DNA of 64,000 nucleotides, taken from the NCBI RefSeq assembly GCF_003797835.1, contig NZ_RKMF01000003.1:1-64000 (forward strand), written 5' to 3'. The position numbers and the translations under genes are program-made. Origin of the DNA: Kocuria soli (GTDB taxonomy: Bacteria; Actinomycetota; Actinomycetes; Actinomycetales; Micrococcaceae). Positions 1 through 64,000 of the stretch are shown here, one piece after another. The notes beneath the pieces are model-generated. The model did no database searches and was not told the DNA's origin. It saw nothing but the letters and a program-made list of their open reading frames with translations. Within the stretch, counting starts at the first letter, position 1. Each line of letters starts with the position of its first letter.

Positions 1-327
1 GTCGCCGGGTGCATCCTGCACGCTGATAGGGGAAGTCAATTTCGTTCACGGGCGATGGCCCGGGAACTGCGCCACCACGACATGGTCGGCCCAATGGGAC
101 GCGTCGGCGCAGCCGGAGATAACGCCGCCATGGAATCGTTCTGGTCACTGCTGCAGACGAACGTCCTGAACCAGCAACGGTGGGCCACACGCCAGGAGCT
201 GCGTCTGGCCATCGTGGTCTGGATCGGGCGGAAGTATCACCGGCAGCGAGCGCAGGACACGCTCGGCGGGTCGACGCCCATCGAGTTCGAAGCAAAACTA
301 ACCGAGCCGCTCACACTCGCGGCCTAA
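1..327 (+). CDS. IS3-family-like transposase, C-terminal part (cut by window edge)
   Basis: The frame is open from the first base and ends at TAA 325-327. It carries the end of a DDE integrase core: the second Asp in HADRGSQF and the Glu in the stretch GDNAAMESFW, followed by a basic C-terminal region with the 'tLGgsTPieFE' ending usual for IS3 OrfB proteins. Such proteins cut and join IS ends. The N-terminal half lies outside the window, so it is not possible to say whether the copy is intact. No terminal inverted repeat was recognised downstream. Sub-family is uncertain. Confidence 0.8.
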   Translation, partial: VAGCILHADRGSQFRSRAMARELRHHDMVGPMGRVGAAGDNAAMESFWSLLQTNVLNQQRWATRQELRLAIVVWIGRKYHRQRAQDTLGGSTPIEFEAKLTEPLTLAA

Positions 328-359
328 ACCGAATCTGTCATCAGTTCGTTCCTCACGCC

Positions 360-437
360 CCCGTCCTAGCCACCGCCACCGGCGAGATCCTCTCCGAACA
401 CGACATCAACCCCACCAAGGGCTACTGGGGTCTGAAC
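360..437 (+). pseudogene. Possible IS481-family transposase C-terminal relic
   Basis: About 26 codons read VLATATGEILSEHDINPTKG and then a short tail. This resembles the extreme C-terminus of IS481-type transposases, which end in a strand containing 'atGElLrelxlxPtxdY'. Nothing of the catalytic core lies upstream in this frame, because the preceding bases belong to the other transposase gene. I read it as a leftover of an older insertion next to the tRNA pair. The match is short, so the call is tentative. Confidence 0.45.
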
Positions 438-469
438 ACCATGAACGATGACTCGACTCATCACATTTG

Positions 470-542
470 TGGAGGCAAGGGGACTCGAACCCCTAACCCT
501 CTGCTTGCAAAGCAGATGCGCTACCAATTGCGCCATGCCCCC
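470..542 (-). tRNA. tRNA-Ala (anticodon TGC)
   Basis: The complement folds as a cloverleaf. A 7-bp acceptor stem (GGGGGCA with TGCCTCC, one G-T pair) is followed by a D-arm (GCGC...GCGC), an anticodon arm TCTGC-TTTGCAA-GCAGA with anticodon TGC, and a T-arm AGGGG-TTCGAGT-CCCCT. The discriminator base is A and no CCA is encoded. It forms the common gyrA-side tRNA pair with the neighbouring tRNA-Ile. Confidence 0.96.
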
Positions 543-553
543 GTGGTCGAGTG

Positions 554-685
554 CTACTCGACCGGGTCGGTCACCTCTCGCCACGCTTGGCGGTCGGCTT
601 CCTGCTCCTGGAATCGCTGGTTGGCGACTCCGGCGGCAATCGCGCCCGTGACGATGACCGCAGCGGTGAGAAGGATCTTCTTCAC
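554..685 (-). CDS. DLW-39 family small protein (43 aa)
   Basis: A GTG-started frame of 43 codons lies between the two tRNA genes, with GGAGG eight bases upstream of the start. The product begins VKKILLTAAVIVTGAIAAGV, a single hydrophobic segment, and continues with a short charged tail (residues about 22-43, rich in Glu, Gln, Arg and Trp) ending in TDPVE. Size, membrane-anchor-then-acidic-tail layout and position between tRNA-Ile and tRNA-Ala match the DLW-39 family of actinobacterial microproteins, whose function is unknown. It is short enough to be missed by gene callers. The start is supported by the ribosome-binding site. Confidence 0.75.
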   Translation of the reverse strand: MKKILLTAAVIVTGAIAAGVANQRFQEQEADRQAWREVTDPVE

Positions 686-717
686 GTTGCGAACCTCCGT
701 CCTGGACATCGATTCCG

Positions 718-791
718 TGGGCGTACCAGGAATTGAACCTGGGACCTCTTCGTTATCAGCGAAGCGCTCTAACCGTCTGAGCTATACGCCC
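718..791 (-). tRNA. tRNA-Ile (anticodon GAT)
   Basis: On the complement: acceptor stem GGGCGTA/TACGCCC, D-arm with AGCTCAGACGGTTAGAGC, anticodon arm CTTCG-CTGATAA-CGAAG (anticodon GAT), and T-arm CCAGG-TTCAATT-CCTGG with discriminator A. No CCA is encoded. It lies downstream of the gyrB-gyrA-DUF3566 block in the same direction. Confidence 0.97.
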
Positions 792-898
792 GTGGGTCCT
801 GGACCAGAACTACTGTCCTGGGGCTTGGACCGAGAGAAGACATTACACGATGGGCGCCAACCCCCACAAACCCGGGCGGGGGTCGGAATCGAGCATGC

Positions 899-1512
899 TC
901 AGTCGTCGGTCAGGGTAAGACCGATTCCGCCGATCAGCCCGGCGGCCAAGTTGTAGAGCACCGCGCCCAACACGGACAGCAGCGTCAACAGGATCACGTT
1001 GATCACCGCGAACACGGTGGCGACCACCGCCACCTGCCCCAGCGAGACCACCTCACGGATGTCCGTGGAGCCCTCCGGCCCGGCCAGCATTCTCATGAGC
1101 TCGTTGATGCCGTTGAACAGGCCCGTGATGTCCATGAGGATCCACAGCAGCACTGCGGCCACCAGCGTGATGATGCCCAGCGCCACGGACAGCAGGAACG
1201 CCAGCTTCAGCACGGACCAGGTGTCCACCTTGGAGACCACCAGGCGAGCGCGGCGCACCTTGGCGCGCGGTGCCGGGCGAACCAGGCCCTTCGTGGACGG
1301 CCGGTTGGCCGCCTTGCCGGACTTGTCGCCGTCCCCGGAGCCCCTGCCCAGAGCCTTGCTCAGCGACTTGCCCTGGTTCTTGTCCGCAACCTTGGTTCCG
1401 GCGCCCGCGGGCCCCTGACCAGACGAAGAACTACCCGAGGCCGATCCGGCCTTGGCACCCGAGGTCGACTTGGGTGTGGTTCGACCGCTCGTGCTCGAAC
1501 GTGCCTTCGGGC

Positions 1513-1516
<4 letters not shown>
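899..1516 (-). CDS. DUF3566 domain membrane protein
   Basis: The 205-residue product has a long disordered N-terminal half (about 1-90) of Ser, Gly, Lys, Pro and Ala. The C-terminal half (about 95-205) has two hydrophobic segments separated by a short linker around '[13 protein letters not shown]', the layout of DUF3566. Actinobacteria usually carry this gene directly after gyrA. Here its ATG overlaps the gyrA stop (ATGA), so the two are almost certainly translated from one mRNA. The role is unknown; envelope or chromosome-related roles have been guessed from position only. No catalytic motif is visible. Confidence 0.85.
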
Positions 1517-4206
<2,690 letters not shown>

Positions 4207-4321
4207 TCGTGCCGTTTCCGTCCTTGTCTGACTACTTCTTCCCGGGACGTCGCTCCGACGTCCTTATTTGATCTCGTGTGCCGGCTCTCACCAGTGTGTA
4301 TGCCGGAACCAACATGAACGA

Positions 4322-6804
<2,483 letters not shown>

Positions 6805-7428
6805 TCATCCGTAGGTGTCCCTCGGTCCACGACCACGCACGGTCCTGGGGCCGCGCTTCCAGTTCGGTGCCACCGGTCCGTGGATCTCCAGGCGGGTCAC
6901 GATCCCCGTACCGAGCTCCGTCTCGATGCTCTTCAGCACCTGGGACTCCAACATGCGCAGGTTCGTGGCCTGCGCCGTGGAGGAGCACCGGATCTTGAGC
7001 ACGGTGTCCTCGAAGGCCTCCGGCACGCAGTGTTCGGCGATGTACGGACCCACGATCTTGGGCCACATGTTCATGACCGAGCCCACCGCAACCGGTGTGC
7101 GCCAGCCCCGTCCGGACACGAATCGCTGCATGACGGACCCGACGCCCTGCGGGTCCCGAGCGGACACACCGGCACCCGAGTACCCGCCGAGTTGCCGGGG
7201 GTCGGTCTGTTCCTCGCGCTTGCGCACCGGGCTGGCGGTCCGCGAATCCATGGCGGCGGCGAAGTTCCGCAGATTGGCCTTGGCCGCCGCACCGTACAGC
7301 CGCCCCTGCCCGCGGGATTCCGCCGCGAAGCGGACCCGGGTCAGCGCCGCGGCCGCCGCGTCGACCTCGTCGCTGATGCGCACCACGTTGAGCTCACCGT
7401 TCGGATCATCCTCGGGCTGCTCACTCAT
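6805..7428 (-). CDS. dciA: DciA-type helicase loader (DUF721)
   Basis: The 207-residue protein has a variable charged N-terminal region (1-110) and a C-terminal DUF721 domain (about 115-190), with the pattern 'WPKIVGPYIAEHCVPEAF...L.IRCSSTAQATNLRML'. DciA proteins load or activate DnaB where DnaC is absent, which fits a chromosome encoding DnaB in this same window. The ATG at 7428 overlaps the end of recF by 8 bases, so translation is coupled. An upstream in-frame start exists but would lie well inside recF and adds only basic residues. Confidence 0.88.
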   Translation of the reverse strand: MSEQPEDDPNGELNVVRISDEVDAAAAALTRVRFAAESRGQGRLYGAAAKANLRNFAAAMDSRTASPVRKREEQTDPRQLGGYSGAGVSARDPQGVGSVMQRFVSGRGWRTPVAVGSVMNMWPKIVGPYIAEHCVPEAFEDTVLKIRCSSTAQATNLRMLESQVLKSIETELGTGIVTRLEIHGPVAPNWKRGPRTVRGRGPRDTYG

Positions 7429-8638
7429 CGCTGCCCTCGGCCGTCTCCCTCGCCGTTTCCTCGGCCGTTTCCACCCTCCCCGGTGACACGGCAATCACTC
7501 TGATCGCCTCGTTGCCCTGCGCGTCCCGCAGGGCGCTGGGCACGTCGTCGGCCACGGCCGCGGTGACCAGCACCTGTTCGGCACCGGAGACCGCCTCGGC
7601 CAGACGGTCGCGACGGCGCGCGTCCAGCTCGGCGAACACGTCGTCCAGGATCAGGATGGGTGAGGCACCTTCGCTGCGGTCGTCGTCCAGGTGCACGTAC
7701 CAGGACCCCAGGCGCAGGGCGAGCGCATAGGACCACATCTCGCCGTGGGAGGCATAGCCCCTGGCGGGGAAGTCACCCAGATTGAGCTCGAGTTCGTCAC
7801 GATGCGGGCCCACCAGGGACATGGCCCGGTCGACTTCCTTGCTCTGCATCCGCTCGCAGGCTTCGAGGATCAGGTGTCGGAGGTCGGCCACGGAGAAGTG
7901 CTCCAGATCCGCGACCCGTCCCTCGGCCTCCGCAGGCAGGACGGAGGACCGGTAGCGCAGGGACGGGAACCGAGGACCGTCGGTCAATTGGGCGTAGGCT
8001 CGGTGGACCTCCGGCTCCAGCGCTTTCACGAGCTGGAGCCGGGCGTGCAACAACTGCGCCCCGGAGGTTGCCAACTGCTCGTTCCAGACGGACAAGGTCG
8101 CCAGGTGCGCGTCGGTCACCCGGCCGGCGGCACGGGCGGATTTCAACAGGGCGTTGCGCTGCTTGACGGTCTTGTCGTAGTCGGCGCGCACTCCCGCCAG
8201 AACGGGACGCATGGATGTGGCCAGCTCGTCCAGGAACTGGCGCCGGTTGGAGGGATCGCCCTTGATCAACGCCAGGTCCTCGGGGGAGAACAGCACCGTG
8301 TGCACGGTTCCCAGCGCCTCCCGCGCTCGCGTTGCGGACCCGCGGTTGATCCGAACGGTGTTGGCCTTCCCGTTCTCCAGGGCGAACTCCAGCGTGGTGC
8401 GATGGCCCGCGCGTCGGACCCCGGCACGAATGACGGCGCGCTCGGCACCCATCCGGATCAGCGGTGCCGTCGAGGACACCCGGTGGGAGCCCAGGGTCGC
8501 CGTGAAGTCCACGGCCTCCACGATGTTGGTCTTGCCGACCCCGTTGGAGCCCAGGAACACGGTGATCCCGGGGCCCAGGGCAAGGTCAAGAGCCGCGTAG
8601 GTGCGGAAATCCACCAGAGACAGGCTCTCAAGATGCAC
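7421..8638 (-). CDS. recF: DNA replication/repair protein RecF
   Basis: The 405-residue SMC-like ATPase binds gapped DNA and helps load RecA. Walker A is GSNGVGKTN near residue 30. The ABC-type signature and Walker B are seen as 'SPILILDDVFAELD', followed by the D-loop. The start is a GTG giving VHLESLSLVDFRTY, the usual RecF opening. The gene follows dnaN by 51 bases in the canonical dnaA-dnaN-recF-dciA order. The C-terminal 40 residues (Glu/Thr rich) are not conserved. Confidence 0.97.
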   Translation of the reverse strand: MHLESLSLVDFRTYAALDLALGPGITVFLGSNGVGKTNIVEAVDFTATLGSHRVSSTAPLIRMGAERAVIRAGVRRAGHRTTLEFALENGKANTVRINRGSATRAREALGTVHTVLFSPEDLALIKGDPSNRRQFLDELATSMRPVLAGVRADYDKTVKQRNALLKSARAAGRVTDAHLATLSVWNEQLATSGAQLLHARLQLVKALEPEVHRAYAQLTDGPRFPSLRYRSSVLPAEAEGRVADLEHFSVADLRHLILEACERMQSKEVDRAMSLVGPHRDELELNLGDFPARGYASHGEMWSYALALRLGSWYVHLDDDRSEGASPILILDDVFAELDARRRDRLAEAVSGAEQVLVTAAVADDVPSALRDAQGNEAIRVIAVSPGRVETAEETARETAEGSDE

Positions 8639-8689
8639 GGCGACCCCCGCTGGGTGAGAGGGCGAGTTCTCCGACCGCCCCTGCGGACA

Positions 8690-9814
8690 TCAGGAGTTGG
8701 GCAGGCGGACCGGCATCAGGAGGTACCGGTAGTCGTCGCGGTCCTCGCCGTCGGATTCCTCCTGGGCGGAGAGAACAGCCGGCTTGGGCGGTGCCGTGAA
8801 GGAGAACCGCACGTACTCGGAGCCGAAAGCGTGCAGGCCCTCGGAGAGGTAGGTGGGGTTGAAGGCCACCGTGATGTCGTCGCCCTGAAGGTTGGCCTCG
8901 ATGATCTCGGAAGCCTGGGCGTCCTCCCCGGTGCCGGCGTCCAGTGCCACCTGTCCTTCGGTGAAGGCCAGCCGTACCGGGGTGTTGCGCTCCGCGACCA
9001 GGGACACACGACGTACGGCTTCGACCAGCTCAGAGGTCTTCACGGAGGCCGTGATCGGAGTGGATTCCGGGAACAGGGAGCGGATCTTGGGGTATTCGCC
9101 GTCGATCAATAGGGACGTGGTCCGGCGGCCACCGGATTCGAAGCCCACCAGTTCCGCTGAATCGGAGAGGGCAATGTTCAGGTCACCCGCGGGGCCGAGG
9201 GTCTTGGCGATGTCGTTGAGCGTTTTGGCCTTGACCAACGCCGAGGTCTGCAGCGACGAGCTGCCGGGACGCCAGGTGAGCTCGCGCATGGCCAGGCGGT
9301 AACGGTCCGTGGCCAGCAGGGTCATCCGTTCGCCGTCGATCTCCACCCGAACACCGGTCAGGATCGGCAGGGTGTCGTCCTTGGACGCCGCGATGTTGAC
9401 CTGGGCAACGGCCTGTGCGAACTCGGCGCCGTCCACCACACCGGAAACCTCCGGGAGTCCGGGCAGTTCCGGGTATTCCTCGACGGGCATGGCTGCCAGG
9501 TTGAACCGTGAGGACCGGCAGGTCAGGGTCAGTTTCCCATCCTCGGCGACGACGTCGACCGGAGCGGAGGGCAGGGATCTGCAGATGTCGGCCAGAAGGC
9601 GACCGGAGACCAAGGTGGTCCCTTCCTCCTGGATCTCGGCATCGATGGACACCCGCGAAGAGATCTCGTAGTCGAAGCCCGCCAGAGAAACCTGCCCGGC
9701 TTCCGCCTTGAGCAGCAGACCGGAGAGCACCGGGACCGGAGGCCTGGGGGACAACGATCGAGCTGTCCAGGTCACAGCCTCAGCCAGGACGTCACGTTCC
9801 ACGGAGAACTTCAC
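8690..9814 (-). CDS. dnaN: DNA polymerase III sliding clamp (beta subunit)
   Basis: The 374-residue clamp has three repeated domains of about 120 residues each and ends in the conserved 'YRYLLMPVRLPN'. It encircles DNA and tethers polymerase III. The GTG at 9814 (VKFSVERDVLAEAV) was chosen because it gives the family's normal length and has AAAGG upstream; a longer in-frame extension reaching 9865 would add 17 poorly conserved residues. The gene faces away from the oriC spacer, co-directional with dnaA. Confidence 0.97.
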   Translation of the reverse strand: MKFSVERDVLAEAVTWTARSLSPRPPVPVLSGLLLKAEAGQVSLAGFDYEISSRVSIDAEIQEEGTTLVSGRLLADICRSLPSAPVDVVAEDGKLTLTCRSSRFNLAAMPVEEYPELPGLPEVSGVVDGAEFAQAVAQVNIAASKDDTLPILTGVRVEIDGERMTLLATDRYRLAMRELTWRPGSSSLQTSALVKAKTLNDIAKTLGPAGDLNIALSDSAELVGFESGGRRTTSLLIDGEYPKIRSLFPESTPITASVKTSELVEAVRRVSLVAERNTPVRLAFTEGQVALDAGTGEDAQASEIIEANLQGDDITVAFNPTYLSEGLHAFGSEYVRFSFTAPPKPAVLSAQEESDGEDRDDYRYLLMPVRLPNS

Positions 9815-10458
9815 GGGTTGGCAGCCTTTCATTCGCAATGCCGCGCGGTCCGGGACCGAACACACGACGACAGCATGCTATCGGCGTCGCTCCAGGTAAT
9901 CCATCCGGTGTGCACCTGCGTGCCAGCGTCAGATGATCTGGGTGGGGACAGAACTCATCGATCGTGGAGAGCTTGTAATTACACGTGCCGGGTCAGATCC
10001 CTCGAACGTTGTTCGGAGAAGAGAAGAAGATGGGTAGGAGTGTTAATAACCCCTGTGGAAGATGTGGAAAACCATGTCTGAGGGCCCCAGCTCAACGATC
10101 GACCTGTGGGTTTCCTGTGGTCCTGGATCCACGGAACGAATCCCTCTCCGTGGAAGAACATCCTTGTCATTCCGCGGATCTCCACACGTCGTCCACCCGC
10201 AGCCCGAAGTTGTCCAGTCCGAAGAAGCTGTTCTCCACAGAGTTGTCCACAGGTGGTGATTCTCCACCGTGCACAGGACGTCCACACCGCACCAAATCTT
10301 GTGATTACAAAACGATCCGGCCTTGTCGATGCGGGCCGCACCCTGTGGAAAAGTCAGGGGCCGCCTCATTCGAGGTAGCCCCTGGAGTGATCGCCGGCTG
10401 GTTCACCGGTGGCACGTTCGGCAGTGACCGGTGAAGAGCCTGGCGGTGGAGAGAAGTG
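9815..10458. other. oriC: Putative chromosomal origin (oriC), dnaA-dnaN spacer
   Basis: The 644-base spacer between dnaA and dnaN contains DnaA-box-like 9-mers. TTGTCCACA at 10243-10251 is a perfect high-GC-type box. TTCTCCACA lies at 10231-10239, and TGTGGAAAA at 10063-10071 and 10344-10352. Weaker TGTGG-type copies occur near 10054, 10105 and 10115. The boxes point both ways, as in other actinobacterial origins. A relatively AT-rich stretch around 9975-10050 (including TGTTAATAACC) could be the unwinding element. Position plus boxes make this the best origin candidate; opening activity is inferred. Confidence 0.85.
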
Positions 10459-12072
10459 TCAGCCCGTGCGCTGTTGCTGCTTGATGCGGTTGGTCAGTTC
10501 GGTGACCTGGTTGAAGATCTGACGCCGCTCCGCCATCAAGGTGCGGATCTTGCGGTCTGCGTGCATGACCGTGGTGTGGTCGCGGCCGCCCAGTTCCTGA
10601 CCGATCTTGGGCAGTGACATGTCCGTGAGCTCGCGCAACAGGTACATGGCGATCTGACGGGCGGTGACCAGGGTCCTGGTCCGTGACTTGGACTTGAGCT
10701 CGTCCAAGGAGATGTCGAAGTAGGCAGCGGTCTGCCCCAGGATCGTGGCCGCGGTGATCTCCCCGCCGTCGTCGTCCGTGATCAGGTCCTTGAGCACCAA
10801 CTCCGCGAGCGGGAGGTCCACCTCCTGCTTGTTCAGCGAGGCGAATGCGGTCACGCGGATCAACGCACCCTCGAGCTCCCGGATGTTGGTCGAGATGTGA
10901 GAGGCGATGTACTCCAGGACTTCCGGAGAGGCCTTCATGCCGTCCGCGTCCGCCTTCTTGCGCAGAATGGCGATGCGGGTTTCCAACTCGGGCGGCTGAA
11001 CGTCCGTGATCAGACCCCACTCGAAGCGCGACCGCATCCGGTCCGCGAAGCCCGTGAGCTGCTTGGGCGGCATGTCGGAGGTGATCACGATCTGCTTCTC
11101 GTGGTTGTGCAGGGAGTTGAACGTGTGGAAGAACTCCTCCTGCGTGTGCTCCTTGCCGGCCAGGAACTGGATGTCGTCGATCAGCAGCATGTCCACGTTG
11201 CGGTAGATCTCCTTGAAGGAGGAGCCCTCGTCGTCGCGGATGGAGTTGATGAAGTCATTGGTGAACTCTTCCGAGTTCACGTAGCGCACGCGCATCTCCG
11301 GGTAGAGGCGCTTGCCGTAATGGCCGATCGCGTGGAGCAGGTGCGTCTTGCCCAGCCCGGAATCGCCGTAGATGAACAGCGGGTTGTAGGCCTTCGCCGG
11401 GGTTTCGGCCACGGCAAACGCGGCGGCGTGAGCGAATCGGTTCGACTGGCCGATCACGAAGGACTCGAAGATGTACTTGGGGTTTAGCCGCGCGGAGGAG
11501 TTCCATTCGGTGGTCTCGGCCGTGGCCGTGCCGTGGTCCTCACGAGCAACTGCTGTGGCATCGGCGTGCGGCACTGTCCCGTTGGACGAGACGGGTTCGG
11601 GCTCCACCGGCTCGGTTGCGCCGTAGTCGACGACGAGGGGCTGTGAGTCACGCAGCGGCTCGGGCCCCGATGATCCGCGTTCGGCTTCCAACTCCTCGAG
11701 CGGCGGCAGGGTGTTCTCGGAGTTCCCTGACGTCGCGTGATCTGACCGTTCCTGATCACCGGTACCGCCGACTCCGGCAGCCTGGGGTTGTTCGACCTTG
11801 TCGAGTTCCGTGTCGACCACGACCGCCATGAGGGTGTCCGCCCCGAAGGCCTGGGTCACGGCATTGTTGATGGCCGCCGCGATGGTCGATTGGAAGACTT
11901 CCCGAGTCAGCTCGTTGGGCACCGCCACCAACAGGGTGGATCCCATCAGGCCGCGCGGCTGGGCCAGGCTCAGGAAGCCACGGTGGCGGGGGCTGATGGA
12001 GGGATCCGCGGTGAGAGTTTCCAGGCACTGTGCCCACTGCGTGTCGAGCACTTGGTTCTGCTGAAGACTCAC
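10459..12072 (-). CDS. dnaA: Chromosomal replication initiator DnaA
   Basis: The 537-residue initiator ATPase has four parts: domain I (about 1-85, DnaB/partner contact); a long acidic linker (85-200); AAA+ domain with Walker [11 protein letters not shown] and Walker [10 protein letters not shown]; and a C-terminal DNA-binding domain with signature [11 protein letters not shown]. The GTG at 12072 ([13 protein letters not shown]) has GGAG nine bases upstream and gives a normal domain I. An ATG at 12222 would add 50 residues without family resemblance, so I prefer the shorter form. Expression is likely autoregulated through the DnaA-box-like sites in the upstream spacer. Confidence 0.96.
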
Positions 12073-12245
12073 TGCTGCGGGCTCCGGGAATCTCTCGGGG
12101 GCGGTCACCGGACTGGTCGGCCGGACGGTCCCCCGATTTCCACAGACTTGTTCACAACGGTGGATATCGCGCTGGGGGTGGGGCGCGAACGTCAGCCTAG
12201 AGCACCCGTCGTCGGTGCTCATAGTGAGTTTTCGGGCCGCCGGGG

Positions 12246-12263
12246 AACTACACTTCTGTAGTT
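12246..12263. promoter_or_regulatory. Perfect inverted repeat upstream of dnaA
   Basis: AACTACA and TGTAGTT flank a 4-base centre (CTTC), in the spacer between the divergent dnaA and rpmH genes. The symmetry and 18-base size suit a dimeric repressor site, or a small hairpin in the dnaA leader. No regulator can be named from the sequence. Confidence 0.4.
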
Positions 12264-12307
12264 ACACGCCTGCTCGCGCGCCGTCACTGGGAAGCGGCGG
12301 GTCGAGG

Positions 12308-12316
12308 TTTTCCACA
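12308..12316 (+). promoter_or_regulatory. DnaA-box-like site in dnaA-rpmH spacer
   Basis: TTTTCCACA matches the DnaA box TTNTCCACA pattern. Weaker relatives lie at about 12139 (TTTCCACAG) and 12149 (TTGTTCACA). DnaA boxes in this spacer are usual and would allow DnaA autoregulation. Confidence 0.5.
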
Positions 12317-12396
12317 AGATTTTTTCGAGACCGTGCACAGTTGTGGGCAACCGGAAGAACATCAGCCGACAGCCGCGCGATCTCGCTCACGCGCAG

Positions 12397-12425
12397 TTGA
12401 CCGGATGTCTCACCCTGCCTAGACT
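12397..12425 (+). promoter_or_regulatory. Probable rpmH promoter
   Basis: TTGACC (12397-12402) and TAGACT (12420-12425) are separated by exactly 17 bases, a good sigma-70-type pair. It points to rpmH and would leave a leader of about 180 bases. This is the clearest promoter in the 538-base dnaA-rpmH spacer. Confidence 0.65.
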
Positions 12426-12610
12426 TGGCCAGTCTTGTGTCTGCATTGCGCCCGTACATTCGTGATCCACGGTCGTCCAGGACACACCCCAATGACCACC
12501 GCAAAGGTGGACCGGCTCACGTACTGAGCGGGTCGTCGCGCGCCCTTGAATCGGCTGCGTGCCCCGCTCGACATGAACCGTTCCGCCCTTCCTTTTTCGG
12601 GAGATTCACA

Positions 12611-12748
12611 ATGAGCAAGCGCACTTTCCAGCCGAACAACCGCCGCCGCGCCAAGAAGCACGGCTTCCGTGCCCGCATGCGCACCCGCGCCGGCCGCGCC
12701 ATCCTGTCGGCCCGCCGTTCCAAGGGCCGCGCCTCCCTCTCTGCCTGA
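12611..12748 (+). CDS. rpmH: 50S ribosomal protein L34
   Basis: The 45-residue, extremely basic protein begins [20 protein letters not shown] and contains the L34 pattern of repeated Arg, Lys and Gly up to '[15 protein letters not shown]'. Length and sequence are standard. It is the first gene of the rpmH-rnpA-yidD-yidC-khpB-rsmG series. The ribosome-binding site GGGAG lies 10 bases upstream. Confidence 0.98.
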
Positions 12749-12846
12749 GATCGTTCGCGCGACCGCAGCGCCCTGACCTCTGGGGCCTCACGGAACCGGG
12801 GGTCTGGACGGGCGGTCAACGACCACAATCCGCAAGGGGTGAGTGC

Positions 12847-13224
12847 GTGCTTCCGTCACAACACAGGATGCGCACGTCCACGCTCTTTGCAGCGACCACA
12901 CGTTCCGGGGCCCGTCAGGGTCGCCGGAACGTTGTCGTCTACGTACGTCCCACCGGCCCGGACCAACCGGTCCGCGCCGGGTTCGTCGTGTCCAAGGCGA
13001 TCGGCAACGCGGTGACCCGCAACCGGGTCAAGCGTCGGCTCCGGGCCTTGGTGGAGGACAGCGTCCGATCACGACCGACCGGATGCGACGTCGTCGTCAG
13101 GGCCCTCCCTCCGGCGGCGGAGGCAACGTTCCACGAACTGGCCGCGGACTGGAACTCGGCCTGGTCGAAGGCCAGGGTCAAAGCCGGGGGCAGCGCGGAT
13201 TCCCTGACGGGAGCCCACTCATGA
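12847..13224 (+). CDS. rnpA: Ribonuclease P protein component
   Basis: The 125-residue basic protein assists the RNase P RNA in cutting tRNA 5' leaders. The RNR motif region is clear: 'GNAVTRNRVKRRLRAL' around residues 52-68, preceded by the central strand 'RAGFVVSKAIG'. It opens LPSQHRMRTST from a GTG start, the usual RnpA beginning. Its stop overlaps the yidD start (ATGA). Confidence 0.96.
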   Translation: MLPSQHRMRTSTLFAATTRSGARQGRRNVVVYVRPTGPDQPVRAGFVVSKAIGNAVTRNRVKRRLRALVEDSVRSRPTGCDVVVRALPPAAEATFHELAADWNSAWSKARVKAGGSADSLTGAHS

Positions 13225-13754
13225 CCGAGAACGTGGACCCCGGAGTCGCGCAAGATTCCGCGAACCGGAAGACCTCCCAGGAACTCTTCGACGCCGCACC
13301 GTCCGAATACGTGCACCCGAACACGGCCCTGCAGGTTCTGTGGCTCCTGCCCCAGAATCTGCTGATCGCGGGCCTCAAGATCTACCGGGCCCTGGTTTCG
13401 CCGCTTTACGGGGACGTCTGCAAACACTTCCCCACGTGTTCGGCGTACGGCCTGGAGTCCGTCACCCGGCACGGAGCGGTACGCGGCTTGGGCCTCACCG
13501 TCCGGCGACTGTTGCGTTGCCACCCTTGGGCTGCCGGTGGGATCGACAGAGTTCCCGACGGCGGTCGGGCCTTCCACACCGTGGAGGACCTGCCCCGCAT
13601 CATGCTGCTGAACCATCCCACCCCCGAGGACCGAGCACGACTCCTGGCCTCATGCGCCCCGGCCGCCGGCGCGCATCGCACACCCGACGGTGACGCGACG
13701 TCACCGGCTGAATCCCGGACCGGCACTGCCACCGGTACGACGGACTCGGCCTAA
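13221..13754 (+). CDS. yidD: Membrane protein insertion efficiency factor YidD
   Basis: The 177-residue protein has the YidD core at about 38-115: an amphipathic helix 'LLIAGLKIYRALVSPLYG', then CKHFPTCSAYGLESVTRHGA with the conserved cysteines, then 'RLLRCHPWAAGGIDRVP'. YidD acts at the inner membrane face with YidC. Compared with the usual 80-110 residues this copy has an N-terminal extension of about 37 and a C-terminal tail of about 60 low-complexity residues. Translation is coupled to rnpA by a 4-base overlap, and yidC follows after 14 bases. Confidence 0.93.
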   Translation: MTENVDPGVAQDSANRKTSQELFDAAPSEYVHPNTALQVLWLLPQNLLIAGLKIYRALVSPLYGDVCKHFPTCSAYGLESVTRHGAVRGLGLTVRRLLRCHPWAAGGIDRVPDGGRAFHTVEDLPRIMLLNHPTPEDRARLLASCAPAAGAHRTPDGDATSPAESRTGTATGTTDSA

Positions 13755-13768
13755 GGAGAGACCTTCCC

Positions 13769-14800
13769 ATGAACTTCTTCGATCTGATCTTGTGGCCCTT
13801 CAAATGGGCCGTTTCCGCCGTTCTCTGGCTGTTCCACTCGCTGTTCACCGCCGTGGGGATGGATCCTGCCAGCGGGTGGACCTGGGTGCTGGCCATCGTG
13901 GGCCTCACGCTCATCATGCGCACCCTGACCATTCCGTTGTTCATGAAGCAGATCCGCTCGATGCGCGGTATGCAGGTGATCCAACCGGAGATGGCCAAGC
14001 TGCAGGCCAAGTACAAGGGCAAGACCGATCAGGTCTCCCGCCAGGCCATGGCTCAGGAGCAGATGGCCCTGTACAAGGAGCACAACGTCAACCCGTTGGC
14101 CTCCTGCCTGCCGATCCTGGCTCAGATGCCGATCTTCTTCGGCCTGTTCCAGGTGCTCAACGGGGTGCCCAAGGCTGCATCGAATGATGAGGGCATCCTG
14201 GTCCTGAACTCGGACATGATCCACCAGTTCTACGACAGCACCCTGTTCGGTGCCCCGCTGTTCTCCACGCTGCGCAGCCCGGGCGACGGCAACCACACGG
14301 CCACCGTCGTCATCGCGATCCTGCTGGTGATCGCGATGACCGTGACCATGTTCATCTCCCAGAAGCAGCTGGCGGCCAAGAACGTGTCGGAGGCGACCAA
14401 GGAGTCGCCCATGTACCGCCAGCAGCAGATGATCATCTACATCTTCCCGATCATCTTTGCCGTGACCGGCATCAACTTCCCGATCGGTGTGCTCATCTAC
14501 TGGACCATCTCCAACCTGTGGTCCATGGGCCAGCAGTACTGGATGATCCGCCGCAACCCCACCCCCGGTTCCCAGGCCGAGCGTGAACTCAACGAGCGCC
14601 GTGCCGCCAAGGGCCTGCCCCCCGTCGGCAAGTCCAAGGAAGAACACGAAGCCGAGCTCGAAGAGGCTCGCGCCAAGGCCGCCGCGGGACAGCGCCAGCA
14701 GCCCATGAGCAAGAAGCGTCAGAAGGCCCAGACCAAGAAGGCCCCTGGTTCACCGAACCGAACCGGATCTTCCGGATCGGGGTCGACCGGCAAGAAGTAG
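13769..14800 (+). CDS. yidC: Membrane protein insertase YidC
   Basis: The 343-residue insertase is of the short actinobacterial type, with no large periplasmic domain. Five hydrophobic segments fit the Oxa1/YidC core; the conserved first core helix region reads 'WVLAIVGLTLIMRTLTIPLF', and a cytoplasmic helical hairpin follows (about 62-105, basic). The C-terminus (about 270-343) is a Lys/Ala/Gly-rich basic tail that probably contacts the ribosome. A good AAGGAGAG site precedes the ATG. Confidence 0.97.
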   Translation: MNFFDLILWPFKWAVSAVLWLFHSLFTAVGMDPASGWTWVLAIVGLTLIMRTLTIPLFMKQIRSMRGMQVIQPEMAKLQAKYKGKTDQVSRQAMAQEQMALYKEHNVNPLASCLPILAQMPIFFGLFQVLNGVPKAASNDEGILVLNSDMIHQFYDSTLFGAPLFSTLRSPGDGNHTATVVIAILLVIAMTVTMFISQKQLAAKNVSEATKESPMYRQQQMIIYIFPIIFAVTGINFPIGVLIYWTISNLWSMGQQYWMIRRNPTPGSQAERELNERRAAKGLPPVGKSKEEHEAELEEARAKAAAGQRQQPMSKKRQKAQTKKAPGSPNRTGSSGSGSTGKK

Positions 14801-14901
14801 GGCGACGGCGGCCCGGTTCACACCGCCGCTGATCCTGGCCGCACCCGGTCCATTCCGAATGCCGCTGCCGGCATCCACCACGAACTTCCCGAGGAGCTCC
14901 C

Positions 14902-15570
14902 GTGAGCAACAACCAGAACGAAACCGCCGGTGAGGCGATCGAGGTCGAGGACCTGGAACCAGGTCAGGAAGTGGACGCCGCTGCCGTTGCCGCCGGCGTC
15001 GACGTCCCCGCTGATCCGGAGAACGGGCCCGAGTCCGATTCCGGGCGCGATTCCGCGCCCGCAGACGTGGCCGGAGCCGAGAACCAGGACGACGACGTCG
15101 ACCCCCTGGTCGAGGAAGGCGAGATCGCTGCGGACTACCTCGAAGAACTACTGGATCTGGCGGATCTGGACGGCGACATCGACATCGAGGTGCGCAACGG
15201 CCGGACCTACCTGTCGGTGCTGAACGAAGAGGGCACCTCCGAGGACCTCGAGATCCTGGTGGGCCGTGACGGTGAAGTGCTCGATTCCCTTCAGGAACTC
15301 GTGCGACTGGCGGTGCTCGCCGCCACCGAGCACCGGAGTCGACTGGTCCTGGACATTGCAGGCCATCGCAACCAGCGGGCGGGCAAACTCAAGGACCTGG
15401 CCCTGGAAGCCGTGGACAAGGCCCGCTCGACCGGGGAACCCGTTCACCTGGACCCGCTGTCCCCCTACGAGCGCAAGATCGTCCACGACGTCGTTGCCGA
15501 GGCCGGACTGCACTCGGAATCCGAAGGCGAAGGCGCGGGCCGACACATCGTGATCAGTGTCGAGGGCTGA
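14902..15570 (+). CDS. khpB: RNA-binding protein KhpB/Jag (KH and R3H domains)
   Basis: The 222-residue protein has an acidic unstructured N-terminal third (1-75), a KH-like domain with 'LVGRDGEVLDSLQELVRLA' (about 115-140), and a C-terminal R3H domain around 'LSPYERKIVHDVVAEAGLHSESEGEGAGR' (about 185-216; motif read in parts). It binds RNA and is placed between yidC and rsmG throughout actinobacteria. GTG start with GGAGCTCCC upstream. It lacks the Jag-N domain found in Firmicutes. Confidence 0.92.
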   Translation: MSNNQNETAGEAIEVEDLEPGQEVDAAAVAAGVDVPADPENGPESDSGRDSAPADVAGAENQDDDVDPLVEEGEIAADYLEELLDLADLDGDIDIEVRNGRTYLSVLNEEGTSEDLEILVGRDGEVLDSLQELVRLAVLAATEHRSRLVLDIAGHRNQRAGKLKDLALEAVDKARSTGEPVHLDPLSPYERKIVHDVVAEAGLHSESEGEGAGRHIVISVEG

Positions 15571-15573
15571 GCT

Positions 15574-16254
15574 GTGGCGCCCAGCGGCCCCGATTCCCGA
15601 CCGGCACCCGAACCCCAGGAACCGCCGATTCTCGAGGGCAAGATGCTGGAGGCCGCGGAGGCGGTTTTCGGTGACAACCTCGACCTCGCGCGGGCTTACG
15701 TGGGGCACTTGGCGTCCTCAGGCATTGTTCGCGGCCTGATCGGACCGCGGGAGGTGCCCCGTCTGTGGGAACGGCACGTCCTGAACTGTGCAGTGGTCGA
15801 GTCCCTGATTCCCCGGGACGCACGCGTGGCTGACGTCGGTTCAGGTGCCGGACTCCCCGGACTCTGCCTGGCCCTGGCCCGACCCGACATCTCGATCACC
15901 CTGATCGAACCCCTTGAACGTCGGGTGACCTGGCTCGAAGAAGTGGTACAGGACCTCCAGCTGGGCAATGTGCAGATCCTGCGCACCCGCGGCGAGCAGG
16001 CGCGCGATCAGCTCGGTGGAGTGGACGTCGTCACGGCTCGCGCGGTCTCGGCCCTGACCGGACTCCTGGACATCACCCTGCCCCTGCTGGACGGTGACGG
16101 CCAGCTCCTGGCACTCAAGGGTCGCTCGGCCCAGGCGGAGATCGACAAGGCGCAGAAGAAGCTCAAGCGGTGGAAAGCGGATCGGACCGAGATCCTGACA
16201 GTGGGTCAGGACTTGCTCGACGAACCGACAACCGTTGTCCGGGTGAGCCTCTGA
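15574..16254 (+). CDS. rsmG: 16S rRNA (guanine-527-N7) methyltransferase
   Basis: The 226-residue class I methyltransferase modifies G527 of 16S rRNA. The SAM-binding motif I is ADVGSGAGLPGLCLAL (about 87-102), and the family's 'ERHVLNCAVV' and 'LIEPLERRVTWLEEV' follow the expected order. The GTG start lies three bases after the khpB stop, so the two are co-translated. Loss of RsmG gives low-level streptomycin resistance in other bacteria; this copy appears intact. Confidence 0.95.
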   Translation: MAPSGPDSRPAPEPQEPPILEGKMLEAAEAVFGDNLDLARAYVGHLASSGIVRGLIGPREVPRLWERHVLNCAVVESLIPRDARVADVGSGAGLPGLCLALARPDISITLIEPLERRVTWLEEVVQDLQLGNVQILRTRGEQARDQLGGVDVVTARAVSALTGLLDITLPLLDGDGQLLALKGRSAQAEIDKAQKKLKRWKADRTEILTVGQDLLDEPTTVVRVSL

Positions 16255-16362
16255 GCACCTCCGGGGGCTCAATTCACAGCGGGTAGGGTGGAGCCCGGCC
16301 AGCAGCCCTGATGCTGCTACGGCCGACCATGACCGTTCACGGCAATCAACGGAGGCCAATCG

Positions 16363-17394
16363 ATGCCGCAGCACGACGTCCATCGGGTGGACGACCGCGA
16401 ACTACCACCCGATCCGGTGGCCTCCCCCGACAGGATCGTCCCGGACCGTGCGAGGACCATCGTGCGGGAACCCGGTATCACCAACGCCGAAGTCCATCGA
16501 AGTGCGGGAGACGGCCCGCTCGGGAGGAAGCTCGTGGAAGAGAACCAGCGACGGCAGCGTCTGCAGAAGCTTGACGTCCAGCGCCCGGCTGACACCCGCG
16601 TGTTCACCATCAGCAACCAGAAGGGCGGCGTGGGGAAGACCAGTACCTCTGTGAACTTGGCTGTTGCAATGGCCAAGCAGGGACAGAACGTGTTGGTCAT
16701 CGACAACGATCCCCAGGGCAACGCGTCCACGGCACTGGGCATCCCCCACTCCACGGAGGTCAACAGCGTCTACGACGTGTTGGTCGACGAGCTACCCCTG
16801 AAGGACGCGGTTGTGGAGTCGCCCGAAAGCGAACGATTGTTCGTGGCACCGGCGACCATTGATCTTGCGGGCGCAGAGATCGAGTTGGTTTCGATGGTGG
16901 CCCGCGAACAGCGGTTGTCCCGGGCAATCGCTCAGTACAGGAAGGATCGTGAAGAGGCCGGCCTGGAGCGGCTTGACTACATCTTCATTGATTGCCCTCC
17001 CAGTCTTGGTCTGCTCACGATCAATGCCTTCGTGGCCGCGTCCGAAGTACTGATTCCGATCCAGTGCGAGTACTACGCGCTCGAGGGACTCAGCCAGCTC
17101 CTCAACAACATCGGCATGATCCAGAAGCACCTCAACCCGTCGCTCAACGTCTCGACCATCATGTTGACGATGTACGACGGCCGCACGAACCTGGCGTCAC
17201 AGGTTGCCGACGAGGTTCGTACCCACTTCCCGGACAAGGTCCTGGAGACGATGATCCCGCGCTCGGTTCGGATTTCTGAAGCACCGAGCTACCAGCAGTC
17301 GGTCATCACATATGACCCTCAATCGACGGGCTCCCTGGCCTACCTGGAGGCGGCAGCTGAAATTGCCATGCGAGGTGGGCAGGTCAGCCAGTAG
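16363..17394 (+). CDS. parA: Chromosome partitioning ATPase ParA (Soj)
   Basis: The 343-residue protein has about 75 charged N-terminal residues and then a deviant Walker-A ATPase: NQKGGVGKTSTSVNLA (about 86-101), Walker A' 'VLVIDNDPQGN', Walker B 'YIFIDCPPSLG'. It moves ParB-bound origins. It lies in the usual rsmG-parA-parB order, but 547 bases separate it from parB, and that gap is studded with parS. The hairpin spanning the first parS just downstream may also end transcription. Confidence 0.96.
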   Translation: MPQHDVHRVDDRELPPDPVASPDRIVPDRARTIVREPGITNAEVHRSAGDGPLGRKLVEENQRRQRLQKLDVQRPADTRVFTISNQKGGVGKTSTSVNLAVAMAKQGQNVLVIDNDPQGNASTALGIPHSTEVNSVYDVLVDELPLKDAVVESPESERLFVAPATIDLAGAEIELVSMVAREQRLSRAIAQYRKDREEAGLERLDYIFIDCPPSLGLLTINAFVAASEVLIPIQCEYYALEGLSQLLNNIGMIQKHLNPSLNVSTIMLTMYDGRTNLASQVADEVRTHFPDKVLETMIPRSVRISEAPSYQQSVITYDPQSTGSLAYLEAAAEIAMRGGQVSQ

Positions 17395-17431
17395 AACCTG
17401 AACTGACTGCGTTGGTCGCCAAGGAGGGCGC

Positions 17432-17447
17432 CGTTTCACGTGAAACG
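17432..17447. promoter_or_regulatory. parS: parS site 1, inside a terminator-like hairpin
   Basis: A perfect parS core GTTTCACGTGAAAC lies within a 26-base palindrome-like stem (GGCGCC...GGTGCC, about 17428-17453) followed by CTTTCCTATT. It therefore looks both like a ParB-loading site and like the parA terminator. Confidence 0.9.
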
Positions 17448-17689
17448 GTGCCCTTTCCTATTGCCCGTCACTTCTGACGAGATTCCTGGATGGGGGCATC
17501 CGTAGACATGAGTTGGGACGAACTCACGACCAGGGTTCACCTTTTCGGCTGTCGTTCCTTGAGGAAGGTCTTGAGCATCCGAGAGCTCGCTGGTGACGGT
17601 CACGGGTGGTTCCTAGGGGTCTGTTGGTGAATGGATTCACGTGCGGGATGACGGCTGCGGCTCGGCTTGCCGGATCATCTGGGAGCGCA

Positions 17690-17705
17690 CGTTTCACCTG
17701 AAACA
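17690..17705. promoter_or_regulatory. Degenerate parS-like site
   Basis: CGTTTCACCTGAAACA differs from parS by one base in the core (G to C). A second degenerate copy, GGATTCACGTGAAACG, lies at 17854-17869 just ahead of parB. ParB affinity for these is uncertain. The 547-base parA-parB gap holds no gene that I can support. Confidence 0.5.
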
Positions 17706-17941
17706 TCAGATTCCATCTCCCATGGCATCCCGCTAGCGTGACGGAGCTTGCGTCAGGGTCATCAGCTAAGACTTCGTAGGCGGTGGCTGGAGGTATAAGA
17801 AGCGCGGGCTGTGTGGCTGGTGCGTTGCTACTGAACTGCAGCTATGTCCTAACGGATTCACGTGAAACGGCGACAAGGGGCCAGTTCGAGTTCTCCACCC
17901 AAGTAGAATCGTCCGAGTTGTCGATGTGAATGGAGCGAACT

Positions 17942-19591
17942 GTGGCGGAGCGACGAAGAGGCCTTGGACGCGGATTGGGTGCGTTGATTCCGAGTGGTCC
18001 TACGACGGATGAGATACCTGGAAGTACCCCAGCTGACGACGATGTTGTCGCGTTTGAGAACACACGTACCCCACAGTCGGAGACGACCGAAGTTTCACGT
18101 GAAACGGGTGGGTCGTCGGACCGACCCGAGACTGGGGTGCTTGAAAAGTCGACATCAAATGACGCGGACTCCAACTCCTCCACCGAGGAGAAGAGTCAAG
18201 GCTCCTCCCTTGAGTCGAAGGCTAAAGCCGGTGGCGGAACTTCCAAGCGGAAGTCGGAAAGTGCAGGTGGCACCGGCTCGAAGGCCGAGAAGCCGAGCTC
18301 CAAGGCGAAGTCCAAGTCCCCTGGGCAAAAGTCCAAGGATGATGAGAAGAAGGCTTCCGCCAACGATGGGGGCGTCGACGAGCGGAAGTCGAGCGACAAC
18401 GAGGACGTTTCACGTGAAACGCCGAACGGTCGCAAGCGGAGTGTGAGCGCCGAAGCGCGTCAAGAGGCGATGCGCGCGAGGATGAACCTCGGTGGTACCC
18501 CGCGGTCCGAGGGGTCGCGCCGGCCCTCGGACATGTTCTTCACACCATCCGCTACAGAGTCGGCGAAGAGTGAAGATGTAGACAATCCCTCTCCTGACCT
18601 CCCCGCAGTCGTTAACTCCAGTGCGTTGACGGACAATGTTTCACGTGAAACGGGACAAGGACAGCCTGAGAATGCAGTCATAGACACATCGAAAACCGGA
18701 GAGCGGCCGGTCACAGCGTCTGCTGAATCAAGGCCGGAGGATGGGGAATCTCTCCAGACCGTGCCCGGGGCCTCGTTCAGGGAAGTCGATGTCAATGACA
18801 TTCACCCGAACCGCAAGCAGCCACGACAGGTGTTTGACGAGGACGAACTTGCAGAGCTCGCCTACTCCATCGGCGAGCTGGGAGTCCTTCAGCCCGTCGT
18901 CGTACGTCCATCGCGGGAGGCGGAAGGACCCGCGTATGAGCTGGTCATGGGTGAGCGCCGTTGGCGCGCCACGCAGCGAGCCGGCCTGGAGCGCATCCCC
19001 GCGATCGTGCGTGAAACCAGTGACGACGATCTGTTGCGCGATGCGTTGCTGGAGAACCTTCACCGATCACAGCTGAATCCCCTGGAAGAGGCGGCTGCAT
19101 ACCAGCAGTTGATGGAGGAGTTCGGCGCGTCTCAGGAGGAGCTGTCGCGTCGAATCGGGAGATCGCGGCCGCAGATCAGCAACACGTTGCGGCTTTTGAG
19201 GCTCCCAGCTCTGGTGCAGCGTCGAGTGGCCGCCGGCATCCTGTCCGCAGGCCATGCTCGTGCCCTCTTGGCTTTGGAGGACCCGGCGGAGATGGGGCGG
19301 CTCGCTCAACGCATTGTTGCCGAGGGCCTGTCCGTTCGAGCTACTGAAGAAGCTGTGACGCTGTCCAAGAGCCGCAAGCCAACCGTTCGTCGCAGCGCTC
19401 AGACGCAAGAGCGACACAGGGAGCGGCTCGACTACATCGCGGACGCGTTCTCCGACAAGCTGGACACCAGCGTGAAGATCAATCTGGGTGCCCGCAAGGG
19501 TCGGATGACCATCGAGTTCGCTTCCGTCGAGGATCTGAACCGGATCATTTCGGTCCTGGATCCGCAGGGATTGCCGGAGAACCAGGAGTAG
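17942..19591 (+). CDS. parB: Chromosome partitioning protein ParB (CTPase)
   Basis: The 549-residue protein is much longer than the usual 300-380. It opens with the ParB ParA-contact motif AERRRGLGRGLGALIP. About 260 residues of low-complexity Ser/Lys/Glu/Thr sequence follow. Then come the CTP-binding ParB N domain ('IHPNRKQPRQVF', GERRWRATQRAG, 'ENLHRSQLNPLEEAAAYQQL'), the helix-turn-helix ('LSRRIGRSRPQISNTLRLL') and the dimer domain. Three parS sites lie in the reading frame of the extension, each encoding VSRET (residues about 51, 156 and 233). I chose the GTG at 17942 because GGAG is six bases upstream; an ATG at 17930 lies upstream of that site. Confidence 0.95.
   Translation: MAERRRGLGRGLGALIPSGPTTDEIPGSTPADDDVVAFENTRTPQSETTEVSRETGGSSDRPETGVLEKSTSNDADSNSSTEEKSQGSSLESKAKAGGGTSKRKSESAGGTGSKAEKPSSKAKSKSPGQKSKDDEKKASANDGGVDERKSSDNEDVSRETPNGRKRSVSAEARQEAMRARMNLGGTPRSEGSRRPSDMFFTPSATESAKSEDVDNPSPDLPAVVNSSALTDNVSRETGQGQPENAVIDTSKTGERPVTASAESRPEDGESLQTVPGASFREVDVNDIHPNRKQPRQVFDEDELAELAYSIGELGVLQPVVVRPSREAEGPAYELVMGERRWRATQRAGLERIPAIVRETSDDDLLRDALLENLHRSQLNPLEEAAAYQQLMEEFGASQEELSRRIGRSRPQISNTLRLLRLPALVQRRVAAGILSAGHARALLALEDPAEMGRLAQRIVAEGLSVRATEEAVTLSKSRKPTVRRSAQTQERHRERLDYIADAFSDKLDTSVKINLGARKGRMTIEFASVEDLNRIISVLDPQGLPENQE
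18091..18106. promoter_or_regulatory. parS: parS site 2 (inside parB)
   Basis: AGTTTCACGTGAAACG has the perfect 14-base palindromic core and is read in the parB frame as V-S-R-E-T. Confidence 0.9.
18406..18421. promoter_or_regulatory. parS: parS site 3 (inside parB)
   Basis: CGTTTCACGTGAAACG, a perfect core in the parB coding sequence, again encoding V-S-R-E-T. Confidence 0.9.
18637..18652. promoter_or_regulatory. parS: parS site 4 (inside parB)
   Basis: TGTTTCACGTGAAACG, one base from the 16-base consensus, in the parB frame as V-S-R-E-T. Confidence 0.92.
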
Positions 19592-19631
19592 CAGGCAAGC
19601 CATTCACTCTGCCAGGGGGCAGAGACGAGAG

Positions 19632-19668
19632 AACGGCCCCGACAACTCACGGGATGTCGGGGCCGTTT
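19632..19668 (+). terminator. parB/cwlM convergent terminator overlapping parS 5
   Basis: ACGGCCCCGACA pairs with TGTCGGGGCCGT across a 10-base loop and is followed by TTTC. It separates the convergent parB and cwlM-like genes and could act on both strands. Its right arm runs directly into parS. Confidence 0.8.
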
Positions 19669-19679
19669 CACGTGAAACA
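19664..19679. promoter_or_regulatory. parS: parS site 5
   Basis: CGTTTCACGTGAAACA, one base from the consensus, between the convergent parB and cwlM-like genes and sharing bases with the terminator stem. Confidence 0.92.
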
Positions 19680-19685
19680 TATTGC

Positions 19686-20903
19686 TCAGGACTGCGGCCG
19701 ACGGGCGATCTCGCGGGCCAGGTCCACGGCATTCATGGTGCCCGTCGGCATGTCTTCGGAGGCCTGGAGGTACATGCGTTGGAGTCCGACGACGACGGCC
19801 GTGGCCATGTGCGTACGGAACTCCGGGTCTTCCAGTCGGGAAAGCTCACCGGGGTTGGACAAGTACCCGAGATCCAGCGAAATTGTGGGCACGCTGTTGA
19901 GGCGCAGCACTCCCCACTGCCGTCCATGGGTGCCCAGGTCCAGGGCACCGGTGCGGGCGATGATCTCGCGCAGGGTCAGGGCAGCGGCCCGTTCACCGAT
20001 CGGCGAGAGCGTGGCCTTGGCGCGGTCGTCGTCGCCCCAGTAGAACACCGACACTCCGTGCGCCGCGGACGACCGGTTCCAGTCCGTGTCCAGCACCACG
20101 ACGACGGCGTCGCGGCTGGTGCCGAGCGCCTCGTCAATGGAGGACCGCACGTCGATGTGGGTGCCGCGACGGTCGACCACGGGCCGATTCGCAACGAGGA
20201 CCGGCGTGGCCCCCACCTCGTTCAAGAGTTCGTGAGCTCTCACGGCGACATCGACGGTGATGCGTTCGGCGATCTCTCGGTAGTTGTCCGGAGCGCCGGC
20301 GGGGATCACGGGGTTGTTCGTGAACATCGCCGGGACCAGGACGACCCGTTGGGAACGAATGGCGTCCGTGGCGCGCTCCAACCGGTGATAGTCGCGAAGG
20401 GAGAACGCCTTGGAATCGGAGATCTTCTTGTTGACCCTGGCCAGTGCCGCGATGGTTTGGGAGTCAACGGCCCCGGTGGCCTGAAGGCCGAGACTGTGCT
20501 GCAGCTCGACCACCGCGTGATGGGTCTTCTCGTCGAAGGTGCCCGTGAGATGGCCGTAATAGAGACCGAGCTGGGACAGGTTGTCCTGAAGCCGCTCGAC
20601 GTCCTCGCCTCGTAGGGGTTCGTTGACATCCCAGTGGAGGCGTCGATCGCCCAGGGTGTACTGCGCTTCGTTCAACCGCCGTTCCGTCTCGGGGCCGACC
20701 ACGCCGTCGACCAGCAGCCCTCGGGCCTGCTGGAAGCCACGGACGGTGGTCTGGACGACGTCGTCGAATGCTGTGGGGTCGTCCACGTCCCGAGGATCCA
20801 AGCCGTGCGGGGCAGGCCCCGTGCGGATTAGACGCTCCCTGAGTCCTACGACGCGACGATCCTTCGTTCCGAACTGCAGGGGCTTGGTGATGTCTTCGGA
20901 CAT
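19686..20903 (-). CDS. cwlM: CwlM-like amidase-fold protein, probably non-catalytic
   Basis: The 405-residue protein carries two peptidoglycan-binding-type repeats (about 5-70, 'GVVGPETERRLNEAQ', and 85-150) followed by an amidase_3-like domain (about 180-380). Its place beside trxA/trxB and parB matches mycobacterial CwlM, which regulates MurA rather than cutting peptidoglycan. Here the zinc-site positions look lost: 'VVLDPGHGG' of true amidases corresponds to 'VVLVPAMFTNN', the 'SIHAN' His to 'LDTDWN', and the final Glu to Asp in 'SLDLGYLSNPGE'. I infer a regulatory, non-hydrolytic role. The ATG at 20903 is preferred; an upstream in-frame start adds 25 unconserved residues. No signal peptide, which also fits a cytoplasmic regulator. 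Confidence 0.8.
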   Translation of the reverse strand: MSEDITKPLQFGTKDRRVVGLRERLIRTGPAPHGLDPRDVDDPTAFDDVVQTTVRGFQQARGLLVDGVVGPETERRLNEAQYTLGDRRLHWDVNEPLRGEDVERLQDNLSQLGLYYGHLTGTFDEKTHHAVVELQHSLGLQATGAVDSQTIAALARVNKKISDSKAFSLRDYHRLERATDAIRSQRVVLVPAMFTNNPVIPAGAPDNYREIAERITVDVAVRAHELLNEVGATPVLVANRPVVDRRGTHIDVRSSIDEALGTSRDAVVVVLDTDWNRSSAAHGVSVFYWGDDDRAKATLSPIGERAAALTLREIIARTGALDLGTHGRQWGVLRLNSVPTISLDLGYLSNPGELSRLEDPEFRTHMATAVVVGLQRMYLQASEDMPTGTMNAVDLAREIARRPQS

Positions 20904-21068
20904 GAGTCGTGGTGCCTCGTGGTGGATGCTTCTGCCACCGGTGGAGGTGACGGGTGGGCGGGCGGCTTGCGGAATCAAGGTGCGGGTGCGGGCAGCAGGC
21001 TCGGCGATGGAACCAGGCAGCTGCCGTCAATAATAAGTGGGCTTATAAAAACAGAATCACCCAACACC

Positions 21069-21106
21069 AGACCCCGACCCCGCAAAACTACACGGAGTCG
21101 GGGTCT
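21069..21106 (-). terminator. Hairpin between trxA and the cwlM-like gene
   Basis: AGACCCCGAC and GTCGGGGTCT form a perfect 10-bp stem with an 18-base loop. On the minus strand a T-rich stretch (TTCTGTTTTTATAAG) follows about 15 bases later. It may end or attenuate the trxB-trxA transcript before the cwlM-like gene. Confidence 0.55.
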
Positions 21107-21205
21107 GCGGGGGCGTGGTGTCATCTGTGCCGCGTATTGGAATCCAAGTGTTGCGGTTCCGGTGACCTACGCAGCACTAGACGAACGGGACGATCGGTGC
21201 CGGTC

Positions 21206-21535
21206 TCAGGCCTGGCCGAGGTATTCGGCGAATTCCTTCTCCAGCGCCGACTTGGGCTTGGCACCGATGCTCTGCTTCTGGACCTCTCCGCCGTCGAAGA
21301 GATAAACGGCCGGGATGGAGGTGATGCCGTACTTGGCGGCAATCTCCTGGTTCTCGTCAACGTTCAGCTTGACGACCTTGACGGAGTCCGCGTGTTCGTC
21401 GGAGATGGCTTCCAGGACGGGGCCCACCATGCGGCAGGGCCCGCACCATTCGGCCCAGAAGTCCACGATCACGGGCTTGTCGGAGTTGAGGACCTCGGTC
21501 TCGAAGTTCGAAGTGGTCACGTCGGTGGTGCTCAT
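21206..21535 (-). CDS. trxA: Thioredoxin
   Basis: The 109-residue cytoplasmic disulfide reductase has active site WCGPC (Cys31 and Cys34) after 'VIVDFWAEW', the cis-Pro segment 'GITSIPAVYLF', and a normal length. It is reduced by the product of trxB, which lies 37 bases upstream in the same direction. A strong AAAGGA ribosome-binding site precedes the ATG. Confidence 0.96.
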   Translation of the reverse strand: MSTTDVTTSNFETEVLNSDKPVIVDFWAEWCGPCRMVGPVLEAISDEHADSVKVVKLNVDENQEIAAKYGITSIPAVYLFDGGEVQKQSIGAKPKSALEKEFAEYLGQA

Positions 21536-21572
21536 GAGGGTTCCTTTCGGGAGTTCACGTGGAAGTTCGGGA

Positions 21573-22664
21573 TCAGTGCGGAAGCGGAGAACGCTGCGCC
21601 GCCGAGGGCGCGGTCAGTTGGTCCTGATCCTGTGCTCGGGCGGAGTGCTCGGCCAGGTAGTGCTCGACGTCGATCGCGGCCACGCAGCCGGATCCTGCGG
21701 CGGTGACCGCCTGGCGATAGGTGGGGTCCAAGACGTCGCCGGCGGCGAACACGCCCGGAAGGGTCGTCTTGGAGGAACGGCCCTGCACGGCAACCGTGCC
21801 CTCAGGAGTGAGTTCGACCTGGTCCTTGAACAGGTCCGTTCGAGGATCGGATCCGATGGCGACGAACAGGCCCGTGACGGGCAGCGCGGAGACGTCCCCG
21901 GTGACGGTGTCCTCGAGGCTCAGTTCCTGAACCTTGGACTCGCCGGAAATCCCGATGACCTGCTTGTTCCACAGGATCTCGATCTTGGGGTCATCGAAAG
22001 CGCGCTTCTGCATGATTTCCGACGCGCGGAACTCGTCACGACGGTGGATCAAGGTGACCTTGTCCGCGAACTTGGTCAGGAACGTGGCCTCCTCGATCGC
22101 CGAGTCGCCACCGCCGACCACCGCGATGTTCTGACCCTTGAAGAAGAACCCGTCACACGTGGCGCACCAGGAGACACCGTGGCCGGAGAGGCGCTTTTCG
22201 TCCTCCAGGCCCAGTTCACGATAGGCCGAGCCAGTGGCCAGGATGACGGTCTTGGCGTGGAGGACCTCGCCGCCTTCCACGGTGATCTTCTTGACCTCAC
22301 CGTCCAGCTCGAGCTTGACCGCGTCTTCGTAGCGCACGTCGGCACCGAACCGTTCGGCCTGGGCCTGCATGGTGGCCATCAACTCCGGGCCCATGATGCC
22401 GTCGGTGAACCCGGGGTAGTTCTCCACCTCGGTGGTCTGCATGAGGTCACCGCCGGCGGTGACCGACCCGGCGATCACAACGGGCTTCAGGTTGGCTCGG
22501 CCCGTGTAGATCGCAGCGGTGTAACCAGCGGGACCGGAGCCGACGATGACGACGTCATGCACCGTGGAATCTCCGTCCGCAACCTGCTGCTGGTCGGACT
22601 CGGCCGTACCGGGAGGCGTTGCGCCGAGATCGAGCTTGAGGGCCGGGGTGAAGTCGGGGCTCAC
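21573..22664 (-). CDS. trxB: Thioredoxin reductase (NADPH)
   Basis: The 363-residue flavoprotein transfers electrons from NADPH to thioredoxin. FAD-binding GSGPAG is near residue 42, the redox pair is WCATCDG (Cys167 and Cys170), the NADPH fold is VGGGDSAIEEA, and the terminal FAD motif is 'GVFAAGDVLD'. There is an N-terminal extension of about 35 residues before the first strand and a short C-terminal tail. The GTG at 22664 has AGAAGG nine bases upstream; the frame stays open further upstream without a better site. Confidence 0.95.
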   Translation of the reverse strand: MSPDFTPALKLDLGATPPGTAESDQQQVADGDSTVHDVVIVGSGPAGYTAAIYTGRANLKPVVIAGSVTAGGDLMQTTEVENYPGFTDGIMGPELMATMQAQAERFGADVRYEDAVKLELDGEVKKITVEGGEVLHAKTVILATGSAYRELGLEDEKRLSGHGVSWCATCDGFFFKGQNIAVVGGGDSAIEEATFLTKFADKVTLIHRRDEFRASEIMQKRAFDDPKIEILWNKQVIGISGESKVQELSLEDTVTGDVSALPVTGLFVAIGSDPRTDLFKDQVELTPEGTVAVQGRSSKTTLPGVFAAGDVLDPTYRQAVTAAGSGCVAAIDVEHYLAEHSARAQDQDQLTAPSAAQRSPLPH

Positions 22665-22803
22665 GGGTGTAGGCCTTCTTCCGTACTCGTCGAAGGGTTT
22701 CGCGGTGGCATTTCCGCGCTTCCAAGGGGTCAAACCCTGCGCGGTGTCGATCTATTCCGTTGCGGAAGGTCACCGACCGGCGGCCACAGGAGCGCGTCCT
22801 GGG

Positions 22804-24222
22804 TCAGGAGACGGTGATGTCGCTGATGCGCAGGCCGTAGTTGTAGCCGGCGATCGGTTCGGTCAGGGTGGGCAGTTCGGTCCACTCGACGATGAGGTAC
22901 TCGTGTTCCTCCGACTGGGCCGCCTCACCGAGTTCCACGGTGGTCTGTTGGCCCTGGAACGTTCCCTTGCCCACCTCTGTGGCGTTCTCGAGGGAGGGGT
23001 CATCGGCCACGTACACCGTGAAGGAGCCGCCCGTACCCGATTCCTGCGAGATCGAGACCCGCTGCATCCGGGTCGGTTCTTCGAAGCGCACGCCGAGGCT
23101 CACGGAGTTCGCGAGCTGGCTGAAGTCGGGTGAATCGAAGCCGTAGCTGACCCAGGCGCTGGAGGGGTCCTCGTCAATGACCTGGTTCAGGGTGGAGTCC
23201 TGATCGGCCATGAACGTGGGATTGTCCGGGACCAGCCGGATCGCCGACGCGGGCTCGGCCACCGGCACTTCCTGCGTGGCGCTTTCGGCCGGGGAGGCGG
23301 ATTCGCCCCCGCCCGGGCCGCCGGCGTTGGTGAAGAGGTTGCCGAGGCCGCCGAAGATCAGGGCGGCACCGAGTGCCAGGACGGCCAACAAGCCGAGCAG
23401 GAGGGCGATCAGGCCGCCCTTTCCACGGGAGTTGCCGCTCTCCTTCCGGGACCGGGTGCTCGAGGACGAGCGCTGGCCCGTCGTACGGTTCGCGTTCTGC
23501 CACGGGCTCGCGGTGGCTGCGGCACCGGCGGCACGGCCCTTGGACCCGGAGGTGTACTCGTATTCGTAGGAGTCGTAGCGGTTGTCGCCGTCGTAGGTCG
23601 GATCGATGCGGTGAGTGTCCCGCACCGGGGTCTTCTGCGCGGAGCTGCCGCGTCCGGCGGCGGCACGGTCGAACAGCGTGGCGCGGGTGGAGGACTCGGG
23701 GGCGCGGCGCGCGCGACCCATGTGCTTCTCGACCTCGGGCGCCGCGGGGGCGGAGTCGATCTCGTCGTCGTCCCAGTTGTCGTAGAACTCCTCGGAGGTT
23801 TCCTCCCCCTCCGCTTCCGGTTCGCCGTCGTCGACGACGTACGTGCCCGCCGCGGTGGCCGAGCGAGGCCGACCGAAGATGTCGTCGGAGAGCGTCTCGT
23901 CGTCCACCGACCCGGGTTCGGCCAGCAGCTCTTCGATCAGGATCGACGGGGCCGCGAAGGACGTGACCAGGTAGGTGGTGTTGCCCGACTGGCCCAGGTC
24001 CAGGATGTGCAGATCCGCGTCCACGGCACCGATGGCCATGGCGCGTGCGTTCTCGACGACGCGGGACGTGTGACGTTCCGAGGGAACAAGAATGGTGACC
24101 TCACGGCCGAGGATCTGGTCCTGGCCCCCCAGGACGTGGTCCTGTTCGGGTGTCGTGAGCACTTCGTCCAGCACCTTGTAACGACCGCCCAGAACGGTCC
24201 CGAGACTGATCGGCTGGGGCAC
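22804..24222 (-). CDS. Membrane pseudokinase with C-terminal discoidin-like domain
   Basis: The 472-residue protein starts like a Ser/Thr kinase N-lobe ('LGTVLGGRYKVLDEV') but has no HRD, DFG or catalytic Lys context, and the lobe is short (about 1-100). A disordered, Arg/Ser/acidic region with probable phosphorylation sites (about 100-265) leads to one transmembrane helix ('GLIALLLGLLAVLALGAALIFG', about 270-292; read in parts). An extracytoplasmic domain follows (about 330-472, beta-rich, F5/8C/NedA-like: 'SSAWVSYGFDSPDF', 'TRMQRVSISQES'). In mycobacteria the pseudokinase is fused to MurJ; here it is a separate gene just downstream of murJ, suggesting the same MurJ-regulating role. GTG start with AGGAG. 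Confidence 0.75.
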   Translation of the reverse strand: MPQPISLGTVLGGRYKVLDEVLTTPEQDHVLGGQDQILGREVTILVPSERHTSRVVENARAMAIGAVDADLHILDLGQSGNTTYLVTSFAAPSILIEELLAEPGSVDDETLSDDIFGRPRSATAAGTYVVDDGEPEAEGEETSEEFYDNWDDDEIDSAPAAPEVEKHMGRARRAPESSTRATLFDRAAAGRGSSAQKTPVRDTHRIDPTYDGDNRYDSYEYEYTSGSKGRAAGAAATASPWQNANRTTGQRSSSSTRSRKESGNSRGKGGLIALLLGLLAVLALGAALIFGGLGNLFTNAGGPGGGESASPAESATQEVPVAEPASAIRLVPDNPTFMADQDSTLNQVIDEDPSSAWVSYGFDSPDFSQLANSVSLGVRFEEPTRMQRVSISQESGTGGSFTVYVADDPSLENATEVGKGTFQGQQTTVELGEAAQSEEHEYLIVEWTELPTLTEPIAGYNYGLRISDITVS

Positions 24223-24358
24223 TTGTTCTCCTGAAGTGTTGGGTGTCCTCGCGGGGGACCCTGAGGGGTTTCGGCAGTGACTCTGACGTGTAGTGCGGAC
24301 TGTCGCAGTGTACCCGGGACAGTGCCCTCCGGACCGGCGATCCGACGGGTCGGGGCGC

Positions 24359-26014
24359 TCAGCGCTTGAGGCGCGCGAGGATCGGCCGCGCCAGTTCGGG
24401 CAACTCCTTGAGGCCCAGCATCTTGAGCATGATCAGGTAGACCACTGCGGTGACGATTCCCAGTACGGCCAGCGTGGACAGCGCGGTGAACAGGTTGCTC
24501 CACGGCCAGCCGTCGGAGCTCCAACCACCCATGAGCCACAGCACGCCGGTCCCCAGGCCGGCGGCCACGACGGCTGCCCCCAAAGAGCGGACGTGGGTGT
24601 CCAACACCTCACCCAGTCCGTAGTCGCCGATCCGGCGCACGGCCAGGAAGTGGTAGATCACGGTGGACAGGATGTTCTGTCCTGCGTAGCACGCGGCGAT
24701 CGCAAAGATCATGTGGTTGGGCGCCACCCAGTGCTGGATCGCGAACGCGGCCGCCACGGTGAGCACGGAGATGAACAGCTGTACGGCGAACGGAGTGCGA
24801 GCATCCTCCTGCGCGTAGAAGACACGCCCGAACAGGAACGCGCAGGTCAGGAAGGGTGCTCCGATCGCGATCACGACGACGACCTGCCCGATCACCGCAC
24901 CGGATTCAGGGATCCCACCCGAGAACAACATGCCGAGCGGGCCCGCGTAGGCGATCAGGCAGGCCATGAAGAACACATTGGCGATGCCCGAGTACCGCAA
25001 GGCCTTGGACAGAGCGGCGTTCACGCCCGCGGTGTTGCTGTCCGCGGCGGCCGCGGCCATCGTGTTGAACAGCACCGTGGCGATGGACAGCCCGATCACA
25101 CCGTGCGGCAGCGCGTAGAGCATGGTCGCGGTGTCCAGGGCGAAGTTGCCGGCGATCATCTGAGGCGGATCGGCGTCCAGGTACTGCTGTGTGTACCCGT
25201 TGGGGATGTTGGCGGTGCGTGCCAGGGCAAGGAACGCCAGGTTGGCCACGACGCCGGTGACCAAGGTCCACCCGGAGAGCTTGGCGGCCTGGGAGAGCCC
25301 GATGCCCCGCCACCCGAACTTGGGCCGGATGTCCAGCCCCAAACGGCGCAGCGGCCAGATCAGCACAACGGCCTGCGAGGCCACGCCCACGGTGGACATC
25401 GTCGCCAACCAGAAGGTCTGGCCGTTGGTCCATGTGTCCACGCCATGCTGCGCCTCGGCGTACGTCCCGAACTGCTGGATGAAGACCAGCAGGCCCAGGA
25501 TCGCGATGACGTTGTTCAGCGCGGGGGCCCACATGAACCAACCGAAGGCGCCCTTGGCGTTGAGCACCTGCCCCATAACCGTGTAGACGCCGTAGAAGAA
25601 GATCTGCGGCAGCGTGAAGGAGGCGAAGGTGATGGCCAGGGACCGCTGAGCCTCCCCCCAGCCGGGAGTCATCACAGTCATGATTGGGACTGTCAGCAGC
25701 ACAATCACGACCGTGATCAGGGCCATGGCCAGCACGGCCAGGGTGGTGAGTCGGGAGATGTAGTCGGCGCCGTCGTCGTCGGAGTTCTTGGAGGCCTTGA
25801 TGACCTGCGGTACCAGGACCGAGTTGAAGACGCCGGCGGCGATCAGCACGTAGAGCAGGTTCGGCAGGTTGTTGGCCGCGTTGAAGATGTTCGACGGGTC
25901 GGTGGTGCTGCCGATCGCCACGGCGATCAACATGAGCTTGACGAAGCCCAGGATGCGGGAGACCAGGGTTCCCGAAGCCATGATGGCGCTGGAAACCGCA
26001 CCTGAGCGTGCCAT
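24359..26014 (-). CDS. murJ: Lipid II flippase MurJ
   Basis: The 551-residue polytopic membrane protein has about 14 hydrophobic segments and the MurJ/MviN opening 'SAIMASGTLVSRILGFVKLMLI', followed by 'NIFNAANNLPNLLYVLIAAGVFNSVLVPQVI' (both read in parts). It moves the peptidoglycan precursor lipid II across the membrane. It lacks the C-terminal pseudokinase extension of the mycobacterial protein; that part is encoded by the next gene. Ribosome-binding site AAGGAA precedes the ATG. Confidence 0.93.
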   Translation of the reverse strand: MARSGAVSSAIMASGTLVSRILGFVKLMLIAVAIGSTTDPSNIFNAANNLPNLLYVLIAAGVFNSVLVPQVIKASKNSDDDGADYISRLTTLAVLAMALITVVIVLLTVPIMTVMTPGWGEAQRSLAITFASFTLPQIFFYGVYTVMGQVLNAKGAFGWFMWAPALNNVIAILGLLVFIQQFGTYAEAQHGVDTWTNGQTFWLATMSTVGVASQAVVLIWPLRRLGLDIRPKFGWRGIGLSQAAKLSGWTLVTGVVANLAFLALARTANIPNGYTQQYLDADPPQMIAGNFALDTATMLYALPHGVIGLSIATVLFNTMAAAAADSNTAGVNAALSKALRYSGIANVFFMACLIAYAGPLGMLFSGGIPESGAVIGQVVVVIAIGAPFLTCAFLFGRVFYAQEDARTPFAVQLFISVLTVAAAFAIQHWVAPNHMIFAIAACYAGQNILSTVIYHFLAVRRIGDYGLGEVLDTHVRSLGAAVVAAGLGTGVLWLMGGWSSDGWPWSNLFTALSTLAVLGIVTAVVYLIMLKMLGLKELPELARPILARLKR

Positions 26015-26129
26015 TCGCGTTCCTTAGAGTTCTGCTGAGCGTGTCCGTGAAACAACCCGCGCGAGTACGCGGCCCCATGCAGGGTATATGCGTAGGTGCG
26101 GGTGTCACGGCCCCGCCGCGGGTCAAAGC

Positions 26130-26630
26130 CTAGAGCTGGTGAATGATGTACTCACGAGCGATGTCGGCGATGCGCCGTTCGTTGGGGAACGACAGCTTGC
26201 GGCCCAGATCGTCGATGTTGACCCAGGCAACGTCCACCGCCTCGTGATCGGGGTCGTTCTCCGTGGTCAGGAAGCCCCCGACGGCCTTGAGCAGGAAATG
26301 GTGCACGGTCTTGTGCACCCGGTGCCCGGACACGGAGAACCAGTAGTCGATGCTGCCCAACGGTGACAGGATCTCCCCGGCGATGCCGGTTTCCTCCTCG
26401 ATCTCACGGACGGCCGCCTGCGCGTCCGTCTCCTCGCCTTCCGGATGTCCCTTGGGGAGGCACCATTCCAGGCGACCACCACGGTTGACCCGGGCGATGA
26501 TCGCCACCGGGTGACCGGGGGTTTCGAGATCAACCGCGACCCCGCCTGCCGAGACCTCTTCCACCGTGGGCAGCGCCGTCGACGCGGCCACCGGCCGCTT
26601 CTTGGGAGCGCTCGGAACGGGGAAAGTCAT
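26130..26630 (-). CDS. Nudix hydrolase
   Basis: The 166-residue protein has a complete Nudix box, GHPEGEETDAQAAVREIEEE followed by TGI (about residues 60-82), which binds metal for diphosphate cleavage. The preceding 'EWCLPKGH' and the C-terminal basic helix are as in the Nudix proteins that commonly precede murJ in actinobacteria. Substrate is unknown; 8-oxo-dGTP or nucleoside polyphosphates are typical. It is divergent from cca across a 95-base spacer and is first in the nudix-murJ-pseudokinase series. Confidence 0.9.
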   Translation of the reverse strand: MTFPVPSAPKKRPVAASTALPTVEEVSAGGVAVDLETPGHPVAIIARVNRGGRLEWCLPKGHPEGEETDAQAAVREIEEETGIAGEILSPLGSIDYWFSVSGHRVHKTVHHFLLKAVGGFLTTENDPDHEAVDVAWVNIDDLGRKLSFPNERRIADIAREYIIHQL

Positions 26631-26725
26631 GCCAACCAGCCTAGCCTCACTCGACGGGCAGACCTCTGAAGGTGTGAGGCCCAGCGCGCGTGAACGGGGG
26701 CCGGGGTCTGGAATGATGGGCGGCG

Positions 26726-28189
26726 ATGACCCAGTTGCTCGATACCTCCGCCGTGCCCGATGTGGTGCTCGAAGCCGGGCGCCTCTTTCAGGCGGCCGGG
26801 CACGACCTGTCCCTGGTGGGCGGTCCCGTTCGTGATCTGTTCCTGGGGCGTGTTTCCACGGACCTGGACTTCACCACCGATGCCACACCGGACCAGACGC
26901 TAGCCGTGATCAAGGGCTGGGCCGATGCCGTGTGGGAGATCGGCCGCGAATTCGGCACGATCGGTCTTCGTCGCGGTGACATGCAGCTGGAGATCACGAC
27001 CTACCGTGCCGAAGCTTACGACCCCGCTTCGCGGAAGCCCGTGGTGGCCTTCGGGACGGAGCTGGCCGATGACCTGGTCCGCAGGGATTTCACGGTCAAC
27101 TCCATGGCGCTGCGTCTGCCGTCCCTGGAGCTCGTGGACCCCCACGGCGGCGTCCGAGATCTCCACGCCCGGTTGCTGCGAACCCCGGGGACCCCGCAGT
27201 CCTCCTTTGACGACGACCCTCTGCGCATGATGCGCGCCGCCCGCTTCGCCTCCCAGCTCCGGATGGACGTGGCCCCCGAGGTCTTGGCGGCCATGACGGA
27301 CATGGCCGCGCGCCTGGAGATCGTTTCCGCGGAACGGGTGCGTGACGAACTGGTCAAGCTGATCAACGGGGCGGACCCGCGCCGCGGTGTGGAGATCATG
27401 GTCGACACGGGACTGGCCGACGTCGTCCTGCCCGAAGTTCCTGCCTTGCGGCTGGAGACCGACTCGGCCCATCACCACAAGGACGTCTACCAACACTCCT
27501 TGACGGTGATGGAGCAGGCCGTGGACCTGGAGCGGCCGGAGGGCCCGGTGATCGGTCCCGACTTCCCGCTGCGGTTCGCAGCGCTGATGCACGACGTCGG
27601 CAAGCCCGACACGCGCCGCTTCTCCGACGACGGCGCCGTGAGTTTCCGGCATCACGACGTGGTGGGCGCCAAGCTGACGCGTAAGCGCATGAAGGCCCTG
27701 CGCTTCGACAACGAGACCATCAAGACGGTGACGCGCCTGGTCGAACTGCACATGCGGTTCTACGGCTACGGGGAGGCCGGATGGACCGATTCGGCGGTCC
27801 GCCGCTACGTCCGTGACGCCGGCGACCAGCTCGACCGACTCCACCTGTTGACCCGATCGGACGTCACCACAAAGAACAAACGCAAGGCCGGACGCCTGGC
27901 CCGGTCTTACGACGACTTGGAGCGCCGCATCCTGGAGTTGGCGGAGCAGGAGGAACTGGCGGCGGTCCGTCCCGAACTGGACGGGCAGCAAATCATGGAG
28001 ATCCTGGGGATCGGGCCGTCGAAGACCGTGGGTCAGGCCTACAACTTCCTGCTCGAACTCCGTCTGGACGAGGGCGAGATCGGCCGTGAGTCCGCGGAGG
28101 CTCGGTTGCGTGAATGGTGGGCGGCCAACCGCCCGGATGACGATTCCGCGAAGAACGCAGCGCCGAACGAGAGTGAGACAGGTCTGTGA
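26726..28189 (+). CDS. cca: CCA tRNA nucleotidyltransferase
   Basis: The 487-residue enzyme adds or repairs the 3' CCA of tRNAs, which fits the absence of encoded CCA in both tRNAs of this window. The N-terminal nucleotidyltransferase has LVGGPVRDLFLGR and the metal-binding 'STDLDFTTDATPD' (about 30-55). The RNA-binding middle 'DDDPLRMMRAARFASQL' and an HD domain (about 250-380: 'HHKDVYQHSLTVM', LMHDVGKPDTR) follow. The GTGA overlap with the next gene suggests co-translation. Confidence 0.95.
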   Translation: MTQLLDTSAVPDVVLEAGRLFQAAGHDLSLVGGPVRDLFLGRVSTDLDFTTDATPDQTLAVIKGWADAVWEIGREFGTIGLRRGDMQLEITTYRAEAYDPASRKPVVAFGTELADDLVRRDFTVNSMALRLPSLELVDPHGGVRDLHARLLRTPGTPQSSFDDDPLRMMRAARFASQLRMDVAPEVLAAMTDMAARLEIVSAERVRDELVKLINGADPRRGVEIMVDTGLADVVLPEVPALRLETDSAHHHKDVYQHSLTVMEQAVDLERPEGPVIGPDFPLRFAALMHDVGKPDTRRFSDDGAVSFRHHDVVGAKLTRKRMKALRFDNETIKTVTRLVELHMRFYGYGEAGWTDSAVRRYVRDAGDQLDRLHLLTRSDVTTKNKRKAGRLARSYDDLERRILELAEQEELAAVRPELDGQQIMEILGIGPSKTVGQAYNFLLELRLDEGEIGRESAEARLREWWAANRPDDDSAKNAAPNESETGL

Positions 28190-29562
28190 GTACTGGTACT
28201 GGCGCGGTCGTAGGCACGGAAGCACCGCTGGGTAACACCTCGCGGTTCTGGACCTGGTCCTTGGTGGGTCTGGCCGTGTGGACCATGGCCGTGGCCTGGT
28301 TCCTCCGTCTGCCGTGTCACCAGATGAAGTGGAGCGGGAACATTCCTTACCAGGGAGCCTGCTATTCGGACCTCCCGACGCTGTACAAATCGACGGGGAT
28401 GATTGACGGGAGTTTCCCGTACCTGTCCCCGGACGCTCTCTTGGAGTATCCCGTCCTGCAGAGCCTGATCGCCACGCTGACCGGGGTGATCGCCTGGGCC
28501 ATTACGCCGGTGACAAGTGTGCATGTTGCTCAGAGCATATACTTTGACGTCAATGTGGTGACCCTTGTTGCGGCCTGGGTGGTCACGGTGCTCTTGCTGT
28601 CCCGCCTGGTGGTGGCCCCGCGGTACGCGGTGGTGGCAGCCTTGGCCCCTGCGGTGGCCGCGACCGGCGTTATCAACTGGGATTTGTGGCCGGTACTGAC
28701 CACGGTGGCCGCCCTCCTGTGTTTCCGACGGGACCGGTGGATCCTGGGCGGTGTGTTCCTCGGCCTGGGGACCGCTCTCAAGCTGTGGCCGTTCCTGATC
28801 CTGGGTGCTCTGATCGTCCTGGCCCTGCGCCGCCGGGAATTCGGACCTTTGTTCCGTACGGCATTGGCTACGGCGCTCACGTGGTTGGCCGTCAACGTGC
28901 CGTTCATGCTCCTGGACCCGACGCAGTGGGGGTACTTCTGGAGCTTCTCCTCGGAGCGCGGTGCCGGCTTCTCCTCCGTCTACCACGTGTGGAACAGGGT
29001 CCTCGCTCCCGCGTTCGGTATGGGTGAGCTCAGCCCACACACCATCAATCTGATCGCCTACGGGGTCTTCGCACTGTGCTGCGTGGGAGTCCTGGTCATC
29101 GGTCTGCTGGCACCGAAGGCGCCGACCATCGAACAGTTGAGCCTGTTGATCGTGGCTGCGTTTGTCGTGACCAACAAGGTCTACTCACCACAGTTCGTGT
29201 TGTGGTTGGTGCCGCTGGTGATCCTGGCGCGACCGCGGATCGTCGAGTTCCTGGTCTGGCAGGTCATCGAGGTCTTCCACTGGTTCGCCATCTTCTCGTG
29301 GCTCTACGCCAACGGTGCGCAGACGCCCACGCTCGGGATGTGGACCACCGTCTACGTGGGGGCCGTCCTGCTTCACGTGGTCGCCGTCGTTGCGATCTGT
29401 GGTGCCACGGTTGGGGACATCCTGCGCGGCCGCGCCCCCCGGGACGTGGCCGGTGAAGCCGCTAATCTGAGCCCGGAACAAGCGTCACCCGGCGGACTGG
29501 ATTCGTCTGCTGAGGGCGTTCGGGCACGGAATCGCAGGCAAGGGGAGGTGACGCATGGCTGA
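28186..29562 (+). CDS. GT87-like polytopic membrane protein (DUF2029)
   Basis: The 458-residue protein has about 9-11 hydrophobic segments. A loop after the first segment holds 'PCHQMKW', and 'CYSDLPTLYKS' and 'FPYLSPDALLEYPVLQSLI' resemble the extracytoplasmic loop of GT87 (DUF2029) polyprenol-sugar mannosyl/arabinosyltransferases. The central 'GVINWDLWPVLTTVAAL' is a common family stretch. I infer a glycosyltransferase using a lipid-linked sugar donor, but the catalytic Asp cannot be assigned with certainty. It overlaps cca by four bases and the following paralogue by eight. Confidence 0.7.
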   Translation: MSTGTGAVVGTEAPLGNTSRFWTWSLVGLAVWTMAVAWFLRLPCHQMKWSGNIPYQGACYSDLPTLYKSTGMIDGSFPYLSPDALLEYPVLQSLIATLTGVIAWAITPVTSVHVAQSIYFDVNVVTLVAAWVVTVLLLSRLVVAPRYAVVAALAPAVAATGVINWDLWPVLTTVAALLCFRRDRWILGGVFLGLGTALKLWPFLILGALIVLALRRREFGPLFRTALATALTWLAVNVPFMLLDPTQWGYFWSFSSERGAGFSSVYHVWNRVLAPAFGMGELSPHTINLIAYGVFALCCVGVLVIGLLAPKAPTIEQLSLLIVAAFVVTNKVYSPQFVLWLVPLVILARPRIVEFLVWQVIEVFHWFAIFSWLYANGAQTPTLGMWTTVYVGAVLLHVVAVVAICGATVGDILRGRAPRDVAGEAANLSPEQASPGGLDSSAEGVRARNRRQGEVTHG

Positions 29563-30811
29563 GGGAAAGAAGGGCAGACGCGGGGCCAACGGATTCGTGG
29601 TCTTCGTGATCGGCATCCTGGCCGTCCTGCTCTCCTTCCTGCTGCGCGTCCCGTGCCGGGTCCCCGAGTGGAACGTCTCCGAGCGCTTCCCTGGCCTGTG
29701 CTCGGCCCAGCTGGATCCGGGTGATCTCAGCGTCACTCCGAACACGATGCTCGAAGGGTTCTTCACGGGCGGGCCCTCGGGGGACCAGCCGATCGTGGTC
29801 GGCATGTTCACCTCCGTCCTGGGGTGGATGACCACGGGCCTGGCACAGGCCTTCAACGTCGAACTCAGTGCCAACACGGTGCTCGACCTGACCGTGGTGC
29901 TCACCGCCCTGGTGTGGGTGGTCATCATCGCCACGGTGGCCGGGCTCTCCGGCAAGCAGCCGTCCGACCCCGTGGTCATGGCTTTTGCGCCCACCGTCCT
30001 GCTGGTGGGGTTCAGCGCCTGGGACCTGTGGGCCGTGATGTTCATGATGCTCGCGGTCGCCTCCTACATCCGCGGGTCGCCGGGTATCGCGGGACTCTGG
30101 ATCGGACTGGGAGCCACGGTCAACCTCCTGCCGGTTCTGGTTCTGGTGGCGATCCTGTTCATGGCTGCCCGGTACCGCTACATCGGCGACTTCTTCATCG
30201 CGCTGCTGTCCTCCGTGATCTTCTTCGCCGCGGTCAACGGGCCGTACATGGTCACGGAGTTCGACCGGTGGCGGGAACAGTTCTCCGGCACCCTCGACGG
30301 GCCCGCGGAGGGCACCACCGTCTGGGACGTGTGGAACACCGTGCTGGCCGGACCCACCGGCCTGTCGGTGGACACCGCGGCGGTGGAGAACCTGTCGCTG
30401 GTCGTGGTCCTGCTCGCCGTCGTCGCCGTCCTGCTGGTCACCGTGCTGGCGGGCAAGGACCCCAGCATCGTCCAGGTGCTGTTGTTGCTGCTGCTGGTCT
30501 ACGTCCTGTTCGGCCGGGACTGGTCTCTGCTCCAGTCCGTGTGGCTGGTGCCGCTCGTGGTCCTGGCGCGGAGGTCGTGGATCGAGTTCTTCGTGTGGCA
30601 GGCCGTTGAAATCGGGTACTGGGCCACGCTCAACGCCCCGGGCGGCGGCTGGGAGACCCAACCGGTGTTCCAGCAGTGGGGCTGGACCCCTCAGGATGCG
30701 TTCGCCGTGCTGCGCGTGCTGGTGCTCCTGTGGTTCCTGATCGCCGTCAGCGTGGACATCCAGCGCGGTAAGCGTGCCCTGTTGATCGGTGTGCACGCCA
30801 AGAACATGTGA
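29555..30811 (+). CDS. GT87-like polytopic membrane protein, paralogue
   Basis: The 418-residue protein shares the layout of the upstream gene: 'LLRVPCRVPEW' after the first helix, a loop 'PNTMLEGFFTGG', 'VGFSAWDLWAVMFMMLAV' in the middle, and about 9-10 transmembrane segments. The two are probably tandem duplicates that have diverged. The loop is shorter and the 'YPVLQ' motif is absent, so substrate or activity may differ. An ATG with AGGGGAGG upstream is inside the end of the previous gene (8-base overlap). Confidence 0.65.
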   Translation: MAEGKKGRRGANGFVVFVIGILAVLLSFLLRVPCRVPEWNVSERFPGLCSAQLDPGDLSVTPNTMLEGFFTGGPSGDQPIVVGMFTSVLGWMTTGLAQAFNVELSANTVLDLTVVLTALVWVVIIATVAGLSGKQPSDPVVMAFAPTVLLVGFSAWDLWAVMFMMLAVASYIRGSPGIAGLWIGLGATVNLLPVLVLVAILFMAARYRYIGDFFIALLSSVIFFAAVNGPYMVTEFDRWREQFSGTLDGPAEGTTVWDVWNTVLAGPTGLSVDTAAVENLSLVVVLLAVVAVLLVTVLAGKDPSIVQVLLLLLLVYVLFGRDWSLLQSVWLVPLVVLARRSWIEFFVWQAVEIGYWATLNAPGGGWETQPVFQQWGWTPQDAFAVLRVLVLLWFLIAVSVDIQRGKRALLIGVHAKNM

Positions 30812-30826
30812 CCGGTCGAGCGTTCG

Positions 30827-32038
30827 ATGAACCCTGGTCAGCACGACGAGCACGAGGACGGCCATCACGCGTGGTCCGTCCTGCCCAAGCTCGTCGCGCT
30901 CGGGGACAAGGAACGGACGCGGAAACTGCGCCGTTCCCTTTGGGGGTGGTTGGCGGTGGTCGTCGTCGTCGTGACGGTGATCGGTGTGGTGGTCAACTGG
31001 ACGCTGGTGGACCGCAACCCCGAGGATCCCGTGGAGAACTGGCTGGATTCGATGGTCGACGGTCGGTCGCGCCAGGGCTTGGCCACGTTCTCCACCGGAT
31101 TCGGCTACTCGGGAGCGGATGCCCTCCCCAACCGTGCCTACCGCGCCGCCCAGGGCCGGATCGAGCGCTGGGAGGTCACCGATGTGGCGGTCAACGGGAA
31201 CACCGCCGAGATCAGGGCGAAGGTCTGGTGGGCCGAAGGTCAGGTCCCGGAGGGCAGTACGCAAGGCGAGGAACACACCTGGAAGGTGGCCAAGGAACAC
31301 CGGACGGGACCGTTCAACGACGCCTGGGTGATGCAGGACCACGAGGCCGCCACCCTGTCCGTTCGGGCGCCGGGAGTGGCGGAGATCGCGATCAACGGAG
31401 AGACCGAGCGACTGAATCCTCGGGACCGTGCTGCGGCCGACGGCACCGGTGGAGTGTGGGACTGGGAGGCGATGCCCGGCCGGTTCACGGTCGACCTCCC
31501 GGAGGACAGCGACTACGTCCTGAGTGATCCCGTGCAGCCCGTGACCGTTGACCTCAACGATCCCGGCCCACACGAGGTGATCGTCGCCGTCGAACCCTCC
31601 CCGAAGCTGTGGGAGGAGGTCGACGGCCAGATCCGCGCCGAGATCGAGGAGTGCATGGGCTCGAACTCCGTGGCCCCGGAGGGCTGCCCGAGTTCGAAGC
31701 GATGGGCCGAGGGCAACGTGCCCGACGCGCAGGCGCCCGAGAGCCCCATGGCCACACCGAGCGGTGGCGGCAAACCCACCCCGCTCGAGGCCCCGAAGCG
31801 CGGTGCCGAAATCAAGGACGTCGAGTGGGAGCTGGTCTCCCGTCCCGCTCTGTGGCTGGTCCCGGACGAGGACAGTGACAGCCCACTGGACTGGAAGGCC
31901 TCCGAACACAGGGCCGCCGAGGCCAAACTCACGTACTACGAGGACGGGCGCCGCGTGGAGGAACTGATCGACTTCCCCGTGCATGTGGATGTGACCTCGG
32001 ACGGAAAAGCCGCGGAGACCACCGTCAGCCTCGACTGA
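30827..32038 (+). CDS. Membrane-anchored extracytoplasmic protein, unknown function
   Basis: The 403-residue protein has a cytoplasmic N-terminal stretch (1-38, His/Asp/Lys rich), one strong transmembrane helix ('WGWLAVVVVVVTVIGVVVNW', about 39-60), and a large extracytoplasmic part. About residues 65-130 look like an NTF2-like/DUF4878 fold ('VENWLDSMVDGRSRQGLATF'), and the rest is beta-rich and acidic. Two cysteines (in 'EECMGSNSVAPEGCPSS') could form a disulfide. It follows the GT87-like pair by 15 bases, so it probably belongs to the same cell-surface function. No enzymatic motif seen. Confidence 0.6.
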   Translation: MNPGQHDEHEDGHHAWSVLPKLVALGDKERTRKLRRSLWGWLAVVVVVVTVIGVVVNWTLVDRNPEDPVENWLDSMVDGRSRQGLATFSTGFGYSGADALPNRAYRAAQGRIERWEVTDVAVNGNTAEIRAKVWWAEGQVPEGSTQGEEHTWKVAKEHRTGPFNDAWVMQDHEAATLSVRAPGVAEIAINGETERLNPRDRAAADGTGGVWDWEAMPGRFTVDLPEDSDYVLSDPVQPVTVDLNDPGPHEVIVAVEPSPKLWEEVDGQIRAEIEECMGSNSVAPEGCPSSKRWAEGNVPDAQAPESPMATPSGGGKPTPLEAPKRGAEIKDVEWELVSRPALWLVPDEDSDSPLDWKASEHRAAEAKLTYYEDGRRVEELIDFPVHVDVTSDGKAAETTVSLD

Positions 32039-32122
32039 GCACGGGCACCTGTAGTAGCGTTGCCAGGTCTGTGTGCCGAGGCTGCCCGAACGGGTGGGGC
32101 GCGGCGGCAGGCACGCATTGAA

Positions 32123-32165
32123 CCTCCTGCTGTGGAAACGCCACAGCCGCTTAGCCCGAAGGAGG
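32123..32165 (+). promoter_or_regulatory. Probable S6:S18-type ribosomal leader upstream of rpsF
   Basis: CCTCC (32123-32127) can pair with the Shine-Dalgarno GGAGG (32161-32165), enclosing a perfect 6-bp hairpin CTGTGG-AAACG-CCACAG (32130-32146) followed by CCG. Known S6:S18 leaders ahead of rpsF mimic the 16S site and carry a conserved CCG near such a stem. If it is one, binding of the S6-S18 pair would hide the ribosome-binding site of rpsF. This is recognition by eye only. Confidence 0.45.
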
Positions 32166-32176
32166 TGGGTTCTTAC

Positions 32177-32518
32177 ATGCGTGAGTACGAGCTGATGGTC
32201 ATCATCAACCCCGAGGTTGACGACCGTGCGGTCGACCCGACCCTGAAGAAGTTCCTCGAGGTCGTCACCCGTGAGAACGGCACCGTCGACAACGTCGACA
32301 TCTGGGGCCGTCGTCGCCTTGCCTACGAAATCCAGAAGCAGTCCGAGGGCATTTACGCCGTCGTGCGCTTCCACTCCGAGCCCGCTACCGCTCAGGAGCT
32401 TGACCGCGTGCTGAACCTCAACGAGGCCATCATGCGCACCAAGATCATCCGCCCTGAGGAGCAGCGCATCCACCCCAACCACGACGTCAACGGCGAGCCC
32501 GTTCCCGCCGAGGCCTGA
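32177..32518 (+). CDS. rpsF: 30S ribosomal protein S6
   Basis: The 113-residue product begins [19 protein letters not shown], the classic S6 opening, and ends with an acidic tail ('GEPVPAEA'). It binds 16S rRNA together with S18, encoded downstream. The ATG at 32177 has GGAGGTGGG about 11 bases upstream; the frame is open further upstream but without S6 similarity. Confidence 0.98.
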
Positions 32519-32620
32519 GGTTTCGACTGACGCCCCTGTGGCGTCGGACCACGGTGTGATGATGGGCTGGGAACAGTCATCGTCATCACCCCAACTGCGA
32601 CTCGATCCGGAGGAACCCCC

Positions 32621-33244
32621 ATGGCTGGCGACACAGTCATCACCGTCATCGGCAATCTGACCGCAGACCCCGAACTGCGCTTCACCCCGTCGGGTGCGGC
32701 CGTTGCGAACTTCACGATCGCCTCGACCCCGCGCCAGTTCGACCGCCAGTCCAACGAGTGGAAGGACGGGGAGACCCTGTTCCTGCGCTGCTCGGTGTGG
32801 CGGGAAGCGGCGGAGAACGTTGCGGAGACCCTGACCAAGGGCACGCGCGTGATCTGCCAGGGCCGTTTGCGCTCCCGGTCCTTCGACACGAAGGAAGGCG
32901 AGCGGCGCACGGTCATGGAGCTCGAGGTCGAAGAGGTCGGCCCGTCGCTGCGCTTCGCCTCCGCCAAGGTCAACCGCAACTCCCGCGGGGGTGGCGGCAA
33001 CTTCGGCGGTGGTCAGGGTGGCCAGGGCGGCGGTTACGACGACGGCGGCTTCGGTGGGAACCGTGGCGGCCAGGGCGGCAACCAGCAGGGTGGCTTCAAC
33101 CAGTCCGGCGGCCAGGGCGGCTTTGGTGGAAACCAGGGCGGCCGTGGACGGCAGCAGGCTGCTCCGCAGAACGATCCCTGGGGCCAGTCCTCCGGCGGCA
33201 ACTATGACTGGGGAACCGGCCAGGACGACGAACCACCGTTCTGA
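32621..33244 (+). CDS. ssb: Single-stranded DNA-binding protein
   Basis: The 207-residue protein has an OB-fold (1-115, beginning [20 protein letters not shown]), a long glycine/glutamine-rich linker (about 125-185) and the acidic C-terminal tip DDEPPF that recruits replication partners. Length is standard for actinobacterial SsbA. It sits between rpsF and rpsR as usual and has a GGAGG site. Confidence 0.97.
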
Positions 33245-33280
33245 TCGGTGGCCCGCCCGGGCCATCACTCCCTGTTGGCC

Positions 33281-33299
33281 GGACACCGGTTCGGTGTCC
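33281..33299 (+). promoter_or_regulatory. Hairpin in the ssb-rpsR spacer
   Basis: GGACACCG and CGGTGTCC form a perfect 8-bp stem with a GTT loop, with no T-run after it. A smaller GGATC-GAA-GATCC hairpin lies about 20 bases later. These may be processing or stability elements between ssb and rpsR. Confidence 0.4.
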
Positions 33300-33390
33300 G
33301 TCGTCGCCGATCCACGGATCGAAGATCCGCATCAATCCATTCCATCCCGCAGGACACCTGCGGGCTCCACGCTTCAGAAGGAGCACCAAG

Positions 33391-33627
33391 ATGGCGAAGA
33401 ACGAAATTCGCAAGCCCAAGCCGAAGGCTAACCCCCTCAAGGCTGCAGGCGTGACCGAGATCGACTACAAGGACGTTGCGTTGCTGCGCAAGTTCATTTC
33501 CGATCGCGGAAAGATCCGCGCCCGCCGGGTCACCGGCGTGTCCGTCCAGGAGCAGCGCAAGATCGCCCAGGCGATCAAGAACGCCCGTGAGGTCGCTCTG
33601 CTTCCCTACGCCGGCTCCGGCCGCTGA
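33391..33627 (+). CDS. rpsR: 30S ribosomal protein S18
   Basis: The 78-residue basic protein has the S18 core '[19 protein letters not shown]' and '[18 protein letters not shown]'. It forms the S6-S18 heterodimer on 16S rRNA. The Cys-rich zinc motif of some S18 paralogues is absent, so this is the Zn-independent form. It follows AGAAGGAGC and precedes rplI by 20 bases. Confidence 0.98.
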
Positions 33628-33647
33628 TCGGAAAGGAAACAGAACTC

Positions 33648-34097
33648 ATGGCAAAGATCATCCTGACTCACGAGGTCTCCGGCCTCGGTTCGGCCGGTGA
33701 CGTGGTCGAGGTCAAGAACGGCTACGCCCGTAACTTCCTGTTCCCCCGCGGGTTCGCAACCCCGTGGACCAAGGGTGCGGAGAAGCAGGTGGAGTCGATC
33801 AAGGCTGCCCGTGCTGCCCGCGAGCTCGCTTCCCTGGAAGACGCTCAGGAACTGGCCGCCAAGCTCAACGGCACCACTGTTCAGGTTCCGGCCAAGACCG
33901 GTACCGAGGGTCGTCTGTTCGGCTCCGTGAAGGCCGAGCAGGTTGCCGACGCGGTTGAGGCCGCCGGCCTGGGCTCGATCGACAAGCGCCGCGTGGAGAT
34001 CCGCGAGCAGGTCAAGACCGTTGGCACCTACTCCGCCAACGTCCGCCTGCACGAGGACGTCAACGCGACCGTCCAGTTCGAGGTCGTCCCCGCCTGA
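33648..34097 (+). CDS. rplI: 50S ribosomal protein L9
   Basis: The 149-residue protein has the L9 N-terminal domain ('[20 protein letters not shown]', '[12 protein letters not shown]'), the connecting helix and the C-terminal domain ending 'FEVVPA'. It ends the rpsF-ssb-rpsR-rplI operon. In most Micrococcales dnaB follows; here 21 kb intervene. Confidence 0.98.
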
Positions 34098-34154
34098 TTT
34101 CAGGCTGTCTCTGGCCTCGCCAGCAAACGCCCGTGACCACGATGTGCGGGCTCT

Positions 34155-34199
34155 ACGGTCCCCGCCACGCCCTGACTGTCAGGGTGTGGCGGGGACCGT
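34155..34199 (+). terminator. Strong terminator after rplI
   Basis: A 21-bp stem (ACGGTCCCCGCCACGCCCTGA with a near-perfect partner, one G-U pair) has a 3-base loop and is followed by GTGTTGTTTC. It closes the ribosomal operon and insulates the accessory region from it. Confidence 0.92.
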
Positions 34200-34419
34200 G
34201 TTGTTTCATGAGCTGAGATGCGTGCTCTTTACGGAGCTCGGTGCGAACGTGAACACCGCTGCTTGGTGGGGTCGTAAGGCGGCCATCCGAGGGCGTGGTA
34301 GCCCGGTGACCGCTAGGCAAGGTCCAGATCCCCGCCGAAACCCGCCAAGCGCACCCAGCCCGCATCTTGAAGGATTTCATGCAGGCCAAGTTCGTGCTGC
34401 GCCAGTGCTTCTCAAGAGC

Positions 34420-34605
34420 GCCGACCTGCGCCCCTCCGGTTCGGCGGATCTTGAGCACGTCTTCCAGGAACTCAACGCCCGCCCACGGAAACCGCTCGAC
34501 TGAGCCACCGCAGCCGAGCGACTGCGTGATCTACTGACGCTCACTGAACCACCACGTGTTGCGGGGATCCCTGGAGACTGCCGCTCAGGGTGTTTCGCGT
34601 CTTGA
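34420..34605 (+). pseudogene. IS30-family transposase relic (C-terminal end)
   Basis: The frame reads 'HVFQELNARPRKPLD', then TGA, then 'ATAAERLRDLL'. IS30 transposases end in 'LNxRPRKxLgWxTPaExL', so the stop sits exactly where the conserved Trp (TGG) should be. No catalytic core is recognisable upstream in any frame. This is a decayed insertion sequence at the left border of the accessory block. Confidence 0.65.
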
Positions 34606-34876
34606 GCGCAGAGGGCGGACTGCCCGGCGGCGAGGGCGACACAGGACACCTTTGTCATGAATTGAATGACACCTTGATTTTTCACTAACAATCTGTATTC
34701 AGAGCGCCGCATCATTGACACGGCACACTAAAAGTCCTTGTCAGCACAAGTTGTTCAATCCATGATGCTTGTTAACACAATTTTAGAGGGAATGCTGTCC
34801 CCATATTGGTTGATTGGGTCCCGCCTGACTGATTCCTTACGTTCAACGTGTGGCAACAAGGGTTCTGGAGACAAGG
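34606..34876. other. AT-rich regulatory region ahead of the PPTase/PKS genes
   Basis: About 270 bases distinctly richer in A and T than the flanks (for example ATTTTTCACTAACAATCTG). TTGACA occurs at 34715-34720, but no good -10 lies at the right distance. A paired repeat is listed separately. No gene is supported here; the region most likely carries the promoter of the biosynthetic locus. Confidence 0.5.
34737..34781. repeat. Two copies of a 14-base partial palindrome, 31 bp apart
   Basis: CTTGTCAGCACAAG (34737-34750) and CTTGTTAACACAAT (34768-34781) match at 11 of 14 positions and share CTTGT....ACAA arms in inverted orientation. The 31-bp spacing is close to three helical turns, so both would face the same side of the DNA. 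They look like operators for a dimeric regulator of the downstream locus. No regulator gene is encoded within the cluster. Confidence 0.5.
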
Positions 34877-35710
34877 GTGAGAAGCCCCATCCGACTGTGG
34901 ATGGGCCACGTATCGGATACGCCTGTTAGCGCTTTGGCTACATTGGACGATCAAGAACTTGCTCGAGGTGTTCGCCGCCTCAGCGGTGGAGCGAAATTTT
35001 TGCGATCGCATGCAGCCGTCCGCGCGGTGCTCGGGGCCTACCTGGGGGTAGCGCCGGCAGAACTGCGTTACGAAGGCTCCGACTGTCAGCACTGTCAGCA
35101 GCGTCACGGGCGCCCCGTTCTCTCACAACTGCGTCAGCAGTCGCGGTGCATGAGCATGAGTCATAGCGGAGATCTCTGGCTTCTGGCTGTTGCTGACGGG
35201 ATGCATCTGGGTGTGGATCTGGAGAGTGATCACAGGGACTTCGCCAAACACGCGACCATGAGTTTCACTCCCGAAGAACAGAGAGTCATCACGGGTTGGA
35301 CTGATTGTCCCGCGTCAGTTGATCAATCGGCCCTGGCTGGGTGGACAGCCAAGGAAGCCGCATCAAAGGCTTTGGGTGTGGGCCTCACAGTTGACTTCCG
35401 GACGCTGCACTGGACCCCGTTGCCGGGTGGGGGCTTCCGAGTGGACACGGCTGATGGTCGCCATGTGCGTGGCATCGGCGGGGCGTTCCCGCATCCCCGT
35501 GTACAGCCTGGATTCGCTGAAGCAGAGGGTTTCCGTTGGGCCGCAGCGTGGATGGCCGATTCAGCTCCCACGGAGCGACCCGTCCACGAGTCCTACTCCA
35601 TTCCTCAGGGACTACACCAGGGGGCCGGGATCCGGCCAAGGCCGAGGTGGTGCGCCCGCCCAGCTCATTGCAATGAGCTTTGGGCGGGGACCACCACAAT
35701 CGGCCCCTGA
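34877..35710 (+). CDS. Sfp-type 4'-phosphopantetheinyl transferase
   Basis: The 277-residue enzyme attaches phosphopantetheine from CoA to carrier-protein serines. Family motifs: 'LGVDLES' (Mg-binding Asp and Glu) and WTAKEAASKALGVG about 55 residues later (catalytic Glu and Lys). It is the presumed activator of the tandem ACPs encoded 0.1 kb downstream. The GTG at 34877 has GGAG six bases upstream. The last 50 residues (Pro/Arg/Cys rich) have no family resemblance and run through a large hairpin, so the true C-terminus of the fold is near residue 225. Confidence 0.85.
   Translation: MRSPIRLWMGHVSDTPVSALATLDDQELARGVRRLSGGAKFLRSHAAVRAVLGAYLGVAPAELRYEGSDCQHCQQRHGRPVLSQLRQQSRCMSMSHSGDLWLLAVADGMHLGVDLESDHRDFAKHATMSFTPEEQRVITGWTDCPASVDQSALAGWTAKEAASKALGVGLTVDFRTLHWTPLPGGGFRVDTADGRHVRGIGGAFPHPRVQPGFAEAEGFRWAAAWMADSAPTERPVHESYSIPQGLHQGAGIRPRPRWCARPAHCNELWAGTTTIGP
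35646..35695 (+). promoter_or_regulatory. Long hairpin at the 3' end of the PPTase gene
   Basis: GGTGGT, CCCGCCC and AGCTCATT on the left can pair with AATGAGCT, GGGCGGG and ACCACC on the right, with a GC loop and small bulges. No T-run follows. It lies about 115 bases before the first synthase gene and could lower read-through or stabilise the transcript. Confidence 0.45.
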
Positions 35711-35810
35711 CAGCTTGAGATCCGAAATCTACTTGCAAGTCCTCATTGCATTTGCAGAAATTATCCGCCGAACAGCTCACGCGCTGCTCAAGACTTCAGG
35801 AGAAAGAATA

Positions 35811-37625
35811 ATGTCCATTTCAACCATCGTGATGTTTCCCGGGCAGGGAGGCTATTCGCCACAGCACTGGAACACGATTCGCCGCAAGGCCGAGTTGGAG
35901 CCTGTCCTTCAGGAGATGAATGAAGTCACTTTGGTGGAGGCCGGCATCGATCTGATCAACATGCCTGAGGAAGACCGAGATGCCCAAGAACTGAGTCGCA
36001 CGGATCCAACGAGGCTGCAGATCTTAATCCATGCCTCCAACGTTCTGACGGGTTCATGGTTGAAGGTCAACCGACATGCAAACGGGGACGTGGCGGCCGG
36101 GCACAGTTTCGGGGAGATTGCGGCACTGTGGTTTGCGGGGGTGCTCAGCGCAGCTGACAGCATGCGTGTGGTGTGTGCGCGTAACGCTGCGATGGCACGG
36201 CATCAGCCAAATGGTGGACGAATGGTGGCGGTTGGCCTCCCGGAGGAGCGAGCGCACGCCTTGTTGACTTTGCTCGGCTGTGGTGACGCACTGGCAGTGG
36301 CTGGTCGGAATGCACAAGACCGCAGCGTCCTCTCCGGCAGTCCGGATGTTGTCGAACAGGCGCAGGCTCTCCTCAAAAGCATGGGAGTCGCTGCACTGCC
36401 GGTTCCTTCTCCCTGGGCGTTTCATCATCCCTCTCTGCAAGCTGCTGCCAACGACTTCAGGGACTCCATGGCGAAAATCACCTGGGGGGACTTGCACATC
36501 CCGGTGTATTCCCCAGTCCTGGGGCGCTACTACCGCGACGGCGAAGACTTCGGTTTGGCCCTGGCTCAGCACCTCACTGAGCCGTTTGTGTTCGACAAAG
36601 CAGTCGCACAGTTGACGGCCACCGGTCAGGGCAGGGTTTTTGACGCCGGTGCTGGAGGAGTCATCACTGCATTGTGTACGCGTTTGGTCGACGGAACTGG
36701 GTGGACTGTCTCGGGGGTGGACCTCACCGCGCAATCAAACTCGTCCCCGAATGGGACTCCTTTTCTGTTGGACAGCGACCAAGAGTGGTTGGTGCGGGTC
36801 TTGAGTGGCGATTTCTCGGTCGAGAAAGTTGCTGCACAACCGCTTCACGCCCTCTCTGAGTACTGGTCCAGGGAAGCCGACGGTGTTTTTAGTGCCCTAG
36901 CCAAGAACATGCGTGCCGTATTTGACGCCACTGACGACAACAGCGTTTCGGACATCGTCGACGATGCTGCGGAACAGCCCGGATTCGCGTCGTCTGTTGG
37001 GGGTGCTGGGTTGTCGGAAGATGAGGTGGTGCAGCGGTTGGCTGTGCTCTACGCGGAGGCTTTGGAGTATCCGGTCGAGGTGTTTACGGAGGATCTGGGT
37101 GTTCAGTTGGAGGCTGACCTGGGTGTGGATTCGGTGAAGCAGACGGATCTGTTGGCGCGGGTGGCTGAGGAGTTTGGGATGCCTGTTCCCGGGGAGGGGT
37201 TCTCGGTGGCCGGTTACCCGACTTTCGGGTCGGTGGTCGCACTGGTACGCGAGACAACCTCGGCATCCGGGGCGGTGCCGTCTGCACCACTGACTCACGC
37301 GTCGTCTGTTGGGGGTGCTGGGTTGTCGGAGGGTGAGGTGGTGCAGCGGTTGGCTGTGCTCTACGCGGAGGCTTTGGAGTATCCGGTGGAGGTGTTTACG
37401 GAGGATCTGGGTGTTCAGTTGGAGGCTGACCTGGGTGTGGATTCGGTGAAGCAGACGGATCTGTTGGCGCGGGTGGCTGAGGAGTTTGGGATGCCTGTTC
37501 CCGGGGAGGGGTTCTCGGTGGCCGGTTACCCGACTTTCGGGTCGGTGGTCGCACTGGTACGCGAGACAACATCGGCATCTCAAGGGACAGACACCCAACT
37601 TGCGAGTAAGGTGGTTTCCGCATGA
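35811..37625 (+). CDS. Polyketide/PUFA-type synthase subunit: AT-ACP-ACP
   Basis: The 604-residue protein loads extender units and carries the chain. The acyltransferase (about 1-320) opens with the MFPGQGG motif, has nucleophile Ser99 in GHSFGE and the active-site His205/206 in 'AFHHPS'. A linker leads to two acyl-carrier domains (about 395-485 and 499-589), each with phosphopantetheine site LGVDSVKQ (Ser441 and Ser545). Tandem ACPs are characteristic of PUFA synthases; separation of AT-ACPs from the KS protein is unusual. The ATG has AGGAGAAAG upstream. The gene overlaps the next by four bases. GxSxG context fits malonyl specificity, but this is inferred. Confidence 0.9.
   Translation: MSISTIVMFPGQGGYSPQHWNTIRRKAELEPVLQEMNEVTLVEAGIDLINMPEEDRDAQELSRTDPTRLQILIHASNVLTGSWLKVNRHANGDVAAGHSFGEIAALWFAGVLSAADSMRVVCARNAAMARHQPNGGRMVAVGLPEERAHALLTLLGCGDALAVAGRNAQDRSVLSGSPDVVEQAQALLKSMGVAALPVPSPWAFHHPSLQAAANDFRDSMAKITWGDLHIPVYSPVLGRYYRDGEDFGLALAQHLTEPFVFDKAVAQLTATGQGRVFDAGAGGVITALCTRLVDGTGWTVSGVDLTAQSNSSPNGTPFLLDSDQEWLVRVLSGDFSVEKVAAQPLHALSEYWSREADGVFSALAKNMRAVFDATDDNSVSDIVDDAAEQPGFASSVGGAGLSEDEVVQRLAVLYAEALEYPVEVFTEDLGVQLEADLGVDSVKQTDLLARVAEEFGMPVPGEGFSVAGYPTFGSVVALVRETTSASGAVPSAPLTHASSVGGAGLSEGEVVQRLAVLYAEALEYPVEVFTEDLGVQLEADLGVDSVKQTDLLARVAEEFGMPVPGEGFSVAGYPTFGSVVALVRETTSASQGTDTQLASKVVSA
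36987..37580 (+). repeat. Tandem near-identical ACP-coding repeat (2 x about 280 bp)
   Basis: Copies at 36987-37266 and 37299-37578 (period 312 bases) differ at four positions, giving one amino-acid change (Asp to Gly near the domain start). The identity includes synonymous sites, so the duplication is recent or kept uniform by gene conversion. Confidence 0.95.
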
Positions 37626-40600
37626 ACGCGACACAGGTATGGGAAGGCAAAGTCGTCCTGGTCACGGGTGGAGCGAAAGGCATAGGGGCAGTCATTGCCG
37701 AACGGTTCGCCTTCGCAGGGGCCAGGGTTGTGATCAACTGCTTTCATTCGTATGTCCAGGGCAAAGAGATGGCCGCCCGTTTGAACGCCGAGGGTTGTGA
37801 CGTTGCAGTTCGTCGCGGATCAGTAGCCAAACCGGAGCAGATCCAGGACCTTTTGGCGTGGATCGATGCTGAGTACGGTCGGTTGGATGTTCTGGTCAAC
37901 AACGCCGCATTTGGTGTGTTCAAGGACTCAGAGACCACCAGCCCAGAGGACCTGAGGCGTAGTTTTGAGGTCAACGTCACGGGGGCACTCTCTGCGGCAC
38001 AGGCCAGCCGTGCATTGCTCGCTGACTCACGTGGTTGCATCGTGAATCTCTCCTCGGTTGGCGCGGGCCACACCGTGGGCAACTACACCAGCGTGGGTAC
38101 CACCAAGGCCGGCGTCGAATCACTCACTCGATACTTGGCCGCAGAGTGGGCGCAGTACGGGATCCGGGTCAATTGCGCATCGGGTGGGCTGATCGCAGGT
38201 GGAGTTGCTGATGTATTCCCGGAGGCCGAATCCATGCAGCATGTGGTGTCACAGGCCACACCATGGGGAACGTTGGGCTCGGCAGCCGATATTGCCAACG
38301 TGGTTGAGTTCTTGGCCTCTCCTCAAGCCCGCTGGATCACGGGGCAGGTCCTACTTGCCGATGGGGGCATGTCTCTGGGGGCCGCAATGCTGACTCCCGC
38401 CGAGCAGTGGTCCCGGTCCGTGGAGGCCGCGCGTCAACAGGGCGGTCAAGGTGTCAACGCTGATGCAAAAGCAGACAACGACGGTGTTCGACTCACGCAC
38501 GACCAGGCTGACCTTTCACGTGAACACTCACAAGAACCGCCGAGCACCGCGAGGCCCGAACGCCAGATTCAGCCGCATGAGTCACCTCAAGGGGATCAAG
38601 CGGTCGACGAGAACGAGGTCATTGTCGCCGTTGGCATGGGGATGGTTGTGCCCGGGGCCAGTAATCCTGAGGAGTTCTGGAGGGTCCTGGAAGAAGGGCC
38701 GGAGCTCCTCAACCAGGAGCGTCCGGAGCGGATTCGTTCACATCACTTCTACGACGCCGATCAGTTGGCCGAGGACAAGACCTATCAGATCGCGTCGGGC
38801 TTTTCTGACGACTACCACCCCGACGTCGAACTCCAAGCCGAGTTGGGCGAGGACCGACGCGCCACGGACTACACCACTCAGTGGTTCCGGCACGCACTGC
38901 GGCAGGCCCTGGCTTCGGTCACCCTGCGGGGTAAGGTCAGTTGCGCGATCGGCTACACCGCAGACGGCAACCAACATTTGGAAGAAGCCCTCGTGGTCGA
39001 ATCTCTGGTCGAGGATCTCAACTCCGTCCTGCTCGAGCAGGACCAAGAGTCAGTGGATCCGCAGGCCATTCGAGACATGCTGGGCGAGTCGTACCCGCTC
39101 TATGCACGATCGGGACGGGCCCCTCTACCGTTTGAAGTAGGTCATGACGCCATCGCCGGACTGTTGGGCGAGAACCCCGAAGTCTCCATGGTGGACACTG
39201 CCTGCTCTTCCTCTCTGTACGCCTTGGACATCGCCGTCAAGGGCTTGTTGGACGGAACAAGGGACACTGCGGTGTGCGGTGGCACGTTCTCGGTGGGACC
39301 ACGCAACGCAGTGTTGTTCGCCAAGCTGCACGGGCTTTCCCCAAGTGGTCAACTGCGACCATTGGACGAACGTGCCGACGGCGTTCTGTTCGCTGACGGC
39401 GCTGCCACTGTCGTGCTCAAACGCCTCAAGGACGCACGGGCCGACGGGGACCCGATCCTGGGTTACATCAGTGGTGTCGGAATGTCCTCGGACGGTAAGG
39501 GCAAAGCTGTCTACGCGCCCAATGTCAAAGGACAGAAGTTGGCCATCAAGCGAGCCGGTGAACAACGCACAACGAGTCAGGCACCGGATTGGGTGGTAGC
39601 TCATGCAACGGGCACACCGGCAGGGGACCTTTGCGAGATCACGAGTGTGCGCGAGTCCATGACGTCGGACCGTAAAGTCTGGGTGACTTCCAACAAGTCC
39701 CTGGTGGGACACACCGGGTGGGCTGCAGGTGTGGTGTCCTTGATCCAAGTCCTGCTGAGCTTCCGTCATCAGGTCATACTTCCGCAGCACCGTTTCGACC
39801 GCGCCTTGCCTGCATACGAACTTGAGTCCTCGAGCTTGGCGGTGCCCATGGAGCCGGTTCCGTGGCCGGCAGGTTCCAGGGTTCGTACGGCAGCCGTGTC
39901 CGGATTCGGCTTCGGTGGAACCAACGCACATCTTGTGGTGCAAGACGTACCCGTGGTCTTTGGGCGGAAGACTCAACCTGACGACATCGTGCTGGCGGGG
40001 TGGGCGGCCGACGTTCCGGGATTGAAGACCCCCGAGGAGGTTGAATCCTGGATTTGTGGCAGCGGCGAGGTCAGTGCCACGTTCGGAGATTCATACGACA
40101 CGAGTGACCTGCGTGTTCGCATGCCACCCAAGGTCCTACGCACTTTGGACCGTGCCCAGCTGATGGCACTACGTTGCGCCAGTGATTTGCGGGATCAAAT
40201 CGGGGTGGAGACCTGGCAGGGCGTGCGTGAACGGATCGGTGTATTCATCGGCAGCATGGGGCCTACCCGTAATGCTTCGATGTACGCCCGGCGTTGCCAC
40301 CTGGACGCCACTCTCGACGCCCTGGCATCTCACGACGAACGTCTGGCGGACAGGATTCGTGAGCCTTTGACCGCGCGGGTTCGAAGCGGCGTCGTTGCGT
40401 CCAACGAGGACTCCTTTCCAGGAATCATGCCGAACATTGTATCGGCGCGAATTTCCAACGTATTCGACACCAACGGGCCCAACATGGTTCTGGACACCGG
40501 AGCGGGGTCCGCCTTTACTTCACTGGACGTGGCCGCTGACTATCTGCGTACGGGTGAAATCGATGTGGCCGTGGCCGGTGGCATCAACGGCAACTCAACG

Positions 40601-43546
40601 TCGACGTTCGAACGCATTGCACGGGAAACTCTGGGGCAGCAAGTGGAATTGCACGAAGGTGCTTTCCTGTTCACGCTCATGCGCCGCAGTACTGCGCAAG
40701 AGCTGGGCGCCCCGGTTCTGGCGACAGTGGGTGAGCTCAAGCACGAGAGCCCACAAGCGGCGCTGAAGCGAACTGACCGCGGTACCGGGCCGCATGCGTT
40801 CTTTGGTGGCGCCCACGGTGGCCTGGCAGTGCTGAGCACCCTGCTGAAGACAACTGGCCCGAACACCGTGGCGGTCTCCAACGGTCCCAGATATCCGGGC
40901 CTCACCTTGGATCTGAGCGTGGGTGAGACCGAACCCCAGGAGAAGACAGATGACGACGGGTCACAGTCGCCGGTGGTCTCTCGTCACGACCGGATCTGGA
41001 CCCCCGCACCGTTGAACAATGCCGGGAGAGCATCAGGTGATTCCTCGCGAATCGCTTCGGTCGTGCTCGCAGTAGACCGGGGAGCAGATCGGGAGGTCGA
41101 ACAGCCGGACACCCCGGTGATATGTGTCGCCGATCTCCTCGAACGCACATCCGAGGTCGCGGGTCTCTCGTCGGAACGGGCGCTGGAAGCACTTGAGGGA
41201 CTTGACCTGGAACATGTTCGATGCCTGGTGGACCTCAAAGAGCTGAACCCGGAAGGCGACCCCACCCCGGAACAGACACAGTTACTGGAGGCTGTGCACG
41301 ATGTGCTGTTCCTCGCAGCAAAACGGCAGGCCGAAACCGTTGCCCGCGGCGGTACCTTTGCCATCGCGTTGCTGGGATCGTGGGACGGTAAGATCGCCCA
41401 CCCAATGACGGGCCTGTTCACGGGCTTCGCCAAGAGCTTGGCCCTCGAGGGCAGGGGTCGGGGCCTAGAGGTGCGTGCCGTCTTGACGCAGGAGCGTGAC
41501 CCCAACAAGGCCATGGCGTTGTTGGAGACGGAATTGGACTACCCACCGGGCGGTCTCCCAACTGCAGCGTGGGCCGACGGTCAACGGTTTCGGGAATCCG
41601 CCGTCGAAACCACTCGTCCAGAGGGCAGGGAAGAGCCTCTTACTGAATCCTCCGTTGTGCTGGCCACAGCGGGCGGCAAGGGAATCACCGCGCGCGTGGT
41701 GGTGGCAGTGGCCGAAAAGTACCGGTGCCACATGTATCTGATGGGTTCAACAGACCTGGAGCAGTGCCGCAAGGCACTGGATTCCTACGGTGGCATCCAG
41801 GCGCTGGCGGACAAACCGACGTTCATCCGCGCGGCGCGCGACCGGCTCCCTGATGCCAAGGTGGCTCAGATCAACGCCGAGTACGAGCGGTTGCAGGGGG
41901 CAGCGGAAATCCTGGAGACCCTAGCCCAGATCGAAGCGGCCGCAGGGGCGGGCAAGGCTCACTACCTGCGGGCAGACGTAACGGATCGGACACAGGTCAA
42001 CGCCGCGGTGAACTACGTGCGAGAAAGCCATGACACCGTGGACCTGGTGATTCACGGGGCCGGAATCAACCGAGCCTCCACAGTGATCACCAAGTCCTTG
42101 CCGCAGTTCAAGGCTGTCCGTGGGGTCAAGGTCGGCGGGTACTTCAATCTGCGTTCAGCGGTGCACGCCAGTTTCGGGGCCTTTCCGCGGATGTGGTGCA
42201 GTTTTTCGTCCCTGATCGGGCTTACCGGCCAGCAAGGTGAGACTGACTACGCCTCGGCCAACGATGCCCTCGCTACTCTGGCCCAGGCGCACCGGGCTGA
42301 GGGTCACGACGAATTCGCCATCGGATGGACCCTGTGGAAGGACGCAGGCATGGCTGCCAGCAGTGTCCATCAGTCGTTCTTCTCGGGGGTCATGGGTGAC
42401 GTTCTGTCACTGATGAGTACGTCGGAGGGGACGCATAAGTTCCTTGAAGAACTTGAGGCCGGTACTCGAACCGGTGCCGTGGTGCACATCGGTGACGTCG
42501 AAAAGCGCTCCATCGAGGAGGCCGCCCCTGGGTTCTTCAGCGAATCGACCGCCCAGAGCACCGGCTCGCCCGGTGACTCTGACCAAGGGCTGTTCTACGT
42601 GGATCGAGCGGAGTGGATCAGCCGCAACGAAGTGATTTGTCATCGTCTGATAGACCAACGAGATGCTTTCCTGAGCGGCCATGCCGTTGGTGGCATCGGC
42701 ACGCTGCCCGGTTGCTTCGTCCTTGAGCTGATGGCGGAGGCCTCTCGCGTCCTGAGGCCTGAGCTGGTGATGACGGGGGCCAGGGATGTGCGATTCCAAA
42801 GCTTCCTGCGTACAGATGGTCCAGCGACTCGTACCCCGCTACAACTCCGGGCCAAGGTGTTGACCTCCACCAAGGAGCGCACCCTGGTGGAAGTGCGGAT
42901 CAGCGTGCCTTTGGTGACTCCGTCCGGGAGAGATTTGAACCGGGACAAGGTGTTCTTCACCGGTCAGGCAGTTCTGGAGGGGTACTATCACCCGGCGCCC
43001 GTCCACTCAACGTGGCCGGAGGCCACGGAACACCCCGTGCTGGACCCGTACCACGGGGACGGAGCTCCGGTGGCGCTCACCCGGGAGTTTGTGACCACCG
43101 CCAACACGAGATTGCACCCCTTGGGCAAGAGAGCCACGTACCGGGGTGCGGTAGGCGCTAACGGTACATATGACCGGTTCTTGAAACCGGTACTCATGAT
43201 GGACGGGCTGATCCGTCTGGCCGTTCTGGAGGAGTTCGACCAACCGGTACTTCCGGTGGCCGCCCCTACCCGCATCGGTCGTGTGGACTTCTATGCACAG
43301 GACAACGACGTCGAGTTGTCCTCTGAGCCTGGAGCAGTCGAACTCTACGCTACTCCGCGCGGCGTGGGATTGGACAGCTCTGCCGTGTACACCGCAGTGG
43401 GTCCCAATGGCCGGGTGCTGTTGACAGTGTCCGGGTTGGAAGGCGTGGTGGTAGGGCATGTGGAAGCTCGCACCGGGAGCGCAGTTGCGGACCCCGCCCA
43501 CCTGATCACCCCACGCCGTGAGCAGACGGAAAGGATCGCGCTGTGA
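37622..43546 (+). CDS. Iterative polyketide/PUFA-type synthase: ER(FabL-like)-KS-CLF-KR-DH
   Basis: The 1974-residue protein has these domains in order. (1) SDR, 1-260, with TGGAKGIG, NNAAFGV and Tyr155-x6-Lys162 in NYTSVGTTKA, closely resembling the enoyl-ACP reductase FabL. (2) A disordered linker. (3) Ketosynthase, about 335-785, with Cys528 (DTACSSS), His661 (HATGT) and His697 (VGHTGW). (4) A chain-length-factor-like KS, about 790-1125, with Ala961 replacing the Cys (DTGAGS). (5) A ketoreductase with structural half, about 1140-1640, with GGKGIT and Tyr1543 (DYASAND), and the helical insertion typical of PUFA-synthase KRs. (6) A hotdog dehydratase, about 1660-1960, with His1687 in the HxxxGxxxxP motif and an Asp in 'MMDGLIRL'. 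It has no AT, ACP or thioesterase, so it must work with the AT-ACP-ACP protein. It overlaps both neighbours by four bases. Confidence 0.9.
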   Translation: MNATQVWEGKVVLVTGGAKGIGAVIAERFAFAGARVVINCFHSYVQGKEMAARLNAEGCDVAVRRGSVAKPEQIQDLLAWIDAEYGRLDVLVNNAAFGVFKDSETTSPEDLRRSFEVNVTGALSAAQASRALLADSRGCIVNLSSVGAGHTVGNYTSVGTTKAGVESLTRYLAAEWAQYGIRVNCASGGLIAGGVADVFPEAESMQHVVSQATPWGTLGSAADIANVVEFLASPQARWITGQVLLADGGMSLGAAMLTPAEQWSRSVEAARQQGGQGVNADAKADNDGVRLTHDQADLSREHSQEPPSTARPERQIQPHESPQGDQAVDENEVIVAVGMGMVVPGASNPEEFWRVLEEGPELLNQERPERIRSHHFYDADQLAEDKTYQIASGFSDDYHPDVELQAELGEDRRATDYTTQWFRHALRQALASVTLRGKVSCAIGYTADGNQHLEEALVVESLVEDLNSVLLEQDQESVDPQAIRDMLGESYPLYARSGRAPLPFEVGHDAIAGLLGENPEVSMVDTACSSSLYALDIAVKGLLDGTRDTAVCGGTFSVGPRNAVLFAKLHGLSPSGQLRPLDERADGVLFADGAATVVLKRLKDARADGDPILGYISGVGMSSDGKGKAVYAPNVKGQKLAIKRAGEQRTTSQAPDWVVAHATGTPAGDLCEITSVRESMTSDRKVWVTSNKSLVGHTGWAAGVVSLIQVLLSFRHQVILPQHRFDRALPAYELESSSLAVPMEPVPWPAGSRVRTAAVSGFGFGGTNAHLVVQDVPVVFGRKTQPDDIVLAGWAADVPGLKTPEEVESWICGSGEVSATFGDSYDTSDLRVRMPPKVLRTLDRAQLMALRCASDLRDQIGVETWQGVRERIGVFIGSMGPTRNASMYARRCHLDATLDALASHDERLADRIREPLTARVRSGVVASNEDSFPGIMPNIVSARISNVFDTNGPNMVLDTGAGSAFTSLDVAADYLRTGEIDVAVAGGINGNSTSTFERIARETLGQQVELHEGAFLFTLMRRSTAQELGAPVLATVGELKHESPQAALKRTDRGTGPHAFFGGAHGGLAVLSTLLKTTGPNTVAVSNGPRYPGLTLDLSVGETEPQEKTDDDGSQSPVVSRHDRIWTPAPLNNAGRASGDSSRIASVVLAVDRGADREVEQPDTPVICVADLLERTSEVAGLSSERALEALEGLDLEHVRCLVDLKELNPEGDPTPEQTQLLEAVHDVLFLAAKRQAETVARGGTFAIALLGSWDGKIAHPMTGLFTGFAKSLALEGRGRGLEVRAVLTQERDPNKAMALLETELDYPPGGLPTAAWADGQRFRESAVETTRPEGREEPLTESSVVLATAGGKGITARVVVAVAEKYRCHMYLMGSTDLEQCRKALDSYGGIQALADKPTFIRAARDRLPDAKVAQINAEYERLQGAAEILETLAQIEAAAGAGKAHYLRADVTDRTQVNAAVNYVRESHDTVDLVIHGAGINRASTVITKSLPQFKAVRGVKVGGYFNLRSAVHASFGAFPRMWCSFSSLIGLTGQQGETDYASANDALATLAQAHRAEGHDEFAIGWTLWKDAGMAASSVHQSFFSGVMGDVLSLMSTSEGTHKFLEELEAGTRTGAVVHIGDVEKRSIEEAAPGFFSESTAQSTGSPGDSDQGLFYVDRAEWISRNEVICHRLIDQRDAFLSGHAVGGIGTLPGCFVLELMAEASRVLRPELVMTGARDVRFQSFLRTDGPATRTPLQLRAKVLTSTKERTLVEVRISVPLVTPSGRDLNRDKVFFTGQAVLEGYYHPAPVHSTWPEATEHPVLDPYHGDGAPVALTREFVTTANTRLHPLGKRATYRGAVGANGTYDRFLKPVLMMDGLIRLAVLEEFDQPVLPVAAPTRIGRVDFYAQDNDVELSSEPGAVELYATPRGVGLDSSAVYTAVGPNGRVLLTVSGLEGVVVGHVEARTGSAVADPAHLITPRREQTERIAL

Positions 43547-44922
43547 GGGCCGCCCAGCCATTGAGTTCCATGACGCCACACCCACCGGGTCCCCGGGGGC
43601 TTCCATACCTGGGGAGTCTTCCTGCGTATCGACGGGATGCCGCTCAGTTCTTGACCCGCACGCGCTATGAATACGGGCCAGTGGCCAAGCTACGCATGGG
43701 TCCGTACACGTTCACCCTTGCCACCGGTTCGGCAGCGGTTCAGCACGTGCTGATCCGCAACAAGGAGAACTACTGTCGAGGTCAGCTCTACAAGCAGTTC
43801 GAACTGGTCATGGGCCGCGGGTTGCTCACCATGGACGACGACGAATGGCGTCCTCACCGCAGGGTCATGCAACCCGCGTTCCTCCGCAGTGCATTGGCGG
43901 GCTATTTTCCGTCGGTCCGTGAGCGCACTGAGCAACTGCTGATGCGTTGGGAGCGCCATGCTTTGGACGGGACCCCGGTCGATCTGGTGGCCGAGTGTCT
44001 CCGACTGGCGTCTGCAGTGATTATGGATGTCCTCTTCGGATTCGACATAGACGATCGTGCGGCCCGGATCAAGGAAGTAGTGGATCAGAGCATCGACGTC
44101 ATGTTCCCGCACGGCACCTTCCAGGAAATGCTTCCACTGTGGGTCCCCACGCCCCGCAATCGCCGGGTCAAACGTAACCGTGAGCAGCTGCTGGAGCTGG
44201 CCGACGACGTTGCGCGGGCTCCCGCCGGCGCTGGAGAGATGACCTTGGATTCGTTGTTGCGTGCGGCTGCACGACGTGGAGAGGAGGGATGGTCACGGGA
44301 AGAGCTACGCGATGAGATCTTGACCATTTATCTGGCCGGGCATGAGACGACAGCCACCGCGATGGCCTGGTCATTGATCTCTGTGGCCAATGAACCCGCT
44401 GTGCGCGAGCGTCTCAGTGAGGAAGTGGACCGGGTGGTGGGTCAGCGTTCCGTTGAATACGCCGACCTGGAATCTCTGCCGTATACCAAGGCCGTGATCG
44501 ACGAGACGCTACGGCTCTACCCACCCATTTGGCTATTCCCCCGCGATGCGATCAACGACGATGTCATGGACGGGTACCGTGTGGACGCCAAGACCAGTGT
44601 CCTGCTGAGTCCCTTGCTCTCCCACCGGGATCCGGAAGTCTGGAGCAACCCGGAAGCATTCGACCCCGAACGGTTCTTGGCGCCTTCCGGGCGTCCACCG
44701 CAGGGATCGTACATCCCCTTTGGGTTGGGAGCCCGGCAGTGCGTGGGGAATGCGGTGGCCCTGGTGGAACTGCAAGCCGTGTTGGCCATGATCACTCAGC
44801 GCTACCGTCTGGAGATCCTGCCGAGTTCCATGCTGCGCTACGGGGACACGTTGATCTCTCTGCGTCCCATGGGCGATGTGTTCGCCCGTGTCCACGTGCG
44901 CGATGGAAATGGTGTCGCATGA
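43543..44922 (+). CDS. Cytochrome P450
   Basis: The 459-residue haem monooxygenase has I-helix AGHETTATAMAW, the K-helix ExxR motif ETLRLYPP, the meander 'FDPERF', and haem ligand Cys400 in FGLGARQCVG. The 'LYPPIWLFPRDA' stretch resembles P450s that act on fatty acyl or other lipophilic chains. No fused reductase, so it needs external redox partners; none are encoded in the cluster. GTG start overlapping the synthase stop (GTGA) and TGA overlapping the next ATG show co-translation. Likely role: hydroxylation or oxidation of the synthase product. Confidence 0.93.
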   Translation: MRAAQPLSSMTPHPPGPRGLPYLGSLPAYRRDAAQFLTRTRYEYGPVAKLRMGPYTFTLATGSAAVQHVLIRNKENYCRGQLYKQFELVMGRGLLTMDDDEWRPHRRVMQPAFLRSALAGYFPSVRERTEQLLMRWERHALDGTPVDLVAECLRLASAVIMDVLFGFDIDDRAARIKEVVDQSIDVMFPHGTFQEMLPLWVPTPRNRRVKRNREQLLELADDVARAPAGAGEMTLDSLLRAAARRGEEGWSREELRDEILTIYLAGHETTATAMAWSLISVANEPAVRERLSEEVDRVVGQRSVEYADLESLPYTKAVIDETLRLYPPIWLFPRDAINDDVMDGYRVDAKTSVLLSPLLSHRDPEVWSNPEAFDPERFLAPSGRPPQGSYIPFGLGARQCVGNAVALVELQAVLAMITQRYRLEILPSSMLRYGDTLISLRPMGDVFARVHVRDGNGVA

Positions 44923-47333
44923 GCGGCCCGATCCTCCGACATGTCATGGAACTGGTGTCGGCTCCGCGTTACCCGGGTGTCAGACCGCTCGAACCGGAGT
45001 CCACGGTCTGGGTACTCAACGCCTCCCAAGCTGTCGTGGACCGGGCTGCATTCACTTTTCGGGGGCACGGCCACAACGTTGTTTGGATTCCGCCCAGCGC
45101 AGCGTCTTCCGTGATCGACGAATACGTGCGGCGTCGGACCCCTGACGTCGTCGTCGATTTCGGTGCGGGAGAACACGCCACCTCAACCGCTGACTGGCGT
45201 GAACGTTTCCACCACACCTTGGAGGTCTTGCGTGCGGTGTACCCGTGTTGGGCACCCTGCACCGATTACGGGCGTCTGCGATACACCGCCCTGACGTGGC
45301 AGCGCGAGAATGAGTCTCCTGCCGACCTCAATGGCTTGTGGAGTGGGCTGGCCAAGACTCTGCCGCGGGAGTTTCCAGCGGTGATTCCACAGGTGGTTGA
45401 ATTACCGACTCCGGATGGAAACGACGACGCCGTTCTGACGCCCGTGATCGACGCGATGGAAAACTACCCGTGGGTGGAGCTGGTGATGCCTCGGGCGGCG
45501 CCCGCGCTGACACCGCTGCCGGTGCCACGCGAGGTCAATGACTGTGCTACATCAAGGATTGGGTCGGATGACACCGTCTTGATGACGGGCGGAGCACGCG
45601 GCATCGGGTGGCGTTTGGCGGTGGAACTGGCGCGCCGCACGGGTTGCCACGTTCTGGTTTCCGGGCGGGACGACGTCGAGATCCTCCGTAGCCAACCTTG
45701 GGCCCGTGCAAGCGAAGTTCAATTCGAGCAGCTTCGTGTCGAGGCCTTCACGGAACGCTCCGCAGACCAGACCCTGCCTCAGATTCGACGGCGTCTGACC
45801 AAGCAGACGCAAGTTCGAGAGATCCTGGCCAATCTGGATGCGGCGCGTGACGAGGGGCTGAATATCGAGTATGTGGTCTGTGACGTCACAGACGAACAAT
45901 CCGTGCGTCGCGCCGTGGAGCAGGCAGGAGCGAAGCTGAGCGCGGTGTTGCACAACGCCGGGCTGGACATGCCTTCGCGTCTGCCTGACAAGACCCAGGC
46001 GGACGTGGAGACCGTGGTTGCCGTCAAGCTTGACGGGTTTCGTAACCTCAAAGCTGCCCTCGCGGGGCATTCGCTCAAGGTCATGTGCCTCACGGGTTCG
46101 TTGACCGGTCGTTACGGCGGCATGGTCGGGCAGTTCGATTACGCGGCGGCCAATGATTCTCTGGCCTATGCCGCTCGTGCTGCGGGGGAGGACTATCCCG
46201 TCCTTTGCGTGGCGTGGCCTACGTGGAACGGTGTGGGTCTGATCACGAACCTCAAGGCAGCCTCCGCCTACATGCTGCCCATCGAGGCCGAGGACGGCGT
46301 GACCGCCTGGATCCGAGAGATCCAAGGAGGACCGTCCGGAGAGAGCGCCTTCATGGGCGAATTTGCCACTGTTTCTGCTCAACACCTGGAATCCGTACCC
46401 GTGCCCGTCGGCTGGACCGGAGCCAGACGGATGCTGTCGCGTCGGTACTGGTTGGGACGGGTCGTCGTGATTGAGCCCCTGGTCGCGATCACCAGCATCC
46501 ACGTGTTCAACCCTGATACTGCGCCATACGCGGTATCAGCCCAGCTGGGTGGTCGTGAGGCCATGCCGATTACCTTGATTCTCGAACTGTTGTTACAAGC
46601 CCGGGACGGATTCGCCATGGTTATCCCGGGGGCGACTCACCTGGAGGACGTCCGGATCCAGCTGGCCGCAGTGGTCAATCCCCCGTCTTCGCCGGACGGT
46701 CCTGTTCAGACGGCCCAGCTGCGTCGCACGGCCCGGATCCGCTCGTCCGGAGTCACCGTGGCTCTGGAGGTCACGCTTGATCGGGTGGACCAGGAGGATT
46801 CAATACCACTTGCCAGCGCCACAGTGATTGTGCGGCAGGATCCCCGCGAGCACGAAACCACACCTCAGTCGGGTCGACGATGGCGGGTCACGGTTGCCGG
46901 TGGTCCCGGGAACGCTGGTCCGGGGGTCTACCAATGGAGCGACGTTCCTGCCACGGTGCCGGCTGATGCGGGCGGACACGAAAGGGTGTTCGATCTCGTG
47001 GAGTTCTGGTCGCCGGCGCTTGGGTGGACCCAAGCAGTACCACCGTTCACCTTGCTTCCCACGACGGCAGTCGAAGCCGCTATGCAAAGGGTGATCGCCT
47101 CCCCCGCCGGAAAGGACCCAGGGGTGCTCAGAATCGGGGCAGTACTGCTGTCAGCACCCGTGGGTGACTCGGGGATACGACCGGCACCGGGCACCGCGCC
47201 TAGTTGCTCAGTCACCATCCATGAAGTTTCGGGCGAGCACCGGTATGAACTCCGCGAAATTCGCACAACCGATCACTTCGAATCCCAAGATGACATATCT
47301 GAAAGGCAGCTGCCCGAACATGCACATCTATGA
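44919..47333 (+). CDS. PUFA-type ketoreductase fused to a degenerate dehydratase-like domain
   Basis: The 804-residue protein has an SDR structural half (about 1-200) and a catalytic ketoreductase with MTGGARGIG (about 218-226) and active Tyr408 in DYAAANDS. The KR carries the same charged helical insertion as the KR in the large synthase. From about 510 a hotdog/DH-like domain follows. At the DH motif HxxxGxxxxP the residue in the His position is Ala541 (AQLGGREAMP; Gly545 and Pro550 kept), and no clear second catalytic Asp is seen. The KR looks active; the DH fold is probably structural or a substrate-holding domain. It lies between the P450 and the flavoenzyme with overlapping genes on both sides. 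Confidence 0.8.
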   Translation: MSGPILRHVMELVSAPRYPGVRPLEPESTVWVLNASQAVVDRAAFTFRGHGHNVVWIPPSAASSVIDEYVRRRTPDVVVDFGAGEHATSTADWRERFHHTLEVLRAVYPCWAPCTDYGRLRYTALTWQRENESPADLNGLWSGLAKTLPREFPAVIPQVVELPTPDGNDDAVLTPVIDAMENYPWVELVMPRAAPALTPLPVPREVNDCATSRIGSDDTVLMTGGARGIGWRLAVELARRTGCHVLVSGRDDVEILRSQPWARASEVQFEQLRVEAFTERSADQTLPQIRRRLTKQTQVREILANLDAARDEGLNIEYVVCDVTDEQSVRRAVEQAGAKLSAVLHNAGLDMPSRLPDKTQADVETVVAVKLDGFRNLKAALAGHSLKVMCLTGSLTGRYGGMVGQFDYAAANDSLAYAARAAGEDYPVLCVAWPTWNGVGLITNLKAASAYMLPIEAEDGVTAWIREIQGGPSGESAFMGEFATVSAQHLESVPVPVGWTGARRMLSRRYWLGRVVVIEPLVAITSIHVFNPDTAPYAVSAQLGGREAMPITLILELLLQARDGFAMVIPGATHLEDVRIQLAAVVNPPSSPDGPVQTAQLRRTARIRSSGVTVALEVTLDRVDQEDSIPLASATVIVRQDPREHETTPQSGRRWRVTVAGGPGNAGPGVYQWSDVPATVPADAGGHERVFDLVEFWSPALGWTQAVPPFTLLPTTAVEAAMQRVIASPAGKDPGVLRIGAVLLSAPVGDSGIRPAPGTAPSCSVTIHEVSGEHRYELREIRTTDHFESQDDISERQLPEHAHL

Positions 47334-48753
47334 TGCGATCATCGTGGGAGCCCGCGTAGCCGGTTGTGCGACCGGAATGCTGTTGGCCAAAGCAGGGTTC
47401 GACATTCTTGTGGTGGACCGGGACGCGCTACCTAGCGACAAGCCACACTCGACCCACCTGATCCACCCACCCGGAATCCGCCGCCTTCGTGATTGGGGGC
47501 TACTCCAGGACATCGAGAACAGCGGGTGCCCACCGATCCACGAATACGGGCTGGCCGTGGGAACCATGGATCTCATGGCCCCTCTGCCACCCGACGGCGA
47601 TGTGAGCACTGCCTTCGCACCGCGCCGACGCGTCCTGGACGCGATTCTGCTTGACGCGGCCGTCGCCGCAGGAGCCGAAGTCAGGCCAGAAACCTTGGCC
47701 ACGGGCCTGGTGTACGAGCAGGAGCGCGTGGTGGGAGTGCGACTACGTAGCGGAGGGCGGGAGGTGGTTGAACGTGCCCGGCTGGTGATTGGTGCCGACG
47801 GCGTCAACTCTCGCGTCGGTACATGGGCAGGGGCGCAGAAGTACCTGGAAAGGCCCAGGCGTCTCACGAGTATCTGGTCCTACTGGACAGGTACGTCAGT
47901 CACGGAAGTTCCCACGTGGCGCGATGACCACAACTACGCATTTGCCTGGCCAACCAACGACGGTGCGGTCCTGGCTGGGGTCACGTGGCGGAGCGAGGAC
48001 TTCAAGCGCCTAAAGATCAAAGACAAGGAGGCGGCACTGTTCGGGGTCATGGATCGCTTCGACCCGCAGCTTGCTGCCCAGATGCGAGTAGGTGAGCGGA
48101 TCGAGGAATGGCGGACCGGTTCCGTTCCCAACTACTTCCGTGAGTCTTTCGGGGCTGGGTGGGCCCTGGTGGGCGATGCGGGGTACTGTCGCGACCCATC
48201 AACGGCGGCAGGAATCACGGATGCGCTGAGGAGTGCCGAGTACCTTGCGGAAGAGATCATCTGCGCATGGGAAGGAAAGGTATCGGAAGAGCAGGCTCTG
48301 GCGCGATATGAATATCGCCGAAACGTGAGACAGAGGCCGATTTATGAGTACACGACTGATTTTGCTCGACTGGATCCTTACCCGAGTGACGTGTTGGAGA
48401 TCATGACCAAGGCCAGCTCCGTACCACGGTTTGCTCAGGGCTTGACGGGCTTGTTCGCCCAAACTCAAGATCCCTTGGAGTTCTTCTCGCCCCATAACAT
48501 GAGCCAGATTCTACGTGAGACCGGTGCGCCGGAATCTTTCAGAATTGGGGCGCTCAAAGCGATTTCTTCACCAAATGTTTACAGATTGCCGGGTGTTCCT
48601 GCCGTGATGCGAGCTATGCTTGCTTCTCGACTTGGCGACATGGGTGATTACCTCCGTGAGGCCGAGCGCGCCAGGAATCGGTGGCGCGGCATGACCGGAT
48701 GGCAGAGCAACCCCGAATTATTGGAGGAAAAATGGTCTACTCCCGCATCGTGA
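47320..48753 (+). CDS. FAD-dependent oxidoreductase/monooxygenase (PHBH-like)
   Basis: The 477-residue flavoprotein has an N-terminal FAD fold 'YDAIIVGARVAGCATGMLL' (GxGxxG written GARVAG), the DG motif 'GADGVNSRVG', and the GD motif 'ALVGDAGYCRDPSTAAG'. These mark the group A hydroxylase/halogenase/geranylgeranyl-reductase superfamily. No halogenase WxWxIP motif is visible, so hydroxylation or reduction is more likely than halogenation. The ATG at 47320 lies inside the end of the previous gene (14-base overlap); an ATG 30 bases earlier lacks a ribosome-binding site. Likely tailoring enzyme for the polyketide/acyl product. Confidence 0.82.
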   Translation: MHIYDAIIVGARVAGCATGMLLAKAGFDILVVDRDALPSDKPHSTHLIHPPGIRRLRDWGLLQDIENSGCPPIHEYGLAVGTMDLMAPLPPDGDVSTAFAPRRRVLDAILLDAAVAAGAEVRPETLATGLVYEQERVVGVRLRSGGREVVERARLVIGADGVNSRVGTWAGAQKYLERPRRLTSIWSYWTGTSVTEVPTWRDDHNYAFAWPTNDGAVLAGVTWRSEDFKRLKIKDKEAALFGVMDRFDPQLAAQMRVGERIEEWRTGSVPNYFRESFGAGWALVGDAGYCRDPSTAAGITDALRSAEYLAEEIICAWEGKVSEEQALARYEYRRNVRQRPIYEYTTDFARLDPYPSDVLEIMTKASSVPRFAQGLTGLFAQTQDPLEFFSPHNMSQILRETGAPESFRIGALKAISSPNVYRLPGVPAVMRAMLASRLGDMGDYLREAERARNRWRGMTGWQSNPELLEEKWSTPAS

Positions 48754-49217
48754 CCAAGAAAGTCAAAGAGACTTTCGACGCCATCAATTCCGGCAACTAT
48801 CAGGTCATGCTTGATGGCTTGGCTGATGATTTCGTATACCATTTTCATGGTCGGCATGCTTTGGGCGGTCACCGCAACACCCTGAAGTCCATGGATGCCT
48901 GGTGGCAGCGCGTTGGTCGCCTGTTACCTGGTGCGAATTTTGAGATCCGAGAAGTCCTTGTTTCTGGTGGTCCGTGGCGTACGCGGATCGCCGTCAATTC
49001 AAAGATCAGAGGAGACTTGCCCGACGGCACGCTCTATGAGAACACCGTCCTCCAGTTGATGACCCTCAGGTGGGGCAAGGTTGCAGAGGTGGAGACCTTG
49101 GAGGACCTCCAGGTCCTGGAGCGAGCTCTGAGTGTGGTCGCGAAACACGGTCAGCAGGAGGCATTGGCCGAACCGATCGAAGACCCTGGCCCAGGCTCGA
49201 GTGCGCCCCAGTACTGA
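48732..49217 (+). CDS. SnoaL-like (NTF2-fold) protein
   Basis: The 161-residue product has the NTF2/SnoaL layout: N-terminal helices 'VKETFDAINSGNYQVMLDGL', 'ADDFVYHFHGRHALGGHR', and a curved sheet ending 'WGKVAEVETLEDLQ'. SnoaL-like proteins catalyse aldol cyclisations, isomerisations or bind small molecules in polyketide pathways; His residues in the pocket region are consistent with catalysis, but the reaction cannot be named. The ATG has GGAGGAAAA directly upstream and overlaps the flavoenzyme gene by 22 bases. Confidence 0.75.
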   Translation: MVYSRIVTKKVKETFDAINSGNYQVMLDGLADDFVYHFHGRHALGGHRNTLKSMDAWWQRVGRLLPGANFEIREVLVSGGPWRTRIAVNSKIRGDLPDGTLYENTVLQLMTLRWGKVAEVETLEDLQVLERALSVVAKHGQQEALAEPIEDPGPGSSAPQY

Positions 49218-49236
49218 TCGACCAGGAGCTGTCCAC

Positions 49237-51648
49237 GTGTATGCACGCTTTGTTTACCGTTACAGTGCAGCGGTCCTTGTGCTCAGCGCCTTGGTGCTGG
49301 CGTTGTTCGCCGTATTCGGATTTCGTGTCTTCGGTAATTTGATTCCAGGTGGATTCGCTGATCCCATGTCCGAGTCGGCCGTGGCCCAACAGATCGTCCA
49401 CGAAGATCTGGGCGGGGAAGCAAACCTGGTGGTACTGGTCGGTGAACCGGCAGACGTCCCACCAGGGGAGGAGGGCCGGCCTTCGAACCAGACGGGTGCC
49501 GACGTTGCAGAGCAACTACGTCAAGACTCACGCGTGGAGTCCGTGCAGTCTTTCACCGATCCGGGAACCGGGTCCTCCCTGGTCTCTGACAACGGTGAGT
49601 GGGGATTGATCGCTGCCCACGTGACCGGCAGCGACCAGGAGCAGATCGACACTGCCAAGGAACTCTCCGATCGGTTGGTGGGTGAGCGCGAGGACGGCAC
49701 GCAAGTGCTGTTGGGCGGAACGACGCCGATCACCCAGGAGATTAACGAGCAGGTCCTCGTCGACCTCAAGTACGCAGAGCTGATTGCGGTTCCCCTGACC
49801 ATGATCCTGTTGCTGATCGTCTTCGGAAGTGTGGTCTCGGCGGTACTACCCCTGGCCGTGGGGGGTTTCGGCGTGCTGGGAGCGTTCTTCGCAACGTGGC
49901 TGATCACACTGGTGGCGGATGTCTCCATTTACTCGATCAATCTGATAACAGCCCTGGGGCTTGGACTGGCCATCGACTATTCCTTGCTCATGGTGAGCCG
50001 CTTTCGTGAAGAACTCGACGTTCGCGGACAGGGTCGCCACGCCGCCCGACGAAGTGAGCTTGCCCAAGAGGCCCTGAGCAGGACTCTGGCCACCGCTGGA
50101 CGAACAGTTCTGTTCACCAGTCTGGCCGTGGCCAGCGCCCTGTGCGCCTTGCTCGTCTTCCCGCCGCCCTTTTTGCGGTCATTCGGGTACGGCGGGATTG
50201 CCGTCGTTGTGGTTGCGGCTTTGGGTGCTCTGGTGGTCCTTCCAGCCCTCTTGGCAGAACTCGGTCCCCGGATTGACAGTCTTTCGGTGCGTAGCAAGAA
50301 GTCCGCCGTACCTTCGTTGTCTGCCCCGTCCCAGTTCTGGGGTCATGTCGCCAGGGTGGTTTACAAACGCCCCTTGCTCTCCGCAATCCCCGTTTTGGTT
50401 GCCATCGGTGTGATGGCCGCTCCCTTGCTCCACGTACAGTTCGCCACTCCTGATGATCGGATCCTCACCGGAGACCAAGTCAGCCGGGAAGCTGGGGACA
50501 TCCTGCGCGATCATTTCCCGTCCAACAGCTCCGCTTCCCCCGTTGGGATCGTCAGCTCAGAGGTCTCCTCTGAGCAGTTGGATGACTACGCCCGACGCGC
50601 GTCTCTGGTGGAGGGCGTGGATCAGGTCATGGCCGCGACGGGGATCTACCGGGACGGGCGCCACGTGGCTTCACCGCCCGAGTCCATGCTCCACGAGCAA
50701 CTCCAGGCGGATGAGTACTACGCCATCCGGGTAGGAGGACCCGCGGATTTTCTGGGCGAAGAGGCGATTGACACTGTGAAGGAGCTCAGGAATTTGTCCC
50801 CGCCGGAGGGGACGAACAGGGTCGAATACACCGGGGGCACGGCACGATTCATCGATGATCGACGAGCCGTGACGGATCATCTCCTGACGGCGCTGGCGCT
50901 GATCGTGGCCACGACCTTCGTCCTGGTGTTCCTGTTCACTGGATCGGTGCTGATGCCCCTCAAGGCATTGGTCATGAACGTGATCTCCTTGGGCGCAGTG
51001 CTGGGCGTTGTGACCTGGATCTTCCAGGACGGAGCCTTCGCCGAACTGCTGGGATTCACGCCCAGACCGTTGGACATGGCCATGCCCGTCCTGTTGTTCT
51101 GTATCGCCTTCGGGCTGTCCATGGACTACGAACTGTTCCTGATCGGGCGCATGAAGGAGGTGTGGGACAGGACCAAGGACAACCGTCAGGCCGTGGTGGA
51201 GGGCCTTGCCCACACCGGACGAATCACCAGCCTGGCTGCGGTAGTGCTCTCCGTGACCTTCGCAGCTTTTGGTACCAGTCAGGTCACTTTCCTTCAGCTG
51301 TTCGGTATCGGTACGGCCTTTGCAATCCTTTTGGACGCCACGCTGGTACGCGGTGTCCTGGTGCCGTCGTTCATGCGTATTGCCGGTAATGCGAACTGGT
51401 GGTCTCCGGGTCCGCTACGTAAGCTGCATGGTCTCGTGGGACTCAGTGAGGTCTCCGACGGTCCCATGCTCAACGACATCAACCCTGCGGACTCGGAGCG
51501 CGAGGAGGATCTGCGGGCCCGACGGCGGAGGGAATCCGCGGCAGCGATCAGTGCCCTGACTCCGGCGATCGTCTCCAGCGGGAAGGGAGCTCACCGTCGT
51601 GGCCGAGATTCGGCCACAACGTCGAGCGATCCAACTGAGACGGTTTGA
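49237..51648 (+). CDS. MMPL/RND-family transporter
   Basis: The 803-residue membrane protein has two repeated halves, each with one helix, a periplasmic domain and a five-helix bundle. The family's charged helix motifs are present twice: GLAIDYSLLMVSRFREEL and GLSMDYELFLIGRMKEVW, whose Asp-Tyr pair carries the proton relay. MMPL proteins export lipids and lipid-like polyketides, so it is the likely exporter of the cluster product. The GTG at 49237 has AGGAG eight bases upstream; earlier in-frame starts overlap the SnoaL-like gene. The C-terminal 60 residues are hydrophilic. It ends the operon. Confidence 0.92.
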   Translation: MYARFVYRYSAAVLVLSALVLALFAVFGFRVFGNLIPGGFADPMSESAVAQQIVHEDLGGEANLVVLVGEPADVPPGEEGRPSNQTGADVAEQLRQDSRVESVQSFTDPGTGSSLVSDNGEWGLIAAHVTGSDQEQIDTAKELSDRLVGEREDGTQVLLGGTTPITQEINEQVLVDLKYAELIAVPLTMILLLIVFGSVVSAVLPLAVGGFGVLGAFFATWLITLVADVSIYSINLITALGLGLAIDYSLLMVSRFREELDVRGQGRHAARRSELAQEALSRTLATAGRTVLFTSLAVASALCALLVFPPPFLRSFGYGGIAVVVVAALGALVVLPALLAELGPRIDSLSVRSKKSAVPSLSAPSQFWGHVARVVYKRPLLSAIPVLVAIGVMAAPLLHVQFATPDDRILTGDQVSREAGDILRDHFPSNSSASPVGIVSSEVSSEQLDDYARRASLVEGVDQVMAATGIYRDGRHVASPPESMLHEQLQADEYYAIRVGGPADFLGEEAIDTVKELRNLSPPEGTNRVEYTGGTARFIDDRRAVTDHLLTALALIVATTFVLVFLFTGSVLMPLKALVMNVISLGAVLGVVTWIFQDGAFAELLGFTPRPLDMAMPVLLFCIAFGLSMDYELFLIGRMKEVWDRTKDNRQAVVEGLAHTGRITSLAAVVLSVTFAAFGTSQVTFLQLFGIGTAFAILLDATLVRGVLVPSFMRIAGNANWWSPGPLRKLHGLVGLSEVSDGPMLNDINPADSEREEDLRARRRRESAAAISALTPAIVSSGKGAHRRGRDSATTSSDPTETV

Positions 51649-51720
51649 GCAGACAGGAAAGTGATCATTCTGCGCGGAAAGGTCCAGGTGCTGCTACCAG
51701 GCAAGCAGGTTGTCCTCAGT

Positions 51721-52407
51721 TCAAGAGCCGTCGTGGCCGCGTAACAAACTCGTGAAGTCCGTCACGGCCGGAGTCATGTCCACGCCCGTGCGACGGACCC
51801 TACCTGTGGGTGTGGGTGCGGGTGCCGCACCCAGCCCTTCCTGCATGAACCCGGCGACGCCGGTCTGCGTGGACACCATCGCGGTGGCCAACTCACCGGC
51901 GGCCCGGTTGATGCGCCGCTCCAACCCGGCCTCGTCGGAGCCGAAGTCCTCCGTGGCCGCGAAGACTCCGGTGGGCAGCACCGTGGCGTGCATGTACGTG
52001 AACAGTGGCCGCACCGCGTGGTCCAGGACCAGGCTGTGCCGCGGCGTACCGGCGGTTGCCGCGATCAGCACGGGCATGTCCACCAGGGCGTCCTGGTCCA
52101 GGACGTCGAAGAAGCTCTTGAACAGCCCCGCGTAGGAGGCCTTGAACACCGGAGTCACGGCGATCAGACCGTCTGCGGCCGACAGCTTGCGTTTGACGTC
52201 GTCCAAAACCGGGTCGGGGAGCCCGCCCGTGGTCATCGCATGGGCCAGGTTGACGGCAAGATCGCGCAGTTCGACGTATTCGACTTCCACGCTCTCACCC
52301 CGTCCACCCACCTGCGCGGTGACGGCCTCGGCCAGGCGTTCACCCAGCAGGGACGTGGTGGACGGGTTGGACAGTCCAGCGGCCACGACGACGAGGTGGC
52401 GGGTCAT
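51721..52407 (-). CDS. NADPH-dependent FMN reductase, CE1759 type
   Basis: The 228-residue flavodoxin-fold reductase has 'LVVVAAGLSNPSTTSLLGERL' (read in parts) at the N-terminus and 'IAVTPVFKASYAGLFKSFFD' in the middle, the flavin-contact loop of the NADPH-dependent FMN reductases. It would supply reduced FMN to the LLM monooxygenase whose gene overlaps it by four bases. The pairing corresponds to the CE1758/CE1759 families of actinobacteria. It is convergent with the MMPL gene across a 72-base spacer. Confidence 0.88.
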   Translation of the reverse strand: MTRHLVVVAAGLSNPSTTSLLGERLAEAVTAQVGGRGESVEVEYVELRDLAVNLAHAMTTGGLPDPVLDDVKRKLSAADGLIAVTPVFKASYAGLFKSFFDVLDQDALVDMPVLIAATAGTPRHSLVLDHAVRPLFTYMHATVLPTGVFAATEDFGSDEAGLERRINRAAGELATAMVSTQTGVAGFMQEGLGAAPAPTPTGRVRRTGVDMTPAVTDFTSLLRGHDGS

Positions 52408-53576
52408 CGGGATGCTCCTTCGGTCTGGGACGACGTGACAGTGGCGTCGTCGTCGTTCGAATCGGGGACCACGGCGTTGATTACCTTCCGGTGCGAGGAC
52501 TCCGGACCTTCGGCGACCAGCGATGCGTGGGTGGGCGGGTCCGAGGGCACGTGGGCCGGACGACGACGCTCGAACTCCGTGCGCAGGACGGGGGCGATCT
52601 CCTTGCCCAGAATCTCGATCTGCTCCAGGACCAACTCCTCCGGGAGGCCGGCGTGGTCCAGGAGGAACAGCAGTCGCTGGAAGTCACCCACCTGATCGGC
52701 GTAGCCCAGGTAGCGCTCGATGATCTGATCCACGGTGCCCACGGTGAGCGGGGTGGCTCGCGTGAAGTCCTCCATGGACGGGCCATGGCCGTAGACGGGG
52801 GCGTTGTCGAAGTACGGGCGGAAGATCCGCTTGGCCTCGGCCTCCGTGTCCGCGGCGAAGAACTGGCCGCCCAGACCCACGATGGCCTGATCGGCTGATC
52901 CGTGCCCGTAGTGCTCGAAGCGTTGGCGGTACAGGTTGACCATCGCGGCGGTGTGCTCGATGTTCCAGAAGATGTTGTTGTGGAAGAAGCCGTCACCGTA
53001 ATAGGCGGCCTGCTCCGCGATCTCCGTGGAACGGATGGAGCCGTGCCAGACGAACGGGGGCACCTCGTCCAGGGGGGCAGGGGTGGACGTGTAGTTCTGC
53101 AGCGGAGTGCGGAACTTGCCCGACCAGTTGACCACGGGCTCCCGCCACAGCTTGCGCAGCAGGTGGTAGTTCTCGATGGCCAGCGGGATGCCGTCCCGGA
53201 TGTCCTTGCCGAACCAGGGGTAGACCGGGCCGGTGTTGCCGCGGCCCATGGTCAGGTCCACGCGGCCGCCGGAGATGTGCTGCAGGAACGCGAAGTCCTC
53301 GGCGATCTTGACGGGGTCGTTGGTGGTGATCAGCGTGGTGGCCGTGGAGAACTTGAGGTTCTTAGTCTGCGCCGCCAGGTACCCAAGGTGGGTGGTGGGT
53401 GACGACGGCACGAACGGCGGATTGTGGTGCTCGCCGGTGGCAAAGACGTCCAGGCCGACCTCTTCAGCCTTGAGGGCGTACTTGGTCATCGCCTGGATGC
53501 GGCGAGCTTCCGAGGGGGTGGTGCCGTTGGTCGGGTCCGTGGTGACGTCGCCGACGCTGAAGATGCCGAACTGCAT
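52404..53576 (-). CDS. LLM-class (luciferase-like) flavin-dependent oxidoreductase, CE1758 type
   Basis: The 390-residue TIM-barrel monooxygenase has 'AEEVGLDVFATGEHHNPPF', 'TTLITTNDPVKIAEDFAFLQ' and 'SGGRVDLTMGRGNTGP', typical of bacterial luciferase-like enzymes. It needs reduced FMN from the overlapping downstream reductase. Substrate is unknown. The promoter upstream overlaps a presumed MarR operator, so expression is probably induced when the MarR-type repressor is released. The C-terminal 50 residues are unconserved. Confidence 0.9.
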   Translation of the reverse strand: MQFGIFSVGDVTTDPTNGTTPSEARRIQAMTKYALKAEEVGLDVFATGEHHNPPFVPSSPTTHLGYLAAQTKNLKFSTATTLITTNDPVKIAEDFAFLQHISGGRVDLTMGRGNTGPVYPWFGKDIRDGIPLAIENYHLLRKLWREPVVNWSGKFRTPLQNYTSTPAPLDEVPPFVWHGSIRSTEIAEQAAYYGDGFFHNNIFWNIEHTAAMVNLYRQRFEHYGHGSADQAIVGLGGQFFAADTEAEAKRIFRPYFDNAPVYGHGPSMEDFTRATPLTVGTVDQIIERYLGYADQVGDFQRLLFLLDHAGLPEELVLEQIEILGKEIAPVLRTEFERRRPAHVPSDPPTHASLVAEGPESSHRKVINAVVPDSNDDDATVTSSQTEGASR

Positions 53577-53654
53577 GATGTCTACTCCTTGATCAGACCC
53601 GCCACGTTCGGGCCCTGTGGTCCGTCTGTGCCAATACGTGACGTATCACGTATG

Positions 53655-53683
53655 ACTATGGACCTGTATAGGTGATATGTCAA
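53655..53683 (-). promoter_or_regulatory. Promoter and operator of the LLM-FMN reductase operon
   Basis: On the minus strand TTGACA (53678-53683) and CATAGT (53655-53660) are 17 bases apart. The 13-mer TTGACATATCACC (53671-53683) covers the -35 box and matches two sites at the marR promoter, so repressor binding would block RNA polymerase. Confidence 0.7.
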
Positions 53684-53732
53684 CCAATGGTGGTGGTGTG
53701 AATGTCTGTGCTGGTCAACCCCGGGGAGGCGG

Positions 53733-54254
53733 TCAGCCGCGACGGGCGAGCCCGCACTCCTGGGCATTCAGGTGGTCCGAGATCAAGGCGGTGATGCGCC
53801 CGAGTTCGGCGGCGTCGTCGTCACTCAAGGCGTCAAAGAGCACGGAGCGGACGGCACGGACATGGCCCGGGGCTGCGGCCTCCAGGGCGGTTCGGCCGGC
53901 GTCGGTCAGTTCGACGAGCTGCGCGCGCCCGTCGTCCGGGCAGGCTCCGCGACAAACCAGGCCCCGCTTCTCCATCCGGGTGAGGTGGTGGGACATGCGG
54001 GAGCGTTCCCACTCGAGCAGGCCCGCCAATTCGGTGATCCGGCAGGAACTGTTGGTGGCCTCGTTGAGGGTGACCAGGACCTCGTAGTCCTGCAGCGAGA
54101 GTCCGGAGTCCTGCTGGAGCTGTTGGCCCAGGCGTGCCGGCACGCGCGAGCTGGCGGAGAGCCAGTTGCGCCAGATGCGCTGTTGGCCGTCCGTGAGCCA
54201 GGCGGGTTCCGGGGAGGTGCCGGGGGAGTCTTCGAGGGGAGTTGCTGCGGCCAT
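53733..54254 (-). CDS. MarR-family transcriptional regulator
   Basis: The 173-residue winged-helix protein has 'LSLQDYEVLVTLNEAT', recognition helix region 'LAGLLEWERSRMSHHLTRME' and wing 'KRGLVCRGACPDDGRAQLVELT', the standard MarR layout. It lies directly upstream of the LLM/FMN-reductase genes in the same direction, with matching operator-like repeats at both promoters. I infer autorepression plus control of the flavin enzymes. The single Cys in the wing could be a redox sensor, but this is speculative. Confidence 0.9.
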   Translation of the reverse strand: MAAATPLEDSPGTSPEPAWLTDGQQRIWRNWLSASSRVPARLGQQLQQDSGLSLQDYEVLVTLNEATNSSCRITELAGLLEWERSRMSHHLTRMEKRGLVCRGACPDDGRAQLVELTDAGRTALEAAAPGHVRAVRSVLFDALSDDDAAELGRITALISDHLNAQECGLARRG

Positions 54255-54273
54255 GCGCCCAGTCTAGTAATAA

Positions 54274-54303
54274 GGTGACATGTCACTCAAGGTGATCTGT
54301 CAA
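54274..54303. promoter_or_regulatory. Tandem MarR operator sites at the marR promoter
   Basis: GGTGACATGTCAC (54274-54286) and GGTGATCTGTCAA (54291-54303) repeat every 17 bases; the same 13-mer recurs at 53671. The first contains the perfect palindrome GTGACATGTCAC. A possible TTGAGT-N18-TAGACT promoter (54290-54261, minus) encloses it and would start transcription about at the ATG. Confidence 0.65.
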
Positions 54304-54367
54304 CAAGCTGGTAGATGACGGCTGACTGCCGCTGCGCTCCCGTCCACGCGGTGAGCCGTGTGTCAGG

Positions 54368-54739
54368 ATGCAGGGCGTGAGCCCTTCCCGCCCCATGATC
54401 CGCAAGAACGACGCCGGTGACCGCTCCGGCGCGCGCCGCCCTCGAAAGCCCGAGCAGCGGCTCTTTCCGATCTCTCTGGGGCTGTGGGTGCTGGCGTTGG
54501 TGAGTTTCGTGTTGGCATTCGTGCTGGGGAACACGGGATCCGGAGCAGTGATGTCCCTCAGCTTCATCGGGGGTCTGCTGCTGTCGACCCTGGCGGACGT
54601 GGGTGCGTTCCTCACGGCGCTGGCCAGCTCCGTGACCTACCGGAAGCACCGTCCCTGGAACATCGTTCTGCTGCTGGCAACCGTGCTCATCTCCCCGGCC
54701 ACGTTGCTGGTGGTGCTCCAGGCTGCTCTGACCATGTAG
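54368..54739 (+). CDS. Small membrane protein, unknown function
   Basis: The 123-residue product has a basic N-terminus (1-33, Arg/Lys rich) and three hydrophobic segments (about 34-53, 58-83 and 97-122). It resembles no enzyme. The start is uncertain: an ATG at 54368 or a GTG at 54377 (preceded by GGATGCAGGG) are both possible. It lies alone between marR and the dnaB upstream region, divergent from marR. Confidence 0.6.
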   Translation: MQGVSPSRPMIRKNDAGDRSGARRPRKPEQRLFPISLGLWVLALVSFVLAFVLGNTGSGAVMSLSFIGGLLLSTLADVGAFLTALASSVTYRKHRPWNIVLLLATVLISPATLLVVLQAALTM

Positions 54740-54788
54740 TTGCAGGTCTCCTGCCTTTGGCTCGTTTCCTTGGCCTTGTACTCGGGCA

Positions 54789-55010
54789 TGTGGAAGTTTT
54801 CCGCAGATCGGGATGACCCTTGTGGACAAACCCTGTGGAAAGGTGGTCATCGGCCCGTCGTTTCGGGGTTCTGGCCTTCTTGACCTGCGATTTCATGTGT
54901 TTCAAGCCCCGGTTAAGGCCTGGGTTTGTCCACAGGCGTCCACATGTTGTGCACCGTCTACCCACACCTGACCGCGGCGATCCCCACACGTGTTCCACAA
55001 GTTGTCCACA
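54789..55010. promoter_or_regulatory. DnaA-box cluster upstream of dnaB
   Basis: Three perfect TTGTCCACA-type boxes lie here: TGTGGACAA at 54821-54829, TTGTCCACA at 54926-54934 and at 55002-55010. Near matches include TGTGGAAAG (54834), TGTTCCACA (54991) and TGTGGAAGT (54789). This is denser in perfect boxes than the dnaA-dnaN spacer. It is part of a 415-base stretch (54740-55154) with no gene that I can support. Confidence 0.75.
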
Positions 55011-55154
55011 GGCTGTGGGTATTCATTCCAGTCGATCGAGTTCCACGGCCTGATTGAGCGCCTGACGGTCATTGTGTGGTCGGTGCGGTGGTCCACAATG
55101 GTGGTCTGACCGGCGCGCGTCGTCGTCGATCCCGAACCCCTCGAAAGGTCCAGC

Positions 55155-56486
55155 GTGTCCGAAGATCTCGTGCGCACACCCCCGCATGACAACGTGGCCG
55201 AGCAGTCCGTGCTGGGCGGCATGATGCTGTCCAAGGACGCGATCGCGGACGTGGTCGAGGTGGTGATGGGGGCGGACTTCTACCGGCCCGCGCACGAATC
55301 CATCTACGAGGCGATCGTGAGCCTCTACGGCAAGGGTGAGCCGGCCGACGCGATCACCGTGGCCGACGAACTCACCAAGCGCGGCGAGCTGGACAACGTG
55401 GGTGGCGCGGCCTACATCCACTCCTTGATCTCGTCTGTGCCCACCGCGGCCAACGCAGGGTTCTACGCGGAGATCGTGCAGGAACGGGCTGTGCTGCGGC
55501 GCCTGGTGGGGGCCGGGACCAAGATCGTGCAGCTGGGCTACTCGCAGGACGGCGAGGTGGAAACCCTGGTCAACGAGGCACAGTCCGAGATCATGACCGT
55601 GGCCGAACGCCGCAACTCCGAGGACTACGTGGCCCTCAAAGAGGTCGTGGAGTCAACGGTCGAGGAGATCGAGGCCGCGGGTGGAAAGTCGGGCATGCAG
55701 GGCGTGCCTTCCGGCTTCACGGAGTTCGACGAGCTCACGCACGGTCTGCAGGGCGGGCAGATGATCGTGGTGGCGGCCAGGCCGGCCATGGGCAAATCGA
55801 CGTTCGCAATTGACATCGCCAGGTCAGCGGCCATTAAACACAACATGACCACGGCGATCTTCTCGTTGGAGATGGCGCGCAACGAGATCGCACTCAAGAT
55901 CCTGTCGGCCGAAGCGACCCTGAACCTGCAGGATCTCCGCAAGGGCACGTTGCGGGACGAGCAGTGGCAGAAGATCGCCTCCACCATGGGCAAGTTGGAT
56001 TCGGCGCCGCTGTTCATCGACGATTCCCCGAACATGTCGCTCATGGAGATCCGGGCCAAGTGCCGACGGCTCAAGCAGCGGCATGACCTCAAGCTGGTGG
56101 TCCTGGACTACCTGCAGCTCATGAGTTCGGGCAAGAAGGTCGAGTCCCGCCAGCAAGAGGTCTCCGAGTTCTCCCGTGCGCTGAAGCTGTTGGCCAAGGA
56201 GCTGGACGTCCCGGTCATCGCGTTGTCCCAGCTCAACCGTGGTTCCGAGCAGCGCACGGACAAGCGGCCGATGGTGTCGGACCTTCGTGAAAGTGGGTCG
56301 ATCGAACAGGATGCGGACATGGTGATCCTGCTGCACCGCGACGACGTGTACGACAAGGAATCGCCGCGCGCGGGAGAAGCGGACGTGATCGTGGCCAAGC
56401 ACCGTAATGGCCCCACCAAGACCATCGTGGTGGCGTTCCAAGGGCACTACTCGCGGTTCGCGAACATGGCGCACGAGGGGTTCTGA
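55155..56486 (+). CDS. dnaB: Replicative DNA helicase DnaB
   Basis: The 443-residue hexameric helicase has an N-terminal domain ('PPHDNVAEQSVLGGMMLSKD', 'ADFYRPAHESIYEAI') and a RecA-like domain with Walker A AARPAMGKST (about 211-220), Walker B 'LKLVVLDYLQLM', and the DnaB-specific 'DLRESGSIEQDADMV'. No intein. It is loaded by the DciA encoded at 6.8 kb. GTG start, AAAGG upstream. In related genomes it follows rplI directly. Confidence 0.97.
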   Translation: MSEDLVRTPPHDNVAEQSVLGGMMLSKDAIADVVEVVMGADFYRPAHESIYEAIVSLYGKGEPADAITVADELTKRGELDNVGGAAYIHSLISSVPTAANAGFYAEIVQERAVLRRLVGAGTKIVQLGYSQDGEVETLVNEAQSEIMTVAERRNSEDYVALKEVVESTVEEIEAAGGKSGMQGVPSGFTEFDELTHGLQGGQMIVVAARPAMGKSTFAIDIARSAAIKHNMTTAIFSLEMARNEIALKILSAEATLNLQDLRKGTLRDEQWQKIASTMGKLDSAPLFIDDSPNMSLMEIRAKCRRLKQRHDLKLVVLDYLQLMSSGKKVESRQQEVSEFSRALKLLAKELDVPVIALSQLNRGSEQRTDKRPMVSDLRESGSIEQDADMVILLHRDDVYDKESPRAGEADVIVAKHRNGPTKTIVVAFQGHYSRFANMAHEGF

Positions 56487-56560
56487 TGTAGAGACTCGTA
56501 CGTGGTGGAAGGGTTGCGGACCGGGGCCCTACCTGCCACTCGACAGGAAACCACTACATG

Positions 56561-57271
56561 TCAAACACACCGGTGAGCGATAAAAGCGGTTCGTGGTCGG
56601 TCGACGGGCTCTTCGACGCTCCGGACATCACTGAAGCCAGCCTCAATCAGCGTGTCGATCCACACCTGCCGCCCGAACAGACCGAAGGTGTGGCACTCGT
56701 GATGGACGGAGACCTCCCCGGCCGCCGTTCGCAGGAGCAGCAACCATTCAGTCTGGACTTTCTCATCGTCGGGGTCCGGGTCCCACGTCCAGTCGACCAA
56801 TCTCGCGGCGCGACCGTCAGGCGCGTTGTTCTCCTCCAGCGTCGTCGACTCGACGAAGGTCTCCGCCAGGTCGTCCGGGACGAACACCGCGACCCCGTCC
56901 TCGGCGCAGTGCGCGTATGCCGTAGCCGCCGCGCGCGCCAGGTCTGACCGCGTCGTCATGTAGTCGATGGCATCGTGGGCGAGCACGGCGTCGAAAGTGC
57001 GGTCCAGCCGGAGCTCGCGCATGTCGGCTTCAACGTGGAAGCATCCTGGATTCAGCTCGCGTGAGACGGCGAGCATGGAAGCCGACTGATCGGTGAGCGT
57101 CATCCCCAACCCTTTCGACAGGTGGTGGGCGAGGAGTCCCGTTCCTGAACCCAGTTCGAGCACCGATCCCTGCGCAGGCAGCAGGGTCTCGATCCAGGCC
57201 GCCTCCTCGGCATGACCCTCGACCGGAGAGATGACTGGCCACCAGGACGCGAGGTGCTCGTACAGATCCAC
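56561..57271 (-). CDS. Class I SAM-dependent methyltransferase
   Basis: The 236-residue enzyme opens 'VDLYEHLASWWPVISP', has SAM motif I 'VLELGSGTGLLAHHL' (about 37-51), an acidic residue at the end of the second strand and 'FDAVLAHDAIDYM' as the post-motif strand. These place it among the type 11/25 methyltransferases; the substrate is unknown. The start is uncertain: GTG at 57271 fits the family, but TTG at 57328 extends the frame by 19 residues without a good ribosome-binding site. It converges on dnaB. Confidence 0.75.
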   Translation of the reverse strand: MDLYEHLASWWPVISPVEGHAEEAAWIETLLPAQGSVLELGSGTGLLAHHLSKGLGMTLTDQSASMLAVSRELNPGCFHVEADMRELRLDRTFDAVLAHDAIDYMTTRSDLARAAATAYAHCAEDGVAVFVPDDLAETFVESTTLEENNAPDGRAARLVDWTWDPDPDDEKVQTEWLLLLRTAAGEVSVHHECHTFGLFGRQVWIDTLIEAGFSDVRSVEEPVDRPRTAFIAHRCV

Positions 57272-57357
57272 ACTCAAACTATGTCCAAGAATCCAGCGCG
57301 ATCGCAATCGTACTGCGGGGATGCTCAACGCCTGACCGCCGCGTCTACCATCGAAGT

Positions 57358-57729
57358 ATGCGCAACAAGGCCACGATCACCCCCGAATCCCTGGTCGTCG
57401 AACCGATCGGCCTGGACAAGCTTTGGGCCGTCAAGAAATCCATCACCGTCCCGTTGTCGCACGTCCGCGGCGCGGCCCACACGCCCGGCGCCAAGGACCA
57501 GGCGAAGGGCTGGCGCGGGCCGGGCCTGCGGTGGCGCGAAAAGCTGACCGGGACGTTCCACTCGGGTGGTGAGCGCCGGTTCTGGAACATCAGTGGCTTC
57601 GACGACGTGGTCACCATTGATCTGGTAGATGAGCAGTATTCGCAGGTCATCATCAGTGTGGACGATCCCGCTGGCACCGCCGAGCGGATCAACACTGCTG
57701 CTCACGGCGCGGGCGTGAGCGAGGCCTGA
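57358..57729 (+). CDS. Hypothetical protein, PH-like
   Basis: The 123-residue product has no signal peptide or membrane helix. Alternating strands ('ATITPESLVVEPIGLDKLWA', 'SITVPLSHVRGA', 'RRFWNISGFDDVVTIDLVD', 'YSQVIISVDDP') resemble the small bacterial PH-like proteins found in many actinobacteria. No catalytic motif. Divergent from the methyltransferase gene. Confidence 0.65.
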   Translation: MRNKATITPESLVVEPIGLDKLWAVKKSITVPLSHVRGAAHTPGAKDQAKGWRGPGLRWREKLTGTFHSGGERRFWNISGFDDVVTIDLVDEQYSQVIISVDDPAGTAERINTAAHGAGVSEA

Positions 57730-57834
57730 GGCCGGACACCCAAGACCGACCCCCAGCACAATCGCGTGACTACGAGCCCCGGGGACCAGGCCCACTCAAG
57801 GCGAGCCGCGCCGTCGTTGGCGTAGTCTCGCCCG

Positions 57835-58629
57835 GTGGCCACATCCCCCGAACCCCAATCGACCGAACCGCCGGCGCCGGAACCAACCACCCGCCCCGAC
57901 GACCACGACGACGCCCCACCCCTGGGCAGTCGCTACCAACGTCTGGATGCGGCTGCCGTCAGGCTCTCCACCGCCACGCTCCAGGACCGCATCCGTTCGC
58001 GCTTCCCGGATCGCGGCCTGTGGGAGGTCTGCGGCGAGCTGCTGGCCATGGTGGACGAGGTCAGCACCGACAGCGGGATCAGCCGGCGCCGTGTCCGGCT
58101 GGCCCGGGTCCTGTCCCGGCTGGGCGTCCTGGCACTGGTGGCGTTCATGGTGGGCGCGATCGGCCTGGCCGCGGCCGACATCATGTCCACGCCGGACGCG
58201 CTCACGCCCGTGGACTGGCTCCCGCTGATCGAGACGATCATCAACGACCTGGTCTTCGTGGGCATCGCGGTGTTCTTCCTGGTCGCTGTCCCCGAACGCT
58301 TGGAGCGCGCTCGCGTTCTGCGCCTGCTGCACCGGTTGCGTTCGCTGGCCCACGTGATCGACATGCACCAACTCACCAAGGTCCCCGAACGGCTGGAACG
58401 CGGTTCCAGGGCCGACGGCGGCCTGGACCTCACTCGCGGGGAACTCACGCACTACCTGGACTACTGCACGGAGATGCTCTCCCTGGTGGGCAAGACGGCC
58501 GCGCTGTTCGCCGAGGACACCACGGACGGTGACGTGCTCGACGCCGTCGAAGGCATGGAAACCCTGACCTCGGACATGGCCCGCAAGGTGTGGCAGAAGA
58601 TCGCAGTCATCCAGACCCAGGGGGCCTGA
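57835..58629 (+). CDS. Membrane protein, unknown function
   Basis: The 264-residue product has a Pro/Asp-rich N-terminus (1-35), an amphipathic region, two transmembrane helices (about 98-120 'VLALVAFMVGAIGLAAADIM' and 132-155 'LIETIINDLVFVGIAVFFLV'), and a long charged helical C-terminal half ending at residue 264. No enzyme motif recognised. GTG start. It is followed by a strong bidirectional terminator. Confidence 0.65.
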   Translation: MATSPEPQSTEPPAPEPTTRPDDHDDAPPLGSRYQRLDAAAVRLSTATLQDRIRSRFPDRGLWEVCGELLAMVDEVSTDSGISRRRVRLARVLSRLGVLALVAFMVGAIGLAAADIMSTPDALTPVDWLPLIETIINDLVFVGIAVFFLVAVPERLERARVLRLLHRLRSLAHVIDMHQLTKVPERLERGSRADGGLDLTRGELTHYLDYCTEMLSLVGKTAALFAEDTTDGDVLDAVEGMETLTSDMARKVWQKIAVIQTQGA

Positions 58630-58633
58630 GCAC

Positions 58634-58668
58634 GGGGCCCGGACCACGACGACGGCGGTCCGGGCCCC
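58634..58668. terminator. Bidirectional terminator between convergent genes
   Basis: GGGGCCCGGACC and GGTCCGGGCCCC form a perfect 12-bp GC-rich stem with an 11-base loop. It separates the membrane protein gene from the BCCT transporter gene, which run towards each other. Confidence 0.85.
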
Positions 58669-58683
58669 GCTGGCAGTTTGGGA

Positions 58684-60396
58684 TCACTCGGGCCGGTCGA
58701 CCTGACGCAGTGATCCGGTTCGGAGATCCTCTCGTCGCACCACGCGGTACCGGTCGAAGCGCCGGTCCTCACGCAACTGCAGGATCAGGGACACTCCGAG
58801 CAGCGCCACGATGATCGTGAAAGGCAGGGCTGAGATCATCGCCGTTTGTTGAAGAGCTGTGAGCCCGCCGACCAGGAAGAGGAACAACGCCACGATTCCG
58901 GTCAAGGCACCCCACACGGTCAGGACGGGACGGGTGGGTTCCAGGGTCCCTCGGGACGTGAGCATGGAGAGCACGAACGTGTTCGCGTCGGCACCCGAGA
59001 CGAAGTACAGGATGACCAGGATGATGCCGATCACCGAGGTCACCTCGACCAGTGGCAGGTGTGCCAACGTGTCGAAAAACGCCTGATTCGGATTCTCCAG
59101 GGCGGCCTTGCCAATGGCACCGTCGCCGTCCATGTCGAACTTGATCGCGGTGCCGCCGAAGATCGTGAACCAGATGAAGAACACCAGGCTCGGCACACCC
59201 ATGACGCCCAACACGAATTCACGGATCGTGCGCCCCCGGGAGATCTTGGCCAGGAACACCCCCACGAAGGCGCCCCAGCTCAACCACCAGGCGAGCATGA
59301 AGTAGGTCCACCACTGGTACCACTGCACCTCGTCCGGGGAGGCAGGGGTCATGAAGCTGACCTTGAAGAAGTCGTTGACGTACTGCCCCGAGGCCTCGAA
59401 GAAGATGTTGGAGATGAAGTTCGTGGGGCCGGTGACCAGCACGAACAGGGCCAGGCCAACCGAGAGCACGGCGGTGCTCTGGCTCAGGAACTTGATGCCG
59501 CGGTTCACACCGGACAGGGCGGAGAGCGTGAAGATCACCGTGATCCCGGCAATGATGGCGACCTTCACGAACGTTGTCTCCGGGATTCCCAGCACCCGGT
59601 TGATGCCTTCGGCGATCTGCGAGGCACCCAGCCCCAAGGACGTCGTGGTGCCGAACAGCGTGGCCAACACGGCGAAGATGTCAATCACCTTGCCCGCCCA
59701 ACCATCCATCGCCTTGCCGAAGATCGGCTTGAGCATGGGGGAGACCAGCCCCGTGTTGCCGCGGCGGTGGGTCGAATAGGCGATGGCCAGACCGAAGACG
59801 CCGAACACACCCCAGGCGTGCGGGCCCCAGTCGAAATACGAGAACTGCAGGGCGCGCACGGCGGCCTCGTGCGTGCCGGTGTCCGCCATCCCGTGCGGGG
59901 GAGAGGCGAAGTGGCTGATCGGTTCCGCAACCCCGTAGCTGATCAGACCGATTCCCATGACGGCCGAGAGGATCATGGCCAGCCAGGAGAACGTGCTGAA
60001 CTCGGGGCGCTCGCCGTCGGAGGCGCTCAGTCGGGTCTCCCCGAAGCGGCTGAAACCCAGGAAGACCATGAGCGCAATGCACCCGAAGGACACCAACAGG
60101 TAGGTCCAGCCCACGCTGCCGGCCACCCAGTTCATGATCCCGGTCAGGGAGCCGCCCAGGCTCTCCGGGGCCAGGGCCGCCCAGGCGGTGAAGGCCAGGA
60201 CGAGGACGATGGAGATCCAGAAGACGGTGCCCGGACGGTGCCGTAGGCGATCCGCCTCCAGGACAGCCGGGGTGGGGCCGGACTCCGGTTCCAGCCCGTG
60301 TCCAGCGAATTCAGGCTCGTCCGGGTGTGCAACGTAGCCGGGGCCGTGCCCGTCCCAATGGATCCGGTGCCGCTTGTGGGGCGTGAGGTCGTCCAT
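58684..60396 (-). CDS. BCCT-family betaine/carnitine/choline-type transporter
   Basis: The 570-residue protein has an N-terminal cytoplasmic extension (about 1-55, His/Asp/Pro rich) and about 12 transmembrane helices. The BCCT core 'MGIGLISYGVAEPISHFA' and the signature 'TYFMLAWWLSWGAFVGVFLA' followed by 'KISRGRTIREF' are present, with the Trp-rich substrate box. These carriers import quaternary-ammonium or similar zwitterions by sodium or proton coupling. It follows the flavin-reductase fusion by 30 bases, so the substrate may be a compound that this locus degrades rather than an osmolyte. Confidence 0.92.
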   Translation of the reverse strand: MDDLTPHKRHRIHWDGHGPGYVAHPDEPEFAGHGLEPESGPTPAVLEADRLRHRPGTVFWISIVLVLAFTAWAALAPESLGGSLTGIMNWVAGSVGWTYLLVSFGCIALMVFLGFSRFGETRLSASDGERPEFSTFSWLAMILSAVMGIGLISYGVAEPISHFASPPHGMADTGTHEAAVRALQFSYFDWGPHAWGVFGVFGLAIAYSTHRRGNTGLVSPMLKPIFGKAMDGWAGKVIDIFAVLATLFGTTTSLGLGASQIAEGINRVLGIPETTFVKVAIIAGITVIFTLSALSGVNRGIKFLSQSTAVLSVGLALFVLVTGPTNFISNIFFEASGQYVNDFFKVSFMTPASPDEVQWYQWWTYFMLAWWLSWGAFVGVFLAKISRGRTIREFVLGVMGVPSLVFFIWFTIFGGTAIKFDMDGDGAIGKAALENPNQAFFDTLAHLPLVEVTSVIGIILVILYFVSGADANTFVLSMLTSRGTLEPTRPVLTVWGALTGIVALFLFLVGGLTALQQTAMISALPFTIIVALLGVSLILQLREDRRFDRYRVVRREDLRTGSLRQVDRPE

Positions 60397-60426
60397 GATT
60401 TCATCCGTTCCTGTGGATCCGATGCC

Positions 60427-61404
60427 CTAGTCCAGGGGATCGAGATTTCGGCTGTCGAAGAACTTGCCGGCCTTGTAGATGATGGGTTCGTCCTCCGAGG
60501 TCTCGGCGTGGACCACCCGCCCGATGAACACGGTGTGGGTCAGGGCCTGGAAACGCTCCTTGACCTCCACCTCGACCGCGGCGGCCGAGCCGTCGATCAG
60601 GGGTGAACCATTGGGGCCTTCGTGCCACGGCACGCGGGCGAACTTGTCCTTGTCCTTGGAGGCAAAGACCCCAAGCGTCTCCCGCTGTTCACAGCTGAGG
60701 ATGTTGATCCCCAGGTGCTTCCCGCGGAACAGGGACGGGTAGGTGGAGGAGGTCTTCTGCACGCAGAACAGCACCAGGGGCGGGTCCAGGGAGACGGAGT
60801 TGTAGGAGCTGACCGCCAGCCCCTTGGGGGTGCTGGTCTCGTCCAGGACGGACACCACCGTCACACCGGAGACGAATTGGCGGTTGAAGGCCTTGAGCAT
60901 TTCTCGGTGCGGGGTGCCGTCCAGGTTGTCGACGACGGGGTCGACGGTGTGTTCCTCGAATGCCGAAGCCAGGGAGGACAGACCCAAGTCGTTCAACAGC
61001 TGTGTTGCATCCCAGGTGACGTCCTCGGAAATGATCTTTCCGTCCTGGACCGTCACCAGGTTCGAGCCGTAGGTCTCCACGGTGCCTCCGGTGGGCGGAA
61101 CGCCGTTGAGGGCCTCGGTGAAGGTGCCCGTGGAATGCCAGTACACAGCCGCTGAGTCGCCTTCGACCAGGATCCGATCGATGGAGGTGTGGAGATCGGG
61201 CAGGGCTTCACGAATCCTGAGGATCTCGTCCTTGACTTCGTCGATCCCGGACCTGAGCCCGGAGTTAGTGAGGCGCCGGACGTAGCCAGGGCTCACTATT
61301 TCGTCCAGGGCATTGACGTTTCCGGAGTCCCAGGCCTTGCTCCAGGCGGATTCGATGTTGCTTCGGAGTGTGTCTTTGAGGTGTGAAATGCCTGTCTCTT
61401 GCAT
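60427..61404 (-). CDS. SnoaL-like domain fused to a flavin reductase domain
   Basis: The 325-residue protein has a SnoaL/NTF2-like N-terminal half (about 10-145: 'ESAWSKAWDSGNVNALDEIV', 'VTVQDGKIISEDVTWD'). Its C-terminal half (about 170-320) is a flavin-reductase-like FMN-binding domain, with 'FVSGVTVVSVLDE', 'GLAVSSYNSVSLDPPLVLFC' and 'GRVVHAETSEDEPIIYKAG'. The reductase half would feed reduced flavin to a monooxygenase, not present in the window. The ATG lies inside a presumed operator palindrome, and -10 TAGCCT is seven bases upstream, suggesting a leaderless mRNA. Confidence 0.85.
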   Translation of the reverse strand: MQETGISHLKDTLRSNIESAWSKAWDSGNVNALDEIVSPGYVRRLTNSGLRSGIDEVKDEILRIREALPDLHTSIDRILVEGDSAAVYWHSTGTFTEALNGVPPTGGTVETYGSNLVTVQDGKIISEDVTWDATQLLNDLGLSSLASAFEEHTVDPVVDNLDGTPHREMLKAFNRQFVSGVTVVSVLDETSTPKGLAVSSYNSVSLDPPLVLFCVQKTSSTYPSLFRGKHLGINILSCEQRETLGVFASKDKDKFARVPWHEGPNGSPLIDGSAAAVEVEVKERFQALTHTVFIGRVVHAETSEDEPIIYKAGKFFDSRNLDPLD

Positions 61405-61409
61405 GCAAG
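61398..61409. promoter_or_regulatory. Operator palindrome at the start of the SnoaL-flavin reductase gene
   Basis: CTTGCATGCAAG is a perfect 12-base palindrome containing the ATG of the minus-strand gene. Upstream on the minus strand are TTGACG (61436-61441) and TAGCCT (61412-61417), 18 bases apart. Confidence 0.75.
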
Positions 61410-61527
61410 GAAGGCTAGGGATGTGATGCCCGTTACGTCAAGAGGTCACCGAGAATCCGGATATATGCCGAGATCACGGCACTTGTCATGTGATCGTTGA
61501 CACTTCAGGTGGGTAAGTCGTACGGTT

Positions 61528-61539
61528 CTTGTATGCAAG
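61528..61539. promoter_or_regulatory. Operator palindrome at the start of the GntR gene
   Basis: CTTGTATGCAAG repeats the divergent operator with one change and contains the ATG of the plus-strand gene. TTGACA (61497-61502) and TACGGT (61521-61526) are 18 bases apart and point to a start site at or next to the ATG. Confidence 0.75.
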
Positions 61540-62228
61540 AAACGAACCAAAGCTCCGCGGTCAAGATGACTGACGTCTCACTGCTTGACAGGGTGCGTGA
61601 CCTGGTCCTCGGGGGCGAGTACGAGCCGGGTGACCTGGTGCCGGAGCAGACGCTGGCCGAGCAGTTCGGGGTCAGCCGTACCCCGGTCCGCGAGGTTCTC
61701 AAGCAGTTGCAGAACGAGGGCCTGGTTGAGATTCGTCCCCGCGTGGGGACCTTCGTCCGCCACCCATCCCAGCGAGAGATCGTTGAACTGTTCCAGCTCA
61801 AGGAAGCACTGGAAGGTTTGGCGGCCGGCCTGCTGGCCCAACGGGGTGCTGTTCCGGAACTGCAAAGTCTTGAGGAGAATCTGGTGGCCTCCGATCGCGC
61901 TGCCTTGGACGGAGACAGTCAGCGCTATGCCGAACTGGTCCACGAATTCCACTGGACGATCGTGCGTGGCTCCGACAACCAGAAACTGCTCGAGCACTAC
62001 CAACGGCTCATGAACCAGTTGGCGTATCACCGGATCGTGACTCGCACCGTTGCGGATCCCGCCCGGCTCATCAACTCCAACAGTGAACACCACAAGGTGG
62101 TTGACGCGATCCGCAACAAGAACGCGGTCAACGCCGAGTTCAGCATGCGCCAGCACGTCAACGCCTCGAGCCAGGCGGCACTGGTTTCCCGCGGGGACGA
62201 AGGGTCTAGTGATGACGTCACAGGCTGA
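61533..62228 (+). CDS. GntR/FCD-family transcriptional regulator
   Basis: The 231-residue protein has an N-terminal winged helix ('PEQTLAEQFGVSRTPVREVL', 'LVEIRPRVGTFVRHP') and a C-terminal FCD ligand-binding domain ('FHWTIVRGSDNQKLLEHYQ', 'EHHKVVDAIRNKNA', with His residues that usually bind a metal). It is the likely repressor of both divergent operons, sensing a carboxylate. The ATG at 61533 gives MQETNQSS; the divergent gene also begins MQET because both starts lie in the repeated operator. It overlaps the next gene by 17 bases. Confidence 0.9.
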   Translation: MQETNQSSAVKMTDVSLLDRVRDLVLGGEYEPGDLVPEQTLAEQFGVSRTPVREVLKQLQNEGLVEIRPRVGTFVRHPSQREIVELFQLKEALEGLAAGLLAQRGAVPELQSLEENLVASDRAALDGDSQRYAELVHEFHWTIVRGSDNQKLLEHYQRLMNQLAYHRIVTRTVADPARLINSNSEHHKVVDAIRNKNAVNAEFSMRQHVNASSQAALVSRGDEGSSDDVTG

Positions 62229-62856
62229 CCAGTCCACCACCTTCGCATCTCTCGGCCACCAGTTGGGTGTCCGCAGGATCTTCACCGTGCTCCAAGAAGT
62301 GCGGGAGGAGGGTGGCCACCCCTTGGACCGCCCCGTGCGTCAGGCCGCAGCGGTGGCTGTGTTGAGCAACCCTTGGTCCGGTACCGGCGTGTACCAGGAC
62401 CTGGGGGAGCGAACCCGCGACGTCGCGCCCGTCCTGGCCAAACTGTTGACGGACCGCCTGCTCGTAGCGCTCGGCGGCAAGGACGCGATCCAGACCTTCG
62501 GCAAGGCCGCCCTGGTCGGAACCGACGGCGAGCTGGAACACGCGGCTGCACTGATCCATACGCCCTACTTCGGCAACCTGGTCCGCGAGATGCTGGGGGG
62601 TACCGCGATCATCTGCTTCACCGACGGTCGTTCCGAACCCGGTCCGGACCTCAAGGTCCCGCTGTGGCACAAGACCACGGCGGGATTGCGCGACTACTAC
62701 CAAACCATCGACCTGCACCTGCCGGATGCCCCCCACCCGGACGAGATTTGCGTAATCGCGGCCGCCTCCGATGGCCCCAGACCGTTTCCCCGCATCGGGG
62801 ACCGACAAACCGACCCCGACGTCGACACCACCATCCTGAAAGGACTCCTGTCATGA
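62212..62856 (+). CDS. DUF1185 ('amino acid synthesis') family protein, copy 1
   Basis: The 214-residue protein has the DUF1185 features 'NPWSGTGVYQDLGERT', 'FGKAALVGTDGELEHAAALI', 'HTPYFGNLVREMLG' and 'DLHLPDAPHPDEICVIAAAS'. The family name is historical and no reaction is established for it here. It shares the 'KAAlVGtdGElEHaaAlIHT' core with the next gene, so the two form a paralogous, perhaps heteromeric pair. AAGGG lies eight bases upstream of the ATG, inside the end of gntR. Confidence 0.85.
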   Translation: MTSQADQSTTFASLGHQLGVRRIFTVLQEVREEGGHPLDRPVRQAAAVAVLSNPWSGTGVYQDLGERTRDVAPVLAKLLTDRLLVALGGKDAIQTFGKAALVGTDGELEHAAALIHTPYFGNLVREMLGGTAIICFTDGRSEPGPDLKVPLWHKTTAGLRDYYQTIDLHLPDAPHPDEICVIAAASDGPRPFPRIGDRQTDPDVDTTILKGLLS

Positions 62857-63404
62857 GAATCCGCAAAGTCACCACGATCGTCGAAGAGATCCTGGGAGAG
62901 GGCGGCCGGGAGGTCGACCCGACCGCGCGCGTCGCCGTCGTGGCCGCTGTGATCGATAATCCCTGGGCCGGAGAGGGATTCGTGGAAGATCTGGCCCCGG
63001 GAATCGACGCCGTGGCCTCTGATCTCGGAGCTGTCCTGGCTCCCCGTGTCATGGAGGCTCTGGGCGCTCCGCTGGAGGCCTACGGCAAGGCCGCGATCGT
63101 GGGTATCGACGGCGAGATCGAGCACGGCTCCGCGTTGATCCACACCCTCAAGTTCGGCAACCACTTCCGGGACGCCGCCAACGCGAGCACCTTGCTGCCC
63201 GCCGTCGAAAAGCGCGGACTGGCCGGAGCCACCTTTGACATCCCACTCAAGCACTTCACCGACGCCACGATCCGGTCCCACCACCAGACCACGGAAGTGC
63301 GGATCGCCGACGCGCCGCACCCGCATGAGATCGTGATCGCGCTCGCCGGGGCCACACGTGGCCGTCCGCAGCAGCGCCTGGCGGATCTCTCGACCGAGCG
63401 GTAG
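62853..63404 (+). CDS. DUF1185 ('amino acid synthesis') family protein, copy 2
   Basis: The 183-residue paralogue of the previous gene has 'AAVIDNPWAGEGFVEDLAP', 'YGKAAIVGIDGEIEHGSALI', 'HTLKFGNHFRDAAN' and 'VRIADAPHPHEIVIALAGA'. It starts four bases inside the previous gene (ATGA), so both are made together. Function unknown; such pairs occur in catabolic operons beside flavin-dependent oxygenases, as I recall the family. Confidence 0.87.
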   Translation: MRIRKVTTIVEEILGEGGREVDPTARVAVVAAVIDNPWAGEGFVEDLAPGIDAVASDLGAVLAPRVMEALGAPLEAYGKAAIVGIDGEIEHGSALIHTLKFGNHFRDAANASTLLPAVEKRGLAGATFDIPLKHFTDATIRSHHQTTEVRIADAPHPHEIVIALAGATRGRPQQRLADLSTER

Positions 63405-63409
63405 ATCTC

Positions 63410-64000
63410 ATGGCCGGCAATGACTCGTCGACTCCCGTGGTCCTGCTGCACGGGGTGGGCTTGGACCGGACGATCTGGGCCGAGCTCGAGGGGCTCTTGG
63501 ACCGCCCCGTGCACGCTCTCGACCTTCCCGGACACGGTGAGCAGCCGCCCTTGACGTCGGAGACCACACTCGCGGAGCTCTCCCAGGACGTCTTGGACCG
63601 GCTTCCGGAGGGCAGGGTCCACCTGGTGGGGTTCTCGCTCGGTGCGCTGATCGCCATGCACATCGCTGCCCATCACCCCGAGCGGGTCGAGACCTTGGCC
63701 CTGCTCAGCGCGGTGTGTGAGCGCACGGAGGAGGAAGCTGCGGCCGTGGCCACGCGGTTGACCGCAGCCCGTCAGGACTTCGCGGGAAGCATGGCAACGG
63801 CACTGGACCGCTGGTTCCCGGAAACGACGGCGAACAGCGCGGTGCTGCGGGAGAGCACCCGTTCGATGCTGTTCGCCAATGACCCCGAGTCCTACGTGAG
63901 GGCCTACGAGGTCTTTGCCACGGGCGATCGGCAGATCGCCGGGGACCTAGCCCTGATCCAAGCCCCGACGCTCATGATCACCGGTGCGGAGGACCCTGGC
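63410..64000 (+). CDS. Alpha/beta hydrolase (runs off window end)
   Basis: At least 197 residues are seen. The oxyanion region 'VVLLHGVGLDRTIW' and the nucleophile elbow GFSLGA (Ser about residue 70) are present, and the region approaching the catalytic Asp reads 'APTLMITGAEDPG', where the window ends. It is the last visible gene of the GntR-DUF1185 operon, five bases after the previous stop. Likely a C-C, ester or amide hydrolase acting on an intermediate of the locus; the substrate is not predictable. Confidence 0.88.
   Translation, partial: MAGNDSSTPVVLLHGVGLDRTIWAELEGLLDRPVHALDLPGHGEQPPLTSETTLAELSQDVLDRLPEGRVHLVGFSLGALIAMHIAAHHPERVETLALLSAVCERTEEEAAAVATRLTAARQDFAGSMATALDRWFPETTANSAVLRESTRSMLFANDPESYVRAYEVFATGDRQIAGDLALIQAPTLMITGAEDPG

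Follow-up and report, generated by a model that had tools for sequence, protein, structure and literature searches.

Among described systems, the closest to the locus reported here are the PUFA synthases PfaA-D and the related 'secondary lipid synthases', which, according to PMC3098273 and PMC13291983, share with it a pair of ketosynthase (KS) and chain-length factor (CLF), tandem ACPs, a ketoreductase (KR), a dehydratase (DH), an iterative logic and a PPTase of their own. The abstract of the former paper lists 20 types of secondary-lipid synthase, and the word 'Burkholderia' does not occur in the paper's text; the latter covers PUFA-like hybrids with NRPS and PKS, in text without the word 'P450'. 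No characterised or described cluster of the layout presented below was found in the open-access literature searched (subscription journals, MIBiG and preprints lay outside the search). Enediyne PKSs (PKSE), represented by SgcE of C-1027, also have an iterative KS, a KR and a DH in common with the locus, while their KS clade and partner genes differ. Their domain order is not known to include a CLF, and AT, ACP and PPTase are integral to the enzyme.

The locus lies in the window, i.e., the 64,000-nucleotide stretch of Kocuria soli contig NZ_RKMF01000003.1 that was analysed, and spans positions 34877 to 51648. As the original prediction had stated, open frames and Pfam matches define eight genes on a single strand (+), encoding a PPTase, an AT-ACP-ACP protein, a synthase with the order enoyl reductase (ER)-KS-CLF-KR-DH, a cytochrome P450, a KR-pseudoDH protein, an FAD enzyme, a SnoaL-fold protein and an MMPL exporter; all eight frames are open. 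The claim that nearly all of the genes overlap by 4 to 22 bases held for five of the seven junctions (4, 4, 4, 14 and 22 nt, from the synthase end of the AT-ACP-ACP gene onward to the FAD/SnoaL junction), but not for the PPTase/AT-ACP-ACP junction, a gap of 100 nt, or for the SnoaL/MMPL junction, a gap of 19 nt when the MMPL start preceded by the Shine-Dalgarno-like AGGAG is used. An alternative MMPL start, GTG at 49201, lacks such a motif and would produce a 17-nt overlap with the SnoaL gene. The nearest NCBIfam model for the PPTase is HetI, with a score under the cut-off. No thioesterase was found by Pfam among the eight genes, in agreement with the prediction for this locus, and a promoter scan returned two candidates versus 3.0 expected.

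Table 1. Genes and domains of the locus, with positions in the window.
Feature	Position	Strand	Evidence or remark
PPTase	34877..35710	+	start GTG 34877; Pfam ACPS 47.1 bits
AT-ACP-ACP protein	35811..37625	+	start ATG 35811 with AGGAG; Pfam Acyl_transf_1 and two PP-binding stretches
Two ACP repeats	36990..37601 (outer end approximate)	+	312-bp spacing, near identical
ER-KS-CLF-KR-DH synthase, 1974 aa	37622..43546	+	start ATG 37622; Pfam SDR, KS, KR
FabL-type SDR enoyl reductase domain, Tyr155-X6-Lys162	37622..38407	+	top PDB match 3oic FabL, 145.3 bits
Ketosynthase, Cys528-His661-His697	38609..39976	+	Pfam, residue alignment, PDB, KS tree
Chain-length factor, Ala at Cys position	39977..40951	+	top PDB match 6riw, 44.8 bits
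Ketoreductase, Lys1503, Tyr1543, Asn1547	41159..42541	+	Pfam KR, residue alignment
Dehydratase, PKS DH fold, His1687 and Asp1861	42569..43543	+	predicted structure
Cytochrome P450	43543..44922	+	start GTG 43543; Pfam p450 308.8 bits
KR-pseudoDH (second KR, C-terminal pseudo-DH)	44919..47333	+	start ATG 44919; Pfam KR
FAD-dependent monooxygenase, geranylgeranyl-reductase/halogenase-like superfamily	47320..48753	+	start ATG 47320; Pfam FAD
SnoaL-fold protein, possible cyclase (epoxide-opening or of another kind)	48732..49217	+	start ATG 48732; Pfam SnoaL
MMPL/RND exporter	49237..51648	+	start GTG 49237, stop 51648; Pfam MMPL 241.8 bits

Most of the domain assignments of the original prediction were retained. 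The tandem ACPs form a 312-bp repeat in the AT-ACP-ACP protein, in which the first 278 bases differ at only 4 positions, and the AT of the same protein carries an AFH motif, which we take to indicate a malonyl-type AT. In the synthase, the ER does come first, as predicted, although its type was revised to FabL on the basis of the PDB match to 3oic: Tyr155 and Lys162 align with that structure, and the Tyr and Lys are kept in 15 of 15 aligned synthases. Its score against NF005975 (206.6 bits) is under the equivalog cut-off of 328. The KS is followed by a KS-like domain without the Cys, whose top PDB match, 6riw, is the KS-CLF of the Moritella marina PUFA synthase, so that the predicted KS-CLF pair is present. 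The KS itself matches 7zma, a Brevibacillus PKS, more strongly (240 bits) than 6riw (144 bits). The DH, also predicted, has no Pfam match; its predicted model resembles PKS dehydratases, and a PfaC-type DH does not appear among the matches listed for it, an absence that carries no weight. Since the catalytic residues that were checked are kept across phyla, the locus as observed is not due to chance.

The enzymes encoded downstream of the synthase were analysed in the same manner. In all 11 aligned KR-pseudoDH proteins (that of the window included), the Ser and Tyr of the KR are present and the His of the DH is missing. The P450 and the KR-pseudoDH protein share a single open frame in all 11 Burkholderiales loci, which suggests, from sequence comparison, that the two work together. 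The FAD enzyme has halogenases as its top PDB matches. A role as flavin-dependent halogenase was rejected, because the halogenase motif WxWxIP is missing and the aligned stretch reads FAWPTNDG. For the SnoaL protein, the top but weak PDB match (E 9.7e-5) was IdmH, a putative polyketide cyclase, and no epoxide hydrolase was found among its three PDB matches. Neither the FAD nor the SnoaL protein of the window had any of the XimD/XimE, Lsd18/Lsd19 or AurC/AurD enzymes among its PDB matches. The exporter matches the NCBIfam model of the lipid exporter MmpL3 at a score under the cut-off.

Relatives of the synthase were then sought in other genomes. Among the best 80 of 489 confirmed loci in a scan of species genomes, a match spanning most of the synthase was seen in 16 (eleven from Burkholderia or Paraburkholderia, four from Streptomyces and one from Saccharopolyspora), and the full synthase is present in at least 10 Burkholderia records and at least one of Paraburkholderia. 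In a plasmid collection the P. ginsengisoli locus recurred, alongside a Streptomyces locus that is more distant; viral contigs contained no relative. Within 198 related genomes the full-length match is confined to the window, the next being a single-domain match of 165 bits. The DH domain matches in one of 396 genomes sampled from the order and in two of 396 from the phylum, both counts including the window itself. In the Streptomyces-like genus to which the second phylum match belongs, 32 of 392 genomes match at E values no higher than 1e-12 (below 1e-40 in 19 of them); the surroundings were examined for 7 of these 32.

Gene content was compared over 24 distinct loci (Burkholderiales, 11; Actinomycetota, 13), with two P. 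ginsengisoli records counted once. The AT-ACP gene adjoins the synthase in every one of them, and a P450 is nearby in 23, the exception (L046) stopping at a contig edge. The KR-pseudoDH protein occurs in 22 loci; it is missing in L029 and L045, whose P450s show just 33-34% identity. The FAD enzyme is restricted to Actinomycetota (11 of 13 loci) and is replaced by another flavin monooxygenase in all 11 Burkholderiales loci, and the window-type SnoaL protein appears in five of the 24, none from Burkholderiales. Because the Burkholderiales loci lack homologues of both, cyclisation would not be part of the core. The MMPL exporter was found in a single related locus (G909), with an MFS pump in five Streptomyces-type loci and a Lol/MacB-like ABC exporter in those of Burkholderiales, and MMPL by itself therefore tells little about the product. 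G909 repeats the set FAD, SnoaL, MMPL, AT-ACP, synthase, P450 and KR-pseudoDH, with identities to the window proteins of 58% for SnoaL, 51% for FAD, 41% for MMPL, 47% for the synthase, 53% for the P450 and 45% for KR-pseudoDH. Additional genes in the locus of Streptomyces sp. S.PB5 encode an MFS pump, a regulator of the IclR type, a carboxyltransferase and a wax-ester-synthase-like acyltransferase. An apparent fusion of AT-ACP and synthase in S. bicolor (L033) was discounted; its truncated second ACP runs directly into the ER and looks like a collapsed repeat or deletion. Judged by sequence, the family is recurrent in Burkholderiales and Actinomycetota and not a one-off.

On balance, we favour the reading that the locus by itself encodes the whole route to an oxidised long-chain polyketide lipid. 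By homology, the PPTase would arm the two ACPs, the AT would load malonyl units and the KS-CLF would condense them iteratively, with chain length limited by the CLF; the KR and DH would yield trans-enoyl units, part of which the built-in FabL-type ER would saturate. Selective use of the ER would leave a polyene or a partly reduced polyene, on which the P450 and the KR-pseudoDH protein may act jointly, possibly while the chain is ACP-bound. The FAD monooxygenase might then epoxidise or hydroxylate an alkene, and opening of the epoxide by the SnoaL-fold protein might give a cyclic ether or a diol, in the manner of XimD/XimE, Lsd18/Lsd19 and AurC/AurD (PMC8827043). Release would proceed by transfer or lactonisation, with no dedicated thioesterase, and the MMPL protein would export the product.

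The oxidised polyketide lipid is consistent with the intact domains and catalytic residues, the FabL-type ER, the DH fold and the CLF match, as well as with the conservation of the gene set over 24 loci, the single P450/KR-pseudoDH frame, the frequency of the FAD enzyme in actinobacterial loci, the recurrence of the seven-part set in G909 and the precedents for flavin epoxidase plus cyclase in PMC8827043. On the other hand, sequence cannot give the product, its chain length or its degree of unsaturation; the FAD and window-type SnoaL proteins are missing in Burkholderiales, and MMPL occurs in just one of the 24 loci; the IdmH match is weak, the FAD enzyme's top matches are halogenases, and the KS lies nearer 7zma than 6riw in the PDB. 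The prediction that a long acyl or polyene chain is made, oxidised and exported is partly upheld, in that the synthase is of an iterative kind and is accompanied by genes for oxidation and export. A tentative extension, possible though on the doubtful side, is that the family represents a distinct class of iterative megasynthase, FabL-ER-KS-CLF-KR-DH with its AT and ACPs detached as a separate array. In such a class the P450 and the second KR, with its vestigial DH, would oxidise the ACP-bound chain and the FAD/SnoaL pair would fold a polyene to cyclic ethers, and the family would have spread horizontally between Actinomycetota and Burkholderiales, its exporters differing by lineage.

An ER active in every cycle would give a saturated chain. 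A synthase of a saturated or mono-unsaturated 'secondary lipid', with the ER used in nearly every cycle, hydroxylation by the P450 and FAD enzymes and an envelope lipid moved by MMPL, is in our opinion unlikely. It would accord with the invariant Tyr and Lys of the ER in all 15 aligned synthases, with the lipid exporters among MMPL proteins (e.g., MmpL3, matched under the cut-off) and with the wax-ester-synthase-like acyltransferase and carboxyltransferase of the S.PB5 locus. However, no glycosyltransferase or acyl-ligase is found among the eight genes, and a saturated chain would offer a SnoaL-fold enzyme little to act on.

The locus is flanked on one side by the rpsF-ssb-rplI region (S6 and SSB by Pfam, rplI assigned by eye) and on the other by a divergent FMN-reductase/luciferase-like pair, beyond which dnaB and a MarR regulator are found; a Pfam search with the ORF upstream of the island gave no lead. 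The G+C content of the island is 0.613, versus 0.640-0.658 in 60 sliding stretches of equal length taken from the window flanks joined end to end. In two genus mates (G003 and G024), 138 and 251 unmatched bases, respectively, separate the rplI match from sequence matching what lies beyond the island. G017, which is the closest relative when L9 and the luciferase-like protein are compared, has in the equivalent place and orientation a SnoaL gene with 69% identity, and G020 bears at the island site an MMPL relic that lacks the bulk of its central part and, apparently, the start, with a C-terminal part 64% identical. G024 also has a SnoaL copy at another site, with no cluster in the 20 kb around it. 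Because the relics in G017 and G020 stand at the same site, the data fit an older arrival in the genus with repeated loss, and they oppose a fresh acquisition by this single species. An acquired cluster that is now decaying and no longer functional would share these losses and relics and the lower G+C (0.613 vs 0.650), yet eight open frames and intact checked catalytic residues make this improbable.

The term 'PUFA-synthase-like' is an analogy and not membership. The features claimed in the original prediction, KS-CLF, tandem ACPs, KR and DH, are all present, as are partial matches to TIGR02813, the PfaA model; against membership stand the FabL-type ER, the PfaA score, the lack of PfaD and the KS placement. 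The cut-off of TIGR02813, 1010.1 bits, was not reached by the synthase (305.4 bits for the whole protein), the AT-ACP-ACP protein (150.2) or KR-pseudoDH (94.7), compared with 2529.7 bits for Persicobacter PfaA, and these sub-cut-off matches mean little, since 11 of 14 control genomes also show them. Genome-wide, the best candidate for a PfaD-type flavin enoyl reductase scored 35.4 bits versus a cut-off of 449.25. In the comparison of KSs proposed with the original prediction, a tree of 34 rows, the window, G909 and G1134 form a group (support 100/99) inside a clade of 20 rows (99/98) composed of 18 family rows and proteins of Azospirillum and Streptomyces BHT-5-2. This clade is apart from PfaA (2 rows) and a PfaBC protein (1), the only three Pfa rows, from enediyne PKSs (2, in their own clade, one being SgcE from the C-1027 plasmid), from type II/FabF KSs (3) and from six unclassified type I PKS KSs; the references are without heterocyst-glycolipid, aryl-polyene and ladderane KSs, and several rows are on long branches. 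The tree omits L014, both L193 proteins, the L192 CLF and the family members L036, L037, L042, L043, L046, G830 and G1247, and the family label is not strictly a single clade, St_NBC01237 pairing with BHT_PKS at weak support (89/74). With its KS outside the PfaA/PfaC-like rows and its P450, FAD and SnoaL tailoring genes, a true EPA/DHA-type PUFA synthase is very improbable. Enediyne PKSs too carry KR and DH, and the SnoaL protein's top match is a putative polyketide cyclase, but an enediyne-type or aromatic iterative PKS with SnoaL as aldol cyclase can be dismissed as equally remote, given a KS apart from SgcE and the second enediyne KS, the absence among the eight genes of the accessory genes that accompany the enediyne PKS in L190 (DUF1702 proteins, thioesterase) and a KR, DH and ER that point to reduction.

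The oxidised polyketide lipid pathway would thus be an eight-gene factory, probably for a long unsaturated chain that is then oxidised and exported, with relatives in other soil bacteria that likewise have no assigned product; none was found for the synthase family in the open-access literature searched. Its occurrence in 32 of 392 Streptomyces-like genomes (by DH) and in at least 11 Burkholderia/Paraburkholderia records points to a largely unexplored natural-product family. The fusion of a FabL-type ER to a KS-CLF synthase raises the question of how the programming of an SDR enoyl reductase works within a KS-CLF system that is iterative, and the P450-KR fusion that of whether oxidation occurs on the carrier protein.

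The original prediction that the layout fits neither PfaABCD nor enediyne PKSs was borne out, both for PfaABCD and for the enediyne PKSs compared. Relative to PfaA-D, the window has an N-terminal FabL-type SDR ER and not PfaD, a single ER-KS-CLF-KR-DH polypeptide with a separate AT-ACP-ACP protein, a KS that falls into a different clade of the tree and a different set of partners (P450, KR-pseudoDH, FAD, SnoaL and MMPL). According to PMC8827043, the pathways of xiamenmycin, lasalocid and aurovertin contain epoxidase-cyclase pairs; in XimD/XimE, Lsd18/Lsd19 and AurC/AurD, a flavin monooxygenase stands beside a small cyclase/epoxide hydrolase, an analogy of gene pairing only. Paraburkholderia ginsengisoli NZ_CP066077 shares the AT-ACP protein, the ER-KS-CLF-KR-DH synthase (~43% identity), the P450, KR-pseudoDH and the PPTase. 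In contrast to the window, its P450 and KR-pseudoDH are one protein, its flavin monooxygenase is another one and its exporter is of the Lol/MacB-like ABC type; homologues of FAD, SnoaL and MMPL were not found in that stretch. G909 and G1134, both Streptomyces-like, share the AT-ACP protein, the synthase (47%), the P450 (53-55%), KR-pseudoDH (45%), the FAD enzyme (51%) and the SnoaL protein (55-58%), and differ in an additional SDR and in the placement of FAD and SnoaL (in G909 also MMPL) on the opposite strand.

The upstream edge of the eight-gene biosynthetic island is likely marked by a terminator, as judged from the sequence: directly 3' of rplI, a strong hairpin of 20 pairs leads into a T-rich tail. 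A degenerate stretch beyond it resembles, by eye, the C-terminus of an IS30-type transposase. Farther upstream, the long antisense ORF was judged spurious, because S6 and SSB are encoded on the opposite strand.

Features of the island, its flank and related loci (window, Kocuria soli contig NZ_RKMF01000003.1; L-numbers, fetched stretches)
Feature	Location	Strand	Genome
Antisense ORF, 1274 aa, low-complexity composition, spanning the rpsF-ssb region	window 29462-33286	minus	K. soli
Hairpin and T-rich tail, likely terminator	window 34155-34199		K. soli
Degenerate stretch, possible IS30-type transposase remnant	window 34320-34560		K. soli
Two ACPs	window 36990-37601		K. soli
Truncated ACP repeat	L033:9700-10000		S. 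bicolor NRRL B-5348
Stand-alone SnoaL, relic of island	L194:2234-2848		G017 (genus mate)
SnoaL, 58% identical	L206:9761-10228		G024 (genus mate), another contig
Divergent synthase, then KASIII-like protein, P450 and Rieske-type protein	L029:12001-21828		Streptomyces sp. NBC_01237
Split version of synthase	L030:10477-20364		Azospirillum argentinense plasmid p4

Within the operon, the DNA of the two ACPs is almost identical (4 mismatches in 278 bases), which points to recent duplication or gene conversion. In S. bicolor the truncated ACP repeat runs into the ER domain, probably through repeat collapse in the assembly.

Both genus mates carry a SnoaL gene. The copy in G017 lies next to ORFs that, by eye, we take to be an ArsA/ParA-like ATPase and a CstA-like protein, and no other operon genes were found around the G024 copy within the 20 kb fetched.

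The KASIII-like and Rieske-type proteins of the Streptomyces locus were presumptively named by eye. The split system of A. argentinense comprises a KS protein, more SDR/KR proteins and a protein that ends in a FabL-type ER. Two fatty acid desaturases adjoin these split synthase genes, and an RND pump is encoded upstream.
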